From Clostridium brassicae (GTDB taxonomy: Bacteria > Bacillota > Clostridia > Clostridiales > Clostridiaceae): a DNA stretch of 64,000 nt. The stretch is from assembly GCF_026738875.1 (NCBI RefSeq), contig NZ_JAPQFJ010000011.1:62001-126000 (forward strand), in the 5' to 3' direction. The position numbers were made by a program, and so were the translations under genes. Positions 1-64,000 of the stretch are shown here, one piece after another; the first letter of the stretch is position 1; the number at the start of each line of letters is the position of its first letter. The notes under the pieces were generated by a model that searched no databases, was not told the DNA's origin, and worked only from the letters and a program-made list of their open reading frames with translations.

Positions 1-108
1 AATAATGTTTATGAAAATGATATAAAATATATAAATTGGCCAGTATATGTATCAGTTATATTATACATTTTTATAATAGTAAATCAATTAATTAAAATAT
101 ACAAATGA
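1..108 (+). CDS. C-terminal end of a membrane protein (partial)
   Basis: An open frame enters from the left edge and stops at the TGA ending at 108. The 35 visible residues contain one hydrophobic stretch (WPVYVSVILYIFIIVN) and then a short basic tail, as expected for the last transmembrane helix of a membrane protein. The family cannot be told from this fragment. The next gene starts 28 bases downstream with its own ribosome-binding site, so the two may be co-transcribed. Confidence 0.45.
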   Translation, partial: NNVYENDIKYINWPVYVSVILYIFIIVNQLIKIYK

Positions 109-136
109 CAAGGTTAAATTATGGGAGGAACTAGGA

Positions 137-493
137 ATGTCTAAGGCAGCTGAATTTTTTAAACAGGGTTATAATTGTGCAGAATCTATAATAAAAGCGG
201 TAAATGAGGAAAAAGGACTTAATATACCAATATCTGTAGCTTCGGCATTTGGAGGAGGTATGGCAGTAGGAAGTACCTGCGGTGCAATAACAGGGGCCAT
301 GATAGCATTAGGAGCTATTAAGGGAAGGGAATCATCAGAAGAGGTAAATGAATCTAGAGAAGTTGCTAGGAAAATAATGAATAAGATAAATGAGGACTAT
401 GGAACAACTAACTGTAAAGAACTTAAGAAGAAGGGGATATCTTGTATTGAAATTATAGATTATTCATATGAAGTTATAAAAGAATATATTTAA
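137..493 (+). CDS. C_GCAxxG_C_C family putative redox protein
   Basis: This 118-aa protein carries the signature that names the C_GCAxxG_C_C family: an N-terminal YNCAES cysteine, then STCGAITGAMIALG near residues 47-60, and two further cysteines (NCKEL and ISCIE) in the C-terminal third. Members are small proteins with conserved cysteines, often beside electron-transfer genes; their exact reaction is not established, so a redox or metal role is inference. The start has a GGGAGGA site at about 123-129. The length is normal for the family and the gene appears intact. No regulatory element is visible apart from possible co-transcription with the fragment upstream. Confidence 0.8.
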   Translation: MSKAAEFFKQGYNCAESIIKAVNEEKGLNIPISVASAFGGGMAVGSTCGAITGAMIALGAIKGRESSEEVNESREVARKIMNKINEDYGTTNCKELKKKGISCIEIIDYSYEVIKEYI

Positions 494-647
494 ATATAGT
501 TAATGACTAACAGGGTATTCTGAATTTGAAAAAAATGGTGAATAATTAAATAAATTTAAAGGGAAATAAGATGAGGATTAAGAATTAGTGTAGGGGTATA
601 AGTTATATAGGTATATGAAAATGCGTTAATGTATAGGGGGGGATTAT

Positions 648-1241
648 ATGAAAAACGACATAAATCGTATGAATAATGTAGAATTACAGTCGTTTATTAA
701 GAAGCGAGTAAAAGATATTGAAATTATGGTAGATGAGTATGCGAGCACTATAGATAATAAGGTACAAGAAGGGGATTCTTTAAAGGATATGAAGAAAAGA
801 GCCTACCATATTAGACGTATATATAATTATGCTTTATGGGTAAATGAGCAGATAAAAATAAATGATAATCCCCAAAAAAGTTCTAGAATAGTTCCTAGAA
901 GAGGGGAAATCTGGACTTGTGAGTTAGGGCAAAATGTTGGTTCAGAAGAGAATAAGGTAAGACCTGTTATAATAATTCAAAATAATACAGGTAATAAAAA
1001 AGCACCCACTACAATAGTTGCTCCAATATCTAATAGGCCAAAAAAGATAGCAGTACATATAGAACTCAGAGAAGATGACTATAAGCTAGAGAATGGAGAA
1101 AAGAATCATGTAACTGGTACTATACTCGCAGAACAGATAAAAGTAGTTTCTAAAGCTAGGTTAGGGAGACATATTGCAACTGTCAATAAAGAATTCATGA
1201 AAATTTTGGATTCAAAGCTTAAAATTTCATTAGAATTGTAA
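648..1241 (+). CDS. MazF/PemK-like protein with an N-terminal extension
   Basis: Residues from about 82 onward look like a PemK/MazF toxin fold: PRRGEIWTCELGQNVGSE, then VRPVIIIQNN, then TTIVAPIS and a late AEQIKVVSKARLG segment, in the usual order for this endoribonuclease family. About 80 extra residues precede this domain, helical and charged, whereas a typical MazF is only 110-120 aa. No MazE-like antitoxin ORF lies next to it on either side. The N-terminal extension could take that role or bind another partner; this is inference. It starts with ATG behind a run of G (GGGGGGG at 637-643). A hairpin at 1243-1273 and a candidate structured RNA follow directly. Confidence 0.75.
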   Translation: MKNDINRMNNVELQSFIKKRVKDIEIMVDEYASTIDNKVQEGDSLKDMKKRAYHIRRIYNYALWVNEQIKINDNPQKSSRIVPRRGEIWTCELGQNVGSEENKVRPVIIIQNNTGNKKAPTTIVAPISNRPKKIAVHIELREDDYKLENGEKNHVTGTILAEQIKVVSKARLGRHIATVNKEFMKILDSKLKISLEL

Positions 1242-1242
1242 T

Positions 1243-1273
1243 TTAGTAATATTATTTGAATATAATATTACTA
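1243..1273 (+). terminator. AT-rich hairpin after the MazF-like gene
   Basis: Arms TTAGTAATATTA and TAATATTACTAA are complementary around a short loop, directly after the stop codon at 1241. There is no clear T-run, so termination is plausible but weak; it might instead stabilise the mRNA 3' end. Confidence 0.4.
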
Positions 1274-1300
1274 AGAATATAAAAAACGTGTAAAAATATA

Positions 1301-1480
1301 TTGATTAAATGACATATTAATGTTAAAATTTAATCATTGAGACAGTTACATACCTAATGTAGGTTAGGAGACTATATCACATATTTATTTGCGATTGTAT
1401 ACCATACCTAGTTTAAGCTAGGAGATTATATAACATACTATATAAGCAAGAAAGATTGGCATATAAACCAGTCTTTTTTG
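1301..1480 (+). ncRNA. Candidate small RNA with two tandem hairpins
   Basis: A promoter-like pair TTGATT (1301-1306) and TAAAAT (1324-1329) with 17-bp spacing is followed by two similar units. Their stems start at 1353 and 1407, a 54-bp period. Unit 1 has stem CCTAA/TTAGG and unit 2 has CCTAG/CTAGG, a compensatory A-T to G-C change. Both stems are followed by the conserved tract AGA-TATAT-ACATA. An intrinsic terminator (AGATTGG/CCAGTCT then a T-run) ends the unit at about 1480. No ORF fills the interval. I do not recognise an Rfam family. It could be an independent sRNA or the RNA partner of the MazF-like gene. Confidence 0.5.
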
Positions 1481-1530
1481 CTGTATGTTTATTAAAAATC
1501 TAGATTTAATTATAAATTCATAAACATAAA

Positions 1531-1559
1531 TTGACAATAAAATTATGTTATAATATAAT
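1531..1559 (+). promoter_or_regulatory. Promoter of the ileS leader
   Basis: TTGACA at 1531-1536 and TATAAT at 1554-1559 are separated by 17 bp, a near-perfect vegetative promoter. Transcription from it would begin just before the T-box leader. Confidence 0.8.
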
Positions 1560-1565
1560 AATTAA

Positions 1566-1830
1566 AAAGTTAATTATTGTTCTATTATGTCAATTACTAA
1601 AAAGCAACGAACAGGAGAAGTAATTTAGCTGTATGCTTAAAGAGAGTGGGGATGGTGAGAGCCCATAGCTAAGGTTTTATGAAAATCACCTGGGAGCTGA
1701 AGACTGAAAGGTGTTTACTAAGTAAGTCTATCCGTTATTTCGCGTTAAGAAATAGAGTATGTTGGTACTTGAAGCTTATCATAGGTGGTTTATGCAGCTG
1801 CGTCCTTATGGGCGTAGCTTTTTTTATATA
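1566..1830 (+). promoter_or_regulatory. T-box leader with isoleucine specifier (ATC) upstream of ileS
   Basis: The leader shows the T-box landmarks in order: the AGAGAG...GGTGAGAGCCC stem I region (about 1641-1665), then GAAAATCACC and GGGAGCTGAAGACTGAA. The specifier is read as ATC at 1685-1687, an isoleucine codon. The T-box bulge is AGGTGGTTT near 1781-1790, with TGGT matching an ACCA tRNA end. A G-C-rich terminator hairpin (GCTGCGTCC/GGGCGTAGC) and T-run end near 1825. Uncharged tRNA-Ile should therefore promote read-through into ileS. Specifier identity matches the downstream gene, which supports the assignment. Confidence 0.88.
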
Positions 1831-2063
1831 AATAACAAATGTTATTTAAAGTAAATATTAAATACAATAAATGATAAAAGATAAGAATTTATGTCAATAA
1901 TAAAAAAATAAAGGATGAGAATCAGTTAAGGGTGTTAGATTGCAGTAAAATATTTTGGTAATAATTAATATTTAATATGTTAACTTTGGAAATAGTAAAA
2001 ATGAAAAACTGTAAAATATAGCCTAGGAACTGAAAAATAGTCTACTGAAAGGGGATAACAATA

Positions 2064-5000
2064 ATGTATAAAAAGGTAGAAGCTTCTACAAATTTTGTAG
2101 AAATGGAAAAAAATATTGCTGGCCTTTGGAATGAAAAAAATGTTATTGAAAAGAGCTTTAATTTAAATGAAGATGGAGAATATTTCACTTTCTATGATGG
2201 ACCTCCGACAGCTAATGGTAAACCACATGTAGGTCATGTGCTTACTAGAGTTATGAAGGATTTAATTCCAAGATACAAAGTTATGAAAGGATATAAGGTT
2301 TTAAGAAAAGCTGGTTGGGATACACATGGACTTCCAGTAGAGCTTGAAATAGAAAAAAAGCTTGGAATTTCAGGTAAGCCACAAATAGAAGAATATGGAG
2401 TAGAAAAATTTGTTAAGGAATGTAAAGAAAGTGTATTTAAATATACAAGTCTTTGGAAAAAAATGTCGGAACAATTAGGCTTCTGGGTTGATATGGATGA
2501 TCCGTATATAACTTATGACAATAACTATATTGAATCTGTATGGTGGGCATTAAAACAAATGTGGACTAAAGAACTTTTATATAAAGGACATAGAGTAACA
2601 CCATATTGCCCAAGATGTGGAACAGCTTTATCTTCTCATGAAGTTGCTCAAGGATACAAAGATGTAAAAGAAGCTACAGCTTTTGTTAAGTTTAAAATAA
2701 AAGGTGAAGAAAATAAATATATACTTGCTTGGACAACAACTCCATGGACTCTTCCAAGTAACGTAGCTCTTGCTGTAAATGAAAATTACGATTATGTAGA
2801 GATAATAAATAATGAAGAACACTTAATTCTTGCCAAAGAACTTGTTCAAAAAGTAATAAGTGGAGAATATGAAGTAGTAAAAGAATTTAAAGGAAAAGAA
2901 TTAGTAGGAACAAAATATGAGCAATTAATGCCATTCTATACTCCAGAAGGAAAAGCTTTTGAAGTGATACATGGTGATTTTGTAACCCTTACAGATGGTA
3001 CGGGAATTGTACATATGGCACCAGCCTATGGAGAAGACGATAGTCTTGTATGTAAGAAAAATGGTATGGCGTTTATCAATCTTGTTGATACAGAAGGTAA
3101 ATTTGTAGATGAAGTTGAGCCATGGAAGGGCATGTTTGTTAAAAAAGCAGATCCTAAAATACTTGATTATATGCAAGAAAAAGGAATTCTTTACAAATCA
3201 GAAAAATTTACTCACTCATATCCACATTGTTGGAGATGTAGTACACCACTTCTTTATTATCCAAAAGATAGTTGGTTTGTAAGAATGACATCTCTTAGAG
3301 ATAAACTTGTAGAGAACAACAATAAGATAAATTGGTATCCTGATAACATAAGAACCGGTAGATTTGGTAAATTTGTAGAGAATGTTATTGATTGGGGTAT
3401 TTCAAGAGATAGATACTGGGGAACTCCACTTCCAATTTGGGAATGTGACTGTGGTCATAGAGAATGTATAGGAAGTATTGAAGAACTTAAACAAAAAGGA
3501 ATAAACGTTCCAGAAAATATAGAACTTCATAAACCATATATAGATGCAGTTAAATTAAATTGTCCACACTGTGGAAAAGAAATGACTAGAACTAATGAAG
3601 TTATAGATTGTTGGTTTGATTCAGGTTCAATGCCTTTTGCACAACATCATTATCCGTTTGAAAATAAAGAAGTATTTGAAAAGACATTCCCAGCACAATT
3701 TATATCAGAAGCAGTAGACCAAACTAGAGGATGGTTCTATACATTACTTGCAATATCAACTGCTTTATTTGATACAAATTCTTATGAAAACTGTATAGTT
3801 TTAGGTCACGTTCTTGATAAAAAAGGACTTAAAATGTCTAAATCAAAGGGAAATGTAGTAGATCCATTTGATGTACTTGAAAATGAGGGGGCTGATGCTA
3901 CTAGATGGCATTTTTACACTGCTAGTGCACCATGGCTTCCAACAAGATTCTCTGAAGATGATGTAAAAGAAACTCAGAGAAAGTTCTTAAGCACACTATG
4001 GAATGTTTACTCATTCTATGTTTTATATGCTGAATTAGATCAATTTAATCCTTTTGAACATAAAGATTTTGTATCAGACAATGTTATGGATAAGTGGATA
4101 ATGTCAAAACTTAATACATTAATTAAAGATGTTGAAGAGTATTTAGATAAATACATGATTACTCAAGCAGCGCTTGAATTACAAGATTTTGTTGATGAGC
4201 TTTCAAATTGGTATGTAAGACGTAATAGATCAAGATTCTGGACTACAGAACTTACAGAAGATAAGATAGGGGCTTATACAACCCTTTATAATGTTCTTGC
4301 AACAGTTGCTAAAGTTGCTGCACCATTTGTTCCATTTATGGCAGAAGAAATATATCAAAACTTAGTTGTGGGATTAGATAAAGAGGCTAAAGAAAGTATA
4401 CATTTATGTGAGTGGCCAAAATATAATACTAATGCTATAGATTCTGAACTTGAAGAAAAAATGGACTTAGCATATAAAATAGTTAAGCTTGGACGTAGTG
4501 CTAGAAATGCTTCAAATATAAAGAACAGACAGCCACTTGCAGAAATGCTTATTAGCACAAAATCTCTTCCAGAGTACTATGGAGATATTATAAAGGAAGA
4601 ACTTAATATAAAAACGGTAGATTTTGGTGCGGATCTTTCAAAATATGTTGATTTCGAGATAAAACCTAATTTGCCTGTACTTGGAAGAGCTTACGGAAGA
4701 TTTATACCAGGAATAAGAAAAGCCATAGGTGAATTAAATCAAATGGAATTAGCTCAAACAATAAGTAATGGTAAGTCTGTATTTATAAATGTAGAAGGTT
4801 GTGAAGATCAAATAGAACTTACTTCAGAGAACTTACTCGTAACAATGCAGGGACTTGAAGGATTTGCATTTGCAGGAGAAGGAGAAGTTGGAGTAGTTTT
4901 AGATACGAATATAACAGAAGAACTTAAAGAAGAAGGATATGTTCGTGAAATATTAAGTAAAGTTCAAAACTTAAGAAAAGAAAGTGGTTTTGAAGTTGCA

Positions 5001-5180
5001 GATAAAATAAAACTTTATGTTGCTGGAAATGAGGTTTTAGAAGAAGTTATAAGAAAATTTGAAAGTCACATAATGAATGAAACATTATCTGTTGAAGTAG
5101 CTTACGATTTAGAAAAAGATTATAATGATTACAAAATAAATGGAGAACAGTTACAAATAGCTGTTGAAAAACAAAACTAG
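2064..5180 (+). CDS. ileS: Isoleucyl-tRNA synthetase
   Basis: Class Ia aminoacyl-tRNA synthetase that charges tRNA-Ile in the cytosol. The 1038-aa protein has the HIGH-type signature in [16 protein letters not shown] (about residues 48-63), an editing (CP1) domain with [11 protein letters not shown], the KMSKS loop in [14 protein letters not shown] (about 591-604) and an anticodon-binding C-terminal half. The length and the GKPHVGH form fit the eukaryote-like (type 2) IleRS that several clostridia carry, a class known for lower mupirocin sensitivity; this subtype call is from memory of the family. It stands alone behind a T-box leader with a strong GGGGAT ribosome-binding site and ends in its own terminator. 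Confidence 0.97.
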
Positions 5181-5196
5181 AAATATATAATAATAT

Positions 5197-5233
5197 GCTC
5201 TTTTAGGATATGATTTTCCTAGAAGAGCTTTTT
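5197..5233 (+). terminator. Intrinsic terminator of ileS
   Basis: Arms GCTCTTTTAGGA and TCCTAGAAGAGC pair with one mismatch and are followed by TTTTT, 16 bases after the ileS stop codon. Confidence 0.9.
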
Positions 5234-5654
5234 CTATGTTTATAAAAGATATTAGGTTGTTTTATAATTAATTTTAGCAATATAAGTTGTTACGAAAATC
5301 AAGGCTGTAATGAATAAATGAAAATTATGTTATTCATTTATAATATTATAAAATATACTTTAAAAATCGTTGAAAACGTATAACATATATAAGAAATAGT
5401 GCTATGGAAAATATTATAAATAATAAAAATCATATAAAGATAATGTAAAATGAATAAATTGATAATATTTTATTCAAAAAAGATTGAAAAGGGTTCAAAA
5501 ATATAGTAAAATAATATAGATTTAAATACTATATTAAATGTGCAAACATACAAGCGAAAAGCATTAATAATATGGCATATTACATATATGGTAACTTTTA
5601 TAATAGTTATATATAACCATTAATTTGTTAAAACTTATAAAGGTGGGAGTAGTT
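5234..5654 (+). promoter_or_regulatory. Long spacer with the antiporter promoter
   Basis: The stretch holds no convincing gene. A promoter TTGAAA (5484-5489) and TAAAAT (5507-5512) with 17-bp spacing lies 140 bases before the antiporter start, giving it a long AT-rich 5' untranslated region. I see no recognisable riboswitch in it. Confidence 0.6.
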
Positions 5655-6857
5655 ATGCACGCAGAGATTAAATTTCTTATGGATCTTGCAATAATTTTAT
5701 TAAGTACTAAAGTATTTGGAACAATATCTAAAAAATTTGGTATGCCAGAGGTTGTAGGTGCATTAATTGCTGGTATAGTAATAGGGCCAGCTGTACTTGG
5801 AATTGAACACGAAACGGAATTTATAACTGAGATAGCTAAATTAGGTGTAATTGTTCTTATGTTCATGGCTGGAACAGAAACAGATTTAAAAGAACTTAAG
5901 AAATGTGGAAAGGCGTCTTTTATTATAGCTGTATTAGGAGTATTAATACCACTAATAGGAGGCTTTGTTGTAGCTGGAGTTTTTGATGGAGAAAATATCT
6001 TTCATATAGAGAAAATACAATTGCTTCAAGATATTTTTGTAGGTGTAATATTGACAGCTACTTCTGTAAGCATTACAGTTCAGACACTTCAAGAAATGGG
6101 AAAGTTCAGGACAGCATCAGGGACAGCCATACTAGGTGCAGCTATAATAGATGATATATTAGGAATTATAATTTTAGCTATTATAACAGGTATATCTAAT
6201 CCTTCCGTAAAAATAGGAATAGTTATTTTAAAGATATTAGGTTTCTTTATAACTGCGTTAATTTTAGGATATATTACGCATAAAATTTTAATGTTTTTAA
6301 TAAATAAGTATAGCGTAAATAGTGCTACAGGAATTATATGTTTTTCATTTTGCCTAATAATGGCCTATATATCTGAAAATTATTTTGGAGTAGCAGATAT
6401 AACTGGTGCATATTTTGCTGGAATAGTAGTGGGATGTACTCCAGCTTTAAAATATGTTGAACAAAAAATGCAACCTTTATCTATTATGTTATTGTCACCA
6501 GTATTTTTCGCAAGCATTGGTATAAAAACAACAATTAGTGCAATTAATAGTAGTCTTATGATTTTCACAATATTATTATTAATTGTAGCTGTACTCACAA
6601 AATTTGTAGGTTGTGGCTTAGGAGCTAGAATGTGTGGTTATTCAAGAGAGGAGTCGTTACAAATTGGTACAGGAATGATTTCTAGGGGGGAAGTAGCACT
6701 TATAGTTGCAAATGTAGGAGTACCTTTAGGACTTATGCCAAGTAAATTATTTACACCGATTATAATTGTTGTTATAGTTACAACTATATTAACACCTATA
6801 TTATTAAAACTTGTGTATGCTAATATTAATAATGAAGCGGATTTAGAAATACTATAA
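5655..6857 (+). CDS. CPA2-family monovalent cation/proton antiporter
   Basis: This 400-aa integral membrane protein has the repeated hydrophobic segments of a KefB/NapA-type transporter. The family signature GMPEVVGALIAGIVIGP occurs early, AAIIDDILGIIIL (the paired acidic residues of the ion site) sits near residue 165, and a late MISRGEVALIVANVG motif is also typical. It lacks the C-terminal RCK/TrkA-N domain of full KefB proteins. The start at 5655 is chosen because AGGTGGGAG sits 8 bases upstream; an in-frame start 10 codons earlier has no such site. It probably exchanges Na+ or K+ for H+; which ion cannot be told. It is monocistronic, between ileS and the ccpA-like gene. Confidence 0.85.
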   Translation: MHAEIKFLMDLAIILLSTKVFGTISKKFGMPEVVGALIAGIVIGPAVLGIEHETEFITEIAKLGVIVLMFMAGTETDLKELKKCGKASFIIAVLGVLIPLIGGFVVAGVFDGENIFHIEKIQLLQDIFVGVILTATSVSITVQTLQEMGKFRTASGTAILGAAIIDDILGIIILAIITGISNPSVKIGIVILKILGFFITALILGYITHKILMFLINKYSVNSATGIICFSFCLIMAYISENYFGVADITGAYFAGIVVGCTPALKYVEQKMQPLSIMLLSPVFFASIGIKTTISAINSSLMIFTILLLIVAVLTKFVGCGLGARMCGYSREESLQIGTGMISRGEVALIVANVGVPLGLMPSKLFTPIIIVVIVTTILTPILLKLVYANINNEADLEIL

Positions 6858-6894
6858 ATTGTATTAGAAACTATATAATATATAAATTAAATAT

Positions 6895-6950
6895 AAATAC
6901 TATGAATTGAAGATGACATAGTGAGTAGGTCATTTTCGTTCATAGTATTT
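6895..6950 (+). terminator. Long hairpin after the antiporter
   Basis: AAATACTATGAA and TTCATAGTATTT form a 12-bp outer stem with an inner GATGAC/GTCAT stem. The T-run is interrupted, so termination strength is uncertain. Confidence 0.6.
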
Positions 6951-7043
6951 ATAAGTTTTATACATAATAATATCTATTATATTGCAATTAAATGATTTTA
7001 TAGATATAATAAGTAAAAGAAAAATTAACGGGAGTTGATAGAT

Positions 7044-8048
7044 ATGGCAGCATCAATAAAAGATGTGGCTAGAGAAGCGAGTGTGTCTATTGCTACAGTA
7101 TCTAGAGTTTTGAATAATGTAGATGTTGTAAATGAAGATACAAAGAAAAGAGTATTGGAAGCGATTAAAAAGTTAGATTATAGACCTAATATAGTAGCAA
7201 GAAGCTTAAAAACACAAAAAACAAAGACAATAGGTATAATAATACCAGATATTTCAAACCAAATTTATCCTGAGATAGTTAGAGGGGCTGAGGATGTAGC
7301 GAATATCTATGATTATAATATAATCCTTTGTAATACAGATTTAGACCCAGAAAAGGAAATGGAATACTTGAGAGTTCTTAGTGAAAAAATGGTAGATGGA
7401 GCAATTTACATAAGTAATTCACTAGAAGATAATATAGTTAAAACTATTAAGACAACTAACATGCCAATAGTTTTAATTGAAACTCATGGAAGAGAAAGTG
7501 AATTTCCAAGTGTAATTATAGATAATGAAAAAGCAGCAGAAGATGCTGTTAATTACTTAATTAAAAAAGGAAATAGAAGAATAGCATATATAGGAGCTGA
7601 CAAAGACGCTGTAAATGCTAGTGCTATTAGATATAAAGGATATGTAGATTCTATTAATAAAAATGGTTTGAATTATGATGAGAATTTAGTATATTTCTGT
7701 AAATACTCTCTTAAGGCAGATGATGGATATGATGCAATGAAAGCAATCCTTCAAAAAACACAAGACATAGATGCTGTTTTTTGTGTTAGTGATGATATAG
7801 CTATAGGTGCAACAAATGCTTTAAGAGAAAGTGGAATTAACGTTCCTAAAGATGTAGATATGATGGGATTTAATGATACTTATTTAGCTTCTGCTTTTTA
7901 TCCTAAATTGACTACTATTGCGCAACCTTTATATGATATGGGGTCTGTAGCCACAAGAATGCTTATAAAGAAAATAAATAAAGAACCTCTTGATAAAGAG
8001 CTATTTATTCTCCCATATGAACTGGTAGAGAGAGATTCATGTAAGTAG
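7044..8048 (+). CDS. ccpA: CcpA-like LacI-family transcriptional regulator
   Basis: The first 60 residues are a LacI helix-turn-helix plus hinge: SIKDVAREASVSIATVSRVLN, then LDYRPNIVARSLKT. The rest is a periplasmic-binding-like effector domain (IGIIIPDISNQIYPEIVRG, AVFCVSDDIAIGATNALRE, TTIAQPLYDMGSVATRMLI). At 334 aa it has the length of CcpA, the carbon catabolite regulator that binds cre sites with HPr-Ser-P. The ileS neighbourhood matches what I recall for clostridial ccpA. ATG 7044 is preferred over the in-frame TTG at 7035, which lies inside the GGGAG site. Another LacI-type regulator remains possible. Confidence 0.8.
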   Translation: MAASIKDVAREASVSIATVSRVLNNVDVVNEDTKKRVLEAIKKLDYRPNIVARSLKTQKTKTIGIIIPDISNQIYPEIVRGAEDVANIYDYNIILCNTDLDPEKEMEYLRVLSEKMVDGAIYISNSLEDNIVKTIKTTNMPIVLIETHGRESEFPSVIIDNEKAAEDAVNYLIKKGNRRIAYIGADKDAVNASAIRYKGYVDSINKNGLNYDENLVYFCKYSLKADDGYDAMKAILQKTQDIDAVFCVSDDIAIGATNALRESGINVPKDVDMMGFNDTYLASAFYPKLTTIAQPLYDMGSVATRMLIKKINKEPLDKELFILPYELVERDSCK

Positions 8049-8053
8049 ATGAA

Positions 8054-8085
8054 AAATACATGTCGAAAAGACATGTATTTTTTTT
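8054..8085 (+). terminator. Intrinsic terminator of the ccpA-like gene
   Basis: Arms AATACATGTC and GACATGTATT close on a short loop and run into eight or more T residues. Confidence 0.92.
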
Positions 8086-8196
8086 ATATAAATACATGGA
8101 ATAATATGGTATAATCTATAACAAACAAGGTAAAAAATGTAAATTAATATCATTAATTAAATTATCTCCAGGTTAGAAGCGGTAGGAGGTGCTGTT

Positions 8197-11100
8197 GTGG
8201 ATTATAAAGAAAAATTTAAGAATGTAGTCTATTACTTGCTAAATGTAAGAAAAATGAAATTTGGAAAAAATAATAAAAGTACAGGAAGAGAAAATGAGGA
8301 GATTCAGTGTAAGAAGTGGGAGCAAGAGCTAAATAATATTATTAATGAAGTAGATGAGAATGGAGTTATACCTAATTCTATTAGAGCTTTAGTTGAAGAT
8401 AATACGGATTATGAAAATAAGGATTTTAATGAGTGGCAAGAAAGTATTGAGGAAATATTATTCCCTCTTCCTTATAGTCAAGCCCAAAAAGAAGTAGTTA
8501 AAAAAATAGGAAAAAGTTTTGGAGTTGTAATAGAGGGGGGGCCGGGTACAGGTAAAAGTCAAACAATAGTTAATTTAATTTGTCATTTCTTAGCTCATAA
8601 TAAAAGAGTTTTAGTTACTAGCCAAAGTGATAAGTCGCTGAAGATGTTATTTAAAAAGATTCCTGAAGATATAAAACCATTATGTATGAGTATAATTGAC
8701 AATAATTCAGAAGAGATGAAAGAAGTAGAATATTCTATAAGAAAAATAACTGAAAATATATCTTTAGATGGTAATAAGCTGTACAAGGAAACTAAATATT
8801 TACAGAATGAACTAAATAAATGTAGTGATAGGCAGAAGCAGTTGTATGATAACTTACAAAGGGCCGAAAAGATAGAAAATGGAACTGTAAAGTATGGTGG
8901 CAAGTATTATAAGCTATTAAATATAGCTAAGTGGCTTAAGGAAAATGAAAAACAATATTCTTGGATTGAAGATGAAATAAAGCCTAGACAAAAATGTCCT
9001 ATGACAGATGCTAAATTTTCAAAGCTAGTATACTTACTTAGCAATTCACAAAAAGAAGAAATAATTCAGTTTTCAAGAATGGAGAGCTTTTTATATAATA
9101 TACCATCAACTTTAGAAGTTGTTTCTAATATGGAGAAATTTATATATTTAAAATCTAATTACAATAAGTATATAACTATATTAAAAGATTGGTGCGTATC
9201 ATATAATGTGGATTATAATTATGGTAGAGTAATACATATTTTAGAAAGTACAGAAAAATTTTTGAATGATATTGAGGGGACTTGGTTAGAGAATATCCTT
9301 CAATCTTCTCATCAAAGTGAGACTGTAAGAGTAGTTTTAGATCATATGATTTTAAGGTGTAATTTTTATATTAAAAAAATTTGCAGCATTATAAAAGAAA
9401 TTAATTGCCACTATGTAGAAATACCAAACGCCATAGATGTTATGTATTTATCACAAAAATTACAAGTTATATGTAAACAATATGAGCAAAAAGGTAAAGT
9501 AAATAGATTATTTAGGGTATTACATCCTGAATGTGAAGATATTCTTCAAAAATGCAAAGTTGATGGAAAGTTGATTCAAAGTAAAGAACAAGCTCAAATA
9601 GCAATAAAATATGTTGAACAAAAATATGTTGAGGAATGTTTAAAGAAGCTCTGGAATAGCTCTGTAAATGTTTATAAAGGAGAAGAAATAGATGAGATTG
9701 ATTTGACTGTGCTATCTCAATTAGAAGATACAATAAATAAATTAGATACATTAATTAATTGGGATAATATAGTTAAAAACAAAGTTGCTATTGCTATGAG
9801 AAATATTGCTTTTTTAAATGATATGGATTGGTATAAGAAAGAAACATATATACATTTAAAACAAGGTATGCTAAGTATTAAGTGTCTTAATGAATATGAA
9901 AACATAAAAACATATCTTATAAATTTAAAATCAACTATATCCCAAATAGGTGGGTTTAAAGAAATCGTACAAGCTATAGATAGTTGTGATGTTAAACTTT
10001 TAAAAAGTGCTTATGAAAAGTTAGATAGATTAAAAGAAAAAGCACCTAAGCTTAAAGAGATAAACATTTTAATTGAACAAATAGGAGAATGTCCTAAACT
10101 TATAGATAAGATGCTAAGAGATGAAGATAAATTAAATATGTTAGTAAAATATAAGAATTTCAGTATAGCTTGGAAATGGAAGCAGTTTGATTATATGTTA
10201 GATAAGGCACATCAATTTGAAATTAATGATATAGAAGATAAGATAGAGGTTGAGAAAAATAATGAAAGTAAACTTATAGAAGAAATAGTAGTTAAAAAAG
10301 CTTGGAATAACGAATTACATAATATAGGTGAAATGGAAAAGAGGAGCTTATATGCTTGCTTAGATGCCTTTAAGAAAGTAGGAAAAGGAAAAGGAATTCA
10401 TTCTGATATGTACAAAAAATTAGCATCTAGGGAATTAGAAGTTTGTAAAAGTGTAATTCCTGTATGGATAATGCCTTTAGAAAATGTTATAGAAAATTTA
10501 CCTGTTTATGGAAATGAATTTGACGTGGTAATAATCGATGAAGGGAGTCAATGTGATATTTTCGCTATTTCAGCATTATTTAGGGCTAAAAAAGCTATTA
10601 TTATAGGGGACGATAATCAAATAACTCCTGAGGCTATAGGAACTAATACTTGTAAAACGCAAACACTTATAGATAAATATTTAAAGGATATCCCTCATTC
10701 TGAATGGTTTGACATGAAGACAAGTTTATATAGCACTGCACTTAGAATATTCCCAGATAGAATTATGTTAAAAGAACATTTTAGATGTGTACCAGAAGTA
10801 ATAGGATTTAGCAATGAGCTTTGCTATTCAAATGAAATAATTCCTTTAAGACAATCTAATAGTGTTGAAAGACTTGGTTTACCGGTAAAGGCTATAAGAG
10901 TACATGGAGAAAGAGATGTAACAAAGCCCATTAATTATAACGAAGCTGAAGCAATAGTAAGCAAGATATCAGAGTATTGTAGAAATCCAAAGTATAAAGG
11001 TATGACTATGGGAGTTATTTCTCTTTTAGGGGATGCACAATCAGAATTAATAGAAAGTATTTTAAAAAATAAAATAGGGAATAAGGAAATTAGTGAAAGA

Positions 11101-11697
11101 AAAATTATTTGTGGTAATGCTTATTCTTTTCAAGGGGATGAGAGAGATATAATATTCTTATCTATGGTGGTTTCAAACAATGTTAAATTTAGCACTTTGA
11201 CCAAAGAGTCTGATATAAGAAGATTTAATGTAGCAGCAAGTAGAGCAAAAAATAAGATGCTTTTATTTCACTCTGTAGATTTAAAAGATCTAAATCCAGA
11301 ATGTGTTCGTTCAAAGCTTTTGAGCTATTGTATAAATATAAATAATAATAAACACATGGATTTAAAAAATATATTAGAATCTCAATTTCAAAAGGATGTT
11401 TATAGAATGATTAAAGAAAATGGTTATGAAGTAAAGCCACAAGTTATAGTTGGAGAATATAAAATAGATTTTGTAATAGAAGGGGTTAATCATAAAATAG
11501 CCATTGATTGTAATGGAGATAAGGAGTCAAAGATAGAAAATTGGGAAGAAGAATATAATAAACAAGTATGTCTTCAAAGAATGGGATGGAGATTTTTAAA
11601 GATAAATGGAAGTGAGTTTTATAGAAATCCAGAGGAAACTATGGATAAGTTGTGTAGAAAAATAAGAAATATTGATGTTGATTCGGGAATAGCATAA
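8197..11697 (+). CDS. UPF1-like SF1 helicase with C-terminal endonuclease-like domain
   Basis: The 1166-aa protein has the superfamily 1 helicase motifs: Walker A EGGPGTGKSQTI (about residue 112), then a roughly 550-residue helical insertion, motif II VVIIDEGSQCDI (about 780), GDDNQITPEAIG, LKEHFRC, and late SFQGDERDII and NVAASRAKNK. The last 100 residues (SQFQKDV, YKIDFVIEG, KIAIDCNGD, RMGWRFLKING) resemble the Vsr/DUF559-like (MTES_1575) PD-(D/E)XK fold, but the usual ECDG reads DCNG. Such helicase-nucleases are known in anti-phage systems, so defence is plausible but not shown. The start is GTG behind AGGAGGT at 8184-8190. The DUF488 gene follows 88 bases later in the same direction. Confidence 0.85.
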   Translation: MDYKEKFKNVVYYLLNVRKMKFGKNNKSTGRENEEIQCKKWEQELNNIINEVDENGVIPNSIRALVEDNTDYENKDFNEWQESIEEILFPLPYSQAQKEVVKKIGKSFGVVIEGGPGTGKSQTIVNLICHFLAHNKRVLVTSQSDKSLKMLFKKIPEDIKPLCMSIIDNNSEEMKEVEYSIRKITENISLDGNKLYKETKYLQNELNKCSDRQKQLYDNLQRAEKIENGTVKYGGKYYKLLNIAKWLKENEKQYSWIEDEIKPRQKCPMTDAKFSKLVYLLSNSQKEEIIQFSRMESFLYNIPSTLEVVSNMEKFIYLKSNYNKYITILKDWCVSYNVDYNYGRVIHILESTEKFLNDIEGTWLENILQSSHQSETVRVVLDHMILRCNFYIKKICSIIKEINCHYVEIPNAIDVMYLSQKLQVICKQYEQKGKVNRLFRVLHPECEDILQKCKVDGKLIQSKEQAQIAIKYVEQKYVEECLKKLWNSSVNVYKGEEIDEIDLTVLSQLEDTINKLDTLINWDNIVKNKVAIAMRNIAFLNDMDWYKKETYIHLKQGMLSIKCLNEYENIKTYLINLKSTISQIGGFKEIVQAIDSCDVKLLKSAYEKLDRLKEKAPKLKEINILIEQIGECPKLIDKMLRDEDKLNMLVKYKNFSIAWKWKQFDYMLDKAHQFEINDIEDKIEVEKNNESKLIEEIVVKKAWNNELHNIGEMEKRSLYACLDAFKKVGKGKGIHSDMYKKLASRELEVCKSVIPVWIMPLENVIENLPVYGNEFDVVIIDEGSQCDIFAISALFRAKKAIIIGDDNQITPEAIGTNTCKTQTLIDKYLKDIPHSEWFDMKTSLYSTALRIFPDRIMLKEHFRCVPEVIGFSNELCYSNEIIPLRQSNSVERLGLPVKAIRVHGERDVTKPINYNEAEAIVSKISEYCRNPKYKGMTMGVISLLGDAQSELIESILKNKIGNKEISERKIICGNAYSFQGDERDIIFLSMVVSNNVKFSTLTKESDIRRFNVAASRAKNKMLLFHSVDLKDLNPECVRSKLLSYCININNNKHMDLKNILESQFQKDVYRMIKENGYEVKPQVIVGEYKIDFVIEGVNHKIAIDCNGDKESKIENWEEEYNKQVCLQRMGWRFLKINGSEFYRNPEETMDKLCRKIRNIDVDSGIA

Positions 11698-11785
11698 ATA
11701 GAATTCTGTGGAATTGTAGTGTTGGTTAAGCCTATACTAGAGATAGTGATTTTAGAAAAATAGCTTTAAAGATGGGGGAATTATT

Positions 11786-12442
11786 ATGATATGTTATACT
11801 ATTGGACATTCAACTAGAAATTTAAATGAATTTATTACTATTCTTGAAGAATATAGAATTGATTATCTTATAGACATAAGGAGTAAGGCTATTACATCTA
11901 ATAAATATACTGAAAAATTTAATAGGAGGGATTTAGAAAATAAGTTAAAAGACAATAAAATAAAATACTTTTATTTTGGCGAAGAACTAGGTGAGATAAG
12001 GAAGGATGGGAGAGTATTAGATGAAGAGGTCAATGTGGATTTTCATAAAGTTATTGAATGTAATTTATTCAAAAAAGGAATCCATCAGATAATTCAAATG
12101 CTAAGAGAAAAACGAAGAGTAGTTCTTATGTGTTCAGAGAGAAATCCGTTAAATTGCCATAGAAGTATTTTAGTGGGGTATACATTATCTAGAAAGGGCA
12201 TTTATATGGAGCATATAATCGATGAGAGCGCTAGTAAAAGCCAATCTAGAATAGAAGAAGAAATATTTTTAACTTATGAACCAATACTAAAAGGAGAACT
12301 AGTTAAAGTAAGTATGCAAGATGTCTTGAATTCTACAGAATATGATGATATATCTCCTAAGGATAGCAAAAGAAAGATAATTGAATATGGTTATAATATG
12401 AAATGGAAAGAAATAATTTCAAGAAATCGCCTGAAGGTATAA
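11786..12442 (+). CDS. DUF488 family protein
   Basis: The N-terminus YTIGHSTRNLNEFITILEEY and the hallmark LMCSERNPLNCHRSILVGY near residue 115-130 identify DUF488. The family has conserved Cys, Glu, Pro and Cys-His-Arg residues but no settled biochemical function. At 218 aa it is longer than the short 120-aa members and includes the C-terminal tail common in the longer form. It follows the helicase-nuclease gene with an 88-bp gap and has GGGGGA as ribosome-binding site at about 11773, so joint transcription is likely. A role together with the helicase is inference from adjacency. Confidence 0.85.
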   Translation: MICYTIGHSTRNLNEFITILEEYRIDYLIDIRSKAITSNKYTEKFNRRDLENKLKDNKIKYFYFGEELGEIRKDGRVLDEEVNVDFHKVIECNLFKKGIHQIIQMLREKRRVVLMCSERNPLNCHRSILVGYTLSRKGIYMEHIIDESASKSQSRIEEEIFLTYEPILKGELVKVSMQDVLNSTEYDDISPKDSKRKIIEYGYNMKWKEIISRNRLKV

Positions 12443-12470
12443 AAAATATGCTTTCAGGCATATTTTTTTA
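12428..12470 (+). terminator. Intrinsic terminator overlapping the end of the DUF488 gene
   Basis: GCCTGAA (12429-12435) pairs with TTCAGGC (12453-12459), followed by ATATTTTTTT. The stop codon lies in the loop, so the stem begins inside the coding sequence. Confidence 0.85.
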
Positions 12471-12561
12471 TATTGATGCTACTTATGAAATACTGAAAAA
12501 TATAGAATAATTTATTACAAAGCTCACAGTAATGTATACATTTAATGGATAATATTTTTAA

Positions 12562-12612
12562 TTGACATATAAATAAGTATATAATAAAATCTTAATATAC
12601 CCCCTAGGGGTA
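12562..12612 (+). promoter_or_regulatory. Promoter with CsoR/CstR-like palindrome
   Basis: TTGACA (12562-12567) and TAAAAT (12585-12590) form a promoter with 17-bp spacing. Just downstream, at the expected transcription start, is TACCCCCTAGGGGTA (12598-12612) with the exact palindrome CCCCTAGGGG. In such AT-rich DNA this G/C tract stands out. It resembles operators of CsoR/CstR-family repressors, which sense Cu(I) or sulfur species. No csoR gene is in the window. Confidence 0.6.
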
Positions 12613-12637
12613 CATTAAGATAAACGGAGGTACTTTA

Positions 12638-13279
12638 ATGAAAAATACACTAAAGAATTGGAAAAAATATGGATATGTGGTATTGATGATATTTATTGTG
12701 TTAGGTTTGTTTAATAGAAAAATAGCATTAGTAGCTGTTATATGTATGCTAGGCCCTCTAATGTTGGCATTATTTAATAGAGGTAGATTTTGGTGTGGTA
12801 ATATATGTCCTAGGGGTATATTCTATGATAATATAATTGTTAAGTATAGTCCTAAAAAGCCTGTGCCTAGATTCTTTAAATCAAAAATATTTAGAGGAGT
12901 ATTTATAATTTTTATGTTTTATATGTTTGGATCAGGTATTTATAAAAATTGGGGAGATAGTAATGGAATAGGTATGGTGTTTTACAGAATGATAGTTGTT
13001 ACTACAATTGTGGGAATAGGATTAGGGCTAGTATTTAACCATAGAACATGGTGTAATTTTTGCCCTATGGGAAGTATAGCAGCGATTATATCTTATTTTA
13101 AAAAGAATAGAAAGTCATTGATTGTAAAAGAATCTTGTGTTTCCTGTAAGTTATGTGAGAAAAAATGTCCTATGGGTATAGTCCCATATGATTATAAAGG
13201 AGATATAATAGATCATCCGGATTGTATTCAATGTGGACAATGTATAAATGTATGCCCTAAGAAATGTATTATAGAATAA
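12638..13279 (+). CDS. Membrane-bound 4Fe-4S ferredoxin (NapH/CcoG-like)
   Basis: The 213-aa protein has about four hydrophobic segments. Two cysteine pairs lie at membrane edges, FWCGNICPRG and TWCNFCPMGS, and two classical 4Fe-4S motifs are at the C-terminus: CVSCKLCEKKCP (about 165-176) and CIQCGQCINVCP (about 196-207). This is the NapH/4Fe-4S binding domain_5 arrangement, used to pass electrons across or along the membrane. The start is behind GGAGG (12626-12630). It is a single gene whose promoter carries a CsoR/CstR-like palindrome, which suggests control by copper or reactive sulfur; both the regulator and the electron partner are unknown. Confidence 0.82.
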   Translation: MKNTLKNWKKYGYVVLMIFIVLGLFNRKIALVAVICMLGPLMLALFNRGRFWCGNICPRGIFYDNIIVKYSPKKPVPRFFKSKIFRGVFIIFMFYMFGSGIYKNWGDSNGIGMVFYRMIVVTTIVGIGLGLVFNHRTWCNFCPMGSIAAIISYFKKNRKSLIVKESCVSCKLCEKKCPMGIVPYDYKGDIIDHPDCIQCGQCINVCPKKCIIE

Positions 13280-13294
13280 TGGTGTAATATAATC

Positions 13295-13410
13295 AATAAT
13301 GGCAGAGAAAGAGTTTTTACTAAATGTATGTAATTATTTATTAAATCTTAGGTATGAAAAGTTTAATTAGATAATTAATTACATGTATAAGAAAATTGAA
13401 TTTCTCTGCC
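13295..13410. repeat. Long imperfect inverted repeat between convergent genes
   Basis: GGCAGAGAAA (13301-13310) and TTTCTCTGCC (13401-13410) are exact complements at the ends of a 110-bp segment. Inner complementary patches (ATGTAATTA and TTAATTACAT) extend the pairing. It lies between the convergent ferredoxin and EamA genes and could end transcription from both. A 16-bp piece of its left arm recurs at 15495-15510. Confidence 0.6.
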
Positions 13411-13433
13411 TTAGTTTTTATAATTAAGTTAAA

Positions 13434-14276
13434 TTATTTATCATAAAAATAAGATATAGCGGCCATAACTACTATCATAAGTCCACCAATTAAACTCAAA
13501 AAATCTGGAACTTCATTCCATATAAAAAGTCCTATAATTGCTGAAAAGATGATATTTGTATAATTATATATAGCCACCTCTGATGCAGGAGCATATCTAT
13601 AAGAATGTGTTAAAGCAAATTGAGCTATAGCTGCAAAAACACCAGTTAAAATTAAATATACAAATTGCATTTTTGTTGGCATTGTGAATTTTAACATCAT
13701 CAATGGAAAAGTTCCTATAACTGAAATAAATGAAAAGTAAAAGACTATAGTTGAAGGATCTTCCCTATCTTTTAAAAATCTAACTAAAGTATAGGCTCCA
13801 CCAGCAAAAGCAGCTGATAAAAATCCAGCAACAGCAGGAGCTATACTTAAATTCCATTGAGGTTTTATAACTAAAAGTGCTCCTATAAATACAACTACCA
13901 TAGATATAATTTTTACTGGATTTAGTTTTTCTTTAAGAAAAATAGCTGCAAAAAAAGTTATAAAAAACGGAGATAACTTATTAAGCATTGATGAATCTGC
14001 TAAGTATAAGTTATTTATAGAATAAAAATATAAGAAAACTCCCATTAATCCTAGCAAAGCTCTTGCCATTAAATATTTTTGATTTTCTTTTTTACCAAAC
14101 ATACTGCTATTGTTTTGTTTTAAAATTGCAAATGCAAGAAAAAGACTTATAAAATTTCTAAAAAACACTTTTTCAAATAATGGTATATCGCCTGCCAACT
14201 TAACCATAGCTGCCATAAAAGCAAAACATAAAGCTGATAAAAGCATAAGCGATACCGCTTTTAATTTATTATCCAT
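13434..14276 (-). CDS. EamA/DMT-superfamily transporter
   Basis: The 280-aa protein consists almost entirely of about ten transmembrane segments in two halves, the pattern of two EamA domains. Typical segments are SLMLLSALCFAFMAAMVKLA at the start, FFITFFAAIFLKEKLNPVKI at the end of the first half and SEVAIYNYTNIIFSAIIGLF in the second. EamA proteins export or import small metabolites such as amino acids; the substrate cannot be inferred. The start has AGGAGGA just upstream on the minus strand (14280-14286). It runs against the ferredoxin gene and divergently from speD. Confidence 0.85.
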   Translation of the reverse strand: MDNKLKAVSLMLLSALCFAFMAAMVKLAGDIPLFEKVFFRNFISLFLAFAILKQNNSSMFGKKENQKYLMARALLGLMGVFLYFYSINNLYLADSSMLNKLSPFFITFFAAIFLKEKLNPVKIISMVVVFIGALLVIKPQWNLSIAPAVAGFLSAAFAGGAYTLVRFLKDREDPSTIVFYFSFISVIGTFPLMMLKFTMPTKMQFVYLILTGVFAAIAQFALTHSYRYAPASEVAIYNYTNIIFSAIIGLFIWNEVPDFLSLIGGLMIVVMAAISYFYDK

Positions 14277-14663
14277 TTTATCCTCCTGATTTTAAAACTG
14301 TTTTATTTCTTAATAAAATATAGAAATTTATAATATTAATCGATGTTTTTATCATTACATTAATCAAGATATACGAGTTATAAAACATATAATATAATAA
14401 TAACTTTAAATTCTTTCTTTATATTTTCCCTCATAAAAAGTACATACTTTTTATATTCTAACACAATACTAATAGATACACTATGAATAATGATGGTTTT
14501 ATATAAAGTTATATTTAAAAAGTTATGTTTTGAAAATTATAGAAATTAGTGATTTCTTAAAATATAGCTATATATACTCAAATCTAGGATTAATAAGTAA
14601 ACGTGTTTTTACACTTGAAACTATTTAAAGAATATAAAAATTTTTCAGAAATGGGGAATAACA
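14277..14663. other. Divergent intergenic region between the EamA gene and speD
   Basis: The 387 bases between two divergent genes hold no gene I can support. A short inverted repeat AAAAAGTACATACTTTTT sits at about 14436-14453 and might be an operator; no clear promoter pair is visible for speD. Confidence 0.35.
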
Positions 14664-15473
14664 TTGAGAAGGATAAATAAAAACAAAATACAACTCTATG
14701 GATTTAATAATTTAACTAAATCCTTAAGTTTTAATATATATGATATATGCTATACTAAAACTGAAGAAGACCGTGAGAAATACATTCAATATATAGACGA
14801 ACAATATAACTCTGAAAGATTAACCAAAATTCTAACAGAGGTAACTCAAATAATTGGTGCAAGCATACTTAATATAGCTAAACAGGACTATGATCCTCAA
14901 GGGGCAAGTGTAACACTATTAATTTCGGAGGAAGAAGTGCCTATATATGTACTAGATCCATCTTGCAATAGAGGTATTATAACTCCAAGTAGAGAAAATA
15001 TAGTGGGTCACTTAGATAAAAGCCATGTTACAGTACATACTTATCCAGAAAGTCATCCTCAAAACAATATCTCTACATTTAGAGTAGATATAGATGTATC
15101 TACTTGTGGTACTATTTCACCTTTAAATGCACTAAATCATTTAATAGATAGTTTTGATTCAGATATTATAACTATAGACTATAGAGTTAGAGGGTTTACA
15201 AGAGATGTAAATGGAAAAAAATATTTTATAGATCATAAAATCAATTCTATCCAAAACTTTATTTCAAAGAAAACTTTAGATAGATATAACTTAATAGATA
15301 TGAATATATATCAATCAAATATATTTCATACCAAGATGATGTTAGAAGATTTTCGTCTTAGTAATTATCTATTTGAGATAACAGAGGAAAATCTATCTGA
15401 AGATGAAAAAAATAAAATTATAAAAGCACTAAAGAAAGAGATGACAGAAATTTTTTATGGTAAAAACGTATAA
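14664..15473 (+). CDS. speD: S-adenosylmethionine decarboxylase proenzyme (class 1A)
   Basis: SpeD makes decarboxylated AdoMet, the aminopropyl donor for spermidine synthesis. The 269-aa protein matches the long bacterial (E. coli-type) class. It contains the self-cleavage region [16 protein letters not shown] near residue 120, where the serine would become the pyruvoyl group, and the later [18 protein letters not shown] segment with the catalytic-type cysteine. The start is TTG at 14664 with GGGGAA about 8 bases upstream; the next in-frame ATG is far inside. No speE or other polyamine gene is adjacent, so the partner enzyme must lie elsewhere. Confidence 0.93.
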
Positions 15474-15842
15474 GAATAGCATCATGACTTAATGAATAAT
15501 GGCAGAGAAATAAGGTTCTCTAAAATATATCTTAAGATAATTACTAATTTCATTTAGCTATCACTCTAAGAGCTTATCGGGTCTTTTGTTTAGAACAAGA
15601 ACAAGGAGTATAATGAAAAATTAAATTTTCATTATACTCCTATTCTGGTTACCGGTCACTTGCAACTGCTTACTAAACAATGCTTCGTTACAATATTATC
15701 CTATTATGTATATTGAAATATATTTTAGTATATTATTAGATTTAAAAGTTAAATTTCTATTAATGGATTAAAAGTGAATAAAAAGCAATTAATTGTTCAA
15801 TAATAATTGATGTGAGTTTTTATTTAATGTAGGAGGTATTAT
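15474..15842. repeat. Intergenic region with repeat fragment and perfect hairpin
   Basis: The 369 bases after speD hold no gene. AATAATGGCAGAGAAA at 15495-15510 repeats 13295-13310 exactly and is followed by a small AGAGAA/TTCTCT hairpin. A perfect 16-bp stem (AGGAGTATAATGAAAA at 15604-15619 and its complement at 15626-15641) lies further on; without a strong T-run it may be a terminator or a palindromic repeat unit. An AGGAGG site at 15832-15837 serves the next gene. Confidence 0.55.
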
Positions 15843-16763
15843 ATGAAAGTAGGGGTACCAAAAGGGCTTTTATATTATAAGTATTATCCATTTATAGAGA
15901 CATTTTTAAAAGAAATAGGAGCAGAAGTTATTGTTTCTGATAATACCAATAAGAACATACTAAATGAAGGTGTTAAGTGTTGTGTTGATGAAGCATGTTT
16001 ACCAATGAAAGTATTTCATGGACATGTAGCTAGTATAAAGGACAAATGCGATATTATAATTGTTCCAAGAATTATGAGAGTAAGAGATAATGAATTTATT
16101 TGCCCCAAATTTTGCGGACTTCCTGAAATGATAAAGTATAGTATAGATAATATGCCTTTAATTACGGAACTGCCATTATATATGAATGATGAAAAAGCTT
16201 TATATGAATGGGTAAAAAAGTTAGGATTTATGATAACTAAAAATTTATATTCTATAAAAATGGCTTATTTAAAAGCATATGAGAAACAAAGATCATTTAA
16301 GGTTGGGATAAATGATGATAAGTGGGATACAAAAATCGCTTTATTGGGTCATCCATACAATGTTTATGATGATTATATTAATATGAATATAGTTCAAAAG
16401 CTTCATAAGTTTGAAGTAGGGGTTATAACTGAAGAATTTGTTAAAGAAGAGTATATAGATGAAGAAATAAACAAGTTGTTTAAAAGACCGTTTTGGAGTT
16501 TTGCAAGAAATTCCTATGGAGCTGCTTCTTATTTAGTTTCACAAAATAAAATTGATGGGATTATTTATATGTCATCTTTTGCATGTGGAATAGATTCTGT
16601 AGTTATAGAATTAATAAAAGATAGAATAAAAGATTTTCCGTTACTTGTAATAAAAATGGATGAGCAAACAGGTCAAGCAGGATTTAATACTAGGATAGAA
16701 GCATTTATTGATATGTTAGAGAGGAGGAAAAAAATTGAAAATAACTTTTCCGCACATGGGTAA
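15843..16763 (+). CDS. DUF2229-type acyl-CoA dehydratase activase-related protein (A)
   Basis: The 306-aa protein starts VGVPKGLLYYKYYPFIETFL and carries CCVDEACLPMKVFHGH near residue 48 and FICPKFCGLPEM near residue 97. These cysteines match the DUF2229/HgdB-like family that binds [4Fe-4S] clusters. It ends DEQTGQAGFNTRIEAFIDMLERRKK, closely like the end of the next gene, so the two are homologous. In many bacteria these domains are fused to the ATPase activase; here they are separate. The next gene overlaps by 29 bp, indicating translational coupling. It likely accepts low-potential electrons energised by the ATPase; substrate unknown. Confidence 0.8.
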   Translation: MKVGVPKGLLYYKYYPFIETFLKEIGAEVIVSDNTNKNILNEGVKCCVDEACLPMKVFHGHVASIKDKCDIIIVPRIMRVRDNEFICPKFCGLPEMIKYSIDNMPLITELPLYMNDEKALYEWVKKLGFMITKNLYSIKMAYLKAYEKQRSFKVGINDDKWDTKIALLGHPYNVYDDYINMNIVQKLHKFEVGVITEEFVKEEYIDEEINKLFKRPFWSFARNSYGAASYLVSQNKIDGIIYMSSFACGIDSVVIELIKDRIKDFPLLVIKMDEQTGQAGFNTRIEAFIDMLERRKKIENNFSAHG

Positions 16764-17835
16764 TGTATATATAGCTGCTAAAATATTTTTTGACGATATA
16801 GGAGTAGAATATGTTGTTCCGCCAATAAATAATAAAACTGCTCTTGAAATTGGGACAGCTTGTTCTCCAGAAGAAATGTGTTTGCCATTTAAAATAATGA
16901 TGGGAAATTATTTACAGAGCATAGATAATGGAGCTGATACTATTTTGATAGTAGGTAGTTGTGGCCCGTGTAGATTTGGAGAATACTGCGAGCTTCAAAT
17001 GAATACTTTAAAAAAAATGGGTCATGATTTGCAGTTTATAGTGTTAGACTATCCTAAAGCTATTGGCAAAGAAGAGTTTATGCGTAGAGTAAACCTGTTG
17101 TTATCTGAAAGTAAGAAGAGCAATAGGGACAAAATAAAGGCGGGTTTAAAAGGACTTAGAGCCATAAATTTAATAGATAAAATCGAAGAAAGAGCTCATT
17201 ACTTAGCAGGGTATGAGGTAAACAAAGGTGAATGCAAAAAAATACTTAACAATTGTAAAAAAGAAGTATTTCAGACAAGTGATTCTACAAAAGCGTTAGA
17301 AATTTTAGAACAATATAGTAGGAAGATCAATAAAGTAAAGATAGATAGGAACAAAAATCCTATTAAAGTATCTATAATAGGTGAAATTTATACAGTAATA
17401 GATGAGTTCCCAAATCTAAATATTGAAGAAAAGCTTATGGACTATGGTGTATGTAGTAAAAGAAAATTAACACCTAGTTGGTGGCTGAAAGATGCACTAA
17501 TGAAAACGATAAAAGCTAACTCTATAGATTTAAGATTAGCTTCTAGGGAGTACTTGCCTTACTATGTAGGTGGGCATGCTAGAGAATGTATAGGGGAAGC
17601 TGTAATGGCGTATAAAGATAATTGTGATGGTGCTATTCAAATATTTCCTATGGGTTGTATGCCAGAGATTATAACAAAAGCAATACTTCCAACTATATCT
17701 AAAGATAAAGATTTTCCAATAATGAGTTTAGTAGTAGATGAAATGACAGGGGAAGGTGGATATGTAACAAGAATAGAAGCTTTCCTAGATCTATTAGAAA
17801 GGAGAAGAAAAAAAGATGTATCATATGGGTGTTGA
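16735..17835 (+). CDS. DUF2229-type acyl-CoA dehydratase activase-related protein (B)
   Basis: The 366-aa protein begins ITFPHMGNVYIAAKIFFDDI and carries CSPEEMCLPFKIMMGN near residue 43, then GSCGPCRFGEYCELQ near residue 74, and later PMGCMPEI. The cysteines suggest one or two [4Fe-4S] clusters, as in the double-cubane/HgdB-like proteins. Its end (DEMTGEGGYVTRIEAFLDLLERRRKK) parallels gene A. The start is TTG with GAGGAGG about 10 bases upstream inside the end of gene A. It overlaps the ATPase gene by 20 bp. The three genes are most likely one complex or electron-transfer chain; the reaction is not known. Confidence 0.8.
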   Translation: MKITFPHMGNVYIAAKIFFDDIGVEYVVPPINNKTALEIGTACSPEEMCLPFKIMMGNYLQSIDNGADTILIVGSCGPCRFGEYCELQMNTLKKMGHDLQFIVLDYPKAIGKEEFMRRVNLLLSESKKSNRDKIKAGLKGLRAINLIDKIEERAHYLAGYEVNKGECKKILNNCKKEVFQTSDSTKALEILEQYSRKINKVKIDRNKNPIKVSIIGEIYTVIDEFPNLNIEEKLMDYGVCSKRKLTPSWWLKDALMKTIKANSIDLRLASREYLPYYVGGHARECIGEAVMAYKDNCDGAIQIFPMGCMPEIITKAILPTISKDKDFPIMSLVVDEMTGEGGYVTRIEAFLDLLERRRKKDVSYGC

Positions 17836-18772
17836 TGTAGGATCAGTAAGCACAGATATAGTACTTACTGATAGTGCTATGAATGTAGTTGAAAGAATAT
17901 ATTTAAGAACTAAAGGAAAGCCTATAAATGCTGTTCAAGAAGGATTTAAAATGTTGAAAGGTAAGTATGATGATAAGCAAATTCAAAGCGTAGGTACTAC
18001 AGGAAGTGGTAGGCATATTGCAGCAGCTTTAATCGGTGCAGATGCTATAAAGAATGAGATTACAGCTCATGCCTATGCATCACTATTTATAGATAAGAAT
18101 GTTAGAACTATAATAGAAATAGGTGGTCAAGATTCTAAGATAATAACCTTAAAAGACGGGGTTGTAACAGATTTTGCTATGAACACAGTTTGTGCTGCTG
18201 GTACTGGATCTTTTTTAGATAGGCAAGCTGAGAGATTAGAAATACCAATTGAAAACTTTGGAGATTATGCGTTAAAGTCACAAGTTCCAGTGAGAATTGC
18301 TGGGAGATGCGCAGTTTTTGCTGAATCAGATATGATACATAAGCAGCAGTTAGGATATAATCAATCCGATATAATTATGGGGCTATGTGAGGCGCTTGTG
18401 AGAAATTATTTAAACAATGTAGCGAAGGGAAAAGATATAGAGCAAAAAGTATTTTTCCAAGGGGGAGTAGCAGCTAATAATGGGATAAAAAAAGCTTTTG
18501 AAAATGCTTTAGGATTTGAAGTATATGTACCCAAAAATTATGATGTAATGGGTTCTATAGGGGCAGCTATGCTAGGAGCTGAGGCAGTAAAAAAAGTTGG
18601 GAAAACTAAATTTAAAGGATTTGATATAGCAGATAGAAAATTTGTCTCTTCAAGTTTTGAATGTAATGGATGTCCTAATAGATGTGAAGTAGTTAATATA
18701 AAAGATGGATCATCTGTGGTTGGATGCTTTGGAGATAGATGTGGTAAATGGAGTGAAAGACAAGTAGTTTAA
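17816..18772 (+). CDS. BcrA/BadF/HgdC-type ATPase (CoA-dehydratase activase)
   Basis: The 318-aa protein has the ASKHA ATPase signatures MGVDVGSVSTDIVL, VGTTGSGR, EIGGQDSKII and FFQGGVAANNG. It also has the cluster cysteines CAAGTGSFLDRQAERL (about 123) and RIAGRCAVFAESDMIH (about 160), which in HgdC hold one [4Fe-4S] between two subunits. An extra C-terminal cysteine-rich tail, ECNGCPNRCEV then GCFGDRCGKW, is not part of HgdC itself but occurs in the larger activase-related proteins. It uses ATP to push electrons to a partner, here presumably proteins A and B. It is the third gene of the overlapping cluster. Confidence 0.88.
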   Translation: MYHMGVDVGSVSTDIVLTDSAMNVVERIYLRTKGKPINAVQEGFKMLKGKYDDKQIQSVGTTGSGRHIAAALIGADAIKNEITAHAYASLFIDKNVRTIIEIGGQDSKIITLKDGVVTDFAMNTVCAAGTGSFLDRQAERLEIPIENFGDYALKSQVPVRIAGRCAVFAESDMIHKQQLGYNQSDIIMGLCEALVRNYLNNVAKGKDIEQKVFFQGGVAANNGIKKAFENALGFEVYVPKNYDVMGSIGAAMLGAEAVKKVGKTKFKGFDIADRKFVSSSFECNGCPNRCEVVNIKDGSSVVGCFGDRCGKWSERQVV

Positions 18773-18788
18773 ATAAATTTCCATTCAA

Positions 18789-18829
18789 AACAACTTTATG
18801 TTATAATCTTAGTTGCCTAGTTGGCAATT
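18789..18829 (+). promoter_or_regulatory. Promoter and likely autoregulatory operator of the BusR-type gene
   Basis: TATAAT at 18802-18807 is flanked by AACAACTT (18789-18796) and the inverted repeat AGTTGCCTAGTTGGCAATT (18811-18829). GTTG/CAAC half-sites of the same kind occur before both osmolyte transporter operons in the window, which suggests that the regulator controls its own gene. Confidence 0.6.
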
Positions 18830-18858
18830 GTATCATAACAAATGTTGGAGGTTTTAGC

Positions 18859-19491
18859 ATGAGTGAGCGTCTTGAAATGCCCCGTTATGTAAAAATAGCA
18901 GTAGATGTTGCCATGAGAATATATAAGGGTTATATACAAGAGGGAGAAAAACTAAGAGGAAGATCTTTACTAGCGGGAGAGTATAATGTTTCCCCAGAAA
19001 CTATTAGAAAGTCAATGAAGCTACTTGAAGACAAAGGTGTAGTTGAAGTGAACAAGGGTAGTGGAATTATTGTAAAATCTATTGATAAGGCTTATGGGTT
19101 TATTGAGAGTTTTAAAGAAAAAGAGAGCATAGGATCATTAAGAACTAATATGAAGAAACTACTTCAAGATAAGAATGATATAGAAAGAAAAATTCAGGAC
19201 ATAAATGAAAAAATTATAGATTATTCATATAGATTTGGAAATATAGATATGATAAAAACTATAGAAGTAGAAATAACAGATTCAGCATCTATTATAGGTA
19301 AAACTATAGGAGATAGTGAATTTTGGCAAAATACTGGAGGAACTATAATAGGAGTAAAAAGAAACGATGATATTTTAATATCACCTGGACCTTATCTGGA
19401 GTTTAAAGTTGGGGATAAAATTTTAGCAGTTGGCGATGAGGATGTAGTAGACAGAATAAAGAAATTTTTAGGTGTTGATGAAATTAGATAA
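18859..19491 (+). CDS. busR: BusR-type GntR regulator with RCK_C domain
   Basis: Residues 1-75 form a GntR/YhcF winged helix (KLRGRSLLAGEYNVSPETIRKSM, then KGSGIIV). Residues about 85-130 are helical and likely coiled-coil. The last 70 residues are an RCK_C (TrkA-C) domain with IGKTIGDSEFWQNTGGTIIG and FKVGDKILAVGDEDVVDRI. This architecture defines BusR, the repressor of betaine uptake (busAB) in lactococci and streptococci that binds c-di-AMP through RCK_C. The gene sits directly before an OpuC-type transporter operon with matching operator-like repeats. It should link osmolyte uptake to c-di-AMP; the ligand is inferred from the family. Confidence 0.85.
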   Translation: MSERLEMPRYVKIAVDVAMRIYKGYIQEGEKLRGRSLLAGEYNVSPETIRKSMKLLEDKGVVEVNKGSGIIVKSIDKAYGFIESFKEKESIGSLRTNMKKLLQDKNDIERKIQDINEKIIDYSYRFGNIDMIKTIEVEITDSASIIGKTIGDSEFWQNTGGTIIGVKRNDDILISPGPYLEFKVGDKILAVGDEDVVDRIKKFLGVDEIR

Positions 19492-19539
19492 TAAGTAAGA
19501 TAGAAATAACTAAAGCTATAAACTTTTGTTGTTTCTGAA

Positions 19540-19590
19540 ACATGGATGATTACTTTGATTATTGAACAAAGCAATCATCCATGTTTTTTT
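19540..19590 (+). terminator. Intrinsic terminator of the BusR-type gene
   Basis: ACATGGATGATT pairs with AATCATCCATGT, with an inner CTTTG/CAAAG stem, followed by seven T residues. The transporter operon is thus a separate transcript. Confidence 0.92.
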
Positions 19591-19595
19591 ATAAT

Positions 19596-19669
19596 TTGAC
19601 GACAAACAACCTTTATGATAAAATAAAGTTGTTGCTAGATACAACTTAACAAAAAATTAGGGTTGTTTG
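19596..19669 (+). promoter_or_regulatory. Promoter and BusR-type operator of the OpuC-type operon
   Basis: TTGACG (19596-19601) and TAAAAT (19619-19624) have 17-bp spacing. Four GTTG/CAAC half-sites surround it: AACAACC (19605-19611), AAGTTGT (19626-19632), ACAACTT (19641-19647) and GGTTGTT (19661-19667). The inner pair and the outer pair are each inverted repeats. The block covers the -10 and start region, a layout for repression. The inner site recurs nearly unchanged at 48662-48684. Confidence 0.7.
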
Positions 19670-19753
19670 TTTGGATAATTAATGAATATAGTTGGAATAT
19701 TGTATCGAATATGAAGTGAATAAGTTTAACTTTGTATTAAAAGGGGGAAAGTT

Positions 19754-20884
19754 ATGATAGAACTAATAGATATAAAAAAATCTTTTAAAAATAGTCATGT
19801 ATTAAAAGGTATTAATTTAAACATAAATAAAGGCGAGTTAGTTGTATTTATAGGACCTAGTGGTTGCGGGAAAACTACAACATTAAAAATGCTAAACAAA
19901 TTAATAAAACCAACATCAGGACAAATACTGATAAATGGAGAAGATATAAGTAAAAAAGATACAATTGATCTTAGAAGAAACATGGGATATGTTATCCAAC
20001 AAACAGGGTTATTTCCTCACATGACAGTAGGTGATAACATAGGTTTAGTTCCTTATCTTAAAAATTGGGATGACGAGGAAATAAGAAAAAAAACTTGTGA
20101 ATTATTAGAAATGGTTGGAATGGAGCCAGATAAATATATCGATAGGTATCCAAATGAGTTAAGTGGTGGACAACAACAAAGAATAGGAGTGGCAAGAGCT
20201 TTTGCAACAAATCCTGAGATCATCCTAATGGATGAGCCTTTCAGTGCCCTTGATCCAATAACAAGGAATTCCCTTCAAGATGAATTATTCAATCTTCAGC
20301 AAAAACTAAAAAAAACAATTGTTTTTGTTACCCATGATATGGATGAAGCTTTAAAATTAGGAGATAGAATATGTATTATGAAAGACGGAGTTGTTCTTCA
20401 ATATGATACTCCGGAAGAAATTTTAAAAAATCCTACTCATGGTTTTGTAGAAGAATTTATAGGTAAAAATAGAATATGGAATCAACCGGAATTTATTAAA
20501 GCTGAAGATATAGTTATTGAAAACCCAGTAAAAGCACTAGAAAATAGAACTGTTCTTCAAGCTACTGAAATTATGAATGAAAGACATGTAGATAGTATTA
20601 TAGTAGTTGATAGTGAAAATAAATTAAAAGGGATTGCAACATTAAAAGACGTAAGAAGAAATATAGATAGAAAGCTAACTTTATATGATGTTATGGAGAA
20701 GAATGTTGTTGCTGTTACAAAAGGAGATTCTATTGTTGATGTATTAAAAGTTATGAATGAAAAAAATGTAGGATATATTCCTGTAGTAGATGATAATAAC
20801 AAATTAATAGGGCTTATTACTAGAAGTAGTCTTATCAATGTGTTAAGTGGACAATTTTTAGACGAAGAGGGGGTAGGCCTATAA
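19754..20884 (+). CDS. opuCA: OpuC/ProV-type osmolyte ABC transporter, ATP-binding subunit
   Basis: The 376-aa ATPase has Walker [10 protein letters not shown] (about residue 36), Q-loop [15 protein letters not shown], signature LSGGQQQR (about 138), Walker [14 protein letters not shown] and H-loop VTHDMDE. Tandem CBS domains follow from about residue 255 ([34 protein letters not shown]), as in OpuCA, where they sense ionic strength or c-di-AMP. It powers import of betaine, carnitine, choline or a related compound such as ergothioneine. AAAGGGGG precedes the start. Its stop codon shares one base with the start of the next gene. The upstream operator points to BusR-type control. Confidence 0.92.
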
Positions 20885-22476
20885 TGAAAGGTTTTTTTAC
20901 GTATTTTGGAGATAAAAGTAATCAGATATTTCAGTTGTTTGCGCAACATTTAGGACTTACTGTTGCAGCTGTTGCTGTTGCTATAATAATAGGAGTGCCT
21001 CTTGGCATATTAATAGCTAGAAAGAAAAAATTAGCTGGATTTGTAATAGGAGTTACCAATGTAATACAAGCAGTTCCAAGTCTTGCACTCTTAGGATTTT
21101 TAATTCCGCTTTTAGGTATTGGAAGTACGCCCGCTATAATCATGGTATTTTTATATTCTTTACTTCCTATAGTAAAAAATACTTATATAGGACTTAAAAA
21201 TATAAATCCAGATGTAATAGAGGCCGCAAAAGGTATAGGACTTACAGGTGGACAAACTCTTAAGATGGTTCAGTTACCTTTAGCTCTTCCGGTAATTATG
21301 GCAGGTATAAGAATAGCAGCTGTTACAGCGGTAGGACTTATGACAATAGCAGCATTTATAGGTGCTGGTGGTCTTGGATATTTAGTATTTACAGGTGTTC
21401 AGAGAGTAGATAATTATATGATTTTATCTGGAGCTATTCCTGCGTGTATATTAGCCCTTTTCATGGATTTTGTAATTGGAAAGATAGAAGATGGGGTTGT
21501 TCCAGAGGGTATAAAAGTTAATTCAAAAAGTGAGAAGCCGAAAAAAAGAAAGAGTAGAAATAGAAAAGACGAAAGAAGAAAGAAGGCTACAGCTATAGCT
21601 GTTTTAGTTTCTATAGTAGTTATTTTAACAGGTGTATGGGGATATAAAGCTATTGGTAAAAAAAATACTATAGTAATAGGATCTAAAAACTATACTGAAC
21701 AGTTAATTTTAGGTAATATGTTTGCTTCACTTGTAGAAAATAATACAAATATAAAGGTCGAGAGAAGAATGAATTTAGGGGGATCAAGTGTTATTTGGGA
21801 GGCTATGAAGAGTGGAGATGTAGATGTATATGTAGAGTATATAGGAACAGGCCTTGTAAGCATAATGCAGAGGGAAGTTATTTCTGATTCAGATAAAGCT
21901 TATAATGTGGTTAAAAAGTATTTCCATGAAGAATATGGTGTTGAATGGTTAAAACCTCTTGGATTTAATAATACTTATGTTATGGCTGTTAGAGAAGATA
22001 CAGCTAAAAAATATAACCTTAAAACGGTATCTGATCTTGCCAGAGTAAGTGACCAACTTGTCCTTGGTTGTACTATGGAATTTTCTGATAGAGAAGATGG
22101 ATATGTAGGAATGAAAAAGTTATATAATACCAACTTCAAAAGTGTAAAACCCGTTGATGGAGGAATAAGATATACGGCAATACAAAATAAAGAGTCAGAT
22201 GTTACGGATGCTTTTATGACAGATGGGTTATTAAAAGCATTTAAGCTGAAAACATTAGAGGATGACAAACATTTATTTCCTCCATATCATGCAGTTCCTG
22301 TTATTAAAGAAGAGGTTTTAGAAAAATATCCTGAACTAAAAGAAGTTTTAAATAAATTATCTGGTCAGATTAATAATGAGATTATGAGAGAATTGAATTA
22401 TAAAGTTGATAAATTAGGAGGAGATCCAAGAGAAGTTGCAGATGAGTTCTTAAAGGAAAAAGGATTGTTAAAGTAA
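20884..22476 (+). CDS. opuCB: Fused permease/substrate-binding protein of the OpuC-type transporter
   Basis: The first 210 residues are an ABC permease with about five to six membrane segments and the loop [25 protein letters not shown] (cut here: [12 protein letters not shown]) that docks the ATPase. After a very basic linker ([17 protein letters not shown]) and another membrane helix, residues from about 260 form an OpuCC-type binding domain: [33 protein letters not shown], and VTDAFMTDG. Permease-binding protein fusions of this kind occur in BusB, BilEB and EgtU. The substrate class is quaternary ammonium or similar; which one is undetermined. The last codons run into an 18-bp tandem repeat. 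Confidence 0.9.
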
Positions 22477-22515
22477 AAAGGAGTGTTAAAGTAAAAAGGA
22501 GTGTTAAAGTAAAAA
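22468..22515 (+). repeat. 18-bp tandem repeat at the 3' end of the fused permease gene
   Basis: TTAAAGTAAAAAGGAGTG occurs twice in direct succession (22468-22485, 22486-22503), followed by a partial third copy to 22515. The gene's TAA stop lies in the first copy, and each copy would bring the same in-frame stop, so the repeat duplicates the gene end without changing the protein. Replication slippage is the likely origin. Confidence 0.85.
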
Positions 22516-22585
22516 ATAATTAAATAAGAATTATAATTTTTATTATAGTAGATTTGACAATTAAAAATAAAACCTTAAATAGAGT

Positions 22586-22624
22586 AAAAGCACAGGAGTA
22601 GTGGGCATTCCTGTGCTTTTTTAA
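22586..22624. terminator. Bidirectional intrinsic terminator
   Basis: AGCACAGGA pairs with TCCTGTGCT and is flanked by A-tracts on the left and TTTTTT on the right. It serves the transporter operon and, read on the minus strand, the Cys-rich gene that converges on it. Confidence 0.88.
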
Positions 22625-22641
22625 TACCACAATCTTTTATA

Positions 22642-22962
22642 TTAACAGCAGAACCAATCAAAGAATGATCCGCAAGAATTGCATGGATTATTACATCCAC
22701 AATCACAGCAACAACAGTCACAATTCTTATGATGTTTGTGATGCTTATGATGTTTTTCACAACAACAAGTTTTACAACAACAGCAATTAGTAGGTTGACA
22801 GCAGTTATTAGAACAACAACAGCTAGTAGGTCTACAACAATTATTAGAACAACAAGAATTTACAAATCCATTACAACAGGAATTACCACAGCCACGATTA
22901 CGATTACCACCGCAACCACATTTAGCTAGGATTAATAAAAGTATCAATAAGCCACTTCCCAT
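22642..22962 (-). CDS. Extremely cysteine-rich small protein with His tract
   Basis: The 106-aa product has about 32 cysteines (30%), in CC, CCC and CCCC clusters. An internal repeat of the form SNNCC-x-PT-x-CCC occurs twice, a KHHKHHKHHK tract sits near residue 72, and the N-terminus is hydrophobic (MGSGLLILLLILAKCGCGG). A strong GGGAGGTG site 8 bases before the ATG on the minus strand argues that it is a real gene. Metal binding or disulfide cross-linking, for example in a spore coat or exosporium layer as for other clostridial Cys-rich proteins, is inference. I do not recognise the family. The reading frame on the other strand is a shadow. Confidence 0.75.
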   Translation of the reverse strand: MGSGLLILLLILAKCGCGGNRNRGCGNSCCNGFVNSCCSNNCCRPTSCCCSNNCCQPTNCCCCKTCCCEKHHKHHKHHKNCDCCCCDCGCNNPCNSCGSFFDWFCC

Positions 22963-23095
22963 AGAGAAATCACCTCCCTATATTAGAATGATGTAGCTTG
23001 TCTTATATCAAAGTACAGACAAAGGGGAGTTACTATAGTATATTAATTGTTGGTCAAAAATGTTAATAAAAATATAAATATAATTAATAAAAAGA

Positions 23096-23123
23096 TTGAC
23101 ATAGCTGATAAAAATGATATAAT
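23096..23123 (+). promoter_or_regulatory. Promoter of the aromatic amino-acid operon
   Basis: TTGACA (23096-23101) and TATAAT (23118-23123) with 16-bp spacing form a near-consensus promoter. The transcript would begin about 60 bases before the aromatic leader ORF. Confidence 0.85.
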
Positions 23124-23194
23124 GAAAAACAATATAAATTAATTTAGAATTTTAAGTATATTTTTAAAATAAAAATATTTTGGAGGAAGTTTAA

Positions 23195-23332
23195 ATGAAC
23201 AATCTTATTAGAAAGGGAATGGCAGTAAAATTTGATATATACTTTAGCTTGGGCTTTTATTTTAGCGCTAGCTATTTGCCATACAAAAAAATAAAAATTC
23301 CGATTTCTAATGAGTACTATAGGGTTAATTAA
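23195..23332 (+). CDS. Phe/Tyr-rich leader peptide of the aro operon
   Basis: A 45-codon ORF begins with ATG 7 bases after TGGAGGAAG (23180-23188), a stronger site than many full genes here have. Residues 13-30 read FDIYFSLGFYFSASYLPY: eight aromatic residues in 18, all Phe or Tyr, and EYY follows near the end. Between its stop and aroF lies an intrinsic terminator (23394-23427). This is the layout of ribosome-mediated attenuation, with ribosome stalling at Phe/Tyr codons deciding read-through, and the operon's end products are Phe and Tyr. The alternative fold was not resolved by eye. It could also be an unrelated small gene, but the composition makes that less likely. Confidence 0.7.
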   Translation: MNNLIRKGMAVKFDIYFSLGFYFSASYLPYKKIKIPISNEYYRVN

Positions 23333-23393
23333 CACAAAAATGATTATAAAAAACTTTTTAATATATTTAATATTGTAAAGTATGATTATAATA

Positions 23394-23427
23394 AAAACTC
23401 ACTCGTTAGTGGGTTTTATTTTTTTAA
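23394..23427 (+). terminator. Putative attenuator terminator before aroF
   Basis: AAAACTCACT (23394-23403) pairs with AGTGGGTTTT (23408-23417) with one G-U pair, followed by ATTTTTTT. It lies between the leader ORF and aroF in the same transcript, so it must be bypassed for operon expression. TGAGT at 23311-23315 inside the leader ORF can pair with ACTCA in its left arm. Confidence 0.8.
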
Positions 23428-23457
23428 ACTTTTTTAAAAATGAAGGGGGCAATTATT

Positions 23458-24471
23458 ATGATAATTGTAATGAAACCAAATGTATCAAAAGAAAAAATTC
23501 AAGATTTGAAAACAAAGCTAAATGGAAGAGGAATTGTTGTAAATTTATGGGAAGGAGAAAAATATTCTGTCCTTGGATTATTAGGAGACACAAGTTCAAT
23601 CAATCCAAGTCAAATTCAAGCAGATGAATGCGTTGATAAAGTATTACATGTACAGGAACCTTATAAAAAGGCCAATAGGCTTTTTCATCCAGAAGATACT
23701 ATAATAAAAGTTGGAAATGAGGAAATAGGAAGCTCAAAAATAGCTGTAATGGCAGGCCCATGTTCAGTAGAAAGTGAAGAACAATTAATAGGAATTGCAG
23801 AGAGAATTAAGAAGTCAGGGGCAGGCTTTTTAAGAGGTGGGGCATTTAAACCAAGAACATCTCCATATAGCTTTCAAGGTATGAAGGAAGAAGGGCTAAA
23901 TATATTAAAAAAGGCTAGAGAAATAACAGGACTTCCTATAGTTACTGAAATTATGTCTACAAAACTGGTTGAAAAATTTGTTGAAGATGTTGATATAATT
24001 CAAGTAGGGGCAAGAAATATGCAAAACTTCGATTTATTAAAAGAGTTAGGTAGAACTAAAAAAACTATATTATTAAAAAGAGGGTTATCTGCTACTATTG
24101 AAGAATTTTTAATGTCTGCTGAATACATAATGGCAGGAGGAAATGATAATGTTATTCTTTGTGAGAGAGGTATAAGAACTTTTGAAACATACACAAGGAA
24201 CACCTTAGATTTAAGTGCTGTACCAGTAATAAAAAAACTAAGTCATTTACCAATAATTATAGATCCTAGTCATGCTGGAGGAATGTGGTGGCTTGTAGAA
24301 CCTTTAGCTAAAGCTGCAGTAGCTGTAGGAGCAGATGGGCTTATGATAGAAGTTCACAATGATCCTGTAAATGCTAAAAGTGATGGGGCACAATCATTAA
24401 AACCAGAAAAATTTGACTCATTAATGAAATCATTAAGACAAGTTGCAAAAGCTGTGGATAAAGAGATTTGA
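23458..24471 (+). CDS. aroF: 3-deoxy-7-phosphoheptulonate (DAHP) synthase
   Basis: DAHP synthase condenses phosphoenolpyruvate and erythrose-4-phosphate, the first step of the shikimate pathway. The 337-aa protein has an N-terminal ferredoxin-like regulatory domain (residues 1-70) as in the Thermotoga enzyme, a known site of Phe/Tyr inhibition. The barrel domain follows, with IAVMAGPCSVES, LRGGAFKPRTSPYSFQG, IQVGARNMQN, LLKRGLSATIEEFL, ILCERGIRTFE and IIDPSHAGG. ATG 23458 is preferred because AAGGGGG lies 10 bases upstream; an earlier in-frame ATG (23440) precedes that site. It is the first structural gene of the nine-gene operon behind the attenuator. Confidence 0.95.
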   Translation: MIIVMKPNVSKEKIQDLKTKLNGRGIVVNLWEGEKYSVLGLLGDTSSINPSQIQADECVDKVLHVQEPYKKANRLFHPEDTIIKVGNEEIGSSKIAVMAGPCSVESEEQLIGIAERIKKSGAGFLRGGAFKPRTSPYSFQGMKEEGLNILKKAREITGLPIVTEIMSTKLVEKFVEDVDIIQVGARNMQNFDLLKELGRTKKTILLKRGLSATIEEFLMSAEYIMAGGNDNVILCERGIRTFETYTRNTLDLSAVPVIKKLSHLPIIIDPSHAGGMWWLVEPLAKAAVAVGADGLMIEVHNDPVNAKSDGAQSLKPEKFDSLMKSLRQVAKAVDKEI

Positions 24472-24484
24472 TGAGGTGATATGT

Positions 24485-25336
24485 GTGGATAAGATAGACT
24501 TTAATATAAGTATTGTTGGCATAGGATTAATAGGGGGATCCTATGCCATGTCCCTAAAAGAGTTAAGCTTAGGAAAAATCTATGGGATAGATATAGATGA
24601 AAAAGCTTTAGAAGATGCAGAAACAATGGGTATTATAGATAAGGGATATGTATCACCAGAGATTCCATTAAAAGATTCAGACTTAGTTATAATATGTTTG
24701 TATCCTAAATCAGTAAAAAAATTTGTTATGGATAATATAGATAATTTTAAAACAGGAGCAATTATTACAGATGTTACAGGAGTAAAAACCAAAATTTTGG
24801 ATGAAATTAATTATGGTTTAAGAGAGGATTTAGATTTTATATTTGGACATCCTATGGCAGGAAGAGAAGAAAAAGGTTTGAAATTTTCTTCAAAGGAAGT
24901 GTTTAAAGGAGCTAACTATATAATAACTCCTACAAATAGAAATAAATGTGAAAATATAAAATTGATTGAAGATATTATTAAAAAGATAGGATTTAAAAAT
25001 ATAATGACAGTTACTCCAGAGGAGCATGACAAAATTATAAGTTTTACAAGCCAATTACCTCATGTAATAGCTGTATCTTTAGTAAATAGCAATAATTTGG
25101 ACTTTGATATAGGATTATTTACAGGAGATAGTTATAGGGAACTTACGAGGATTGCCCAAATAAATTCTGAATTATGGACAGAACTTTTTATAGAAAATAA
25201 AATTAATTTAATTAAAGATATAGAGATTTTTGAAGAGAACATAAAAAAATTTAAAGAAGCTATAATAAAGGAAGACAGGGAAATGCTCATAAAAAGTATG
25301 GATAATGCTAGAAAAAGACGAAAGGAGATGTCTTAA
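24485..25336 (+). CDS. tyrA: Prephenate dehydrogenase
   Basis: TyrA oxidises prephenate to 4-hydroxyphenylpyruvate, leading to tyrosine. The 283-aa protein begins with an NAD(P)-binding motif, SIVGIGLIGGSYAMSL, followed by GIDIDEKAL and TDVTGVKTKI. It carries FGHPMAGREEKG (the substrate-binding His region), SQLPHVIAVSL and a helical C-terminal dimerisation part. There is no ACT domain at the end, so feedback control would have to come from the core or from the operon attenuator. GTG 24485 is chosen behind GAGGTGAT; the longer frame begins inside aroF. It follows aroF by 13 bases and the aroB start is 1 base after its stop. Confidence 0.93.
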   Translation: MDKIDFNISIVGIGLIGGSYAMSLKELSLGKIYGIDIDEKALEDAETMGIIDKGYVSPEIPLKDSDLVIICLYPKSVKKFVMDNIDNFKTGAIITDVTGVKTKILDEINYGLREDLDFIFGHPMAGREEKGLKFSSKEVFKGANYIITPTNRNKCENIKLIEDIIKKIGFKNIMTVTPEEHDKIISFTSQLPHVIAVSLVNSNNLDFDIGLFTGDSYRELTRIAQINSELWTELFIENKINLIKDIEIFEENIKKFKEAIIKEDREMLIKSMDNARKRRKEMS

Positions 25337-25337
25337 T

Positions 25338-26399
25338 TTGAAAGCACTCAATATTAATCTTACACATAAGACATACCCAATTTATATTGAAAAAGGATTG
25401 ATGAACTCTATAGGAGAAGAAATTAAAAAAATATATGCTAGAAAAAATATAGTTATTGTATCAGATAAAAATGTATGGAGATTCTATGGAGATAAATTAG
25501 TTGAAAATTTAAATAAGAGTGGTTTTAAAGTCAATAAAATTGTTGTGGAACCTGGTGAAAAAAGCAAATCTTTTGATGTACTTTTAAATATATATAACAA
25601 ACTTTTAGATTTCGGAGTTACAAGAGGGGATCTAATAATAGCTTTAGGTGGAGGGGTTATAGGAGATCTAACGGGTTTTGCAGCAGCTACATTTCTTAGA
25701 GGAATACCTTTTGTACAAATTCCAACATCTCTTTTAGCTCAAATAGATAGCAGTATAGGAGGAAAGGTTGCAGTAGATTTAAATAGGGGTAAAAATCTTG
25801 TGGGAAATTTCTATCATCCAGAAGCAGTTTTTATAGATTCGGATGTTTTAAGTACATTGGATGATAGGTATTTATATGATGGTATGGCAGAAGTCATAAA
25901 ATATGCTTGTATAAGGGATGAAAAACTATTTTACAGATTATTAAGTTACAATAGCAAAGAAGAGCTCATTCAAAATATGGATTATATAATTGAAACCTGT
26001 TGCAATGTAAAAAAAGAGATAGTTGAGAGAGATGAAAAAGATACAGGGGATAGGATGATTTTGAATTTTGGACACACTATAGGTCATGCTATTGAAAAAT
26101 ATTTTAATTTTGAAAAATATACTCACGGAGAAGCAGTAGCACTAGGCATGTATAGTATAACTAAAAAAAGTGAAGAACTAGGATTAACAGAAAAAGGTGT
26201 TAGTGAAAATATAGCTAAAATGCTAAAAAAATATAATCTTCAATATGAGATAGATATAGAAAATAAAGATACAATATTAGAAGCTATAGGAGTAGATAAA
26301 AAAAATAGTGGTAAATTTATAAATATAATAATCTTAAAAAAAATTGGAGAAGGGTTTATTCATAAGATAGAGAGAGAAGAAATTAATAAGTTTATATAA
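25338..26399 (+). CDS. aroB: 3-dehydroquinate synthase
   Basis: AroB cyclises DAHP to 3-dehydroquinate using NAD+ and a divalent metal. The 353-aa protein shows VEPGEKSKSFDVL, ALGGGVIGDLTGFAAATFLRG, PTSLLAQIDSSIGGKVAVD, and the metal-site motifs EVIKYACI and NFGHTIGHAIE, with the HGEAVALGM loop. The start is TTG at 25338, immediately after the tyrA stop, with AAAGGAG placed inside the tyrA end; the longer in-frame ATG at 25305 overlaps tyrA and lacks a site. The spacing implies translational coupling. Confidence 0.95.
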   Translation: MKALNINLTHKTYPIYIEKGLMNSIGEEIKKIYARKNIVIVSDKNVWRFYGDKLVENLNKSGFKVNKIVVEPGEKSKSFDVLLNIYNKLLDFGVTRGDLIIALGGGVIGDLTGFAAATFLRGIPFVQIPTSLLAQIDSSIGGKVAVDLNRGKNLVGNFYHPEAVFIDSDVLSTLDDRYLYDGMAEVIKYACIRDEKLFYRLLSYNSKEELIQNMDYIIETCCNVKKEIVERDEKDTGDRMILNFGHTIGHAIEKYFNFEKYTHGEAVALGMYSITKKSEELGLTEKGVSENIAKMLKKYNLQYEIDIENKDTILEAIGVDKKNSGKFINIIILKKIGEGFIHKIEREEINKFI

Positions 26400-26468
26400 A
26401 GTATATTAATTGTTTATAATTTATTTTTATTATGAATGAAATAGATGTTAATAGAAGGGGCGAATAAA

Positions 26469-27770
26469 GTGGAAAATGTTATAATTTATCCAAAAACTTT
26501 AACAGGAAATATAAAAGTTCCACCTTCAAAGAGTTTAGCACATAGGTCAGTTATTTGTGCAGGACTTGCAAAAGGACAAAGTATTATAGAAAATATAGTT
26601 ATTTCACAGGATATCAAAGCAACTTCAAAGGCTATGGAAAATTTAGGGGTTCAAATATCAAAACAAAAACAAATGGAAGACTGTAAAGAAATAAGCTTTG
26701 ATATAAAAGGAGAAGATAAATTAACTCTGGTAAACAATACTATAGATTGTAATGAATCTGGCTCAACTTTAAGATTTTTAATACCAATAGCTTTACTGAC
26801 AGGTGAAGAGGTTAATTTTACAGGAAGTGGGAAGCTGACTTCTAGGCCTTTAAATGTATATTATGATATTTTTAAAGAACAAGGTATAGTATATGAAAAT
26901 AATAATGGAGAACTTCCACTAAAGGTAAAAGGTAGGTTGAAACCAGGAAACTTTAGGGTTCATGGTAATGTTAGTTCCCAATTTATAAGTGGTCTTATGT
27001 TTGCATTACCTCTTTTAAAAGAGGATTCAAAGATACAAATTATATCTAATTTAGAGTCTAAAGGATATGTAGATTTAACAATAGATATGTTAAGTAAATT
27101 TGAGATAAATATAGAAAATAATAACTATAAAGAATTTTACATAAAGGGAAATCAAAGATATGTCAGCAAAAATTATAGAGTAGAGGGAGACTTTTCACAA
27201 GCTGCTTTTTGGCTTGTTGCAGGTAGTATAGGAGAAAAAATTAAATGTGAAGATTTAAACTGTGCCTCACTACAGGGAGATAGGGTTATTGTTGATATAC
27301 TAAATAAAATGAAAGCAAATATATGTGTAGATAAGGAATATGTAGAATGTAAAAGTTCTATAACAGAAGGTATAGTTATTGATGCATCAGAATGTCCAGA
27401 TTTGGTTCCAGTACTTACTGTGTTAGCAGCTTTGAGTAAAGGAACTACTAAAATAATAAATGCTAAAAGGCTTAGAATAAAAGAATGTGATAGATTAATG
27501 GCGATAGCATCTGAACTTAACAAAATAGGTGCAGAAGTTATTGAATTAGAAGATGGACTTATAATAAATGGAAAAGAGAGTTTGAATGGGGGAAAAGTTG
27601 ATAGTTGGAATGATCATAGAATAGCTATGGCTATGGCAATAGCTTCAATAAGGTGTAAAGAACCATTGATAATTACTAATAGTCGAGCTGTAAATAAGTC
27701 TTATCCTCAATTTTGGGAGGATTTTAAAAGTTTAGGAGGAGAAATAGATGAGTGGAGTTTGGGGGAATAA
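26469..27770 (+). CDS. aroA: 3-phosphoshikimate 1-carboxyvinyltransferase (EPSP synthase)
   Basis: AroA transfers enolpyruvyl from PEP to shikimate-3-phosphate. The 433-aa protein has the expected signatures: VPPSKSLAHRSVICAG at the N-terminus, NESGSTLRFLIPIALLTG (about 87), SSQFISGLMFALPLL, RIKECDRLMAIASEL, and DSWNDHRIAMAMAIAS near the end. The glyphosate-site loop reads N-E-S-G-S-T rather than the class I N-A-G-T form, so it is not of the E. coli loop type. GTG 26469 is preferred behind GAAGGGG; an upstream ATG precedes that site. It overlaps aroC by 23 bp. Confidence 0.94.
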   Translation: MENVIIYPKTLTGNIKVPPSKSLAHRSVICAGLAKGQSIIENIVISQDIKATSKAMENLGVQISKQKQMEDCKEISFDIKGEDKLTLVNNTIDCNESGSTLRFLIPIALLTGEEVNFTGSGKLTSRPLNVYYDIFKEQGIVYENNNGELPLKVKGRLKPGNFRVHGNVSSQFISGLMFALPLLKEDSKIQIISNLESKGYVDLTIDMLSKFEINIENNNYKEFYIKGNQRYVSKNYRVEGDFSQAAFWLVAGSIGEKIKCEDLNCASLQGDRVIVDILNKMKANICVDKEYVECKSSITEGIVIDASECPDLVPVLTVLAALSKGTTKIINAKRLRIKECDRLMAIASELNKIGAEVIELEDGLIINGKESLNGGKVDSWNDHRIAMAMAIASIRCKEPLIITNSRAVNKSYPQFWEDFKSLGGEIDEWSLGE

Positions 27771-28830
27771 AATTAAGTTCTCTATTTTTGGAGAGTCTCA
27801 TGGATTTGCTATAGGTATAACCATTGATGGATTAAAGCCAGGAGTAAAATTAGATTTAGAAGATATAAATAGGGAAATGAAAAGACGTGCTCCCGGACAA
27901 AATAAGATATCTACAGCTAGAAATGAAAAAGATGAATTTGAAATTTTAAGTGGATATTTCAATGAAAGAACCACAGGAACTCCTCTTTGCGCAATCATAA
28001 GGAATAGTGATAAACGATCAAAAGATTATGAAAAAATGAAGAATATTATGAGACCTTCTCATGCTGACTATACAGGACATATTAAATATAGTGGATTCAA
28101 TGATTACAGAGGGGGAGGACATTTCTCGGGAAGAATTACTGCACCTATAGTTTTTGCAGGGGCAGTAGCAAAACAAATTCTTAAAAGTGAAGGTATTGTC
28201 ATAGGAAGTCATATAAAAAGTATACATTATATAGAGGAAGATAATTTTGATTATATAAATGTTAAAGAAGAATTATTAAATAAACTTTCACATAAAGTCT
28301 TTCCTAGTATAGATGATGATATAGGAATAAAAATGCAGAAGGAAATATTGAAAGCGAAGGAAGAAAAAGATTCATTAGGCGGAGTTGTAGAATGTGCAGT
28401 TTTAAATCTTCCAACAGGGATAGGTTCTCCATTTTTTAATTCTGTAGAAAGTGTTTTATCACATCTAATATTTTCTATTCCTGCAGTTAAGGGAGTTGAA
28501 TTTGGAGCAGGTTTTCAAATCTCGAAAATGAAAGGTTCACAAGCTAATGATGAATTATATATAGAATCGGAATCAGGAGGTATTAAAACGTATTCTAATA
28601 ATAATGGTGGGATATTAGGAGGAATTACTAATTCCATGCCTTTAATCTTTAGAGTAGCTTTTAAACCTACACCTTCTATATCTAAAGTACAGAGGACAAT
28701 AAATATAGAGAAAAAAGAAAATACCACAATTGAGATAGAAGGAAGACATGATCCTTGCATAGTGCAAAGAGCCGTTCCAGTAGTAGAAGCAGTTACAGCT
28801 ATGGGTATATTAGATTTAATTTCAATATAA
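27748..28830 (+). CDS. aroC: Chorismate synthase
   Basis: AroC converts EPSP to chorismate and needs reduced FMN. The 360-aa protein has GESHGFAIGITIDGLKPG (about residue 16), RRAPGQNKISTARNEKDEFEILSG, HADYTGHIKYSGFNDYRGGGHFSGR (in the family these are FMN and substrate contacts), and GGISNG-like GGITNSMPLIFRVAFKPTPSI, followed by GRHDPCIVQRAVPVVEA at the end. Fragments are given only as landmarks. The start has GGAGGAG 8 bases upstream inside aroA. Length and motifs are normal. It continues the operon with a 16-base gap to pheA. Confidence 0.95.
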   Translation: MSGVWGNKIKFSIFGESHGFAIGITIDGLKPGVKLDLEDINREMKRRAPGQNKISTARNEKDEFEILSGYFNERTTGTPLCAIIRNSDKRSKDYEKMKNIMRPSHADYTGHIKYSGFNDYRGGGHFSGRITAPIVFAGAVAKQILKSEGIVIGSHIKSIHYIEEDNFDYINVKEELLNKLSHKVFPSIDDDIGIKMQKEILKAKEEKDSLGGVVECAVLNLPTGIGSPFFNSVESVLSHLIFSIPAVKGVEFGAGFQISKMKGSQANDELYIESESGGIKTYSNNNGGILGGITNSMPLIFRVAFKPTPSISKVQRTINIEKKENTTIEIEGRHDPCIVQRAVPVVEAVTAMGILDLISI

Positions 28831-28846
28831 GTAAGGAGGCTATAAT

Positions 28847-30019
28847 GTGCAGGAATTGGAAGAATTAAGAAAAGAAATAGACAATATAGATAAAGAATTA
28901 ACAGAGCTTTTTGAAAGAAGGATGGAGATTGCATTAAAAGTAGCAAAGTATAAAAGAGAGAAAGATATACCTATTTTAAATGAAAATAGGGAAAAAGAAG
29001 TTATAAAGAAAAACTTAAATTATTTGAAGAATCAAAAATTTAAGGAAGGTTTAGAAAAATTCTTCAAGGATACTATGGATATAAGTAGAAAAATTCAACG
29101 TGAAGAGATTTTTAATCAGAAAAATAATTGTAAAGAAGAATATAAAAAAGAAATAGATTTATCTATAGAAGTTGTTAAAACAACAGATTCGGACAATATA
29201 AAAGTTGGATTTCAAGGGGTTAAAGGATCTTTTAGTGAGGAAGCACTTTTAGAGTATTTTGGTAGTGATAAAGATACATATAATGTAGAAAGCTTTGAGG
29301 CTGTATTTGAAGCAATAAATAATGATGAGATAAACTATGGTGTACTACCTATAGAGAATTCATCAACGGGAGGAATATCTGATGTATATGATCTTTTGCG
29401 AAAGTATGGATTTTTTATAGTAGGGGAGAAAATAATTAAAGTTAATCATAATTTACTAGGAATACCGGGAAGTAAATTGGAGAATATAAAAGAGGTTTAT
29501 TCACATATTCAAGCTTTTTGTCAAAGTGATGAATTCCTAAAAAAACATGATGATTGGAAGTGCATACCATATAGAAACACAGCTATTAGTGCAAAGTATA
29601 TAAAACAAGATAATTGCAAGTATAAAGCTGCCATAGGAAGTAAAAGGTGCGCAGAAGTTTATGGATTAGATATTATAGAAAAGAATATAAATTATAATAA
29701 AAATAATTATACAAGGTTTATAGTTGTAGGAAAAGAGTTAGAGTGTGACTATGATTATAATAAAGTAAGCATAATACTTGCACTTCCTCATAAATCAGGA
29801 GTTTTATATAATGTTTTAAGCATTTTTGCAGAAAATAATTTAAATATGTTAAAAATAGAATCGAGGCCTATTATAGGTAAACCATGGGAATATTATTTTT
29901 ATATAGATTTTGAAGGAAATATAACTATGGAAAATGTAAAAAAGGCTTTAAAATGCATCAAAGTTAATAGTTCTTACTTTAAGATCCTTGGAAATTACAA
30001 ACTTCATAAAATGGACTAG
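28847..30019 (+). CDS. pheA: Bifunctional chorismate mutase/prephenate dehydratase
   Basis: PheA makes prephenate from chorismate and then phenylpyruvate. Residues 1-80 are an AroQ-type chorismate mutase (LRKEIDNIDKELTELFERR, then KVAKYKREKDIPI). Residues about 115-300 are the dehydratase (VGFQGVKGSFSEEALLEYF, VLPIENSSTGGISDVYDLL, NYTRFIVVG). The C-terminal 80 residues are an ACT domain (LALPHKSGVLYNVLSIF, KIESRPIIGKPWEYYFYID), the usual phenylalanine feedback site. The start is GTG 7 bases after AAGGAGG; an ATG two bases earlier is out of frame. Fusion of the three domains is common in this family. Confidence 0.95.
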   Translation: MQELEELRKEIDNIDKELTELFERRMEIALKVAKYKREKDIPILNENREKEVIKKNLNYLKNQKFKEGLEKFFKDTMDISRKIQREEIFNQKNNCKEEYKKEIDLSIEVVKTTDSDNIKVGFQGVKGSFSEEALLEYFGSDKDTYNVESFEAVFEAINNDEINYGVLPIENSSTGGISDVYDLLRKYGFFIVGEKIIKVNHNLLGIPGSKLENIKEVYSHIQAFCQSDEFLKKHDDWKCIPYRNTAISAKYIKQDNCKYKAAIGSKRCAEVYGLDIIEKNINYNKNNYTRFIVVGKELECDYDYNKVSIILALPHKSGVLYNVLSIFAENNLNMLKIESRPIIGKPWEYYFYIDFEGNITMENVKKALKCIKVNSSYFKILGNYKLHKMD

Positions 30020-30112
30020 TTATTTAGCAGTTTCTATATTTATTTTTGACTATAGATTATGAAGTTAATAGGATAATAGAATTGTGCAAAATATATTAGG
30101 AGAGTGAAATGG

Positions 30113-30928
30113 TTGAAAAATTTATATGGGCTTTTAGGAGAAAAACTATCTCATAGCTTTTCTCCTGAAATACATTCTGAAATATTTAAAGAAATAGGAG
30201 TCGATGGTTACTATCATCTTTTTAATGTAGGAAATAATAATTTAGAAAATGCAGTGTTTGGGGCTAAGGCACTAAAAATAAGTGGATTAAATGTAACAAT
30301 ACCTTACAAAGTTGAAATTATGAAGAATTTAGATACTATTTCAAGGGAAGCAGAAAAGATAGGAGCAGTAAACACAATATGTTTTGATGGTGAAAAAGTA
30401 GAGGGATATAATACGGACTATTATGGGTTTGGTATGATGCTAGACAAATTTCATATAAATTTAAAGAACAAGAGAGCATTTATTTTAGGAACAGGTGGAG
30501 CTGCAAGGGCAGTTATTCAGTATTTAATAGATAACGAAATTCAGGAAATTAATGTTGTAAGTAGAAATAAAGAAAATTCAAAACAAAAATTCAAAGAAAT
30601 TAAGATTATAGACTATAAAGAGTTAGAAAATATAGATAGAGGAGAGATAATAATTAACTCTACTCCTTGTGGTATGTATCCTAATGTGAATATCTCTCCA
30701 ATAAGCAGAAGTACTATTTCAAAATTTAAGGTAGCAGTAGATTTAATTTATAATCCTAAAGAAACTTTATTTTTAAAATATGCAAAGGAAGAGGGAGTAA
30801 AGGATGTAAATGGATTGTATATGCTTATTGGGCAAGCAGTAAAATCAGAGGAATTGTGGAATAATATAAAAATAGATAATAGAATTGTGGATAAAATATA
30901 CGAGAAAATAAATTCAAAAATTAATTAA
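30113..30928 (+). CDS. aroE: Shikimate dehydrogenase
   Basis: AroE reduces 3-dehydroshikimate with NADPH. The 271-aa protein begins LYGLLGEKLSHSFSPEIH, the substrate-binding signature, and continues with SGLNVTIPYKVEIM (catalytic Lys), AVNTICF, GYNTDYYGF and the nucleotide loop ILGTGGAARAVIQYL. TTG 30113 is preferred because AGGAG at 30098-30102 lies 10 bases before it; the in-frame GTG at 30104 is only one base past that site. A 93-base gap separates it from pheA, the widest in the operon. Confidence 0.94.
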   Translation: MKNLYGLLGEKLSHSFSPEIHSEIFKEIGVDGYYHLFNVGNNNLENAVFGAKALKISGLNVTIPYKVEIMKNLDTISREAEKIGAVNTICFDGEKVEGYNTDYYGFGMMLDKFHINLKNKRAFILGTGGAARAVIQYLIDNEIQEINVVSRNKENSKQKFKEIKIIDYKELENIDRGEIIINSTPCGMYPNVNISPISRSTISKFKVAVDLIYNPKETLFLKYAKEEGVKDVNGLYMLIGQAVKSEELWNNIKIDNRIVDKIYEKINSKIN

Positions 30929-30947
30929 AACGAGGTTATTGTATCTT

Positions 30948-31451
30948 ATGAATTTGAGTAAAAATATTGTGTTAATAGGTATGCCAGGGTGCGGTAAGAG
31001 TACAATAGGGAAAGAATTAGCAAAAGAGTTAAAAATAAAATTTTGTGATATAGATGAATATATTGTTAAAGTCACAGGATTAAGTATAGAACAGATTTTT
31101 AGAGGAGGTGAAGATACTTTTAGATTAATTGAGAAACGATGCGTAAAAGAAATATCTAAAATGAGTCCTCAAGTTATAGCTACTGGAGGGGGAGTGATTA
31201 AAGATTCTGAAAATATAAAAGAGCTTAAAGGTAATGGAATTATATTTTTTATCAACAGATCAATTGAAAAGATATCCACAGATGTGGATATCTTAAGCAG
31301 ACCATTGTTGAAAAGTGGAAAAGAAAAGTTGTATGATTTATATGAGGAAAGGTATTTTTTATATAAAAGATACTGTGATTATGAAATAATAAACGATAGT
31401 TGTATAAATGAGGTCAAGGATAAAATTATAACACAATTAAGACGAATTTAA
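30948..31451 (+). CDS. aroK: Shikimate kinase
   Basis: AroK phosphorylates shikimate with ATP. The 167-aa protein has the Walker A loop LIGMPGCGKSTIGKEL (about residue 10), DIDEYIVKVTGLSIEQIF with the substrate-binding Asp, FRLIEKRCVKEI, and the ATGGGVI loop near residue 78, then the lid segment LSRPLL. Length is typical. The ATG at 30948 agrees with the family start; a TTG three codons earlier is closer to the CGAGG site, so a slightly longer form is possible. It lies 19 bases after aroE. Confidence 0.92.
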   Translation: MNLSKNIVLIGMPGCGKSTIGKELAKELKIKFCDIDEYIVKVTGLSIEQIFRGGEDTFRLIEKRCVKEISKMSPQVIATGGGVIKDSENIKELKGNGIIFFINRSIEKISTDVDILSRPLLKSGKEKLYDLYEERYFLYKRYCDYEIINDSCINEVKDKIITQLRRI

Positions 31452-31483
31452 AATATAAAGTATAAAAGTGAGGGGTTGAAAAA

Positions 31484-31927
31484 TTGAAGATATTAGTAGT
31501 AAATGGACCTAATATAAATATGTTAGGAATTAGAGAAAAACATATTTATGGAAGTAGAACTTATGAGGAGATGTGCAAATTTATAAAAGAAAAAGGAAAA
31601 GAATTAAATCAAGAAATAGAAATTGTACAGAGCAATATAGAAGGTGAGATAATAAATTATATTCAAAATGCCTATAATAAATATGATGGAATTATAATAA
31701 ATCCGGGAGCGTATACTCATTACAGTATAGCTATATATGATGCTTTAAAGGCTGTAAAGATGCCTATAATAGAAGTGCATATAAGCAATATTCATGCAAG
31801 AGAAGAATTTAGAAGAAAATCTATAACAGCTTCTGCATGTATAGGACAAATTTGTGGATTCGGAAGTTATGGATATATAATGGCAATACAAGGATTAATG
31901 AATATGAAGAAGGAAAATAAAATTTAA
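31484..31927 (+). CDS. aroQ: Type II 3-dehydroquinate dehydratase
   Basis: AroQ dehydrates 3-dehydroquinate. The 147-aa protein has the type II signatures: VVNGPNINMLGIREKHIYGSRTYEE at the N-terminus (catalytic Tyr in the flexible loop), QSNIEGEIINYI, IINPGAYTHYSIAIYDAL and VHISNIHAREEFRRKS. The start is TTG at 31484 behind GAGGGG. As the last gene it completes the shikimate pathway within the operon; together with tyrA and pheA the cluster covers everything from DAHP to the Phe and Tyr keto acids. Confidence 0.95.
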   Translation: MKILVVNGPNINMLGIREKHIYGSRTYEEMCKFIKEKGKELNQEIEIVQSNIEGEIINYIQNAYNKYDGIIINPGAYTHYSIAIYDALKAVKMPIIEVHISNIHAREEFRRKSITASACIGQICGFGSYGYIMAIQGLMNMKKENKI

Positions 31928-31953
31928 AAAGGTGAAGGACTTTTATAAGTTTA

Positions 31954-32040
31954 AAAGCTATGTTTTAAATTGTTATATTGATTATAATAAAAATTATTTT
32001 AGAAATTATAAGAATTAACAATTTTTTAGAACATAGCTTT
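31954..32040. terminator. Long imperfect hairpin between aroQ and the convergent gene
   Basis: AAAGCTATGTT (31954-) pairs with AACATAGCTTT (to 32040), with further pairing of AATTGTTA and TAACAATT inside. It lies between convergent genes and probably ends both transcripts, although no uninterrupted T-run follows. Confidence 0.6.
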
Positions 32041-33010
32041 ATTTGATTGTAATTGGATACTCTTTTAAGTTTGATATTATGTTTTTTCTATAGAATTCGA
32101 TGTTTTTTGTAAGTTTAAAGTTAGTGGATTGTAATTCTTTTAGATAATTCATGATTATTTTGCTTAAATTGCTTTCATTATTATGAAAAGAATTGTTCTC
32201 ATAACTTTTTTTTACTACTGATTTAAGGTGGTTAGTTTTATAATCAAAAGCAGGTGTGTTGTCTTGACCATATAAGTAACAAGTTACATAAAAAACATAT
32301 TGATTTTTTATATCATCAAGTTTATTTGAATAACTATATTTTTTTAAAAAATTCTCACATTGTATAGCTCTATTAAAAATTTCATCCCAGCTTATAATTA
32401 AGGAAGAATCTGTTACAGAAGGTGAGGTAGATTCTATTGATTTTAGGCTTATATACTCTTTTATATCTTCTGTTATATAAGAATTATATTTTTTTATCCA
32501 TTCATAATTTTGAATAGGGAAGTATTGTCCTTCAGAAGATACAATTTTATATCCCATTTCTGTAAGCATAGATAAATACCTTTTAAGTTGTGGGTCTTTA
32601 ATATTTTTTATATCATAGTTATCTATAGATTTTTTATTTTTAAACTCCTTAATAAATTTATTTTGAATATTACCTTTAAAGCAATTTTCTAGAACTTTAT
32701 TATAATTTTTATTTTGAATATCTTCTATTCCAATGACTAATTTAGATGCATTAACTTTAGAAACTTTTTTTATATTTACATCTACAAAATTTATAACTTC
32801 TTTTTCAGAGGAACTTTTATTATTAAGAAGTAAATTGAAATCATTCATTATATTTTTCTCATATTGTATGGAATTTGATGAATTTTTAACAGTGTTAATT
32901 ATGTTTTTACTTGTATCTGAAGATTTTGCTTTATGGAGTAAAGTAATTTTACTAAAGGATAGTATTAATAATCCAATACATACTCCTAAAGGAATGAGTT
33001 TGTATTTCAT
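32039..33010 (-). CDS. Secreted or membrane-anchored protein of unknown function
   Basis: I do not recognise this 323-aa protein. It starts MKYKLIPLGVCIGLLILSF, a basic residue pair and a hydrophobic helix of about 15 residues with no lipobox, so it is probably a membrane-anchored or secreted protein facing outside. The remainder is Lys-, Asn- and Ser-rich, mainly helical in appearance, with segments such as YLSMLTEMGYKIVSSEGQYF and YVFYVTCYLYGQDN. No cysteine cluster, catalytic motif or repeat is evident. It is monocistronic and converges on the aro operon. Confidence 0.75.
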   Translation of the reverse strand: MKYKLIPLGVCIGLLILSFSKITLLHKAKSSDTSKNIINTVKNSSNSIQYEKNIMNDFNLLLNNKSSSEKEVINFVDVNIKKVSKVNASKLVIGIEDIQNKNYNKVLENCFKGNIQNKFIKEFKNKKSIDNYDIKNIKDPQLKRYLSMLTEMGYKIVSSEGQYFPIQNYEWIKKYNSYITEDIKEYISLKSIESTSPSVTDSSLIISWDEIFNRAIQCENFLKKYSYSNKLDDIKNQYVFYVTCYLYGQDNTPAFDYKTNHLKSVVKKSYENNSFHNNESNLSKIIMNYLKELQSTNFKLTKNIEFYRKNIISNLKEYPITIK

Positions 33011-33094
33011 GTGAATACCTCCATATTAATTAGATGTTATTTATATATTATATATACAAATAAAGAGATAAAGTTTACAGAAGTATTACACATA

Positions 33095-33131
33095 AAAAAC
33101 CAGCTTATCAACATTAGAGAAGCTGGTTTTA
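33095..33131. terminator. Hairpin AAACCAGCTT/AAGCTGGTTT
   Basis: A perfect 10-bp stem with A-tract on the left and TTTT on the right. On the minus strand it would follow the small ORF at 33332-33493; it lies upstream of the 32039-33010 gene, so it separates the two. Confidence 0.6.
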
Positions 33132-33169
33132 GGTATATATTTAATTATTTAGTCATTAGATGATAAACA

Positions 33170-33345
33170 GGATTCTTGGTTTTAGATGGAGTTTTTACTC
33201 CATCTGAAAATTGTTAACAGAATTTTTAGGAGTTTTACTTCTTAGAAATTGTTATCCTTTAGGGAAAAACGTTATCTAGGATCGTGCCATTCTTTACTCC
33301 AACTCTAAAGAAGATAGGATTATTAGAATGATTAGACATCGGATA
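33170..33345. repeat. Dispersed intergenic repeat, copy 1
   Basis: This segment shares an ordered set of blocks with 44965-45105: AAACAGG-TTCTT, CATCTGAA, CGTTATC, then TCTTTACTCC and AAGAAGATAGGA, ending at CATCGGAT. The last 55-60 bases are the best conserved (roughly four bases in five identical by eye). It contains a perfect AGATGGAG/CTCCATCT hairpin. Its right end overlaps the last codons of the small ORF at 33332-33493. Confidence 0.6.
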
Positions 33346-33493
33346 AGATCTTTATCATGTTTTCTAATACCTCTATTCTAGCTGTAACTTCAGGATAATC
33401 CATGTAATTGTCACCATATTGATATTTCATACTTTCTTTAAATTCATTTAATTCTTCTTTAATTAAAGCAATTTTCACTTCATTATTACTCAT
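33332..33493 (-). CDS. Small hypothetical protein (53 aa)
   Basis: A 53-codon ORF on the minus strand starts with ATG 6-7 bases after AGAGGAGAG. The product (begins MSNNEVKIALIKEELNEFKE) is charged and likely helical throughout, resembling small Spo0E-like or coiled-coil regulators in size only; I cannot assign a family. The strong ribosome-binding site and biased composition favour a real gene. Confidence 0.6.
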   Translation of the reverse strand: MSNNEVKIALIKEELNEFKESMKYQYGDNYMDYPEVTARIEVLENMIKILSDV

Positions 33494-33665
33494 TCCAGCT
33501 CTCCTCTATTCTATAAGAAATTTTTATTATTTTTAATATACACATTTAAAGATAAATTATCCACAATTGTTCTTAGTGAAAATTATAAATTTAATAGGGA
33601 ATAGTCTAATTATACATTAAAAATCTAAATTTATTATAATAATCTAAAGTATTATCTGGGGGAAC

Positions 33666-33705
33666 ATAAAAACTCAAGCCAATATTAAATTTGACTTGAG
33701 TTTAG
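33666..33705 (-). terminator. Terminator of the polysaccharide deacetylase gene
   Basis: AAACTCAAG and CTTGAGTTT form the stem; on the minus strand it is followed by TTTTTA and lies 32 bases beyond the stop codon. Confidence 0.85.
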
Positions 33706-33736
33706 AAATTCATTTCAAAAATATAATTAAGAATTT

Positions 33737-34633
33737 TTATTTAAAGGGATACTGTTCTAAAGTTTTAAAAGTATACCCTTGAGATTTAAAATATTGAATA
33801 ACTTGAGGTAATGCATCTGCGGTAGTTTGTTTTGTAGAAATATCATGCATTAGTACTACTATATTATTTTTCTTACTTTTAGGACACCTGTCCATTTCTA
33901 ATTTTAAGTTAGATATAAGTTTATCTACAGGAACATTATTAGTCCTTGCATCTCCTGTTTCAACAGTCCAATCAATAGCCTTAAATCCTTTATTTTTTGC
34001 TAATGTTCTATAAGGAGCACGTTTCTTATAAAATCCTCCACCAGGAAATCTAATTATTTTATTAGTTTCTTGACCTAGTACAGATTTTAGAGCATCATCA
34101 CACTTTTGCACATCTTTTATAAATGTATTTGGGTTTGAATATAAGTATCCATAATTATGAGAATAGGTATGGTTACATACTGCATGACCTTTAGATTTTT
34201 CTTCTTTAACTAAATTAGGATATATATTAACACTTTTACCTACTAAGAAAAACGAAGCTTTTACATTAAATTCATCTAAGATTTTAAGTATCTGAGGAGT
34301 AACTTTAGTGCTTGGACCATCATCGAAAGTTAAATAAACTGATTTATCTCCTGTTGGTTTAGGAGTTTGATTATTTGGCCCATCGGTGTTTCCTTTTTTT
34401 GTACTTAACACCTGATTAGAATTTTTATCGTTTTTTACTTCTTTATTATCTTTAGCATTTTCTTGATTTACAGACTTAGAATTTTCAGATGTTATGTTGT
34501 TTTTAGAAGCTTGTACAGTAGCTTCCTTATTATGACTATTTACAAAGAAAAATCCTAATCCAAAGAGTAAAAGAGCCAAAATTGAAACAGCTAGTGCTGT
34601 TTTTTTTCGTGGTTTTTTATTATGATTACTCAA
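33737..34633 (-). CDS. Membrane-anchored polysaccharide deacetylase (CE4)
   Basis: The 298-aa protein has a short basic N-terminus (NHKKPRKKTALAVS) and one transmembrane helix at residues about 13-31. A Ser/Asn/Lys-rich linker follows to about residue 95, and then a NodB homology domain outside the membrane. Catalytic motifs are present: YLTFDDGPS (base Asp and metal Asp), HTYSHNY (metal His pair), RFPGGG, DWTVETGD and VLMHD. It probably removes N- or O-acetyl groups from peptidoglycan or another cell-wall glycan, as PgdA-type enzymes do, which lowers lysozyme sensitivity; the substrate is inferred. It is monocistronic. Confidence 0.9.
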   Translation of the reverse strand: MSNHNKKPRKKTALAVSILALLLFGLGFFFVNSHNKEATVQASKNNITSENSKSVNQENAKDNKEVKNDKNSNQVLSTKKGNTDGPNNQTPKPTGDKSVYLTFDDGPSTKVTPQILKILDEFNVKASFFLVGKSVNIYPNLVKEEKSKGHAVCNHTYSHNYGYLYSNPNTFIKDVQKCDDALKSVLGQETNKIIRFPGGGFYKKRAPYRTLAKNKGFKAIDWTVETGDARTNNVPVDKLISNLKLEMDRCPKSKKNNIVVLMHDISTKQTTADALPQVIQYFKSQGYTFKTLEQYPFK

Positions 34634-35010
34634 AAATATCCCAGCTTTCTATAATTATTTATAATAAATGTATTAAATCCACAGATATGTTTATAATATA
34701 TATCTATAGAATACAATTAATCCTTTAGATACTAACTATGATGAATGTTTAATATAATATATAACAATAGTATAGCTATTGTTACATATATGTTGGTAAC
34801 AAAAGGGTAAAAATTCGAAACTTTTCGATATGAAAATATAAAAAAATGTGGACAAGCCATGTAAAAAATTGTTAATTTAAACATAAAAATAACACAATAT
34901 ATTTATTAATTTTTACATTAGTAAATATATTGTGTACAAATTTTGTTTTAAGGTAGTTATTAGTCTTTAAACTTAATATATTTTATTTTGAAAATTTTAT
35001 TTATCCTAAA
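34634..35010 (-). terminator. Intergenic stretch with terminator hairpin at 34892-34935
   Basis: The 377-base gap between two minus-strand genes contains one clear element: ACACAATATATTTA (34892-34905) and its exact complement (34922-34935), followed on the minus strand by TTATTTTTA. It should end the YkuS-family transcript. The rest is AT-rich and presumably includes the deacetylase promoter; I see no gene. Confidence 0.65.
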
Positions 35011-35373
35011 CTATGTAATACTATGTAATTTTTCATTAACTTCTTCTGGTGTTAAATTATAGGCATTTATTATTGGTATAGATGTGCTTAGAGTTATAGC
35101 GTTTTCATTTAAAATACCTGTATTAATAGGAGAGACTGTAGAAAGCCCATATTGAATTCCAATTAAATTTGAGTTTATTCCTGAAGCACCAGTAATTTCA
35201 TCGTGTATTTCCAATATGTTTCTATTAATTTCATTTGTTACGATGGCATCATATTTTCTAAAGTACTCTAAATTGTTTTTTTCATTTTCATAAAATGAGT
35301 CAACTTTAAACCCTTTTTCTTTTAAATAATTTGCTAAATGCTCTAATCCTTTTTCAACAGCAATATAGTACAT
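35011..35373 (-). CDS. YkuS/UPF0180 family protein
   Basis: The N-terminal 60-80 residues (YYIAVEKGLEHLANYLKEKGFKVDSF, FRKYDAIVTNE) match the small UPF0180 (YkuS) family of spore-forming Firmicutes, whose function is unknown. At 120 aa it is longer than YkuS (about 80 aa); the C-terminal half adds a segment with two INA/INT stretches and a TPEEVNEKL end that I cannot place. ATG 35373 is preferred, since GAGGTGAT lies 6 bases upstream; an in-frame GTG three codons earlier is inside that site. Confidence 0.7.
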   Translation of the reverse strand: MYYIAVEKGLEHLANYLKEKGFKVDSFYENEKNNLEYFRKYDAIVTNEINRNILEIHDEITGASGINSNLIGIQYGLSTVSPINTGILNENAITLSTSIPIINAYNLTPEEVNEKLHSIT

Positions 35374-35568
35374 TTTTATCACCTCTAACTTTATTATTTG
35401 TATAAAAGAGGAGTATATTACATAAATCTAAAAAAAAATTATTTCAATGAATTATAAATGAAAATATGGTAAAAATAAGATTGAAAAGATAGAATGTAAT
35501 GAAAGGTTATTTATTAAAAGAATAAACGAAATACAACGCTTTTGAAGTCTTTAAAATGGATGTATTCG

Positions 35569-35640
35569 TTGACAAAAATTGAGGTATATGGTAACATTAT
35601 TTCATTACATTTAATAATAGTTATTAGGAGGATTTTTTTA
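35569..35640 (+). promoter_or_regulatory. Promoter and leader of the cold-shock gene
   Basis: TTGACA (35569-35574) and TAACAT (35592-35597) have 17-bp spacing; TTAGGAGGA (35624-35632) is a strong ribosome-binding site 8 bases before the ATG. The leader is about 40 bases, shorter than E. coli cspA leaders. Confidence 0.7.
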
Positions 35641-35841
35641 ATGAAAGTTGGAACAGTAAAATGGTTTAATGCTGAAAAGGGATTTGGATTTATATCTGTA
35701 GAAGGAGAAGATGATGTATTCGTACATTACTCAGCTATCCAAACAGAAGGATTCAAGACTTTAGAAGAAGGTCAAAAAGTTGAATTCGAAATAACTGAAG
35801 GTGCTAGAGGACCTCAAGCTGCTAACGTAGTTAGAGCATAA
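35641..35841 (+). CDS. cspA: Cold-shock protein (CspA family)
   Basis: The 66-aa protein is a single OB-fold cold-shock domain: [20 protein letters not shown] carries RNP1 (KGFGFI) and VFVHYSAIQ is RNP2. It binds single-stranded RNA and DNA and melts mRNA structure. Length is standard. ATG 35641 is chosen because AGGAGG lies just upstream; a longer frame opening before it would begin upstream of the promoter start site. Single gene with its own promoter and terminator. Confidence 0.96.
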
Positions 35842-35959
35842 TTGACTTTCAAATGGTATTTGTAATGCAAATAGTTTTTATTATATAGTCATATTAATTA
35901 TTACATATATAATAAAGGGTTATTTAATCATAAATAGTATTTGTACTACAGATAGTTTT

Positions 35960-35992
35960 AAAAGTGATATTCATGTGAATATCACTTTTGTT
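35960..35992 (+). terminator. Intrinsic terminator after the cold-shock gene
   Basis: AAAAGTGATATTCA (35960-35973) and TGAATATCACTTTT (35976-35989) form a perfect 14-bp stem. It lies about 120 bases past the stop codon; two similar ATTTGTA...AATAGTTTT blocks lie between. Confidence 0.8.
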
Positions 35993-36063
35993 GTATTCAA
36001 AGAGAAATCCCTATACTATTATTTTTATATTGTATTATCAATTTATTATTTGGGGTGAGGTTT

Positions 36064-37308
36064 ATGAAAAAAGAGTTTTATATTAGGAATAGAAAAAAAA
36101 TAATGGATAAAATTGAAGATAACTCAATGGTAGTTTTATTTGGAGGTAGAGCACCTTATAAATCTGCGGATGAGACATACCCTTTTACACCAAATAGAAA
36201 TTTTTATTATTTAACAGGGATAGACAGAGAAAATATAATTTTATTAATGACAAAAAGAAATAATAAAATAGAAGAAGTTTTATTTATAGAAGAATCTGAT
36301 CCGGTTATGGCAAGATGGGTTGGAGAAAGAATGAATGCTGAAGAAGCAGAAGAATGTTCAGGGATAAAGAATATAGATTATATTAAAAACTTCAATGAGG
36401 GTTTTGCTTCATTTATTTCAAGGTTCAATTATGACAAATTGTATTTAGATCTTGAAAGACAAGAATGGGGTATTCAATTTACAGAAGCACAAAATTTTGC
36501 ATCAGAAACAAGGCTTAAATACCCACACATAGTAATAAAAAATATTTATAGTGATATATGTGATCTTAGAACTATAAAGAGTAAAGAAGAAGTAGATGAG
36601 ATAAGAAAAGCAATTAGCATTACAAAAATGGGTATAGAAGAAATGATGAAAAATGCAGAGCCTAAAATGATGGAGTATGAAATAGAAGCTTATTTTGATC
36701 ATGTACTTACATCAAAAGGGGTTAAAGATAAAGCGTTCAAGACTATAGCAGCTGCTGGCAAAAATGGTACTATACTTCACTATTCTGATAATAATGGTAA
36801 GTGCATGGAGAATGATTTAATTTTATTTGATTTAGGAGCTCAATGGAATTACTATAATGGGGATATTAGTAGAACTTTTCCCGTATCTGGTAAATTTACA
36901 GAAAGACAAAAACAGGTTTACAATGTAGTTTTGAAGGCCAATGAAGAAATTATAAAAGCCGTTAAGCCAGGTATGCCTTTTTCGGAACTTAATGAAATAG
37001 CAAAAAAAGTTTTAGCAGAAGGATGCAAGGAATTAGGATTAATAAAAGAAGATAGTGAACTTTCAAAGTACTATTTTCATGGAGTAAGTCATTACTTAGG
37101 ACTTGATACTCATGATGTAGGGGATAGGGAGGCTATGCTTGAGGCAGGAATGGTATTTACTAATGAACCAGGCTTGTATATTCCAGAAGAAGGTATAGGA
37201 ATAAGGATAGAGGATGATATTTTGGTTACTGAATGTGGATGCGAAAATCTTTCAAAAGATATAATTAAAACAGTTGAGGAAATTGAAGAGTTTATGAAAA
37301 AAGCTTAA
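36064..37308 (+). CDS. pepP: Xaa-Pro aminopeptidase (M24B)
   Basis: The enzyme removes N-terminal residues preceding proline, in the cytosol. The 414-aa protein has the AMP_N domain (residues 1-130; TFxFTPNRNFYYLTGI-like PFTPNRNFYYLTGIDRENII). The pita-bread metallopeptidase domain follows with the five metal ligands in recognisable places: Asp in LFDLGAQ, Asp in NGDISRTFP, His in HGVSHYLGLDTHDVG, Glu in TNEPGLYIP and Glu in IRIEDDILVTE. ATG 36064 follows GGGGTGAGG; an in-frame GTG within that site is less likely. It ends in its own terminator. Confidence 0.93.
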   Translation: MKKEFYIRNRKKIMDKIEDNSMVVLFGGRAPYKSADETYPFTPNRNFYYLTGIDRENIILLMTKRNNKIEEVLFIEESDPVMARWVGERMNAEEAEECSGIKNIDYIKNFNEGFASFISRFNYDKLYLDLERQEWGIQFTEAQNFASETRLKYPHIVIKNIYSDICDLRTIKSKEEVDEIRKAISITKMGIEEMMKNAEPKMMEYEIEAYFDHVLTSKGVKDKAFKTIAAAGKNGTILHYSDNNGKCMENDLILFDLGAQWNYYNGDISRTFPVSGKFTERQKQVYNVVLKANEEIIKAVKPGMPFSELNEIAKKVLAEGCKELGLIKEDSELSKYYFHGVSHYLGLDTHDVGDREAMLEAGMVFTNEPGLYIPEEGIGIRIEDDILVTECGCENLSKDIIKTVEEIEEFMKKA

Positions 37309-37331
37309 ATCTTAATGATTTGAGCTTTTTT
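37301..37331 (+). terminator. Intrinsic terminator of pepP
   Basis: AAGCTTAAATC pairs with GATTTGAGCTT (one G-U pair), followed by TTTTTA. The stop codon is within the left arm. Confidence 0.88.
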
Positions 37332-37493
37332 ATTTGTGTTTAAAAGGTATATTTTATAGACTGTTAAATGACAGTATTTAGCCTTTAAATAAGTTCTAAA
37401 TTATATAAATAATCCATTACATGTATAAAAATGAATAATTACAATAAAAAAAATACAAAAATATCATAAGTATTCAATAAATAGGTGAATATA

Positions 37494-37522
37494 TTGACAA
37501 AAATGAAAGATTGGATTATAAT
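37494..37522 (+). promoter_or_regulatory. Promoter of putP
   Basis: TTGACA (37494-37499) and TATAAT (37517-37522) with 17-bp spacing, about 100 bases before the start codon. Confidence 0.85.
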
Positions 37523-37620
37523 AATTGCATAATTTACTATGATAAAGTATCGAAATATAAATTATGTTATAGTAGTTATTTATTTGGTATTTAAAATTTG
37601 AAGATGGAGGAAAGGCATAA

Positions 37621-39111
37621 TTGATTAAAATTAATTTTATAATTGTAATAATGTTTTTTATTTATTTACTGGCTATGATGGGAATAGGACTTATATTCTA
37701 TTTTAAAACTAAGGATTTATCTGACTATGTTTTGGGAGGAAGGCAGTTGGGGGGATGGGTAACTTCTTTGAGTGCCCAAGCTTCGGATATGAGTGGATGG
37801 CTTCTTATGGGGTTACCAGGAGCAGCTTATTTAATGGGAATGGGTTCAATATGGATTGCTATAGGACTTGCTATAGGTACATATTTAAATTGGAGAATTA
37901 TAGCTAAGAGATTAAGAATATATACTCAAGTTTCTGGAGACTCACTCACATTACCAGACTACTTTGAAAATAGATTTAGAGATAGTTCAAAAATATTAAG
38001 AATAGTTTCAGCCATTTTTACTTTAGTTTTTTTCTTAGTTTATACTTCATCTGGGTTTGTAGCTGGAGGAAAGTTATTTAGTACAGTTTTTGGGATATCG
38101 TATATAAAGGCTTTAACAATAGGGGCAATAGTTATTGTTGTATACACATTTCTTGGCGGTTTTATGGCCGTGTGTTGGACTGATTTTTTCCAAGGAATGA
38201 TGATGTTTGGAGCTGTTATAGTAGTTCCTATTATAGCAGTAAAAAGTTTAGGTGGAATTAGCGAAAGTGTTAATATTATTAAAGGCATAAATTCAAATCT
38301 ATTAAGTCCGTTTATGGATTTGAAAGGGTATAGTATACCTTTAATATCAATTATATCTTCTCTAGCATGGGGAGTTGGATATTTTGGACAACCACATATA
38401 TTAGTTCGTTTTATGGCTATAAAATCAGCTAAAGAAATAAGGAAAGCTAGGATAATTGCTATAATATGGGTTATTTTTTCATTATCTGCTGCAATGATAA
38501 TTGGAATGTTAGGATTAGCATACCTTGATACGCCTTTAGTGGGTAATGATAGTGAGAAGGTATTCCTAGTAATGGTTAGTAAGATATTTAATCCTGTATT
38601 AGGTGGTTTTTTAATGGCTGCTGTTTTAGCAGCAATAATGAGTACAGCGGATTCACAACTTCTTGTTACAGCATCTTCTATAACAGAAGATTTTTATAAG
38701 GTTTTATTTAGAAAAAATGCTAGTGAAAAAGAATTAGTTTTTGTAAGTAGATTAGCAGTCATTATTGTAGCTGTTATAGCATATTGTTTGGCTTTAGATG
38801 AAAGTAGTTCAATATTGAATATAGTTGCCTATGCATGGGCCGGTTTTGGAGCTACCTTTGGGCCTACTATTATTCTATCTTTATTTTGGAAGAGGATGAC
38901 AAGAAATGGGGCTTTAATAGGAATGATAGCTGGAGGAATAACGGTTATATTATGGAAGTCATTATCAGGAGGGATCTTTGAACTATATGAGATAGTTCCT
39001 GGATTTATAATTTCAATAATTACTATAATTATTGTTAGTCTATTAGATAAAGAACCTGATGATGAAATAAAAAGAGAATTCGATATGGTAAAATCAAAAA
39101 GTAAGGAATAA
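37621..39111 (+). CDS. putP: Sodium/proline symporter (SSS family)
   Basis: The 496-aa membrane protein has about 13 transmembrane segments and the SSS family features near the start: YVLGGRQLGGWVTSLSAQASDMSGWLLMGLPGA (shown in part), where PutP binds Na+ and proline. Further landmarks are LPDYFENRF, FLGGFMAVCWTDFFQGMMM, and MSTADSQLLVTASSITEDFY in the C-terminal half. It imports proline with Na+; in clostridia proline also serves as osmolyte and Stickland acceptor. The start is TTG with GGAGG about 12 bases upstream. Its own promoter and terminator bracket it. Confidence 0.92.
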   Translation: MIKINFIIVIMFFIYLLAMMGIGLIFYFKTKDLSDYVLGGRQLGGWVTSLSAQASDMSGWLLMGLPGAAYLMGMGSIWIAIGLAIGTYLNWRIIAKRLRIYTQVSGDSLTLPDYFENRFRDSSKILRIVSAIFTLVFFLVYTSSGFVAGGKLFSTVFGISYIKALTIGAIVIVVYTFLGGFMAVCWTDFFQGMMMFGAVIVVPIIAVKSLGGISESVNIIKGINSNLLSPFMDLKGYSIPLISIISSLAWGVGYFGQPHILVRFMAIKSAKEIRKARIIAIIWVIFSLSAAMIIGMLGLAYLDTPLVGNDSEKVFLVMVSKIFNPVLGGFLMAAVLAAIMSTADSQLLVTASSITEDFYKVLFRKNASEKELVFVSRLAVIIVAVIAYCLALDESSSILNIVAYAWAGFGATFGPTIILSLFWKRMTRNGALIGMIAGGITVILWKSLSGGIFELYEIVPGFIISIITIIIVSLLDKEPDDEIKREFDMVKSKSKE

Positions 39112-39115
39112 AAAG

Positions 39116-39153
39116 AAAAAGTCTGGATAAAGTAGTTTATCCAGACTTTTTTT
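39116..39153 (+). terminator. Intrinsic terminator of putP
   Basis: AAAGTCTGGATAAA and TTTATCCAGACTTT form a long stem followed by a T-run. Confidence 0.92.
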
Positions 39154-39271
39154 ATTTTTATTATAATAAAAAGTAGTTAATATATGTTCTATAAATAAGC
39201 ATAGTACTCTTTAGGTCTATTGCTATGAATAATTTATAATAATACAATCTATATTATAGGGGGGAATTATA

Positions 39272-40195
39272 ATGATTAAAGATACGTTTACTTTTAAGAG
39301 AACAGAAAACATAGAATCTTTTGTTTATAAATGGAAGCCAGAAGAAAATATAAAAATTAAAGCTGTACTTCAAATAGCACATGGTATGGCAGAAACTGCA
39401 TCAAGATATGAGAGAGTTGCTGAGAGATTAACAAAAGAAGGATATATCATATATGCTAATGATCATAGAGGACATGGAAAAACTGCAAAAGAAATAGAAA
39501 AATTAGGGGATTTAGGTGAAGATGGATTTAATGCTATGGTAGAGGACATGCATGAACTTAATAAAATTATAAAAAAAGAAAATCCTAATATTCCTATATT
39601 TTTATTAGGGCATAGCATGGGATCTTTTTTAACTCAAAGATATATATGTCTTTATGGGAAAGAATTAGAGGGAGCAATATTATCAGGATCTAGTGGAAGT
39701 AAAGGAATGCTAACTGATATTGGAAGGTTTTTAGCTAAAAGAGAAATTAGAAAGATAGGAAGAAGCGGAAAAAGTAAAAAATTAGATAAGCTATCTTTTG
39801 GGGGATATAATAAAGCATTTATTCCAAATAAGACGAATTTTGATTGGTTGAGTAGAGATGAAAAAGAAGTAAAGAAATATATAGATGATCCATTCTGTGG
39901 AACAATATTTACAGCAGGATTTTTTTATGATCTACTAGGAGGGCTAAAATTAATAGCAAATATAAACGAAGTAAGTAAAGTTCCAAAAAATTTGCCTATT
40001 TATATTTTTTCAGGAGATAAGGACCCTGTGGGGCAAAATGGCAAAGGAGTATTGAAGCTTGTTAGAGCATATAAGAATCAAGGGATTAAAGATTTAACTT
40101 ATAAGCTATATAGAGATGGAAGACATGAGATGCTAAATGAATTAAATAAAGATGAAGTTATAGAGGATTTATTAACATGGCTTAAATCTCATTGA
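39272..40195 (+). CDS. Alpha/beta hydrolase, lysophospholipase/monoacylglycerol lipase type
   Basis: The 307-aa protein has the Hydrolase_4 (serine aminopeptidase S33) pattern: LQIAHGMAETASRYERVAERL, YANDHRGHGKTA, and the nucleophile elbow LLGHSMGSF near residue 113. The acid is in SGDKDPVG (about 250) and the His in DGRHEMLNEL (about 283). No signal peptide is seen, so it acts in the cytosol or at the inner membrane face. Lipid or lysophospholipid substrates are the common annotation; actual substrate is unknown. GGGGGG precedes the start. Confidence 0.87.
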   Translation: MIKDTFTFKRTENIESFVYKWKPEENIKIKAVLQIAHGMAETASRYERVAERLTKEGYIIYANDHRGHGKTAKEIEKLGDLGEDGFNAMVEDMHELNKIIKKENPNIPIFLLGHSMGSFLTQRYICLYGKELEGAILSGSSGSKGMLTDIGRFLAKREIRKIGRSGKSKKLDKLSFGGYNKAFIPNKTNFDWLSRDEKEVKKYIDDPFCGTIFTAGFFYDLLGGLKLIANINEVSKVPKNLPIYIFSGDKDPVGQNGKGVLKLVRAYKNQGIKDLTYKLYRDGRHEMLNELNKDEVIEDLLTWLKSH

Positions 40196-40206
40196 TTATT
40201 AATAAT

Positions 40207-40259
40207 GGTTTCTAATCTTAATATAAAAAACTAGATACGGTGGATTAAGGTTAGAAGCC
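40207..40259 (+). terminator. Hairpin between the hydrolase and glycosylase genes
   Basis: GGTTTCTAATCTTAAT pairs with ATTAAGGTTAGAAGCC (two G-U pairs) around a 20-base loop. Only a weak T-tract follows, so read-through into the glycosylase gene is possible. Confidence 0.6.
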
Positions 40260-40283
40260 TGTTTATTAGAGAAAGGCGGTATA

Positions 40284-40907
40284 ATGATGAAATTAGATAG
40301 AGAGTTTTACGCTAAAGATGCAACTATATTAGCCAAAGATTTATTGGGAAAGATATTGGTACATGAAATAGATGGATTTAAGATTTCAGGTAAGATAGTA
40401 GAGACTGAAGCATATATGGGAGCAATAGATAAAGGGGCTCATACATATAATTGGAAGAGAACTCCAAGGGTTGAAGCGATGTACGGAAAGCCAGGAATTT
40501 CATATGTGTATTTTATTTATGGTATGTATTATTGCTTTAATGTTGTTGCAAAGGAAAAAGAAATCCCGCAAGCAGTTCTTATTAGAGCACTGGAGCCTTT
40601 GGAAGGTAGGGAGGAGATGAGTAAAAATAGATTCAAAAAACCTTTTAATAATCTTACTAAAAGAGAAGTAATCAATTTAACAAATGGACCATCTAAGCTA
40701 TGTAATGCCCTAAAAATAGATAAAACTAATAATGGAGAGGACTTATGCGAGAATAAGTTGTATATATTAGAAGGTGAAAATGAGAAATTTGATGTTGAGG
40801 CCTCAAAGCGTATAGGAATAGATTATGCCGAGGAAGCGAAGGATTATCCTTGGAGATTTTATGTTAAGGGTAATCCCTATGTTTCTAAATTTAGGAAAAA
40901 TAAATGA
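40284..40907 (+). CDS. 3-methyladenine DNA glycosylase (AAG/MPG type)
   Basis: This 207-aa protein excises alkylated purines from DNA. Landmarks of the MPG family are present: LLGKILVHEIDGFKISG, VETEAYMGAIDKGAHTY (the catalytic Glu in ETEAY), YGKPGISYVYFIYGMYYCFNVV, QAVLIRALEPLEG, and NLTNGPSKLC. Length is typical of bacterial members. Two adjacent in-frame ATGs (40284 and 40287) are possible; AAAGGCGG lies 5 and 8 bases before them, slightly favouring the second. Confidence 0.93.
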   Translation: MMKLDREFYAKDATILAKDLLGKILVHEIDGFKISGKIVETEAYMGAIDKGAHTYNWKRTPRVEAMYGKPGISYVYFIYGMYYCFNVVAKEKEIPQAVLIRALEPLEGREEMSKNRFKKPFNNLTKREVINLTNGPSKLCNALKIDKTNNGEDLCENKLYILEGENEKFDVEASKRIGIDYAEEAKDYPWRFYVKGNPYVSKFRKNK

Positions 40908-41017
40908 GGAGAATTTGTTTTTTTACAAGTGTTTAGGTGAAAATCATTAAAAATGTGTGTGAAGATGTGGACGAATGTGGTTAAATGCAATTTTATGTGA
41001 TAATTTTCTCGGAGATG

Positions 41018-41046
41018 TTGAATAAAGTTGTCAAATGTGATAAAAT
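41018..41046 (+). promoter_or_regulatory. Promoter of the DeoR gene with repeated AATGTG motifs
   Basis: TTGAAT (41018-41023) and TAAAAT (41041-41046) have 17-bp spacing. The preceding 100 bases contain several variants of AAATGTG(A/G)TTAAATG, including AAATGTGATAAAATG across the -10. These direct repeats may be binding sites for the DeoR protein itself. Confidence 0.5.
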
Positions 41047-41090
41047 GTTGTTAATAGATAAAGTAAAGAATGGTAAGGTGATAAAAATTA

Positions 41091-41858
41091 ATGTTAGCAG
41101 TTGATAGATTAAAAAAAATAGAAGAATTATTAATTGAAAATGGTAGTGTAATGATTAATAATTTAAGCGAGTTGTTAGATGTTTCTGAAGAAACCATTCG
41201 AAGAGATTTAGAGAAACTTGAAAAAGAAAATAAATTAAAGCGTGTTAGAGGTGGAGCTTATTTACCTGAAACATCAGATAATGAAGTTCCAATTAGAATA
41301 AGAGAAAATATATTTTTAGAAGAAAAACAATTAATTGGACAAAAATGTGTTGAATTGATTGAAGAAGGCGATTGTATAATGCTTGATAGTAGTACAACTG
41401 CTTTATATATCGCTAAAAATTTAAATAAAAGTAATAAAAAGGCAACAGTTATTACAAACTCGGTAAAAATTGTATGTGAGTTTGAAAATAGTAAAAATAT
41501 TAAAGTAATCTCTTTAGGGGGAACATTTAGAAAGTCTACCAGTTCTTTTATTGGATATATAGCAACTGATAGTTTGCAGAAATTGTTTGCTGATAAATCT
41601 TTTGTGAGTTGTTCTTCTATAAGTGTAGATTTTGGAGCAACAGATAACAATGAATCAGAAGCAATGGTGAGAAACATTATGTTAAAGAATTCAGTGAAAA
41701 AATTCTTAGTTGTAGATCATACAAAATTTGACTCACCTTCAGTTAATCAAATTTGTAAATTAAATGATTTAGATATGATTATAACAGATAAAACAATACC
41801 TAAAAAATATAAAGAAGTCCTAGTAAGACATGAAGTTGAGATAGTTTATTGTAAGTAA
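41091..41858 (+). CDS. DeoR-family transcriptional regulator
   Basis: Residues 1-57 form the DeoR helix-turn-helix (RLKKIEELLIENGSVMINNL, VSEETIRRDLEKLEKE, VRGGAYLP). The remainder is the DeoRC sensor domain with CIMLDSSTTALYIAKNL, VITNSVKIV and KFLVVDHTKFD. DeoRC domains bind phosphorylated sugars. It stands directly before the alcohol dehydrogenase-aldolase-mtnA-mtnK-transporter genes and probably controls them, with a pathway intermediate such as 5-methylthioribulose- or 5-deoxyribulose-1-phosphate as a likely effector (inference). Start behind AAGGTGAT. Confidence 0.9.
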   Translation: MLAVDRLKKIEELLIENGSVMINNLSELLDVSEETIRRDLEKLEKENKLKRVRGGAYLPETSDNEVPIRIRENIFLEEKQLIGQKCVELIEEGDCIMLDSSTTALYIAKNLNKSNKKATVITNSVKIVCEFENSKNIKVISLGGTFRKSTSSFIGYIATDSLQKLFADKSFVSCSSISVDFGATDNNESEAMVRNIMLKNSVKKFLVVDHTKFDSPSVNQICKLNDLDMIITDKTIPKKYKEVLVRHEVEIVYCK

Positions 41859-41956
41859 TTAAATTAAGAAGATTGTTAAGATCTAGTTATGCAATAAAAA
41901 TATAGACCGTTTAGCATTAAGCTATACGAGATATGGGGGAAAGGTGGTAATTAGTA

Positions 41957-43120
41957 ATGGAAGATTTTAAATTTAAAAGTGCTACCAAAATTATTTTTGG
42001 AAAAGGTGCTGAAGATACTGTAGGTGAACATGTAGCAAAACATAGTCGCAAGGTATTAATTCACTATGGTGGAGAATATCTAAAAGAGTTTGGTATTCTT
42101 GATAGAGTTATTCAGTCACTTGAAAAAAGCGGTGTGGAATATGTTGTTTTAGACGGTGTTGTTCCGAATCCGAGATTATCATTAGTTTATAAAGGTATTA
42201 AGATTTGTAAGGAAGAAAACATTGATTTTGTACTAGCTATTGGAGGAGGCAGTTCTATTGATTCTTCTAAAGCTATTGCTTTAGGAACAAAGTATGATGG
42301 GGACGTCTGGGACTTTTATTGTGGTAAAGCAAGCCCTAAGTCAGCTCTAAAGGTTGGTACAATTCTCACAATTCCAGGCTCAGGTTCAGAAATGTCAGAG
42401 AGTAGTATCATTACTAATGAAAAAGGAAATTTAAAATTTGGTATAGATTGTGAATTGATAGTTCCTGAATTTTCTATTTTAAATCCTGAAATGTGTTATA
42501 CAATACCACCCTACCTCATGTCTTGTGGAATAGCTGATATTTTATCTCATTTATTTGAAAGGTATTTTACTACTACAAAAAGTTCAATTCTTAGTGATCA
42601 TTTGTTAGAGGGTGCAATGAAAGCACTTTTAGAAGTTGCACCTAATATAAAGAAAGAACCTAAAAATTATGATTATTGTTCAGAAATTATGTGGTTAGCA
42701 ACAGTATCTCATAATGGTATGTTGGATGCTGGAAGAACTTCAGACTGGGGTTCTCATAGAATAGAACATGAAATAAGTGCCCTTTACGATATAACTCATG
42801 GTGCAGGGATGGCTATAGTTTTCCCAGCATGGATGAAATATGTTAAGAATGAAAATATAGATAGATTTGTACAGTTAGCTACAAGAGTCTTTGGAGTTAA
42901 ATGTGAAAACGATAAACAATTAGTAGCTAATAAAGGAATAGCTTGTTTAGAAGATTTTTTCAAGTCATTAGGATTAAATACTACTTTAACTGAAGCTGGG
43001 GTTCCTGTGGATAAATTTGAAGAAATGGCACAAAAAGCTGTAGGTGATTCAGAATATGTAGGTAGATTTAAAAGAATAGGAAAAAATGATATAGTTGAGA
43101 TTTTAAAATTATCAGTTTAG
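41957..43120 (+). CDS. Iron-containing alcohol dehydrogenase
   Basis: The 387-aa protein begins FKFKSATKIIFGKGAEDTVGEH and has the NAD(P)-binding GGGSSIDSSKAIAL near residue 97 and the metal-site motifs SCGIADILSHLFERYF (about 193) and the late HEISALYDITHGAGMAI (about 270). It most resembles the butanol-dehydrogenase/YqhD-like branch of the iron ADH family, which reduces aldehydes. Given the aldolase downstream, the expected substrate is (2-methylthio)acetaldehyde or acetaldehyde, giving 2-(methylthio)ethanol or ethanol; this is inferred from context. Start behind GGGGGAAAGG. Confidence 0.88.
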   Translation: MEDFKFKSATKIIFGKGAEDTVGEHVAKHSRKVLIHYGGEYLKEFGILDRVIQSLEKSGVEYVVLDGVVPNPRLSLVYKGIKICKEENIDFVLAIGGGSSIDSSKAIALGTKYDGDVWDFYCGKASPKSALKVGTILTIPGSGSEMSESSIITNEKGNLKFGIDCELIVPEFSILNPEMCYTIPPYLMSCGIADILSHLFERYFTTTKSSILSDHLLEGAMKALLEVAPNIKKEPKNYDYCSEIMWLATVSHNGMLDAGRTSDWGSHRIEHEISALYDITHGAGMAIVFPAWMKYVKNENIDRFVQLATRVFGVKCENDKQLVANKGIACLEDFFKSLGLNTTLTEAGVPVDKFEEMAQKAVGDSEYVGRFKRIGKNDIVEILKLSV

Positions 43121-43180
43121 AAGATAAAAATAAGTAAGATTTATTATATAACTAATTGGACACTAAAAGTGCACGTAATG

Positions 43181-43241
43181 AAAGGAGGTGGACTTTAGTG
43201 AGAGTTTTGTAATAGATACAAAATCTCACTAGAGACAATAT
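43181..43241 (+). promoter_or_regulatory. Strong ribosome-binding site, 4-codon ORF and hairpin before the aldolase gene
   Basis: AAAGGAGGTGG (43181-43191) is the best Shine-Dalgarno site in the region, yet it lies over 50 bases before the aldolase ATG. At normal distance from it, GTG AGA GTT TTG TAA (43199-43213) encodes only four residues. TAGTGAGAGTTTTGTA (43196-43211) pairs with TACAAAATCTCACTA (43217-43231) with one bulge. If folded, the hairpin brings the strong site close to the real ATG; if not, the mini-ORF is read. The aldolase start itself has only a weak AGAGA. Confidence 0.5.
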
Positions 43242-43865
43242 ATGAATTCAAAAGAATTAAAAGAAGCATTATTAGAAACGGCAAAAGAAAGTTATAAATT
43301 AGGACTTGTAGCTGGGACAAGTGGAAATGTAAGTGTTTATGATGATGAGAGGGACGCTATGATTATAACTCCATCAAGCATACCTTATGAAACAATGACT
43401 TTAGAAGATTTAGTTGTATTAAAACTTGATGGAACAATTGTTGAAGGGCACAATCAACCTTCTTCGGAGTGGAGGATGCATGCACAGATTTTTAAAGAAA
43501 GACAAGATATTAAGTGTGTTTTGCATACACATTCTCCATATGCAACAGGTTTTGCTGTATGTAGAGAATCTATACCAGTAATTCTAATTGAGATGGTACC
43601 ATTTATTGGAGGAGATGTTCCCGTTGCAAAATTTGGAATGCCAGGAACAGATAGTGTCGGAATTGAAGCATTAAAAGTTTTAAAAGATAGAAAGGCATGT
43701 TTATTGAGCAATCATGGAACTTTAGCAATTGGAGAAACTATTGATAAAGCTTTTATATCATCAATTTATCTTGAAGATGCTGCAAAAATATATCACATTG
43801 CTAAAAATGCTGGAGATGTAAAAGTTCTTTCTGAAAAAGAAATAGATGCTATGAGAAATTCTTAA
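43242..43865 (+). CDS. Class II aldolase (fuculose-phosphate aldolase-like)
   Basis: The 207-aa protein has the zinc aldolase features: LGLVAGTSGNVSVYDD, IITPSSIPYETM, EGHNQPSSEWRMHAQIF (active-site Glu), VLHTHSPYATGFAV (zinc His pair) and LLSNHGTLAIGETIDKAF (third His). It belongs with FucA, MtnB-like and 5-deoxyribulose-phosphate aldolases. Between an alcohol dehydrogenase and mtnA/mtnK it probably splits 5-methylthioribulose-1-phosphate or 5-deoxyribulose-1-phosphate into DHAP and an aldehyde (the DHAP-shunt activity known in Rhodospirillum and pathogenic E. coli), not the dehydration of true MtnB. That assignment is contextual. Confidence 0.85.
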   Translation: MNSKELKEALLETAKESYKLGLVAGTSGNVSVYDDERDAMIITPSSIPYETMTLEDLVVLKLDGTIVEGHNQPSSEWRMHAQIFKERQDIKCVLHTHSPYATGFAVCRESIPVILIEMVPFIGGDVPVAKFGMPGTDSVGIEALKVLKDRKACLLSNHGTLAIGETIDKAFISSIYLEDAAKIYHIAKNAGDVKVLSEKEIDAMRNS

Positions 43866-43936
43866 TATAATTATACGAAACTTTATAAAATAACAAGGGT
43901 TGAGTTGCAGTAATATTAAAAAAAGAGGTGTAGTAA

Positions 43937-44968
43937 ATGTTTAGAGCTGATAAAGGATTAGCATTTATATTACAATATGAAAATGTAGCATGGTATGAAA
44001 ATGGAAAAGTTCGTATTTTGGATAGGAGGATATATCCTTTAGAAACAAAATTTGTAGAGTGTCAAACTCATGTTGAAGTTTCTAAGGCTTTAGCTGATAT
44101 GGTAACTCAAAGTGGAGGACCTTATATTGCAGTAAATATGGGAATGGTTTTAGCTGTTCATGAGGCAAAGGATTTACCAAATGATCAGTATATAGATTTT
44201 ATTAACAAAGCCGCGCATACACTATGTCATTCTAGACCAACTACAGTTGCAAATATGATAAAAGCTGTAGAAAGGTGTTATAAGACCGCTCTTGAGGTTG
44301 TTGATAATCGCAAAAATGCGGTTCAAACTGTATTTGAAGTTGCAATTGATGAGGCCAATAAAAAATATCAAAGATATGAGAAGGTAGCTAAATATTTATA
44401 TGAAAAAGTACCTAAAGATGGAACAATCATGACACAATGTTTTGGGGAAACAGTTATTGGTATGTTAATGAGACTTTGCAAGGAAAATAATAATAATATC
44501 AAAGTCATTTGTGCAGAGACTAGACCATATTTTCAAGGGGCTCGTTTAACAGCTAGTGTAGTAAGAGATATGGGGATTGATGTTACTGTAATAACTGATA
44601 ATATGCCAGGTTATGTAATGAAGTTAAAGAATGTGGATTTGTTTACTTCGGCAGCAGATGCTATAACAATGGATGGGCATGTTGTGAATAAAATAGGTAC
44701 ATTCCAAATGGCTTTAGCAGCTCATTATTGGGGAATACCTTATTTTACTACAGGTATACCTAACAAAGAACATGAAGACATTGATTCTGTTAAGATCGAG
44801 GAAAGAGATGGAGATTTTGTAACACAAGCTATGGGAGTGAAAACTACTATGGAGGGAGTTAAAGGATTCTATCCTTCATTTGATATAACTCCACCTAAAT
44901 TAATTTCAGGAATTGTTACAGATAAAGGAATTTATTCTCCATATAATTTAAAGAAGTATTATGAATAA
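43937..44968 (+). CDS. mtnA: S-methyl-5-thioribose-1-phosphate isomerase (MtnA-like)
   Basis: MtnA isomerises 5-methylthioribose-1-phosphate (and 5-deoxyribose-1-phosphate) to the ribulose form. The 343-aa protein has the eIF2B-related fold with TKFVECQTHVEVSKALADMV, IMTQCFGETVIGML (Cys in the position of the catalytic Cys), CAETRPYFQGARLTASVV and ITDNMPGYVMK (Asp in the catalytic position). The sequence is somewhat divergent from standard MtnA (for instance the CFGET after the Cys), so substrate preference may differ. AAAGAGGTG lies before the ATG. It follows the aldolase by 71 bases. Confidence 0.88.
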   Translation: MFRADKGLAFILQYENVAWYENGKVRILDRRIYPLETKFVECQTHVEVSKALADMVTQSGGPYIAVNMGMVLAVHEAKDLPNDQYIDFINKAAHTLCHSRPTTVANMIKAVERCYKTALEVVDNRKNAVQTVFEVAIDEANKKYQRYEKVAKYLYEKVPKDGTIMTQCFGETVIGMLMRLCKENNNNIKVICAETRPYFQGARLTASVVRDMGIDVTVITDNMPGYVMKLKNVDLFTSAADAITMDGHVVNKIGTFQMALAAHYWGIPYFTTGIPNKEHEDIDSVKIEERDGDFVTQAMGVKTTMEGVKGFYPSFDITPPKLISGIVTDKGIYSPYNLKKYYE

Positions 44969-45110
44969 ACAGGGTTCTTAGATTCAGAGAGAATTTTTCA
45001 TCTGAAGATTTAGAATCGTTATCCAGTGACGTAGCCGCTCTTTACTCCCACTTTTAAGAAGATAGGAGTATTAGAGTAGGTAGTCATCGGATGAATGTAA
45101 GAAGGAGTAG
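44965..45110. repeat. Dispersed intergenic repeat, copy 2, between mtnA and mtnK
   Basis: Blocks AAACAGGGTTCTT, CATCTGAAGATT, CGTTATCCAGTGACG, CTCTTTACTCC, AAGAAGATAGGAGTATTAGA and CATCGGATGA occur in the same order as in copy 1 (33170-33345). The copy begins at the mtnA stop codon. The remaining bases up to mtnK (to 45213) hold no gene. Insertion inside an otherwise uniform operon suggests a mobile or structured repeat family. Confidence 0.6.
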
Positions 45111-45213
45111 CTAAGGTTGCTAATTCAAGGGTGAGCTGTATTCATGAAAAGATATTAGTAGGGGATGTAAAAGGGTTTAAATAACTAATAATTTTCAAAT
45201 GGAGGGAAAAATT

Positions 45214-46488
45214 ATGAATGAGGAAAAAAGTTATAAAAAGAATACTTTAGATTCTAAGGAAGGATCAAGTCGTTTTGATGAGTACTTTTTAATGGAAGAG
45301 AAAGATGTGCTTGAATATGTAAAAGAAAAGCTAGATTTCTTTGACGATACAACAAGCTTAAAGTGCAAAGAAATAGGTGATGGAAATTTAAATTACGTAT
45401 TTAAAATTGTTGACACAAAATCTAGTAAGTCATTAATTTTAAAACATTCTTCTGAAGATACTAGAGCAAAATCAGGAAGAAAGTTAAATATTGATAGAAA
45501 CATTCTTGAATGCAAGATATTGCAACTTTACAATAAATATTGTCCTGGATTTGCCCCAAAAATATATATGTATGATGAAATTATGAATTGTTATGCTATG
45601 GAAGACCTTTCTCAATATACAATTATGCGTACCGCTTTGTTAGAAAATAAAACGTTTTCTCATTTTGCAGATAATATAACAACATTTATGGTAAATACGT
45701 TATTGCCAACAACTGATGTTATTTTAAATCATAAGGAGAAAAAGAAATTGGTAAAAAGACATATAAATCCAGATTTATGTGATATAAGTGAGCAACTAGT
45801 TTTTACAGATCCATTTGGCAATTTTTCAGGAGAAAATGTTGTTCTTAATTCAATGGAGGACTTTGTACAAAAGAATCTTTATGATGATAAGAAGTTAAGA
45901 CTTGAAGTTGGAAAGTTAAAATTTAATTTTATGAACAATGCACAAGCACTATTGCACGGAGACCTTCATACTGGTTCTATATTCATTAATGAAAGCGATA
46001 TAAAAGTTATTGACCCGGAATTCGCATTTTATGGACCTATAGGATATGATGTTGGAAATGTAATAGCTAATCTATTTTTGGCATGGGGACATGGATATGC
46101 TACTATTCAAAACGAAGATGAAAGAGCAAGTTATTTGTCAAGTATAGAGCAAAGCATTATTGACATTGTAGATATGTTCAAAGATAAATTTATTAAAAAG
46201 TTTAGAAAAGAAGTTACGGATTTGTTAGCTAAAAGTGAAGGATTTGACAGCTGGTACCTTAGAGGTGTGCTAGAAGATACCGCTGGAAGTGTAGGATTAG
46301 AGATGATAAGGCGTATTGTTGGAGATGCTAAAGTTCAAGATATCACTAGTATTGAGGATGAAGAAAAAAGAGTTGAAATAGAAAAAATATTAATTTTATC
46401 AGGTAAAGAATTTATTTTAAATAGGAATAAATATATATCAGGAAAAGATTTTATAGAAACACTACAAAAGTATAGTAAATGTAACTAA
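45214..46488 (+). CDS. mtnK: S-methyl-5-thioribose kinase
   Basis: MtnK phosphorylates 5-methylthioribose at C1. The 424-aa protein has the choline-kinase-like fold: LKCKEIGDGNLNYVFKIVD (nucleotide loop), a Lys in SLILKHSSED, ALLHGDLHTGSIFI (catalytic Asp) and KVIDPEFAFYGPIGYDVGN (metal-binding Asp and the MtnK-specific GP-IG-D run). ATG 45214 is preferred: GGAGGG lies 9 bases before it, and the in-frame ATG at 45199 precedes that site. With mtnA, aldolase and alcohol dehydrogenase it makes a short salvage route from methylthioribose without the oxygen-dependent steps of the full cycle. Confidence 0.92.
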   Translation: MNEEKSYKKNTLDSKEGSSRFDEYFLMEEKDVLEYVKEKLDFFDDTTSLKCKEIGDGNLNYVFKIVDTKSSKSLILKHSSEDTRAKSGRKLNIDRNILECKILQLYNKYCPGFAPKIYMYDEIMNCYAMEDLSQYTIMRTALLENKTFSHFADNITTFMVNTLLPTTDVILNHKEKKKLVKRHINPDLCDISEQLVFTDPFGNFSGENVVLNSMEDFVQKNLYDDKKLRLEVGKLKFNFMNNAQALLHGDLHTGSIFINESDIKVIDPEFAFYGPIGYDVGNVIANLFLAWGHGYATIQNEDERASYLSSIEQSIIDIVDMFKDKFIKKFRKEVTDLLAKSEGFDSWYLRGVLEDTAGSVGLEMIRRIVGDAKVQDITSIEDEEKRVEIEKILILSGKEFILNRNKYISGKDFIETLQKYSKCN

Positions 46489-46703
46489 TAACAAGAATTA
46501 ATTGGATGACTAAAAACAAAAAATTATAAGTTGTTATAAATATGTGGAGATTATTATTCATAAAAGTATAGGGTATTTCAAATAGTACTGTAAACGTAAA
46601 CAGATTCAATGATTAAACAAGTATTGCTTTTAGTAGGGTAATAAATTTCTATCAAAATATTTTTAATTAATAAAAATAATTTTAACTTTAGGAGGAATTG
46701 TTT

Positions 46704-48017
46704 ATGAAAAAACAACACAAAGATGAAGAGTACAAGAGTTTTTTAGGGCTAACTCCATTGATTGTATTTTTAGTTATATTTATGTCAACAGGTGCAATTA
46801 CTAAAAGTTTTACTAATATGCCTATACTTGTTGGATTTATGTTTGTACTAGCATATTCTTTATGTCTCAATAGAAAAGGAGAAAAACTATCTTTAGATGA
46901 AAAAATAGAAATTTTCTCTCGTGGTGGAGGGGAATCTACTATTATACTCATGGTAGTAATATTTATATTGGCTGGTGCATTCTATTCTGTAGCAAACGCA
47001 ATGGGTTCGGTTGAATCCACTGTAAATTTAGGTTTAAGTATTTTGCCAACTAAGGCAATTTTACCTGGAGTATTTATTATTGGTTGTATAATTTCTTTTG
47101 CTATGGGAACTTCAATGGGAACGATTACAGCTCTTACACCAATAGCAGTTGGAATGTCTCAACAAACAGGTATTGCATTACCATTGATCGTTGGAACAGT
47201 AGTAGGTGGTGCAATGTTTGGAGATAATCTTTCATTTGTATCTGATACTACAATAGCAGCTACAAGAACTCAAGGAGTAGAACTTAAAGATAAGTTTAAA
47301 ATGAATGGTTTAATTGTTTTACCAGCGGTTATTGTTACTTTAATAATATTGGCTTGTATTCCAATAGGTAATGCTAGTATTAAAGTTGGAGCATATTCTT
47401 TATTAAAAGTATTACCATATGTATCAATAATTATATGTGCTTTAATTGGATTTAATGTAATGGTAGTATTAGCAGTAGGTATTTTGACTGGTTCAGTTTT
47501 AGGATTAGCACTTGGTTCATTTAATGTTGTACAATTATTTGGTTTTATTCAACGTGGTTTTGGATGGATGCAAGATTTAAGTTTAATAGCTATTGTTATT
47601 GGCGGTATAATAGAATTAATGAAATATTATGGTGGAATAGGATTCTTACTTGATAAAGTAACTTCTAGAGTTAAAAGTAAAAAAGGTGCGGAAGCAGGAA
47701 TTGCAGCACTTGCTAGTTTGATAGATTTAGCAACAGCAAACAACACTATTTCAATAGTAACTGCTGGTCCTTTAGCTAAGGACATATCAGAGGAGTATGA
47801 TATTGACCCAAGGAGAACGGCAAGTATACTTGATATATTCTCATCTGCATTTCAAGGTTTAGTTCCTTACGGGGGACAACTACTTGTTGCAGCCGGGTTA
47901 GCTAAAATATCTCCAGTTCAATTGATGCCTTATAGTATATATTCTATTTTGATGATTGTATTTGGAGCATTATCAATAATTCTTGGAATACCAAGGTTTA
48001 AAAGACAATCTAATTAG
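46704..48017 (+). CDS. NhaC-type Na+/H+ antiporter-like transporter
   Basis: The 437-aa membrane protein has about 11-12 transmembrane segments and the NhaC/Na_H_antiporter layout: GGGESTIILMVVIFILAGAF, AMGTSMGTITALTPIAVGM, and GGAMFGDNLSFVSDTTIAATRTQG, which carries the conserved GDN/SDT motif, then TANNTISIVTAGPLAK and GLVPYGGQLL. NhaC relatives exchange Na+ for H+ or carry organic solutes. As the last gene of a sugar salvage cluster it may carry 5-methylthioribose, 5-deoxyribose or the alcohol product; this is inference. ATG 46704 follows AGGAGG. It ends in a strong terminator. Confidence 0.85.
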   Translation: MKKQHKDEEYKSFLGLTPLIVFLVIFMSTGAITKSFTNMPILVGFMFVLAYSLCLNRKGEKLSLDEKIEIFSRGGGESTIILMVVIFILAGAFYSVANAMGSVESTVNLGLSILPTKAILPGVFIIGCIISFAMGTSMGTITALTPIAVGMSQQTGIALPLIVGTVVGGAMFGDNLSFVSDTTIAATRTQGVELKDKFKMNGLIVLPAVIVTLIILACIPIGNASIKVGAYSLLKVLPYVSIIICALIGFNVMVVLAVGILTGSVLGLALGSFNVVQLFGFIQRGFGWMQDLSLIAIVIGGIIELMKYYGGIGFLLDKVTSRVKSKKGAEAGIAALASLIDLATANNTISIVTAGPLAKDISEEYDIDPRRTASILDIFSSAFQGLVPYGGQLLVAAGLAKISPVQLMPYSIYSILMIVFGALSIILGIPRFKRQSN

Positions 48018-48022
48018 ATAGT

Positions 48023-48054
48023 ATAAAAACCAGCAAAGACATTGCTGGTTTTTT
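48023..48054 (+). terminator. Intrinsic terminator of the salvage gene cluster
   Basis: AAAACCAGCAA pairs with TTGCTGGTTTT, followed by further T residues. Confidence 0.93.
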
Positions 48055-48055
48055 G

Positions 48056-48190
48056 TTATGATTTATTTTCATTTTTAATTGTTCCATCTTCACTAAATAA
48101 TTCACGAAGATGACCTTTAGTACCAAAAAAGAAGAATGAGTAAGTTAATAGCATATTTATCAAAGCAATTTCAGGATATATATATAGATA
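48056..48190 (-). pseudogene. Possible C-terminal remnant of a membrane protein
   Basis: On the minus strand a frame closes with a stop at 48056-48058 after PEIALINMLLTYSFFFFGTK (hydrophobic) and GHLRELFSEDGTIKNENKS. It reads like the last membrane helix plus charged tail of a transporter, but the frame is blocked by a stop near 48190 and has no ribosome-binding site. It may be the decayed end of a lost gene. Confidence 0.35.
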
Positions 48191-48290
48191 TTAAAAATCC
48201 AACTATTGAAAATTAAATAAAATACTATTCACCTATGAAACACGCTGTACATAATATAGAGTATAAACAATTAAGATGGAGTGTATCTGG

Positions 48291-48557
48291 GTGATATATG
48301 CACTAATATTAGCCGGTGGAAAAGGGACAAGATTATTCCCTTTATCGCGTGATAAAAATCCAAAGCAGTTTCTAAAGGTTATAAATGATAAGAGCTTTTT
48401 AAGAAATACTGTAGATAGAATAATGCCTTTAGTTAATAAAGAAAATATATGTGTAGTTACAAATAGAGATTATATAGATAAAATTTCAGAGGAGTTGCCA
48501 GAAATAAGCAGAGATAATATATTTATGGAACCTGCCAATAAAGAGACCCCGTTGTAG
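48291..48557 (+). pseudogene. manC: manC 5' part, interrupted by the recombinase element
   Basis: The N-terminal 86 codons of mannose-1-phosphate guanylyltransferase, which makes GDP-mannose from GTP and mannose-1-phosphate. It begins IYALILAGGKGTRLFPLSR, the nucleotidyltransferase loop, then DKNPKQFLKVI and ends FMEPANKET at 48548, followed by only two element-encoded codons and a stop. GTG 48291 is preferred: GGAG at 48278-48281 lies 9 bases upstream and it gives the standard MIYALILAGG start. The missing part resumes in frame at 53624. In this state no functional enzyme can be made; excision of the element would restore it. Confidence 0.9.
48538..48548 (+). repeat. Left attachment core (attL)
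   Basis: ATAAAGAGACC at the manC/element junction, identical to 53613-53623. The 11-bp core holds the manC codons for Lys-Glu-Thr, so crossover within it restores the reading frame. Confidence 0.9.
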
Positions 48558-48567
48558 ACGATATAGG
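48555..48567 (+). repeat. Left 13-bp inverted repeat of the element
   Basis: TAGACGATATAGG starts 6 bases inside the left core. The exact complement lies at 53601-53613 and overlaps the first base of the right core. Likely part of the recombinase recognition site. Confidence 0.8.
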
Positions 48568-48631
48568 TTTTTTGTAATAAAGTAGAGAGAGTTTATTGTT
48601 AAGATTTTTGTACAAAAATTATCCCATGTAT

Positions 48632-48705
48632 TTGACAAAGTAACAATTTATATGATAAATTAAGGTTGTTATTAGATACAACTTTATTGAATTATTAAGG
48701 TTGTT
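48632..48705 (+). promoter_or_regulatory. Promoter and BusR-type operator of the element's betaine operon
   Basis: TTGACA (48632-48637) and TAAATT (48656-48661) with 18-bp spacing are followed by AAGGTTGTT (48662-48670), ACAACTT (48678-48684) and a second AAGGTTGTT (48697-48705). GTTATTAGATACAACTT here matches GTTGCTAGATACAACTT at 19631-19647 in 15 of 17 positions, and the distal GGTTGTT lies at nearly the same distance. The chromosomal BusR-type regulator (18859-19491) is the obvious candidate to bind both. Confidence 0.7.
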
Positions 48706-48761
48706 GGAACGGCTCTTAATTTTAAGTGCTAAGGAAGAAAATGCAGTTTGTGGAGGTAAGT

Positions 48762-49937
48762 ATGGCAGAAATAGAAATAAATAATTTGTATAAAATTTTT
48801 GGACGAAATCCAAAAAAAATTATTCCCATTTTGGAAAAAGGAATGACTAAAGATGAAATATACAAAAAAACAGGTAACTCTGTGGGAGTCAACAATGTTA
48901 GTTTTAAAGTAAATGAGGGAGAATTTTTTGTAGTTATGGGTTTGTCCGGAAGTGGAAAATCCACATTAATAAGGTGTTTAAACAGGCTTATTAATCCCAC
49001 TAGTGGAGAAATATTAATTGATGGAGAAGATATATTAAAGAGTGATGAACAAAAGCTTCGTGAAATCAGACGAAAAAAAATAGCTATGGTATTTCAAAAT
49101 TTTGCATTGTTTCCCCATAGAACTATTTGCAGCAATGTAGAGTATGGATTAGAAATTCAGGGAATAGACAGTAAGGTAAGAAAGGAGAAAGCATATAAAG
49201 CTTTAGAATTAGTAGGACTTAAAGGATATGAGGAAAGCATGCCTAGTGAATTAAGTGGAGGAATGAAACAAAGGGTTGGACTAGCTAGGGCATTAGCTAC
49301 AGATCCTGAAGTATTACTGATGGATGAAGCTTTTAGTGCATTAGATCCTTTAATTCGTAAAGAGATGCAAGAAGAAATGCTTCAACTTCAATCAAAAATG
49401 AGAAAAACAATTATATTTATAACTCACGATTTAGATGAAGCTTTAAGACTTGGAGATAGAATAGCAATAATGAAAGATGGAGTAGTAGAACAGATAGGAA
49501 CTCCTGAGGACATATTAACTAATCCATCTGGTGAATACGTAAGAAAATTTGTACAAGATGTAGATAGAACAAAGGTTATTACAGCATCAACTATTATGGA
49601 AAATGCAAAAGCTATAATTCTTGAGAAAGATGGACCTAAAACAGCTGTAAGATTAATGAAAGAAGAAGGAATTTCTAGTATTTATGTAACAGATAAGGAT
49701 AGAAAATTAAAAGGAATTATAACAATTGATGATGCAATAAAACTTTCTAAAAAAGATGTTAGAAATATAAATGATATTATTATAAAAGAAGTTCCTAATA
49801 CATCAGAGGATGTACCGATTGGAGAATTATTATCCATAGCTGTGGATACAAAATATCCAATTGTAGTTACAGATAAAGAAAATACAATTCTTGGCATTAT
49901 AAAGAGATCTACAATAATTGCTGGGATTGCTGGATAG
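48762..49937 (+). CDS. opuAA: Glycine betaine ABC transporter, ATP-binding subunit (OpuAA/GbuA/ProV)
   Basis: The 391-aa ATPase has the OpuA/ProV-specific N-terminal part (NNLYKIFGRNPKKIIPILEKG) before the core, Walker A GLSGSGKSTLIR (about residue 61), MVFQNFALFPHRT, signature LSGGMKQRVGLARAL, Walker B VLLMDEAFSALDPLIR and THDLDEAL. Two CBS domains follow (KTAVRLMKEEGISSIYVTD; IGELLSIAVDTKYPIVVTD), the ionic-strength and c-di-AMP sensor region in OpuA. ATG 48762 is chosen with GGAGGT 4-9 bases upstream; an upstream in-frame start lies before that site. First gene of the cargo operon. Confidence 0.94.
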   Translation: MAEIEINNLYKIFGRNPKKIIPILEKGMTKDEIYKKTGNSVGVNNVSFKVNEGEFFVVMGLSGSGKSTLIRCLNRLINPTSGEILIDGEDILKSDEQKLREIRRKKIAMVFQNFALFPHRTICSNVEYGLEIQGIDSKVRKEKAYKALELVGLKGYEESMPSELSGGMKQRVGLARALATDPEVLLMDEAFSALDPLIRKEMQEEMLQLQSKMRKTIIFITHDLDEALRLGDRIAIMKDGVVEQIGTPEDILTNPSGEYVRKFVQDVDRTKVITASTIMENAKAIILEKDGPKTAVRLMKEEGISSIYVTDKDRKLKGIITIDDAIKLSKKDVRNINDIIIKEVPNTSEDVPIGELLSIAVDTKYPIVVTDKENTILGIIKRSTIIAGIAG

Positions 49938-49947
49938 GAGGATGAGT

Positions 49948-50772
49948 ATGACTACACTACATATAGGACCCTATATTGAATTTATAATCGATTGGCTAAA
50001 AGATAATATTTCTCCTTTCTTTGATTTTATAAAGTTAATTAATAAAACTCTTATAAACGGCTTAGAAACAGGACTTTTAGCGGTACCCAGCATAGTGATA
50101 ATAATAGCATTTGCTTTAATTGCGCTTAAACTTGCTGGTAAGAAAACGGCTATTTTTACTCTAATAGGATTATTATTTATTGATTCTATGGAATTATGGC
50201 CTCAAACTATGAAGACATTATCACTTATTTTAATTTCTGCACTTATTTCTTTAATTATAGGAATACCACTTGGAATTTGGGCAGCTAGAAGTGATAAAGT
50301 TAATAAGATTTTAAGACCAATACTTGATTTTATGCAAACAATGCCAGCCTTTGTATATTTAATTCCTGCTGTATTGTTTTTTGGAATGGGTAAAGTTCCT
50401 GGAGCTATAGCTACAGTAATTTTCTCAATGCCACCGGCAGTTAGACTTACTAACTTAGGTATTAGACAAGTTCCAGAAGATGTTATAGAAGCTGCCAAAT
50501 CATTTGGTTCTACAAAGAATCAAATGTTATATAAGGTACAGCTACCAATTGCGTTACCAACTATATTAGCAGGAGTTAACCAAACTATAATGCTTTCACT
50601 TTCAATGGTTGTTATCTCAGCTATGATAGGTGCAGGTGGTTTAGGTAGAGAAGTATACAATGGAATAACACAAATGCAGGTAGGTTCAGGATTTGAAAGT
50701 GGACTTGCTGTTGTAATATTGGCAATGGTTTTAGACCGAATTACACAACAATTAGGTAAGGCTAAGTATTAA
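49948..50772 (+). CDS. opuAB: Glycine betaine ABC transporter, permease (OpuAB/GbuB/ProW)
   Basis: The 274-aa permease has an N-terminal helix region (IEFIIDWLKDNISPFFDFI) and about six transmembrane segments with the docking loop EAAKSFGSTKNQMLYKVQLP near residue 185. MPAFVYLIPAVLFFGMGKVPG and AMIGAGGLGREVY are characteristic of ProW/OpuAB. ATG 49948 is preferred with AGGAGG at 49937-49942; an ATG two codons earlier is too close. It overlaps or abuts the ATPase gene end and lies 15 bases before the lipoprotein gene, so the three are one operon. Confidence 0.93.
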   Translation: MTTLHIGPYIEFIIDWLKDNISPFFDFIKLINKTLINGLETGLLAVPSIVIIIAFALIALKLAGKKTAIFTLIGLLFIDSMELWPQTMKTLSLILISALISLIIGIPLGIWAARSDKVNKILRPILDFMQTMPAFVYLIPAVLFFGMGKVPGAIATVIFSMPPAVRLTNLGIRQVPEDVIEAAKSFGSTKNQMLYKVQLPIALPTILAGVNQTIMLSLSMVVISAMIGAGGLGREVYNGITQMQVGSGFESGLAVVILAMVLDRITQQLGKAKY

Positions 50773-50787
50773 TAAGGAGGGAAAATA

Positions 50788-51687
50788 ATGAATAAAAAGT
50801 TAAGGCAAGTTATGTCACTAGTATTTGCTGGTGTGTTGGCAGTAGGAATATTAGCTGGATGTGGAAATAAAGCAGCGCAGACGAATTCAGATAAAAAGGA
50901 AAGCAAAGGGAAAGTAAATTTAGGGTATGTTAACTGGGCAGAAGGAATAGCCATGACTAACTTAGTGGAAGCAGTATTAGAAGAAAAAATGGGATATGAT
51001 GTTGAAAAGAAACAAGGAGAAGCTGGAATGGTATTTACTTCACTAGCTAATGGTGATATGGATGTATTCCTAGATGGATGGCTTCCTGTAACGCATAAAG
51101 ACTATATGGAAAAATATAAAGATAAACTAGAGAATTTAGGACCAAATTTTGAAAATGCAAAAATAGGATTAGTAGTTCCTAAATATATGAATATAAAGAG
51201 TATAGAGGATTTAAATGGAATTAAAGATGAGTTATCTGGAAAGATAATAGGAATAGATCCAGGTGCTGGAATAATGAAGGCCGCAAATAAGGCTGTAAAA
51301 GAGTATGGATTAAAATTAGAAATTCTTGAGGGTAGTGGAGCTACAATGACTACAATGCTTAAGAAAGCAGAGGATGCTAAAAAACCTATTGTTGTAACAG
51401 GATGGAAACCACATTGGAAATTTGCTCGTTGGGATCTTAAGTTTTTAGAAGATCCGAAAGGTGTTTTTGGAGAAGCTGAACATATTGATACAATTGCTAG
51501 AAAAGGTTTTGAAAAAGAAATGCCTGAAGTTGCTCAGTTTTTAAAGAACTTTAAAATGGATGATAAGCAATTAGGAAGTCTTATGGGAGATATAAAAGAT
51601 AACAGCGATAAAGACGCTTTAGATGTTGCAAAAGAGTGGATGAAAAAGAATGAGAAACTAGTAAATAGTTGGATTCCTAAAAAATAA
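50788..51687 (+). CDS. opuAC: Glycine betaine-binding lipoprotein (OpuAC/GbuC)
   Basis: The 299-aa protein has a lipoprotein signal: basic start, hydrophobic stretch and lipobox ILAGCG, giving Cys25 as the lipidated residue. The binding domain shows NLGYVNWAEGIAMTNLVEAV, MDVFLDGWLPVTHKDYM, and VVTGWKPHWKFARWDLKFL; the tryptophans in these motifs form the aromatic cage for the trimethylammonium group in OpuAC. It captures betaine, or a close relative such as proline betaine, outside the membrane. AAGGAGGG precedes the start. It ends in a terminator inside the element. Confidence 0.94.
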   Translation: MNKKLRQVMSLVFAGVLAVGILAGCGNKAAQTNSDKKESKGKVNLGYVNWAEGIAMTNLVEAVLEEKMGYDVEKKQGEAGMVFTSLANGDMDVFLDGWLPVTHKDYMEKYKDKLENLGPNFENAKIGLVVPKYMNIKSIEDLNGIKDELSGKIIGIDPGAGIMKAANKAVKEYGLKLEILEGSGATMTTMLKKAEDAKKPIVVTGWKPHWKFARWDLKFLEDPKGVFGEAEHIDTIARKGFEKEMPEVAQFLKNFKMDDKQLGSLMGDIKDNSDKDALDVAKEWMKKNEKLVNSWIPKK

Positions 51688-51714
51688 TATATACTGTAAT
51701 ACTACATTATAATT

Positions 51715-51764
51715 AAGCCTCCAGCATATTAATATTGTATAACAATATTCTGGAGGCTTTTTTG
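51715..51764 (+). terminator. Terminator of the betaine operon, carrying the next gene's ribosome-binding site
   Basis: AAGCCTCCAG pairs with CTGGAGGCTT, with further AATATTG/CAATATT pairing, then TTTTTT. The right arm's GGAGG (51752-51756) is the Shine-Dalgarno site of the 59-aa ORF, so a folded terminator hides it. Confidence 0.88.
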
Positions 51765-51943
51765 TGTCTAAAGAAAATATTAAAGTGAAATTTTATTATG
51801 GAGATGAATCCTTTGATAAACTTATAAAGAAAATTATTTTAAAAAAGCTTTCTGCCTATTTTTTTGAAGAAAATATGAATAAAATCTGTTACGGAAAAGA
51901 TAATTCTACAACGATCATTTACCAAGAAAAAAATAAGAGGTGA
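51764..51943 (+). CDS. 59-aa ORF upstream of the recombinase, candidate recombination accessory factor
   Basis: GTG 51764 follows GGAGG by 7 bases and the ORF ends at 51943, just before the recombinase start (coupled translation). The product (begins MSKENIKVKFYYGDESFDKL) is small, basic and lysine-rich, with a helix IKKIILKKLSAYFF. Size and position match small proteins next to serine recombinases in clostridial elements (TnpW-like) and the recombination directionality factor SprB of SPbeta. The role as excision factor is inference. Read-through of the terminator is needed unless a weak internal promoter exists. Confidence 0.6.
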   Translation: MSKENIKVKFYYGDESFDKLIKKIILKKLSAYFFEENMNKICYGKDNSTTIIYQEKNKR

Positions 51944-51948
51944 ATGGT

Positions 51949-53502
51949 TTGAGAGAAATATGGAATGTAGCTATATATGCTAGAGTTTCTACAGATAAAA
52001 AAGATCAGCAAGAATCAATCCCTGTTCAGGTACAAAGTTTGAAAAAATGGATATTGGAAAAGAGTAAAAATGATAAAGGTTCGATTTATAATCTTATTGA
52101 AATTTATAAAGATCAAGGATTTTCAGGTTCAAATTTTCAAAGAGATAGTTTTATAAGAATGAAAGAGGATATTGAAAAAGGTAAAATCAATATGATTTTA
52201 ACTAGAGATTTATCTAGATTTGCAAGAAATTATGTGGTTGCAGGATATTATATTGAAGACTATTTTAAAGTTAATAATGTAAGATTTATATCTGTACTGG
52301 ATAATGTAGATACTCTAGAAGAAGTAAATGATATTGTACCTTTTAAAAATATTCTAAACGAAATGTATATAAAAGATTGTTCAAGAAGAACAAGAGATGG
52401 GCTTAAGCAGAGAATGATAAGAGGTTCAAGTATTGCAAGTAAGCCACCTTATGGTTATAAAATTGTAGATGATTTTGAAGGAAATATTAAAACTAAAAAA
52501 TTAGTTCCTTCTAATGATGAAACAACAGAAGTTGTAAAACTAATATATGATTTGTATCTACAAGGCTGGGGGTTTGGGAGGATTGCAACATATCTTAATA
52601 AGAAAAACATACTCCCACCATCAGCAAAATTAAATAATTTTCCTAAAGCTAAGTTTGGAAGATGGACTAATAATACTATTCAATCCATACTTATGAATCC
52701 TAAATATGGGGGAATAATGGTTCAGGGGCAATATAAGAGAGTAAGTTATAAATTAAAAAAAATAGTTAAAGTATCTAAAGAAGAATGGATATATGGTGGA
52801 GAATTTAAAGGAATAATAAGTAAAGATAAGTTTTATGAAGTACAGAAAGAAATAAAAAGACGTTCTAAGGGATATAGATACAAGGGAAATGCAAAACATA
52901 TATTTTCCACTGTTCTTAAATGTAATGAATGTGATGGTTCTATGTCCTACAATAAAAGATATAAGGGATATAAATGTAGTAATAGTCAGAGGGGAGGGGG
53001 AAGGTGTACTTCTCATTCAATTAAAGAAGACTATCTTAAAGAAATACTTATTGAAGATTTAAAAAAAATTGTTCAGCATGAAGTAAATAAAGATGAATTA
53101 TATGAAGAGGCAAAAAACATAGTATCTAAAAAGAATAATTGTAAAAAGGAATTTAAGCAAATTGAGACAGAACTTAGAAAACTAGATATTCAATTTGAAA
53201 ATATATATGCAGATAGAGTAAATGGAGTTATTAATGATAGAAACTTTGAAAATATAACGAAAAGAATTCAGCGAAAACAGAATTCGCTTCTAAGACGTAA
53301 AGAAGAATTATTAAAACTAGAACAAAGACAGGATAATAAGGATAACTTATACAAAATATATAAGAGCAAGATTGATAAAATATTAAGTCTTCAAGAGATT
53401 GATAGATACATGGTTGAAAGTTTAATAGATAAGATAATTGTGCATGAAGATAAAATAACTAAGGAAAAAAGTATAGAAATATGCTATAAATTTCATAGAT
53501 AA
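51949..53502 (+). CDS. Large serine recombinase
   Basis: The 517-aa protein starts with the resolvase domain: VAIYARVSTDKKDQQESIP (nucleophile Ser14 in VST), YKDQGFSGSNFQRDSF and LTRDLSRFARN. The recombinase domain follows (SSIASKPPYGYKIV; LYLQGWGFGRIATYLNKKNI; TIQSILMNPKYGG), then a zinc ribbon with CNECDGSM and YKCSNSQRGGGRC, and a coiled-coil region near residues 390-460. This is the TndX/SpoIVCA/SprA class that integrates and excises elements between short cores. TTG 51949 is preferred 8 bases after AGAGG; a GTG three codons earlier sits in that site. It lies last in the element, next to the right core. Confidence 0.95.
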   Translation: MREIWNVAIYARVSTDKKDQQESIPVQVQSLKKWILEKSKNDKGSIYNLIEIYKDQGFSGSNFQRDSFIRMKEDIEKGKINMILTRDLSRFARNYVVAGYYIEDYFKVNNVRFISVLDNVDTLEEVNDIVPFKNILNEMYIKDCSRRTRDGLKQRMIRGSSIASKPPYGYKIVDDFEGNIKTKKLVPSNDETTEVVKLIYDLYLQGWGFGRIATYLNKKNILPPSAKLNNFPKAKFGRWTNNTIQSILMNPKYGGIMVQGQYKRVSYKLKKIVKVSKEEWIYGGEFKGIISKDKFYEVQKEIKRRSKGYRYKGNAKHIFSTVLKCNECDGSMSYNKRYKGYKCSNSQRGGGRCTSHSIKEDYLKEILIEDLKKIVQHEVNKDELYEEAKNIVSKKNNCKKEFKQIETELRKLDIQFENIYADRVNGVINDRNFENITKRIQRKQNSLLRRKEELLKLEQRQDNKDNLYKIYKSKIDKILSLQEIDRYMVESLIDKIIVHEDKITKEKSIEICYKFHR

Positions 53503-53600
53503 TTGTAAAATAAGTTTAATAAGTAACTTAGCTTTAATATTTAAAAGAGATGATATAGAGTTGGTTATTTTAAATTGTGAAAATGCAGCATTAAAAGTTA

Positions 53601-53613
53601 CCTATATCGTCTA
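53601..53613 (+). repeat. Right 13-bp inverted repeat of the element
   Basis: CCTATATCGTCTA, exact complement of 48555-48567, directly at the right core. Confidence 0.8.
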
Positions 53614-53623
53614 TAAAGAGACC
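53613..53623 (+). repeat. Right attachment core (attR)
   Basis: ATAAAGAGACC, identical to 48538-48548, at the element/manC junction. Confidence 0.9.
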
Positions 53624-54433
53624 GCTACTTGTATAGGTCTTTCAGCAGTTAAACTTTTAAAAAAAGATAAAGATGCTGTTATGCTGGTACTCCCCTCAGA
53701 TCATTATATACAAAATAACAAAAAATTTATAGATACTATATCTCAGGCAATTCAAATAGCTGAAAGAAGAAGAGGTCTTGTAACTATTGGTGTAAATCCT
53801 ACAAGACCAGAAACAGGTTATGGGTACATTCAAATAGGGGATAGAGTAGGGGGGGATATTCCAACATATAAAGTTGAGAGGTTTACAGAAAAACCTAATT
53901 TAGAAGTTGCAAAAGACTTTTTAGTCGATGGAAATTACCTTTGGAACAGTGGAATGTTTGTATGGAGAGCAGATGTATTCTTAAGAGAGATGGAGAAATA
54001 TCTTCCTAAAATGTATAAAAACCTAATGGAAATATATAAAGATGTAGGGAGTGAAAATGAGGAAGAAACAATAAAGGAACAATATAACTTGATAGAAGGT
54101 ATATCTGTTGATTTTGGAATAATGCAAAAGACAAGAAAAGCATATACTATAAAATGTGAATTTATATGGGATGATATAGGAAGCTTTTCATCTATGACTA
54201 GATTTTTAAATGAATTTAGAGGAAATAATATTTTAGGAAAAACTTTTCTAGAGGAAAGCGAAGATTGCTTTGTTTTTAGTAAAGATAAGTTAATAATAGG
54301 GTTTGGAATAAAGGATTTAATAATAGTTGATGCAGGAGATGTGCTTCTAGTAATGGACAAAAATAAGGACCAAGAATTAAAACATTTAGTAAATCAGATA
54401 AAAGAAGAGAAAGAATACGAAGAATATTTGTAA
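53624..54433 (+). pseudogene. manC: manC 3' part, separated from its start by the element
   Basis: Codons 87-355 of mannose-1-phosphate guanylyltransferase. After the core it continues ATCIGLSAVKLL (the EPxxxxTA motif completed across the junction), VLPSDHYIQNNKKF, GYGYIQIGD, VERFTEKPNLEVAKDFL, NYLWNSGMFVWRADVF and WDDIGSFSSMTRFL, all standard ManC landmarks. The frame remains open to its normal stop with no decay, which suggests that the intact gene is still selected and is restored by excision. A frame that starts in the element (TTG 53561) runs into it but lacks the catalytic loop. Confidence 0.9.
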
Positions 54434-54445
54434 AAGGATAATAGG

Positions 54446-54481
54446 GCTGTCTCAAGGTTATTTTAAAAATTTTGAGACAGC
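54446..54481 (+). terminator. Intrinsic terminator of manC
   Basis: GCTGTCTCAA pairs with TTGAGACAGC, followed by a T-rich tract. Confidence 0.8.
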
Positions 54482-54497
54482 TTCTTATATTGTAAGA

Positions 54498-54743
54498 ATG
54501 GAATGTAGCATAATAAAAATTCAAGATTACATTGACGGTGGATATATTTATATACCAAGAAAAGAATGTAATAAAAAAGCATGGGGAGAAAAAACAGAGT
54601 GTAAAAAAGAAATATATGAAAGAAATTTAAGCATATATAGAGAGTATAAAAATGGATTATCTATTAAAGAACTTTCGGAAAAGTATTTTTTATCCCCTAA
54701 ATGGATTCAAAAGATTATCGCAAGTTTAAGATTAAAACAATAA
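54498..54743 (+). CDS. CD3324 family protein (small HTH)
   Basis: The 81-aa protein has the pattern of the CD3324 family of clostridia: DYIDGGYIYIPRKE at the N-terminus, then KKAWGEKTECKKEIYERN, then a Mor-like helix-turn-helix in YKNGLSIKELSEKYFLSPKWIQKII. The C-terminal part should bind DNA; targets are unknown. There is no strong Shine-Dalgarno site, since the terminator stem ends only 17 bases upstream, so it may start from a short leader. Confidence 0.75.
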   Translation: MECSIIKIQDYIDGGYIYIPRKECNKKAWGEKTECKKEIYERNLSIYREYKNGLSIKELSEKYFLSPKWIQKIIASLRLKQ

Positions 54744-54808
54744 CAAAAGCACCACAATTTACAAGTAATAGATGGTATAATAACTTTGATATATGGGAGG
54801 AGTAGAAT

Positions 54809-55336
54809 ATGAAAAAATTACTAGAAACAAACAGATTAATCATTAGACGTTTTCAAGAGAGTGATTGGAAAGATTTGTATGAATATTTAAGCGATGAAGA
54901 GGTTGTATTTTGGGAACCTTATGGAGTATACACAGAAGAAGAAAGTAAAAAGGAAGCAGTAGCAAGAGCTAATTCTGATATCTTTTGGGCAGTTTGTTTA
55001 AAAGATTCTAATAAGGTTATAGGAAATTTATCTTTTCAAAAACAAGATTTCGATACGTATGAAATTGGATATGTATTTAATAAGAAGTATCAAAAACAAG
55101 GTTTTGCAACAGAAAGTGCAAAAGCAATAATTAACTATGCCATAAAAGAACTTAATGCAAGACGTATTATTGCAATGTGTAGTCCTAAAAATGATTCATC
55201 ATGGAAGTTACTTGAAAGACTAAAAATGAGAAGAGAAGGCCACTTATTACAAAATGTATATTTTAAAACAGATGAACATAATAAACCTATTTGGTTAGAT
55301 ACTTATGAATATGCAATTCTTTCATCAGAAATGTAA
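54809..55336 (+). CDS. GNAT acetyltransferase (RimJ/RimL type)
   Basis: The 175-aa protein begins with the Acetyltransf_3 pattern LETNRLIIRRFQESDWKDLYEYL and has the acetyl-CoA-binding segment YEIGYVFNKKYQKQGFATESAKAIINYA (Q-x-x-G-x-A type loop KKYQKQGFAT), then NARRIIAMCSPKNDSSWKLLERLKM. Members acetylate ribosomal-protein N-termini or small amines; the substrate here is not known. GGGAGGAG precedes the ATG. Single gene. Confidence 0.9.
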   Translation: MKKLLETNRLIIRRFQESDWKDLYEYLSDEEVVFWEPYGVYTEEESKKEAVARANSDIFWAVCLKDSNKVIGNLSFQKQDFDTYEIGYVFNKKYQKQGFATESAKAIINYAIKELNARRIIAMCSPKNDSSWKLLERLKMRREGHLLQNVYFKTDEHNKPIWLDTYEYAILSSEM

Positions 55337-55881
55337 TTTCAAAGAATAATGTGAATATAGTAAAAGTGTTATCATTTACTACTTAGTAAGGCACACAAGA
55401 TGTTCGCCAAGAACTCCTTGAATTATTAACAAATGTTTATAATTTGTTTCGCTAAGAGAAATAGAGACAATAAAACTAAAATTAAATTATAGTTTAGTAG
55501 ACTATCTAAGTAAAGAAGAATAGTCATATGTAGAGGGTACTCCTTCTTCTTTTGCAGTAAAAAAATTTTTAGTGGTATTGATAATAATATTATTTAATAA
55601 AACCTCACTTGCTACCGATACGGAGAACCGTACCATAAGTAAATGAGGTTTATAGTATTAGCCATTGATAGTAATTGGTTAAGGCTATTTTTTAAGTGAA
55701 AATACTGTGTCAAAGTAAGATTGTAAATATTTTTATTAGGAAAGTTAAATTAACTAATAGTTAATTTTTATGAATAAAAGATGAAAATGCTTCAATTGTT
55801 TAAATTTTATAGCTTTGATATCATTTAATTAACAAAGGCCTAAGTTAATTAAATGCACAAATAAATGGAGGAGTCAAATTT
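55337..55881. other. 545-base intergenic region with hairpins and a possible gene remnant
   Basis: No gene is supported. AAAGAAGAA/TTCTTCTTT (about 55514-55553) forms a hairpin. AAACCTCAC and GTGAGGTTT-like arms (55601-55651, right arm ATGAGGTTT) enclose TACGG/CCGTA in a second. A 22-codon stretch ending at 55455 (TQDVRQELLELLTNVYNLFR) looks like a protein tail but is closed upstream by a stop; it may be a remnant. AGGAG at 55869-55873 belongs to the next gene. Confidence 0.4.
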
Positions 55882-56913
55882 ATGAGAATAAGTGAGGTCA
55901 TTAGAAATTATAGAAAAAAGGAAAATCTTACTCAAGAGCAAGTTGCTAACTATTTAAATATAAGTGCACCAGCAGTAAATAAGTGGGAAAACGGAATATC
56001 ATATCCAGATATAACACTGCTAGCACCTCTTGCACGTATTCTAAAAATTGATGTTAATACCTTATTGGCGTTTAATGAGGAATTAACAGATGCAGAAGTA
56101 AAAAATCTTACAAAAGATGTAGGTGAAATGGCATCAAAAGAGGGATTCCAAAAGGCTTTTGAAAAGGCTAGTGATTTGATTAAACAATATCCAAGTTGCG
56201 ATGAGTTGATATATTGGATATCAACAGTATTAAGAATACATTTATTGCAGCCTCAAATTGAGGAAAAAGATAAATATAAAATAAAAATCATTACTTGGCT
56301 TGAACTTGTAGCGGCAAGCAATAAAGAAAAGACAGCTTCTATGGCAAAATTAGATTTATCTGCAATGTACAGGGAGAAAAGAGAGTATAAAAAAGCTCAA
56401 GAAGTATTAGATAAAATTCCAGAAATAGAGGTGGATAAGAAAATTCAACAGGCATTATTATTTGAAAATATCGGGAAAATTGATGAGGCTTATGGCATTT
56501 ATGAAGAAAAATTAAGGATTAATGCTCATGAAGCATTTGCTACTTTATCTTTAATAATAAATCTGTTGTACAAAGAAAAGAAACTTATTGAAGCAGAAGA
56601 ATACATAGAGTGTGCTAAAAAGGTTACTGAAGTATTTGATCTTGGAGCATACCATAAATATCAATTAGATTTATCTTTAGCAAGAGAAAAACAGGATAAA
56701 GAAAAAGCTATAGAAATGATTATAAATATGGTAAATGAAGCAAGTAGCATGAATGACTCCCTGAAGTCAAAACTATATAAGCATATGAAATTTAATGTGA
56801 CCAACAGTTGGGACAAAGATAAATATGAGCGATTAGTAAAAGGGGCAATTAAAAAAGATAAAACTCTTGATTTTGTCAAAAATGATTCTAGGATAAAATT
56901 TCTGTTGGAATAA
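55882..56913 (+). CDS. XRE-family regulator with helical repeat domain
   Basis: Residues 1-62 are a Cro/C1-type helix-turn-helix: ISEVIRNYRKKENLTQEQVANYL, SAPAVNKWENGISYPDITLL, LARILKIDVNTLLAF. The other 280 residues are a series of helical hairpins resembling TPR repeats (EKREYKKAQEVLDKIPE; ENIGKIDEAYGIYEEKLRI; EKKLIEAEEYIECAKKV), as in peptide-responsive or protein-partner regulators. No partner gene is adjacent. GGAGGAG precedes the ATG. Monocistronic; a candidate small RNA follows. Confidence 0.88.
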   Translation: MRISEVIRNYRKKENLTQEQVANYLNISAPAVNKWENGISYPDITLLAPLARILKIDVNTLLAFNEELTDAEVKNLTKDVGEMASKEGFQKAFEKASDLIKQYPSCDELIYWISTVLRIHLLQPQIEEKDKYKIKIITWLELVAASNKEKTASMAKLDLSAMYREKREYKKAQEVLDKIPEIEVDKKIQQALLFENIGKIDEAYGIYEEKLRINAHEAFATLSLIINLLYKEKKLIEAEEYIECAKKVTEVFDLGAYHKYQLDLSLAREKQDKEKAIEMIINMVNEASSMNDSLKSKLYKHMKFNVTNSWDKDKYERLVKGAIKKDKTLDFVKNDSRIKFLLE

Positions 56914-57029
56914 TACTAAAGTTTGTACATAGTAGATAAGCTCAAATTTGTAGTTTGATGAAATTAGAGTTTTTAAATAAAAAATATAGGTGTTTATTTT
57001 TTATAAAAATTTGATATAGTATAAATAGG

Positions 57030-57135
57030 AAATTCACTCAGGTGAGCTGAGGAGTACAGAATTCTAAAGAAACAAGTTTCTAAGAATTCTAGTAAGAAAA
57101 GCTTAGTGCGTCAACACTAAGCTTTTCTTAGAACA
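57030..57135 (+). ncRNA. Candidate small RNA with two strong hairpins
   Basis: A TATAAAT-type -10 near 57020 is followed by CACTCAGGTGAGCTGAGGAG. Next come an inverted repeat GAATTCTAAAGAAAC/GTTTCTAAGAATTC (57059-57088) and a perfect 16-bp stem TAAGAAAAGCTTAGTG/CACTAAGCTTTTCTTA (57093-57130). No ORF is present and both flanking genes converge here. It could be a small RNA or simply a bidirectional terminator pair. The remaining gap to 57310 shows nothing else. Confidence 0.4.
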
Positions 57136-57310
57136 TTTATTTTGTTTTAGGGCTATTGGATGAAATTAATAACGTTAATTAAGAAAAGGTGCTAATCTTG
57201 TGAGAGAGTGTAAAATAATAATACTTTTACCTAGTTATTCTTAAACAATTTAATTTTAAAATTTTTATGGAAGTTTACACAAAATTCTTGACAGACTCAT
57301 TATTTTTCAT

Positions 57311-58978
57311 CTATATCACTGTTTCTGCTTTAACTTTTTCTAATTTAGTTTCACTTTTTTTATTAAAAGGTACTGCTATTAATCCTAAGAGTGCAATAAT
57401 TGCTGTGAAAAGAAAGCATTTATTATAAACCTTATTGATTTCATCATTTTTTATTAAAGTTGCTTCATCTAATATAGTATATATCTCTTTTGCTTGTACA
57501 TTAAACTTTTCTTTTACAGATGGTCTCATACTATCAGGAACATTTGCTAATACTGCTTTCTCCTCAGCTTGAATTAATTTATCAACCATATCTTTTGAAA
57601 AGGAAGTATTTTGGCTAGTATTTGAAGTTTTTATTTTATCGCATATGGTAGATTTAACTTGATCTTCAAGTACTGTATTCTTATTGACTGTATCTATGAT
57701 TTTGATTTTGGTATTGTCTATAGCTTGATTAGTGTAATAACTGCTTAAGGTTGAAACTAAAGCTATAGCTAAGCATGCAGTCAATTGTCTAAAGCTATTT
57801 AGTATACCTGAAGCAATGCCATTTTTATCCTTTGAAATTTCTTCAAAAGCGCTTTGATACAATGGGGAGGTTGCGCCAATTCCAAGTCCTACTATAATAA
57901 AAGAACTATAGAGTATTTTTACATTATTTGAACTATTCATAAATACAAACATAAAATCACCCAGCGATACAAAAATTACTGCTAATAGAGAAGTAACTCT
58001 AGCACCATATTTTTTAGATATAATCCCAAAAATTGGAGACATAATAAAAGAGATGCAGCTTACTATACCTAATATAGTTCCAGATTTTAATATTGTATAG
58101 CCTAATTGATTTTGTAGATAGAAATTCATTAAATAAGAGATAGGCATATAGGCAAAGAATATTACTCCAATTATAGTTATAGAAGAAGTAAAGCTTTTTA
58201 TTTTGAATAGCTTAAATTCTACCATCGGATTTTTTGATTTAGCTTCATATACTAGAAAAGTGACAATTGATATTGCTGAAGTTATCATTAAAACAACTAT
58301 TTTTGTACTTACCCAACCATAGTAATTTCCTTTAACAAGTAGAAAAGTTAGTGCCCCAATTCCATAGGCTAATAATATAGAACCAATAAAATCTATTTTC
58401 TTTTCTATTGTTCTGTCATAACATTCTCTAACATATTTTACTCCTAAGAAGAGAGAAATAATAATAAAAGGAACATTTACATAAAATATTGCCTTAAAGT
58501 TAAAGGCCTCATTTAAGATGCCACCTATAACGGGTCCAGAAGCTGCAGCTATAGAAATTGTCATACCAATTATAATAGCAAGTTTTGACATGGCATTTTT
58601 GCCGAATAATTCTATGCCTAAAGGGATAGATAATGGAGCAAGAATTGCAGCTCCTATACCTTGTATAATTCTAAAAATTATAATCATATAAAGAGAAGTA
58701 GAAAGTCCACAAAGTATTGATGAAGAACCAAAGACTATAAGACCGATTAAAAATAGTTTCTTTCTTCCATAAATATCTGCAATTTTTGAGAAATTTATTA
58801 AAAGAGCAGAGAAAGGGATTAAGTAAGCTGTACTTACCCAAGATATTCCTGTTATATCAGTTTTAAAGTAATCAGCCATAGATGGTAAAGATACATTAAC
58901 TATAGTTGAATCTAATACTGTTAAGAAGCAAGCTATTGCTAGAGATATAAATGCTAATATTTTTTGTTTTTTATTCAT
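57311..58978 (-). CDS. DHA2-type MFS drug efflux transporter
   Basis: The 555-aa protein has 14 predicted transmembrane segments, the DHA2 (EmrB/QacA) layout. It begins with FLTVLDSTIVNVSLPSMADYF (motif D1) and has SWVSTAYLIPFSALL, YGRKKLFLIGL and GPVIGGILNEAF (motif C of exporters). A large loop near residues 430-520 (with KTSNTSQNTSFSKDMVDKLI) precedes the last helix. It exports drugs or toxic compounds with proton influx. ATG 58978 follows GGGAGGG. It is divergent from a TetR gene with shared operators, so the TetR protein probably represses it. Confidence 0.9.
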   Translation of the reverse strand: MNKKQKILAFISLAIACFLTVLDSTIVNVSLPSMADYFKTDITGISWVSTAYLIPFSALLINFSKIADIYGRKKLFLIGLIVFGSSSILCGLSTSLYMIIIFRIIQGIGAAILAPLSIPLGIELFGKNAMSKLAIIIGMTISIAAASGPVIGGILNEAFNFKAIFYVNVPFIIISLFLGVKYVRECYDRTIEKKIDFIGSILLAYGIGALTFLLVKGNYYGWVSTKIVVLMITSAISIVTFLVYEAKSKNPMVEFKLFKIKSFTSSITIIGVIFFAYMPISYLMNFYLQNQLGYTILKSGTILGIVSCISFIMSPIFGIISKKYGARVTSLLAVIFVSLGDFMFVFMNSSNNVKILYSSFIIVGLGIGATSPLYQSAFEEISKDKNGIASGILNSFRQLTACLAIALVSTLSSYYTNQAIDNTKIKIIDTVNKNTVLEDQVKSTICDKIKTSNTSQNTSFSKDMVDKLIQAEEKAVLANVPDSMRPSVKEKFNVQAKEIYTILDEATLIKNDEINKVYNKCFLFTAIIALLGLIAVPFNKKSETKLEKVKAETVI

Positions 58979-59005
58979 GATACCCTCCCGAATTATTATC
59001 AATAT

Positions 59006-59075
59006 ATGAAATTGAATTCATGTTCATATAATATACCGATAAAATTCAAATGTCAATATATGAAATCAATTTCAT
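59006..59075. promoter_or_regulatory. Two operator-like palindromes between the efflux pump and TetR genes
   Basis: ATGAAATTGAATTCAT (59006-59021) and ATGAAATCAATTTCAT (59060-59075) are similar palindromes 54 bases apart in the divergent intergenic region; the second has exact 7-bp arms ATGAAAT/ATTTCAT. A TetR dimer bound to each could control both promoters. Confidence 0.75.
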
Positions 59076-59127
59076 GTTTTGTTGACTTTTATTTTTTTAT
59101 CTTTTATTATTAAAGTAGGTGATGAAA

Positions 59128-59772
59128 ATGGAGAGAAAAACAAGGATACCAACTCAAAAAAGAGCTTTAGAAAAATATAATAGAATATTAGAAGCAGCTT
59201 ATAAGTTATTCAATGAAAAAGGTTATTACAATACCACTACAGCAGATATAGCTAAAGAAGCAGATGTTGCTACTGGTTCTGTATATGCCTATTTTGAAGA
59301 TAAGAAGGATATCTATATTAGGGTAATTGAAAGACTTAACGAAAAATTTATATATCCAACCCATAATTTTTGGGTAGAGAATGTTGATAAACAACTTAAT
59401 AATGAAGAAGAGGCAAAAGAGCTTTTTAGGCTATTTATAAAAATGATGATAAAAAGACATGATTTTTCTAAGACCTTTCACCATGAAATGGAGGCGTTAA
59501 CACTTTTAGATGAGGATATAGCTATGATAAGAAAGAAACAAGAAATACGTAGAAATGAAAATATAACAGATATCTTTAGATTTTTATCTATACCTTTTAA
59601 AGGTATAGAGGAAGAAAAGATATTTTTTAATTATTCATTTTTCCTAATTGATGATTTATGTCATAAGATTATATATGATGATGAAATAAAAGATATGAAT
59701 TTATATATTGAAAAATGTGTAAATATGCTATATTTCTTGTTTGAAGATTGTACAGATTATATTAATAAATAA
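59128..59772 (+). CDS. TetR/AcrR-family transcriptional regulator
   Basis: The 214-aa protein has the TetR helix-turn-helix at residues 12-58: RILEAAYKLFNEKGYYNTTTADIAKEADVATGSVYAYFEDKKDIY (shown as landmarks only: TTTADIAKEADVATGSVYAY). The C-terminal ligand domain is all-helical and variable. ATG 59128 is preferred 6 bases after AGGTGA; two earlier in-frame starts lie in or before that site. It is divergent from the DHA2 pump and probably represses it until a drug binds. Confidence 0.9.
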   Translation: MERKTRIPTQKRALEKYNRILEAAYKLFNEKGYYNTTTADIAKEADVATGSVYAYFEDKKDIYIRVIERLNEKFIYPTHNFWVENVDKQLNNEEEAKELFRLFIKMMIKRHDFSKTFHHEMEALTLLDEDIAMIRKKQEIRRNENITDIFRFLSIPFKGIEEEKIFFNYSFFLIDDLCHKIIYDDEIKDMNLYIEKCVNMLYFLFEDCTDYINK

Positions 59773-60296
59773 ATATAAAAGGTATTCATCCTAATCCTCC
59801 ATAGATATCTTTCTACAGAGTTTTTATATTACAACCCGGATATTACATCATAATTATGTATGATAAATATAGAGAGATATTAAATGGAAAAGCATAACTT
59901 AAAATAGTTACAAAGAATAGTACTATAAGTGGTTAAGTGTGGCTTGCTTCCACTACTAAAGTCAACGAATATATATGACCGTATTGGAGAAATTCAGTAC
60001 GGCTTTTTGATGTTTATAAAAGATGATTTTAAATATCCTTTAAGTGATTATGAATATTAATATATGAAAATAATTAACCATTGGGTAATTTCCCAATATA
60101 AGATCACAAATTTTATCAAAATATTTCAAAAAAAGTATATTTTTCATGTAAATTATACCAAAACCATACACTATTTGGTATAATATTGTTTGTTGAGGAA
60201 ATATTTAATTAAATAATTATATTATGGTAAATTAATTAAATATAGGATCAACACTAAATTAGGTTTCAATTACGAAAGGAGTTAGGGGGAATAACT
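59773..60296. other. Intergenic region with a terminator and an upstream regulatory zone
   Basis: Nothing coding is supported in these 524 bases. An intrinsic terminator-like hairpin CCGTATTG...CAGTACGG followed by CTTTTTG lies at 59979-60009. ATTGGG/CCCAAT (60080-60097) and TATACCA/TGGTATA (60154-60182) are inverted repeats, the latter overlapping a TATAAT at 60179-60184 and so a possible operator for the sensor kinase gene. Confidence 0.5.
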
Positions 60297-63200
60297 TTGA
60301 AGCTCAAAGGATACGAAATCGATAAGTTGATTTATGAAGGAAAGGATACACTTACTTATCGTGCTTATAGCAAAGCAAAAAAACAAAATGTAATTCTTAA
60401 GACGATTCCTTCAGAGAGAGTAACATTAAGAAATATAGAAAGAGTAAACAATGAGTACAAGCTTTCTCAAAAAGTTAATTATGTTAAGGGGCTACAGAAT
60501 ACATATGCTTTAGAGGATTGGGAAGGCAGGCCAGTTTTAGTTAAGGAATATTTTAAAGGGAATTCACTTAAAAAATTAATTAAGAATAATGATGTTGACT
60601 TAAATCAATTTTTCAAAATAGCTATTCAAATTGTTGATATTTTAGGTGAAATTCATAAAAATGGGATTGTTCATTTAGATATTAATCCTAACAATATTTT
60701 GATTAATGATGATGGAGAAATAAAAATTATTGATTTTAGCACTTCTATATTTATGATAGAAAACAATGAAAAGAAAACAGATCCTGGGAAGTTAGAAGGT
60801 ACATTTCAATATATATCACCAGAACAAACAGGAAGAATAGGTAGAGATATAGATTATCGTTCAGATTACTATTCTTTAGGTGTGTGCTTTTATCAATTAC
60901 TAACAGGAGAAGTTCCTTTTAATAATGATGATAAATTAGAGTTAATTTATGCACATATTGCAAAAGAGGCTGTACCTCCAGTTGAAGTGAATGAGAATAT
61001 TCCTAAAGTAATATCAGATATTGTAATGAAGTTAATAGCTAAAATGCCAGAAGACAGATACCAAACCTTAATTGGGTTAAAGAAGGATTTAGAAATATGT
61101 CAAAATAGTTTAAAAACCAAAAGAGTAATTCAAGAATTTCAAATTGCCAAACAAGATATTACAGATGAGCTGCAAATCCCCGAAAAGTTGTATGGCAGGG
61201 AGAAAGAACTCCAACAATTACTAAATTCTGTTAAAAAAGTTAGTTCTGGTGGAAAAGAATTATTATTAGTTAAAGGTTACTCAGGGGTAGGTAAGACTGC
61301 CTTAGTAAATGAGATACAAAATTATATTATAAAGAAATCTGCTTATTTTGTATCAGGTAAGTTTGAACAGATACAATCAGAAGTACCTTACAATGCTATT
61401 GTACAAGCTCTTAGTAAATTTATAAACAAATTGCTTATGGAGTCTTCTAACCAACTATTAATGTGGCGTGAAAAAATATTACATGCAGTAGGAAATAACG
61501 GGAAAGTAATTACAGATGTTATCCCTTCTCTAGAACTTATTATAGGAAAGCAAAAACCTGTTCCACGCTTAGGACCAAGTGAAACTCAAAACAGATTTAA
61601 TTTAGTTTTTGAAAATTTTATAAGAGTGATTGCTCAAAAAGAACACATATTTATTATGTTTATTGACGATTTACAATGGGCAGATGCTGCAAGTTTAAAC
61701 TTCATAAAAATGTTGATGAACAATGAAGCAATTGGAAACCTATTAATTATTGGAGCTTATAGAGACAATGAAGTTGGTGAAGATCATCCTGTTAAAATTA
61801 TAGAAGATGAACTTATTAAAGATAAAGCGAGTATTAATATTCTACAACTAAAGCCATTAAAAGAAGATGATGTAAAAGAATTGCTTGAAGAAGCTTTAAC
61901 AAGTCTAAGAGAAGATACTATATTGTTTAATGAGTTGTCACAATATATATACAACAAAACTCAAGGAAACTGCTTTTTCATGAGAGAGTTTTTAAAAGTG
62001 TTATATGATAAAAAGTATGTTTGGTTCGACTATAATTTAATGCATTGGTGTTGGAATACAGAACAAATAAAGAAAATGGATATAACCCAAAATGTAGTAG
62101 ATTTGCTAATACAGAAGATAAAAACACTAGATACTTCCACATTAGAAGAACTAAAAAATGCTGCTTGCATAGGAAATAAGTTTGATTTAAAAACAATTGC
62201 GTTAATTAATGATAAGCCGTTAGATATTGTACAGCAAGAACTACAGATAGCTGTTAAAAAAGGTTTGATAGCTATTAATAAAGATGATAGTAAGGAATTA
62301 TCAGAAGATAATATTAGATTTAGATTTCTTCATGATCGTATACAACAAGCTGTTTATACTTTAATACCTGAAGAATTTAAACCATCAGCCCATTTAAAAA
62401 TAGGAAAATTGTTATTAAAAAGATACTTAGAATCTGAGAAAACGGAAAGTTTATTTGAAGTAGTAGAACAACTTAACTTGGGAAAATCTATAATTATTGA
62501 TGAAGAAAAACGTATAAAGCTTGCCGACTTAAATTTAAAAGTAGGGATAGCATCAAAAAATTCTTCAGCTTATAAAACAGCATTTAATTATTTAAAAATA
62601 GGTATAGAAATGCTAGATAGTAATGCTTGGGAGAAACATTATGAATTAACACTACAATTATATTCTGAAGCAACAGAAATGGCTTATTTAACTGGTGATT
62701 TTGAAAAGATGGATCAGTATGCACAGATAGTTTTAGATAATGCAAAAACTATAGTTGATAAAGTTAATGTATACAACGTGAAATTACAAGCTTATCAAGC
62801 ACAGTTCAAAATACAAGAAGCTTTAAATATGAGTATATCAGTATTAAAGGAAATGGGAATAGATGTCCCAAGGAAGCCAAGTGAAGAAGATGTAAATAAT
62901 GCTTTTGCTAAAGTAAAAATTGCTATGGAAGGTATGAAAGTGGAAGATCTAGCAAAACTTCCTCCAATGAAGGATGAAATAATGCTTGCAGCAATGCAGA
63001 TTTTATCAGGAAGTGTATCTGTAACATATAAAACTGCACCTATGTTAGCTCCAATAGTTGTATGCAAAATGATGGAGCTTTCCATAAAGCATGGAAATGC
63101 ACCTTTTACACCAGCAGCTTATGCATCTTATGGTATGATACTTTGTGGAATGGGAATTCAGATAGACTTTGCATATGAGTTGGGCAATATTAGTTGCAGA

Positions 63201-64000
63201 TTAGTAGAAAATGAAAATCTAAAGCAGTATAAGCCAATGGTTTTATCTATATATGCTACTGCTATACAACAATGGAAAGAACATGTAAGTGCAACATTAA
63301 AATATAATGAAGAAGCATATTGGTTAGGAATAGAAAATGGAGATTTTGAATATGCTGCATATGGAGCTATGTTTTATGTTAAACATGCTTTTTATGGGGG
63401 AAAGCCACTTGAGATTTTAGAAAAAGATGTAAAAACAAATCTAGTAAGAGTACAAAGAATAAAACAAAGTTTATGTGAAAGCTGGATAAGAGTTTTTGGG
63501 CAGTTTGTTTTAAATATGCAAGGTAAATCAAATGAGCCTTCAAAATTAGTGGGAGAGCTATGTGATGAAAATGAAATTATCGCTTCTACTATAGAAAGTG
63601 GCGATATAGCACGAATGGTCGTTACTTTTATTAGTAAAATGACGTTAAGTTATTATTTTCAGAGATATGATGATGCTATTGAATTTAGTAGAAAAGCAGA
63701 AGAAGTTTTGATTGGAATTGCTGGTGGGATAGATGTAGCTATTTATTACTACTTTGATTCTCTTGTAAAACTTGCTATATATAATGATGTTTCAGATGAA
63801 GAGAAAGAAGAGATTTTAACAAGAGTTTCGGAAAATCAAGTAAAAATGAAAAAATGGGCTGAAGACGCTCCAATGAATTTTCTCCATAAGTTCTATTTAG
63901 TGGAAGCAGAAAGATTAAGAGTAATAGGCAAAACTGAAGAAGCTATAGGATACTATAACAAAGCAATTTCACTAGCTAAAGAAAATAAATATATAAATGA
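60297..64000 (+). CDS. Ser/Thr kinase-AAA ATPase multidomain sensor protein (3' truncated by window)
   Basis: An open frame of 1,234 codons runs off the right edge. Residues 1-270 resemble a protein kinase: KQNVILKTI (Lys), HLDINPNNILIN (catalytic loop), IIDFSTS in place of DFG, YISPEQTGR and SDYYSLGVCFYQLLTGEVPF. From about residue 297 an AAA_16-type ATPase follows: YGREKELQQLL, Walker A GYSGVGKTALVNEI and Walker B IMFIDDLQWAD. A long helical repeat region then fills the visible remainder. This is the known kinase/AAA/GAF/histidine-kinase class; the last domains would lie beyond the edge. The start is TTG with AAAGGAG and GGGGGA upstream. The DFS change may lower kinase activity. Confidence 0.85.
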   Translation, partial: MKLKGYEIDKLIYEGKDTLTYRAYSKAKKQNVILKTIPSERVTLRNIERVNNEYKLSQKVNYVKGLQNTYALEDWEGRPVLVKEYFKGNSLKKLIKNNDVDLNQFFKIAIQIVDILGEIHKNGIVHLDINPNNILINDDGEIKIIDFSTSIFMIENNEKKTDPGKLEGTFQYISPEQTGRIGRDIDYRSDYYSLGVCFYQLLTGEVPFNNDDKLELIYAHIAKEAVPPVEVNENIPKVISDIVMKLIAKMPEDRYQTLIGLKKDLEICQNSLKTKRVIQEFQIAKQDITDELQIPEKLYGREKELQQLLNSVKKVSSGGKELLLVKGYSGVGKTALVNEIQNYIIKKSAYFVSGKFEQIQSEVPYNAIVQALSKFINKLLMESSNQLLMWREKILHAVGNNGKVITDVIPSLELIIGKQKPVPRLGPSETQNRFNLVFENFIRVIAQKEHIFIMFIDDLQWADAASLNFIKMLMNNEAIGNLLIIGAYRDNEVGEDHPVKIIEDELIKDKASINILQLKPLKEDDVKELLEEALTSLREDTILFNELSQYIYNKTQGNCFFMREFLKVLYDKKYVWFDYNLMHWCWNTEQIKKMDITQNVVDLLIQKIKTLDTSTLEELKNAACIGNKFDLKTIALINDKPLDIVQQELQIAVKKGLIAINKDDSKELSEDNIRFRFLHDRIQQAVYTLIPEEFKPSAHLKIGKLLLKRYLESEKTESLFEVVEQLNLGKSIIIDEEKRIKLADLNLKVGIASKNSSAYKTAFNYLKIGIEMLDSNAWEKHYELTLQLYSEATEMAYLTGDFEKMDQYAQIVLDNAKTIVDKVNVYNVKLQAYQAQFKIQEALNMSISVLKEMGIDVPRKPSEEDVNNAFAKVKIAMEGMKVEDLAKLPPMKDEIMLAAMQILSGSVSVTYKTAPMLAPIVVCKMMELSIKHGNAPFTPAAYASYGMILCGMGIQIDFAYELGNISCRLVENENLKQYKPMVLSIYATAIQQWKEHVSATLKYNEEAYWLGIENGDFEYAAYGAMFYVKHAFYGGKPLEILEKDVKTNLVRVQRIKQSLCESWIRVFGQFVLNMQGKSNEPSKLVGELCDENEIIASTIESGDIARMVVTFISKMTLSYYFQRYDDAIEFSRKAEEVLIGIAGGIDVAIYYYFDSLVKLAIYNDVSDEEKEEILTRVSENQVKMKKWAEDAPMNFLHKFYLVEAERLRVIGKTEEAIGYYNKAISLAKENKYIN

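What the first reader, a model, noticed from the sequence alone, without database searches (positions are those of the whole stretch)
48291..54433. manC is split by a 5,075-bp serine-recombinase element whose removal exactly restores the gene
Seen directly: the N-terminal 86 codons of manC end at ATAAAGAGACC (48538-48548) and the other 269 codons begin after the same 11 bases (53613-53623). Joining them gives a 355-codon ManC with the continuous motif EPANKETATCIGLSA. The 3' part has not decayed although it cannot be expressed as ManC now. Known parallels are skin in sigK and SPbeta in spsM, where excision during sporulation rebuilds a gene. Here the gene makes GDP-mannose, a precursor of surface or spore glycans, so excision could switch glycan synthesis in one cell type. 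A plain parasitic insertion is the alternative.
Basis: partly seen in the sequence, partly recalled or inferred. Interest (0 to 1): 0.93.

Follow-up and report, generated by a model that had tools for sequence, protein, structure and literature searches.

The report
Excisable DNA splits spore sugar gene
In this spore-forming bacterium, and in many of its relatives, a gene that probably makes a spore-sugar precursor is cut in two by a removable piece of DNA that carries its own cutting enzyme, so the working gene probably exists only in the cell that builds the spore.

Summary
In detail: manC is split after codon 86 by a 5,075-bp unit carrying a proVWX-like transporter, a 59-aa ORF and a large serine recombinase. 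The skin-like reading is much strengthened; excision itself was not observed.

Hand-sorting 206 Clostridiaceae genomes gave 44 with manC in pieces: 32 at this site, 7 at a second site (codon ~206), 5 at both. Three distantly related recombinase clades do this. In 33 of the 44 the pieces share a contig and were fetched; in 33 of 33 the manC stretches are stop-free. A sigma-K-type promoter motif precedes manC in 62 of 66 genomes, split or intact. Seven of 7 near-complete genomes without SpoIVA lack manC. ManC paralogs in the rows listed are not broken at these sites.

Most likely, a late mother-cell gene serves as a shared docking site for integrative elements and is rebuilt by excision during sporulation. 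Against: no reads or PCR; the directionality factor is only a candidate; this lineage's element was exchanged recently; G066 has only the 5' piece. No paper listed by seven searches reports split manC. New variant of the skin kind.

The parts
48230..48258 (+). sigma-K-type promoter motif of manC: CACC, then CATAATATA (CAC-N17-CATAnnnTA)
   Evidence: same motif at -56 to -65 of manC in 62 of 66 genomes; sigma-K -35 AC and -10 CATA reported for C. difficile (PMC3789822, passages)
48291..48548 (+). manC 5' piece, 86 codons (GTG start); in the split state the frame runs 7 codons on into the element to a stop at 48555-48557
   Evidence: TIGR01479 1-86
48538..48548 (+). left copy of the core (attL), ATAAAGAGACC; predicted crossover dinucleotide AC at 48546-48547
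48538..53612 (.). the 5,075-bp intervening element (one core copy plus everything up to the other)
   Evidence: same insertion in G006
48556..48568 (+). attL inner arm AGACGATATAGGT
   Evidence: symmetric with the attR arm about AC
48762..49937 (+). cargo: ProV/OpuAA-like ABC ATPase with CBS domain
   Evidence: TIGR01186 467 bits over cut-off 326.6, PF00005, PF00571
49948..50772 (+). cargo: ProW/ChoW-like permease
   Evidence: PF00528; TIGR03416 335.5 bits, under its cut-off of 363
50788..51687 (+). cargo: OpuAC-type substrate-binding protein
   Evidence: PF04069 E 7.5e-79
51715..51759 (+). hairpin whose 3' arm holds the ribosome-binding GGAGG of the small ORF; also looks like a terminator of the cargo operon
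   Evidence: fold -24.1 kcal/mol, z -5.7
51764..51943 (+). 59-aa ORF, candidate recombination directionality factor (RDF)
   Evidence: similar 45-65 aa ORF directly before the recombinase in 30 of 30 clade-A elements examined; no Pfam or NCBIfam hit
51940..53502 (+). large serine recombinase, 520 aa
   Evidence: PF00239, PF07508, PF13408, PF14287
53600..53612 (+). attR inner arm ACCTATATCGTCT
53613..53623 (+). right copy of the core (attR)
53624..54433 (+). manC 3' piece, 269 codons plus stop
   Evidence: TIGR01479 84-352 and PF22640

Best explanation
manC is a late-sporulation gene read in the mother cell by sigma-K RNA polymerase. A site-specific integrative element sits in its codon 87. During growth the gene is split and makes no ManC. 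During sporulation the element's serine recombinase, probably helped by the 59-aa ORF as directionality factor, recombines attL with attR at an AC dinucleotide, releases the element as a circle and rebuilds the reading frame. The enzyme then supplies GDP-mannose or a related sugar nucleotide for the spore surface. The mother cell dies, and the spore keeps the split chromosome with its cargo. Shown from sequence: the split, the att sites, the recombinase, the promoter motif, the open pieces, and recurrence across the family. Inferred: excision, its timing, the role of the small ORF, and the spore-sugar role.
For: 44 of 206 family genomes have manC in two or three pieces at two exact sites. Stop-free manC stretches in 33 of 33 split genomes fetched. 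In four genome pairs whose recombinase dS is at least that of manC, and in a fifth where it is close, manC codons 88-206 have dN/dS 0.037-0.092. Att arms are symmetric about AC in 26 elements (303 of 416 positions, against 87-129 when shifted). Sigma-K-type motif in 62 of 66 genomes, 0.18 expected over the 70 loci, and before 1 of 48 gene starts in this window, manC. manC is missing in 7 of 7 near-complete genomes lacking SpoIVA and in 2 of 165 having it. ManC paralogs (36-45% identity) in the listed rows are not broken at these sites. A small ORF precedes the recombinase in 30 of 30 clade-A elements.
Against: No read, PCR or expression data. The small ORF has no recognised relative among solved structures, Pfam or NCBIfam, and a sporulation-type -10 before it is not well supported (9 of 30 with 3.9 expected). 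Element dS between this genome and G006 (0-0.064) is far below manC dS (0.19-0.31), so the element moved recently in this lineage. The strict promoter pattern occurs 5 times in the genome against 3 for the reversed control. G066 (100% complete) has only the 5' piece; 5 other genomes show one piece, 2 are frameshifted. SpoIVA-less genomes cluster in few genera, so that correlation is less independent than its p value (4.6e-11) suggests.
Confidence: 0.85

Rival explanations
1. manC is only a favourite integration site of mobile elements. It is a conserved, dispensable sequence; elements come and go at random, and intact alleles are restored by occasional loss rather than by programmed excision in sporulation.
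For: Elements move between hosts: recombinase and manC identities correlate only at r 0.34 over 496 pairs, e.g. G200/G123 recombinase 84%, manC 70%. The element is younger than manC between this genome and G006. 138 of 206 genomes are intact. G066 has only the 5' piece.
Against: manC stretches are stop-free in 33 of 33 split genomes fetched, and manC is under purifying selection in pairs where the element is as old as their split. The gene has a sporulation promoter motif and follows SpoIVA. Three recombinase clades target one sporulation-linked gene.
Confidence: 0.1
2. The pieces work as separate polypeptides, a split enzyme, without DNA excision.
For: The 3' piece has an upstream in-frame TTG at 53561.
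Against: The 3' piece would need its own expression signals in each species. In five genomes manC is in three pieces, with up to 37 kb between two of them in G113. The 5' pieces end in element-derived tails of different length.
Confidence: 0.03
3. Reversible excision works in growing cells as an ordinary phase switch of surface sugar, unrelated to sporulation.
For: Serine recombinase with its own cargo; in the yin case excised forms were seen at all time points (PMC10747680, passages).
Against: Sigma-K-type promoter motif on manC in 62 of 66 genomes and co-absence with SpoIVA.
Confidence: 0.04

Closest known systems
SPbeta prophage in spsM of B. subtilis (PMC4191935, passages)
   Same: Splits a spore-surface sugar gene read under sigma-K; serine recombinase plus small RDF; precise rebuilding in the mother cell
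   Different: SPbeta is an active prophage; this element is 5 kb with a transporter as cargo. Other target gene and family. Excision not shown here
skin / skinCd in sigK (PMC5025042, passages)
   Same: Mother-cell target; large serine recombinase; att half-sites with inverted repeats around a short direct repeat; small RDF
   Different: Target is an enzyme gene, not a sigma factor; recombinase and RDF candidate lie next to the 3' junction
gin in gerE of B. cereus (PMC5595907, passages)
   Same: Element without phage genes that splits a mother-cell gene
   Different: gin has three recombinase genes; here one recombinase and one small ORF
yin in yabG of C. botulinum V73 (PMC10747680, outline and passages)
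   Same: Clostridial; sigma-K-regulated target; recombinase with the same Pfam domains; short direct repeat flanking inverted repeats
   Different: yin is reported from one isolate; manC splitting recurs in 44 of 206 genomes by three recombinase clades

Membership tests
Sporulation-gene intervening elements (skin kind) | Interrupts a gene expressed in the mother cell | tested here: inconclusive
   Sigma-K-type promoter motif in 62 of 66 genomes and co-absence with SpoIVA; expression not measured
Sporulation-gene intervening elements (skin kind) | Ends at att sites whose recombination restores the frame | tested here: met
   Core copies at both ends, symmetric arms, pieces consecutive on TIGR01479
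Sporulation-gene intervening elements (skin kind) | Element encodes a site-specific recombinase near a junction | tested here: met
   51940-53502, Resolvase/Recombinase/Zn-ribbon domains
Sporulation-gene intervening elements (skin kind) | Element encodes an RDF | tested here: inconclusive
   59-aa ORF with similar ORFs in 30 of 30 clade-A elements; activity unknown
[quoted passage not shown]
   Needs reads or PCR
Sporulation-gene intervening elements (skin kind) | Interrupted gene stays functional in sequence | tested here: met
   33 of 33 split genomes with stop-free stretches; dN/dS 0.037-0.092 in five split pairs
Prophage (SPbeta-like) | Phage structural or replication genes | tested here: not met
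   Window element holds transporter, small ORF and recombinase only
Large serine recombinases | Resolvase, Recombinase and zinc-ribbon domains | tested here: met
   PF00239, PF07508, PF13408 above cut-off; PDB matches TnpX and TP901-1 integrase
ManC (mannose-1-phosphate guanylyltransferase) | Pieces cover the catalytic part of the profile in order | tested here: met
   TIGR01479 1-86 and 84-352 of 467; each piece alone is below the whole-protein cut-off, and the isomerase part of that profile is absent

The most novel reading that the evidence does not exclude
In sporulating Clostridiaceae one enzyme gene, manC, has become a shared developmental docking site. Three distantly related recombinase clades have come to integrate in it, two of them at the same AC dinucleotide. 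Because the gene is needed only late, in the doomed mother cell, any cargo can ride there almost free of cost. Where both sites are occupied, two independent excisions must both succeed before spore sugar is made: a DNA-level AND gate.
Probability: 0.5. Interest if true: 0.92.

Novelty: new variant of a known kind. Interest (0 to 1): 0.84.

Why it matters
Gene rebuilding by excision during sporulation was known for a handful of genes. Here one gene is split in about a fifth of the sampled species of a bacterial family (44 of 206), at two sites, by three recombinase clades. That turns single cases into a comparative data set for asking whether such insertions are tolerated or selected, how directionality factors evolve, and how mobile DNA comes to target genes that are harmless to break until the end of development. 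It also offers many natural integrase/att pairs and points to an unstudied sporulation-linked sugar gene.

Tried and rejected
Plain parasite without regulated excision: rejected as the main reading because of the open pieces and the promoter motif. Lack of decay between this genome and G006 as proof: rejected, because the element is younger than manC there; deeper pairs were used instead. The 11-bp repeat as crossover core: replaced by AC. A sporulation promoter before the small ORF: suggestive only, 9 of 30 with 3.9 expected. Strict promoter pattern genome-wide: 5 hits, 3 in the control, so no regulon is claimed. Solved-structure relatives of the small ORF: none credible, best E 0.065; PHROGs: one of 10 members matched one unnamed family at E 0.008. 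Recombinase relatives among phage records: 464 records, all under 60% identity, about 31% at best among the six listed. Of 11 viral contigs one is close (L175, 66%), and it is itself a split manC. Structure prediction of the small ORF never ran. PMC10538166 came up for 'manc', but the passages shown were place names such as Manchester and Manchuria. No survey beyond the family was run with manC as query, apart from the 15 other-family genomes.

Full report
What is there. The window is contig 3, bases 62001-126000, of a 4.1-Mb genome. manC begins at GTG 48291. After 86 codons a 5,075-bp unit intervenes, and the last 269 codons follow at 53624-54433. Inside lie a ProV-like ATPase, a permease, an OpuAC-type binding protein, a 59-aa ORF and a 520-aa large serine recombinase. 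G006, of the same genus, has the same element at the same place. No second ManC is found in the genome at E<=1e-25.

The att sites. Next to each core lies a copy of AGACGATATAGGT, in opposite orientation. Placing the element's two ends together gives arms symmetric about an AC dinucleotide, eight bases away on each side in the window. Over 26 elements the arms match at 303 of 416 positions when centred there, and at 87-129 when the centre is moved by 1 to 5 bases either way. The only letters shared by attL and attR in all 26 are AC, the first two bases of Thr codon 87. The 11-bp repeat of the window is therefore partly ordinary similarity.

How widespread it is. I searched 206 family genomes with the intact ManC of G001: 194 have a match at E<=1e-25. 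Fifty-nine with weak or partial best hits were searched again. Sorting by hand gave 138 intact, 32 split at codon ~86 only, 7 at codon ~206 only, 5 at both, 6 with one piece only, 2 cut by a contig end, 2 frameshifted, and 14 without manC (two of these have only a 28% or 39% relative). In 33 of the 44 split genomes the pieces share a contig and were fetched. In 33 of 33 every manC stretch aligns without a stop; one alignment (G135) starts nine residues late. The distance between pieces runs from about 2.8 kb (G015) to about 101 kb (G062). Of the 22 titled genome contigs whose recombinase is at least 48% identical, 20 have the manC 3' piece downstream, and the other two (Geosporobacter) lie in another gene. 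Species with both pieces seen include C. tepidiprofundi, C. rectalis and C. thailandense in one fetched stretch, and C. ganghwense, Oceanirhabdus sp. W0125-5 and Hathewaya massiliensis by matching contig lengths.

Controls. ManC paralogs at 36-45% identity in the rows listed are not broken at either site; two (G019, G097) are shorter single frames. SpoIVA is found in 193 of 206 genomes, and every row listed (the list was cut) covers its ATPase domain in one open frame.

Three recombinase clades. Clade A, that of the window, sits at site 1 with 52-97% identity to the window's protein in the elements where it was found. In G055, G072 and G213 site 1 holds clade B: 46-63% identical among themselves, 26-29% to A. 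For G055 and G072 the arm symmetry is centred on the same AC; G213 was not in that test. Site 2 is used by clade C, about 45-68% identical among members, with sequence around AGAGCAGAT at most of the nine junction pairs printed. G044 carries an additional recombinase of another type. In G169 and G170 the clade-C frames are only about 320 aa.

manC as a sporulation gene. CAC, 16-17 nt, CATAnnnT lies 56-65 bases before the manC start in 66 of 70 loci. Four of these repeat a genome, leaving 62 of 66 genomes; the misses are G138, G165, G173 and G204. Shuffled sequences give 0.18 expected over the 70. In C. difficile, sigma-K and sigma-E promoters share similar -10 elements, while the -35 is AC for sigma-K and ATA for sigma-E; the sigK P2 promoter has CATATAAT and AC (PMC3789822, passages). 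In this window 1 of 48 gene starts has the motif, and it is manC. Among genomes at least 90% complete and at most 5% contaminated, the 7 without SpoIVA lack manC (counting the 28% hit of G206 as not manC), and 2 of 165 with SpoIVA lack it (G092; and G100, which has only a 39% paralog) (Fisher p 4.6e-11). The absences cluster in few genera, so that p overstates independence.

Selection and movement. Between this genome and G006 the manC pieces have dN/dS 0.076 and 0.072, but the element's genes have dS 0-0.064 against 0.19-0.31 for manC. Twelve other neighbouring genes found in G006 range from 0.008 to 0.52, and 3 of 15 tested were not in the fetched stretch. The element was probably exchanged or acquired recently here, so this pair says little about time spent split. 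In G122/G113, G121/G122, G121/G113 and G169/G170 the recombinase dS is at least that of manC; in G060/G062 it is close (0.79 against 0.94). manC codons 88-206 have dN/dS 0.037-0.092 in these five pairs. manC has therefore been under selection while split. Other pairs show horizontal movement: G200/G123 (recombinase 84%, manC 70%) and G204/G060 (79% and 56%); over 496 pairs r is 0.34.

Cargo. Besides the transporter here, sampled elements carry an arginase-family protein (G102), a methylpurine-DNA glycosylase (G135), a large kinase/sensor and a reverse transcriptase (G005), an AAA protein (G109) and a CdiI-immunity-like protein (G019). Nine proteins sampled from three very large elements gave no family named as phage-structural; several hits were of unknown function and two proteins had none. 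Nested or secondary insertions in those large ones cannot be excluded.

Mechanism. A 45-65 aa ORF lies directly before the recombinase in 30 of 30 clade-A elements examined, most with a YG motif and a similar helix-like stretch. Small acidic partner proteins of this kind act as RDFs in SPbeta (SprB) and skinCd (CD1234) (PMC5025042, passages). In the window its ribosome site is buried in a stable hairpin (-24.1 kcal/mol, z -5.7). A promoter inside the hairpin would free it; that is an idea, not a result. The best reading is mother-cell excision that rebuilds manC. The chain from excision to GDP-mannose to spore surface is inferred.

What is known. Reported targets in the passages I read are sigK, spsM, spoVFB, spoVR, gerE and yabG (PMC4191935; PMC10747680; PMC5595907). 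C. tetani prophages at site A lie in sigK (PMC5553647, passages). Seven full-text searches listed no title or abstract start about an interrupted manC. The library holds open-licence papers only, so this does not prove absence from print.

Noticed in passing
L051 and L052, recombinase 10001-11533 and 10001-11527: In two Geosporobacter species a clade-A-like recombinase (48-50%) lies between the two parts of a Lon-like protease gene, with an AGCS-type symporter-like ORF as cargo; the right junction reads GAGACTGCT / GCGACTGCT, like the manC site.
   Followed up: partly
G113, G169, G170, G173, G213; viral contig L175: manC is interrupted twice, at both sites, by elements with different recombinases.
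   Followed up: partly
L125 (G055) 12561-13367 and 17199-18014: Two copies of the manC 3' piece in a row after one 5' piece, about 4 kb apart.
   Followed up: no
G066:C29:42018-42269: A genome rated 100% complete has only the manC 5' piece; the 3' piece was not found.
   Followed up: no
window 48762-53502: Synonymous divergence of the element from G006 is several-fold lower than that of the flanking manC pieces, a sign of recent transfer.
   Followed up: yes
window 51715-51759: Stable hairpin that buries the ribosome site of the 59-aa ORF; CATA-type sequence lies inside it in several elements.
   Followed up: partly
window 46698-48017 and 57311-59002: A Na+/H+ antiporter gene (PF03553) lies before manC, and an EmrB-type MFS efflux gene (TIGR00711) lies downstream on the other strand.
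   Followed up: no
window 54498-54743: An 81-aa ORF after manC gave no match in the fetched G006 stretch.
   Followed up: no
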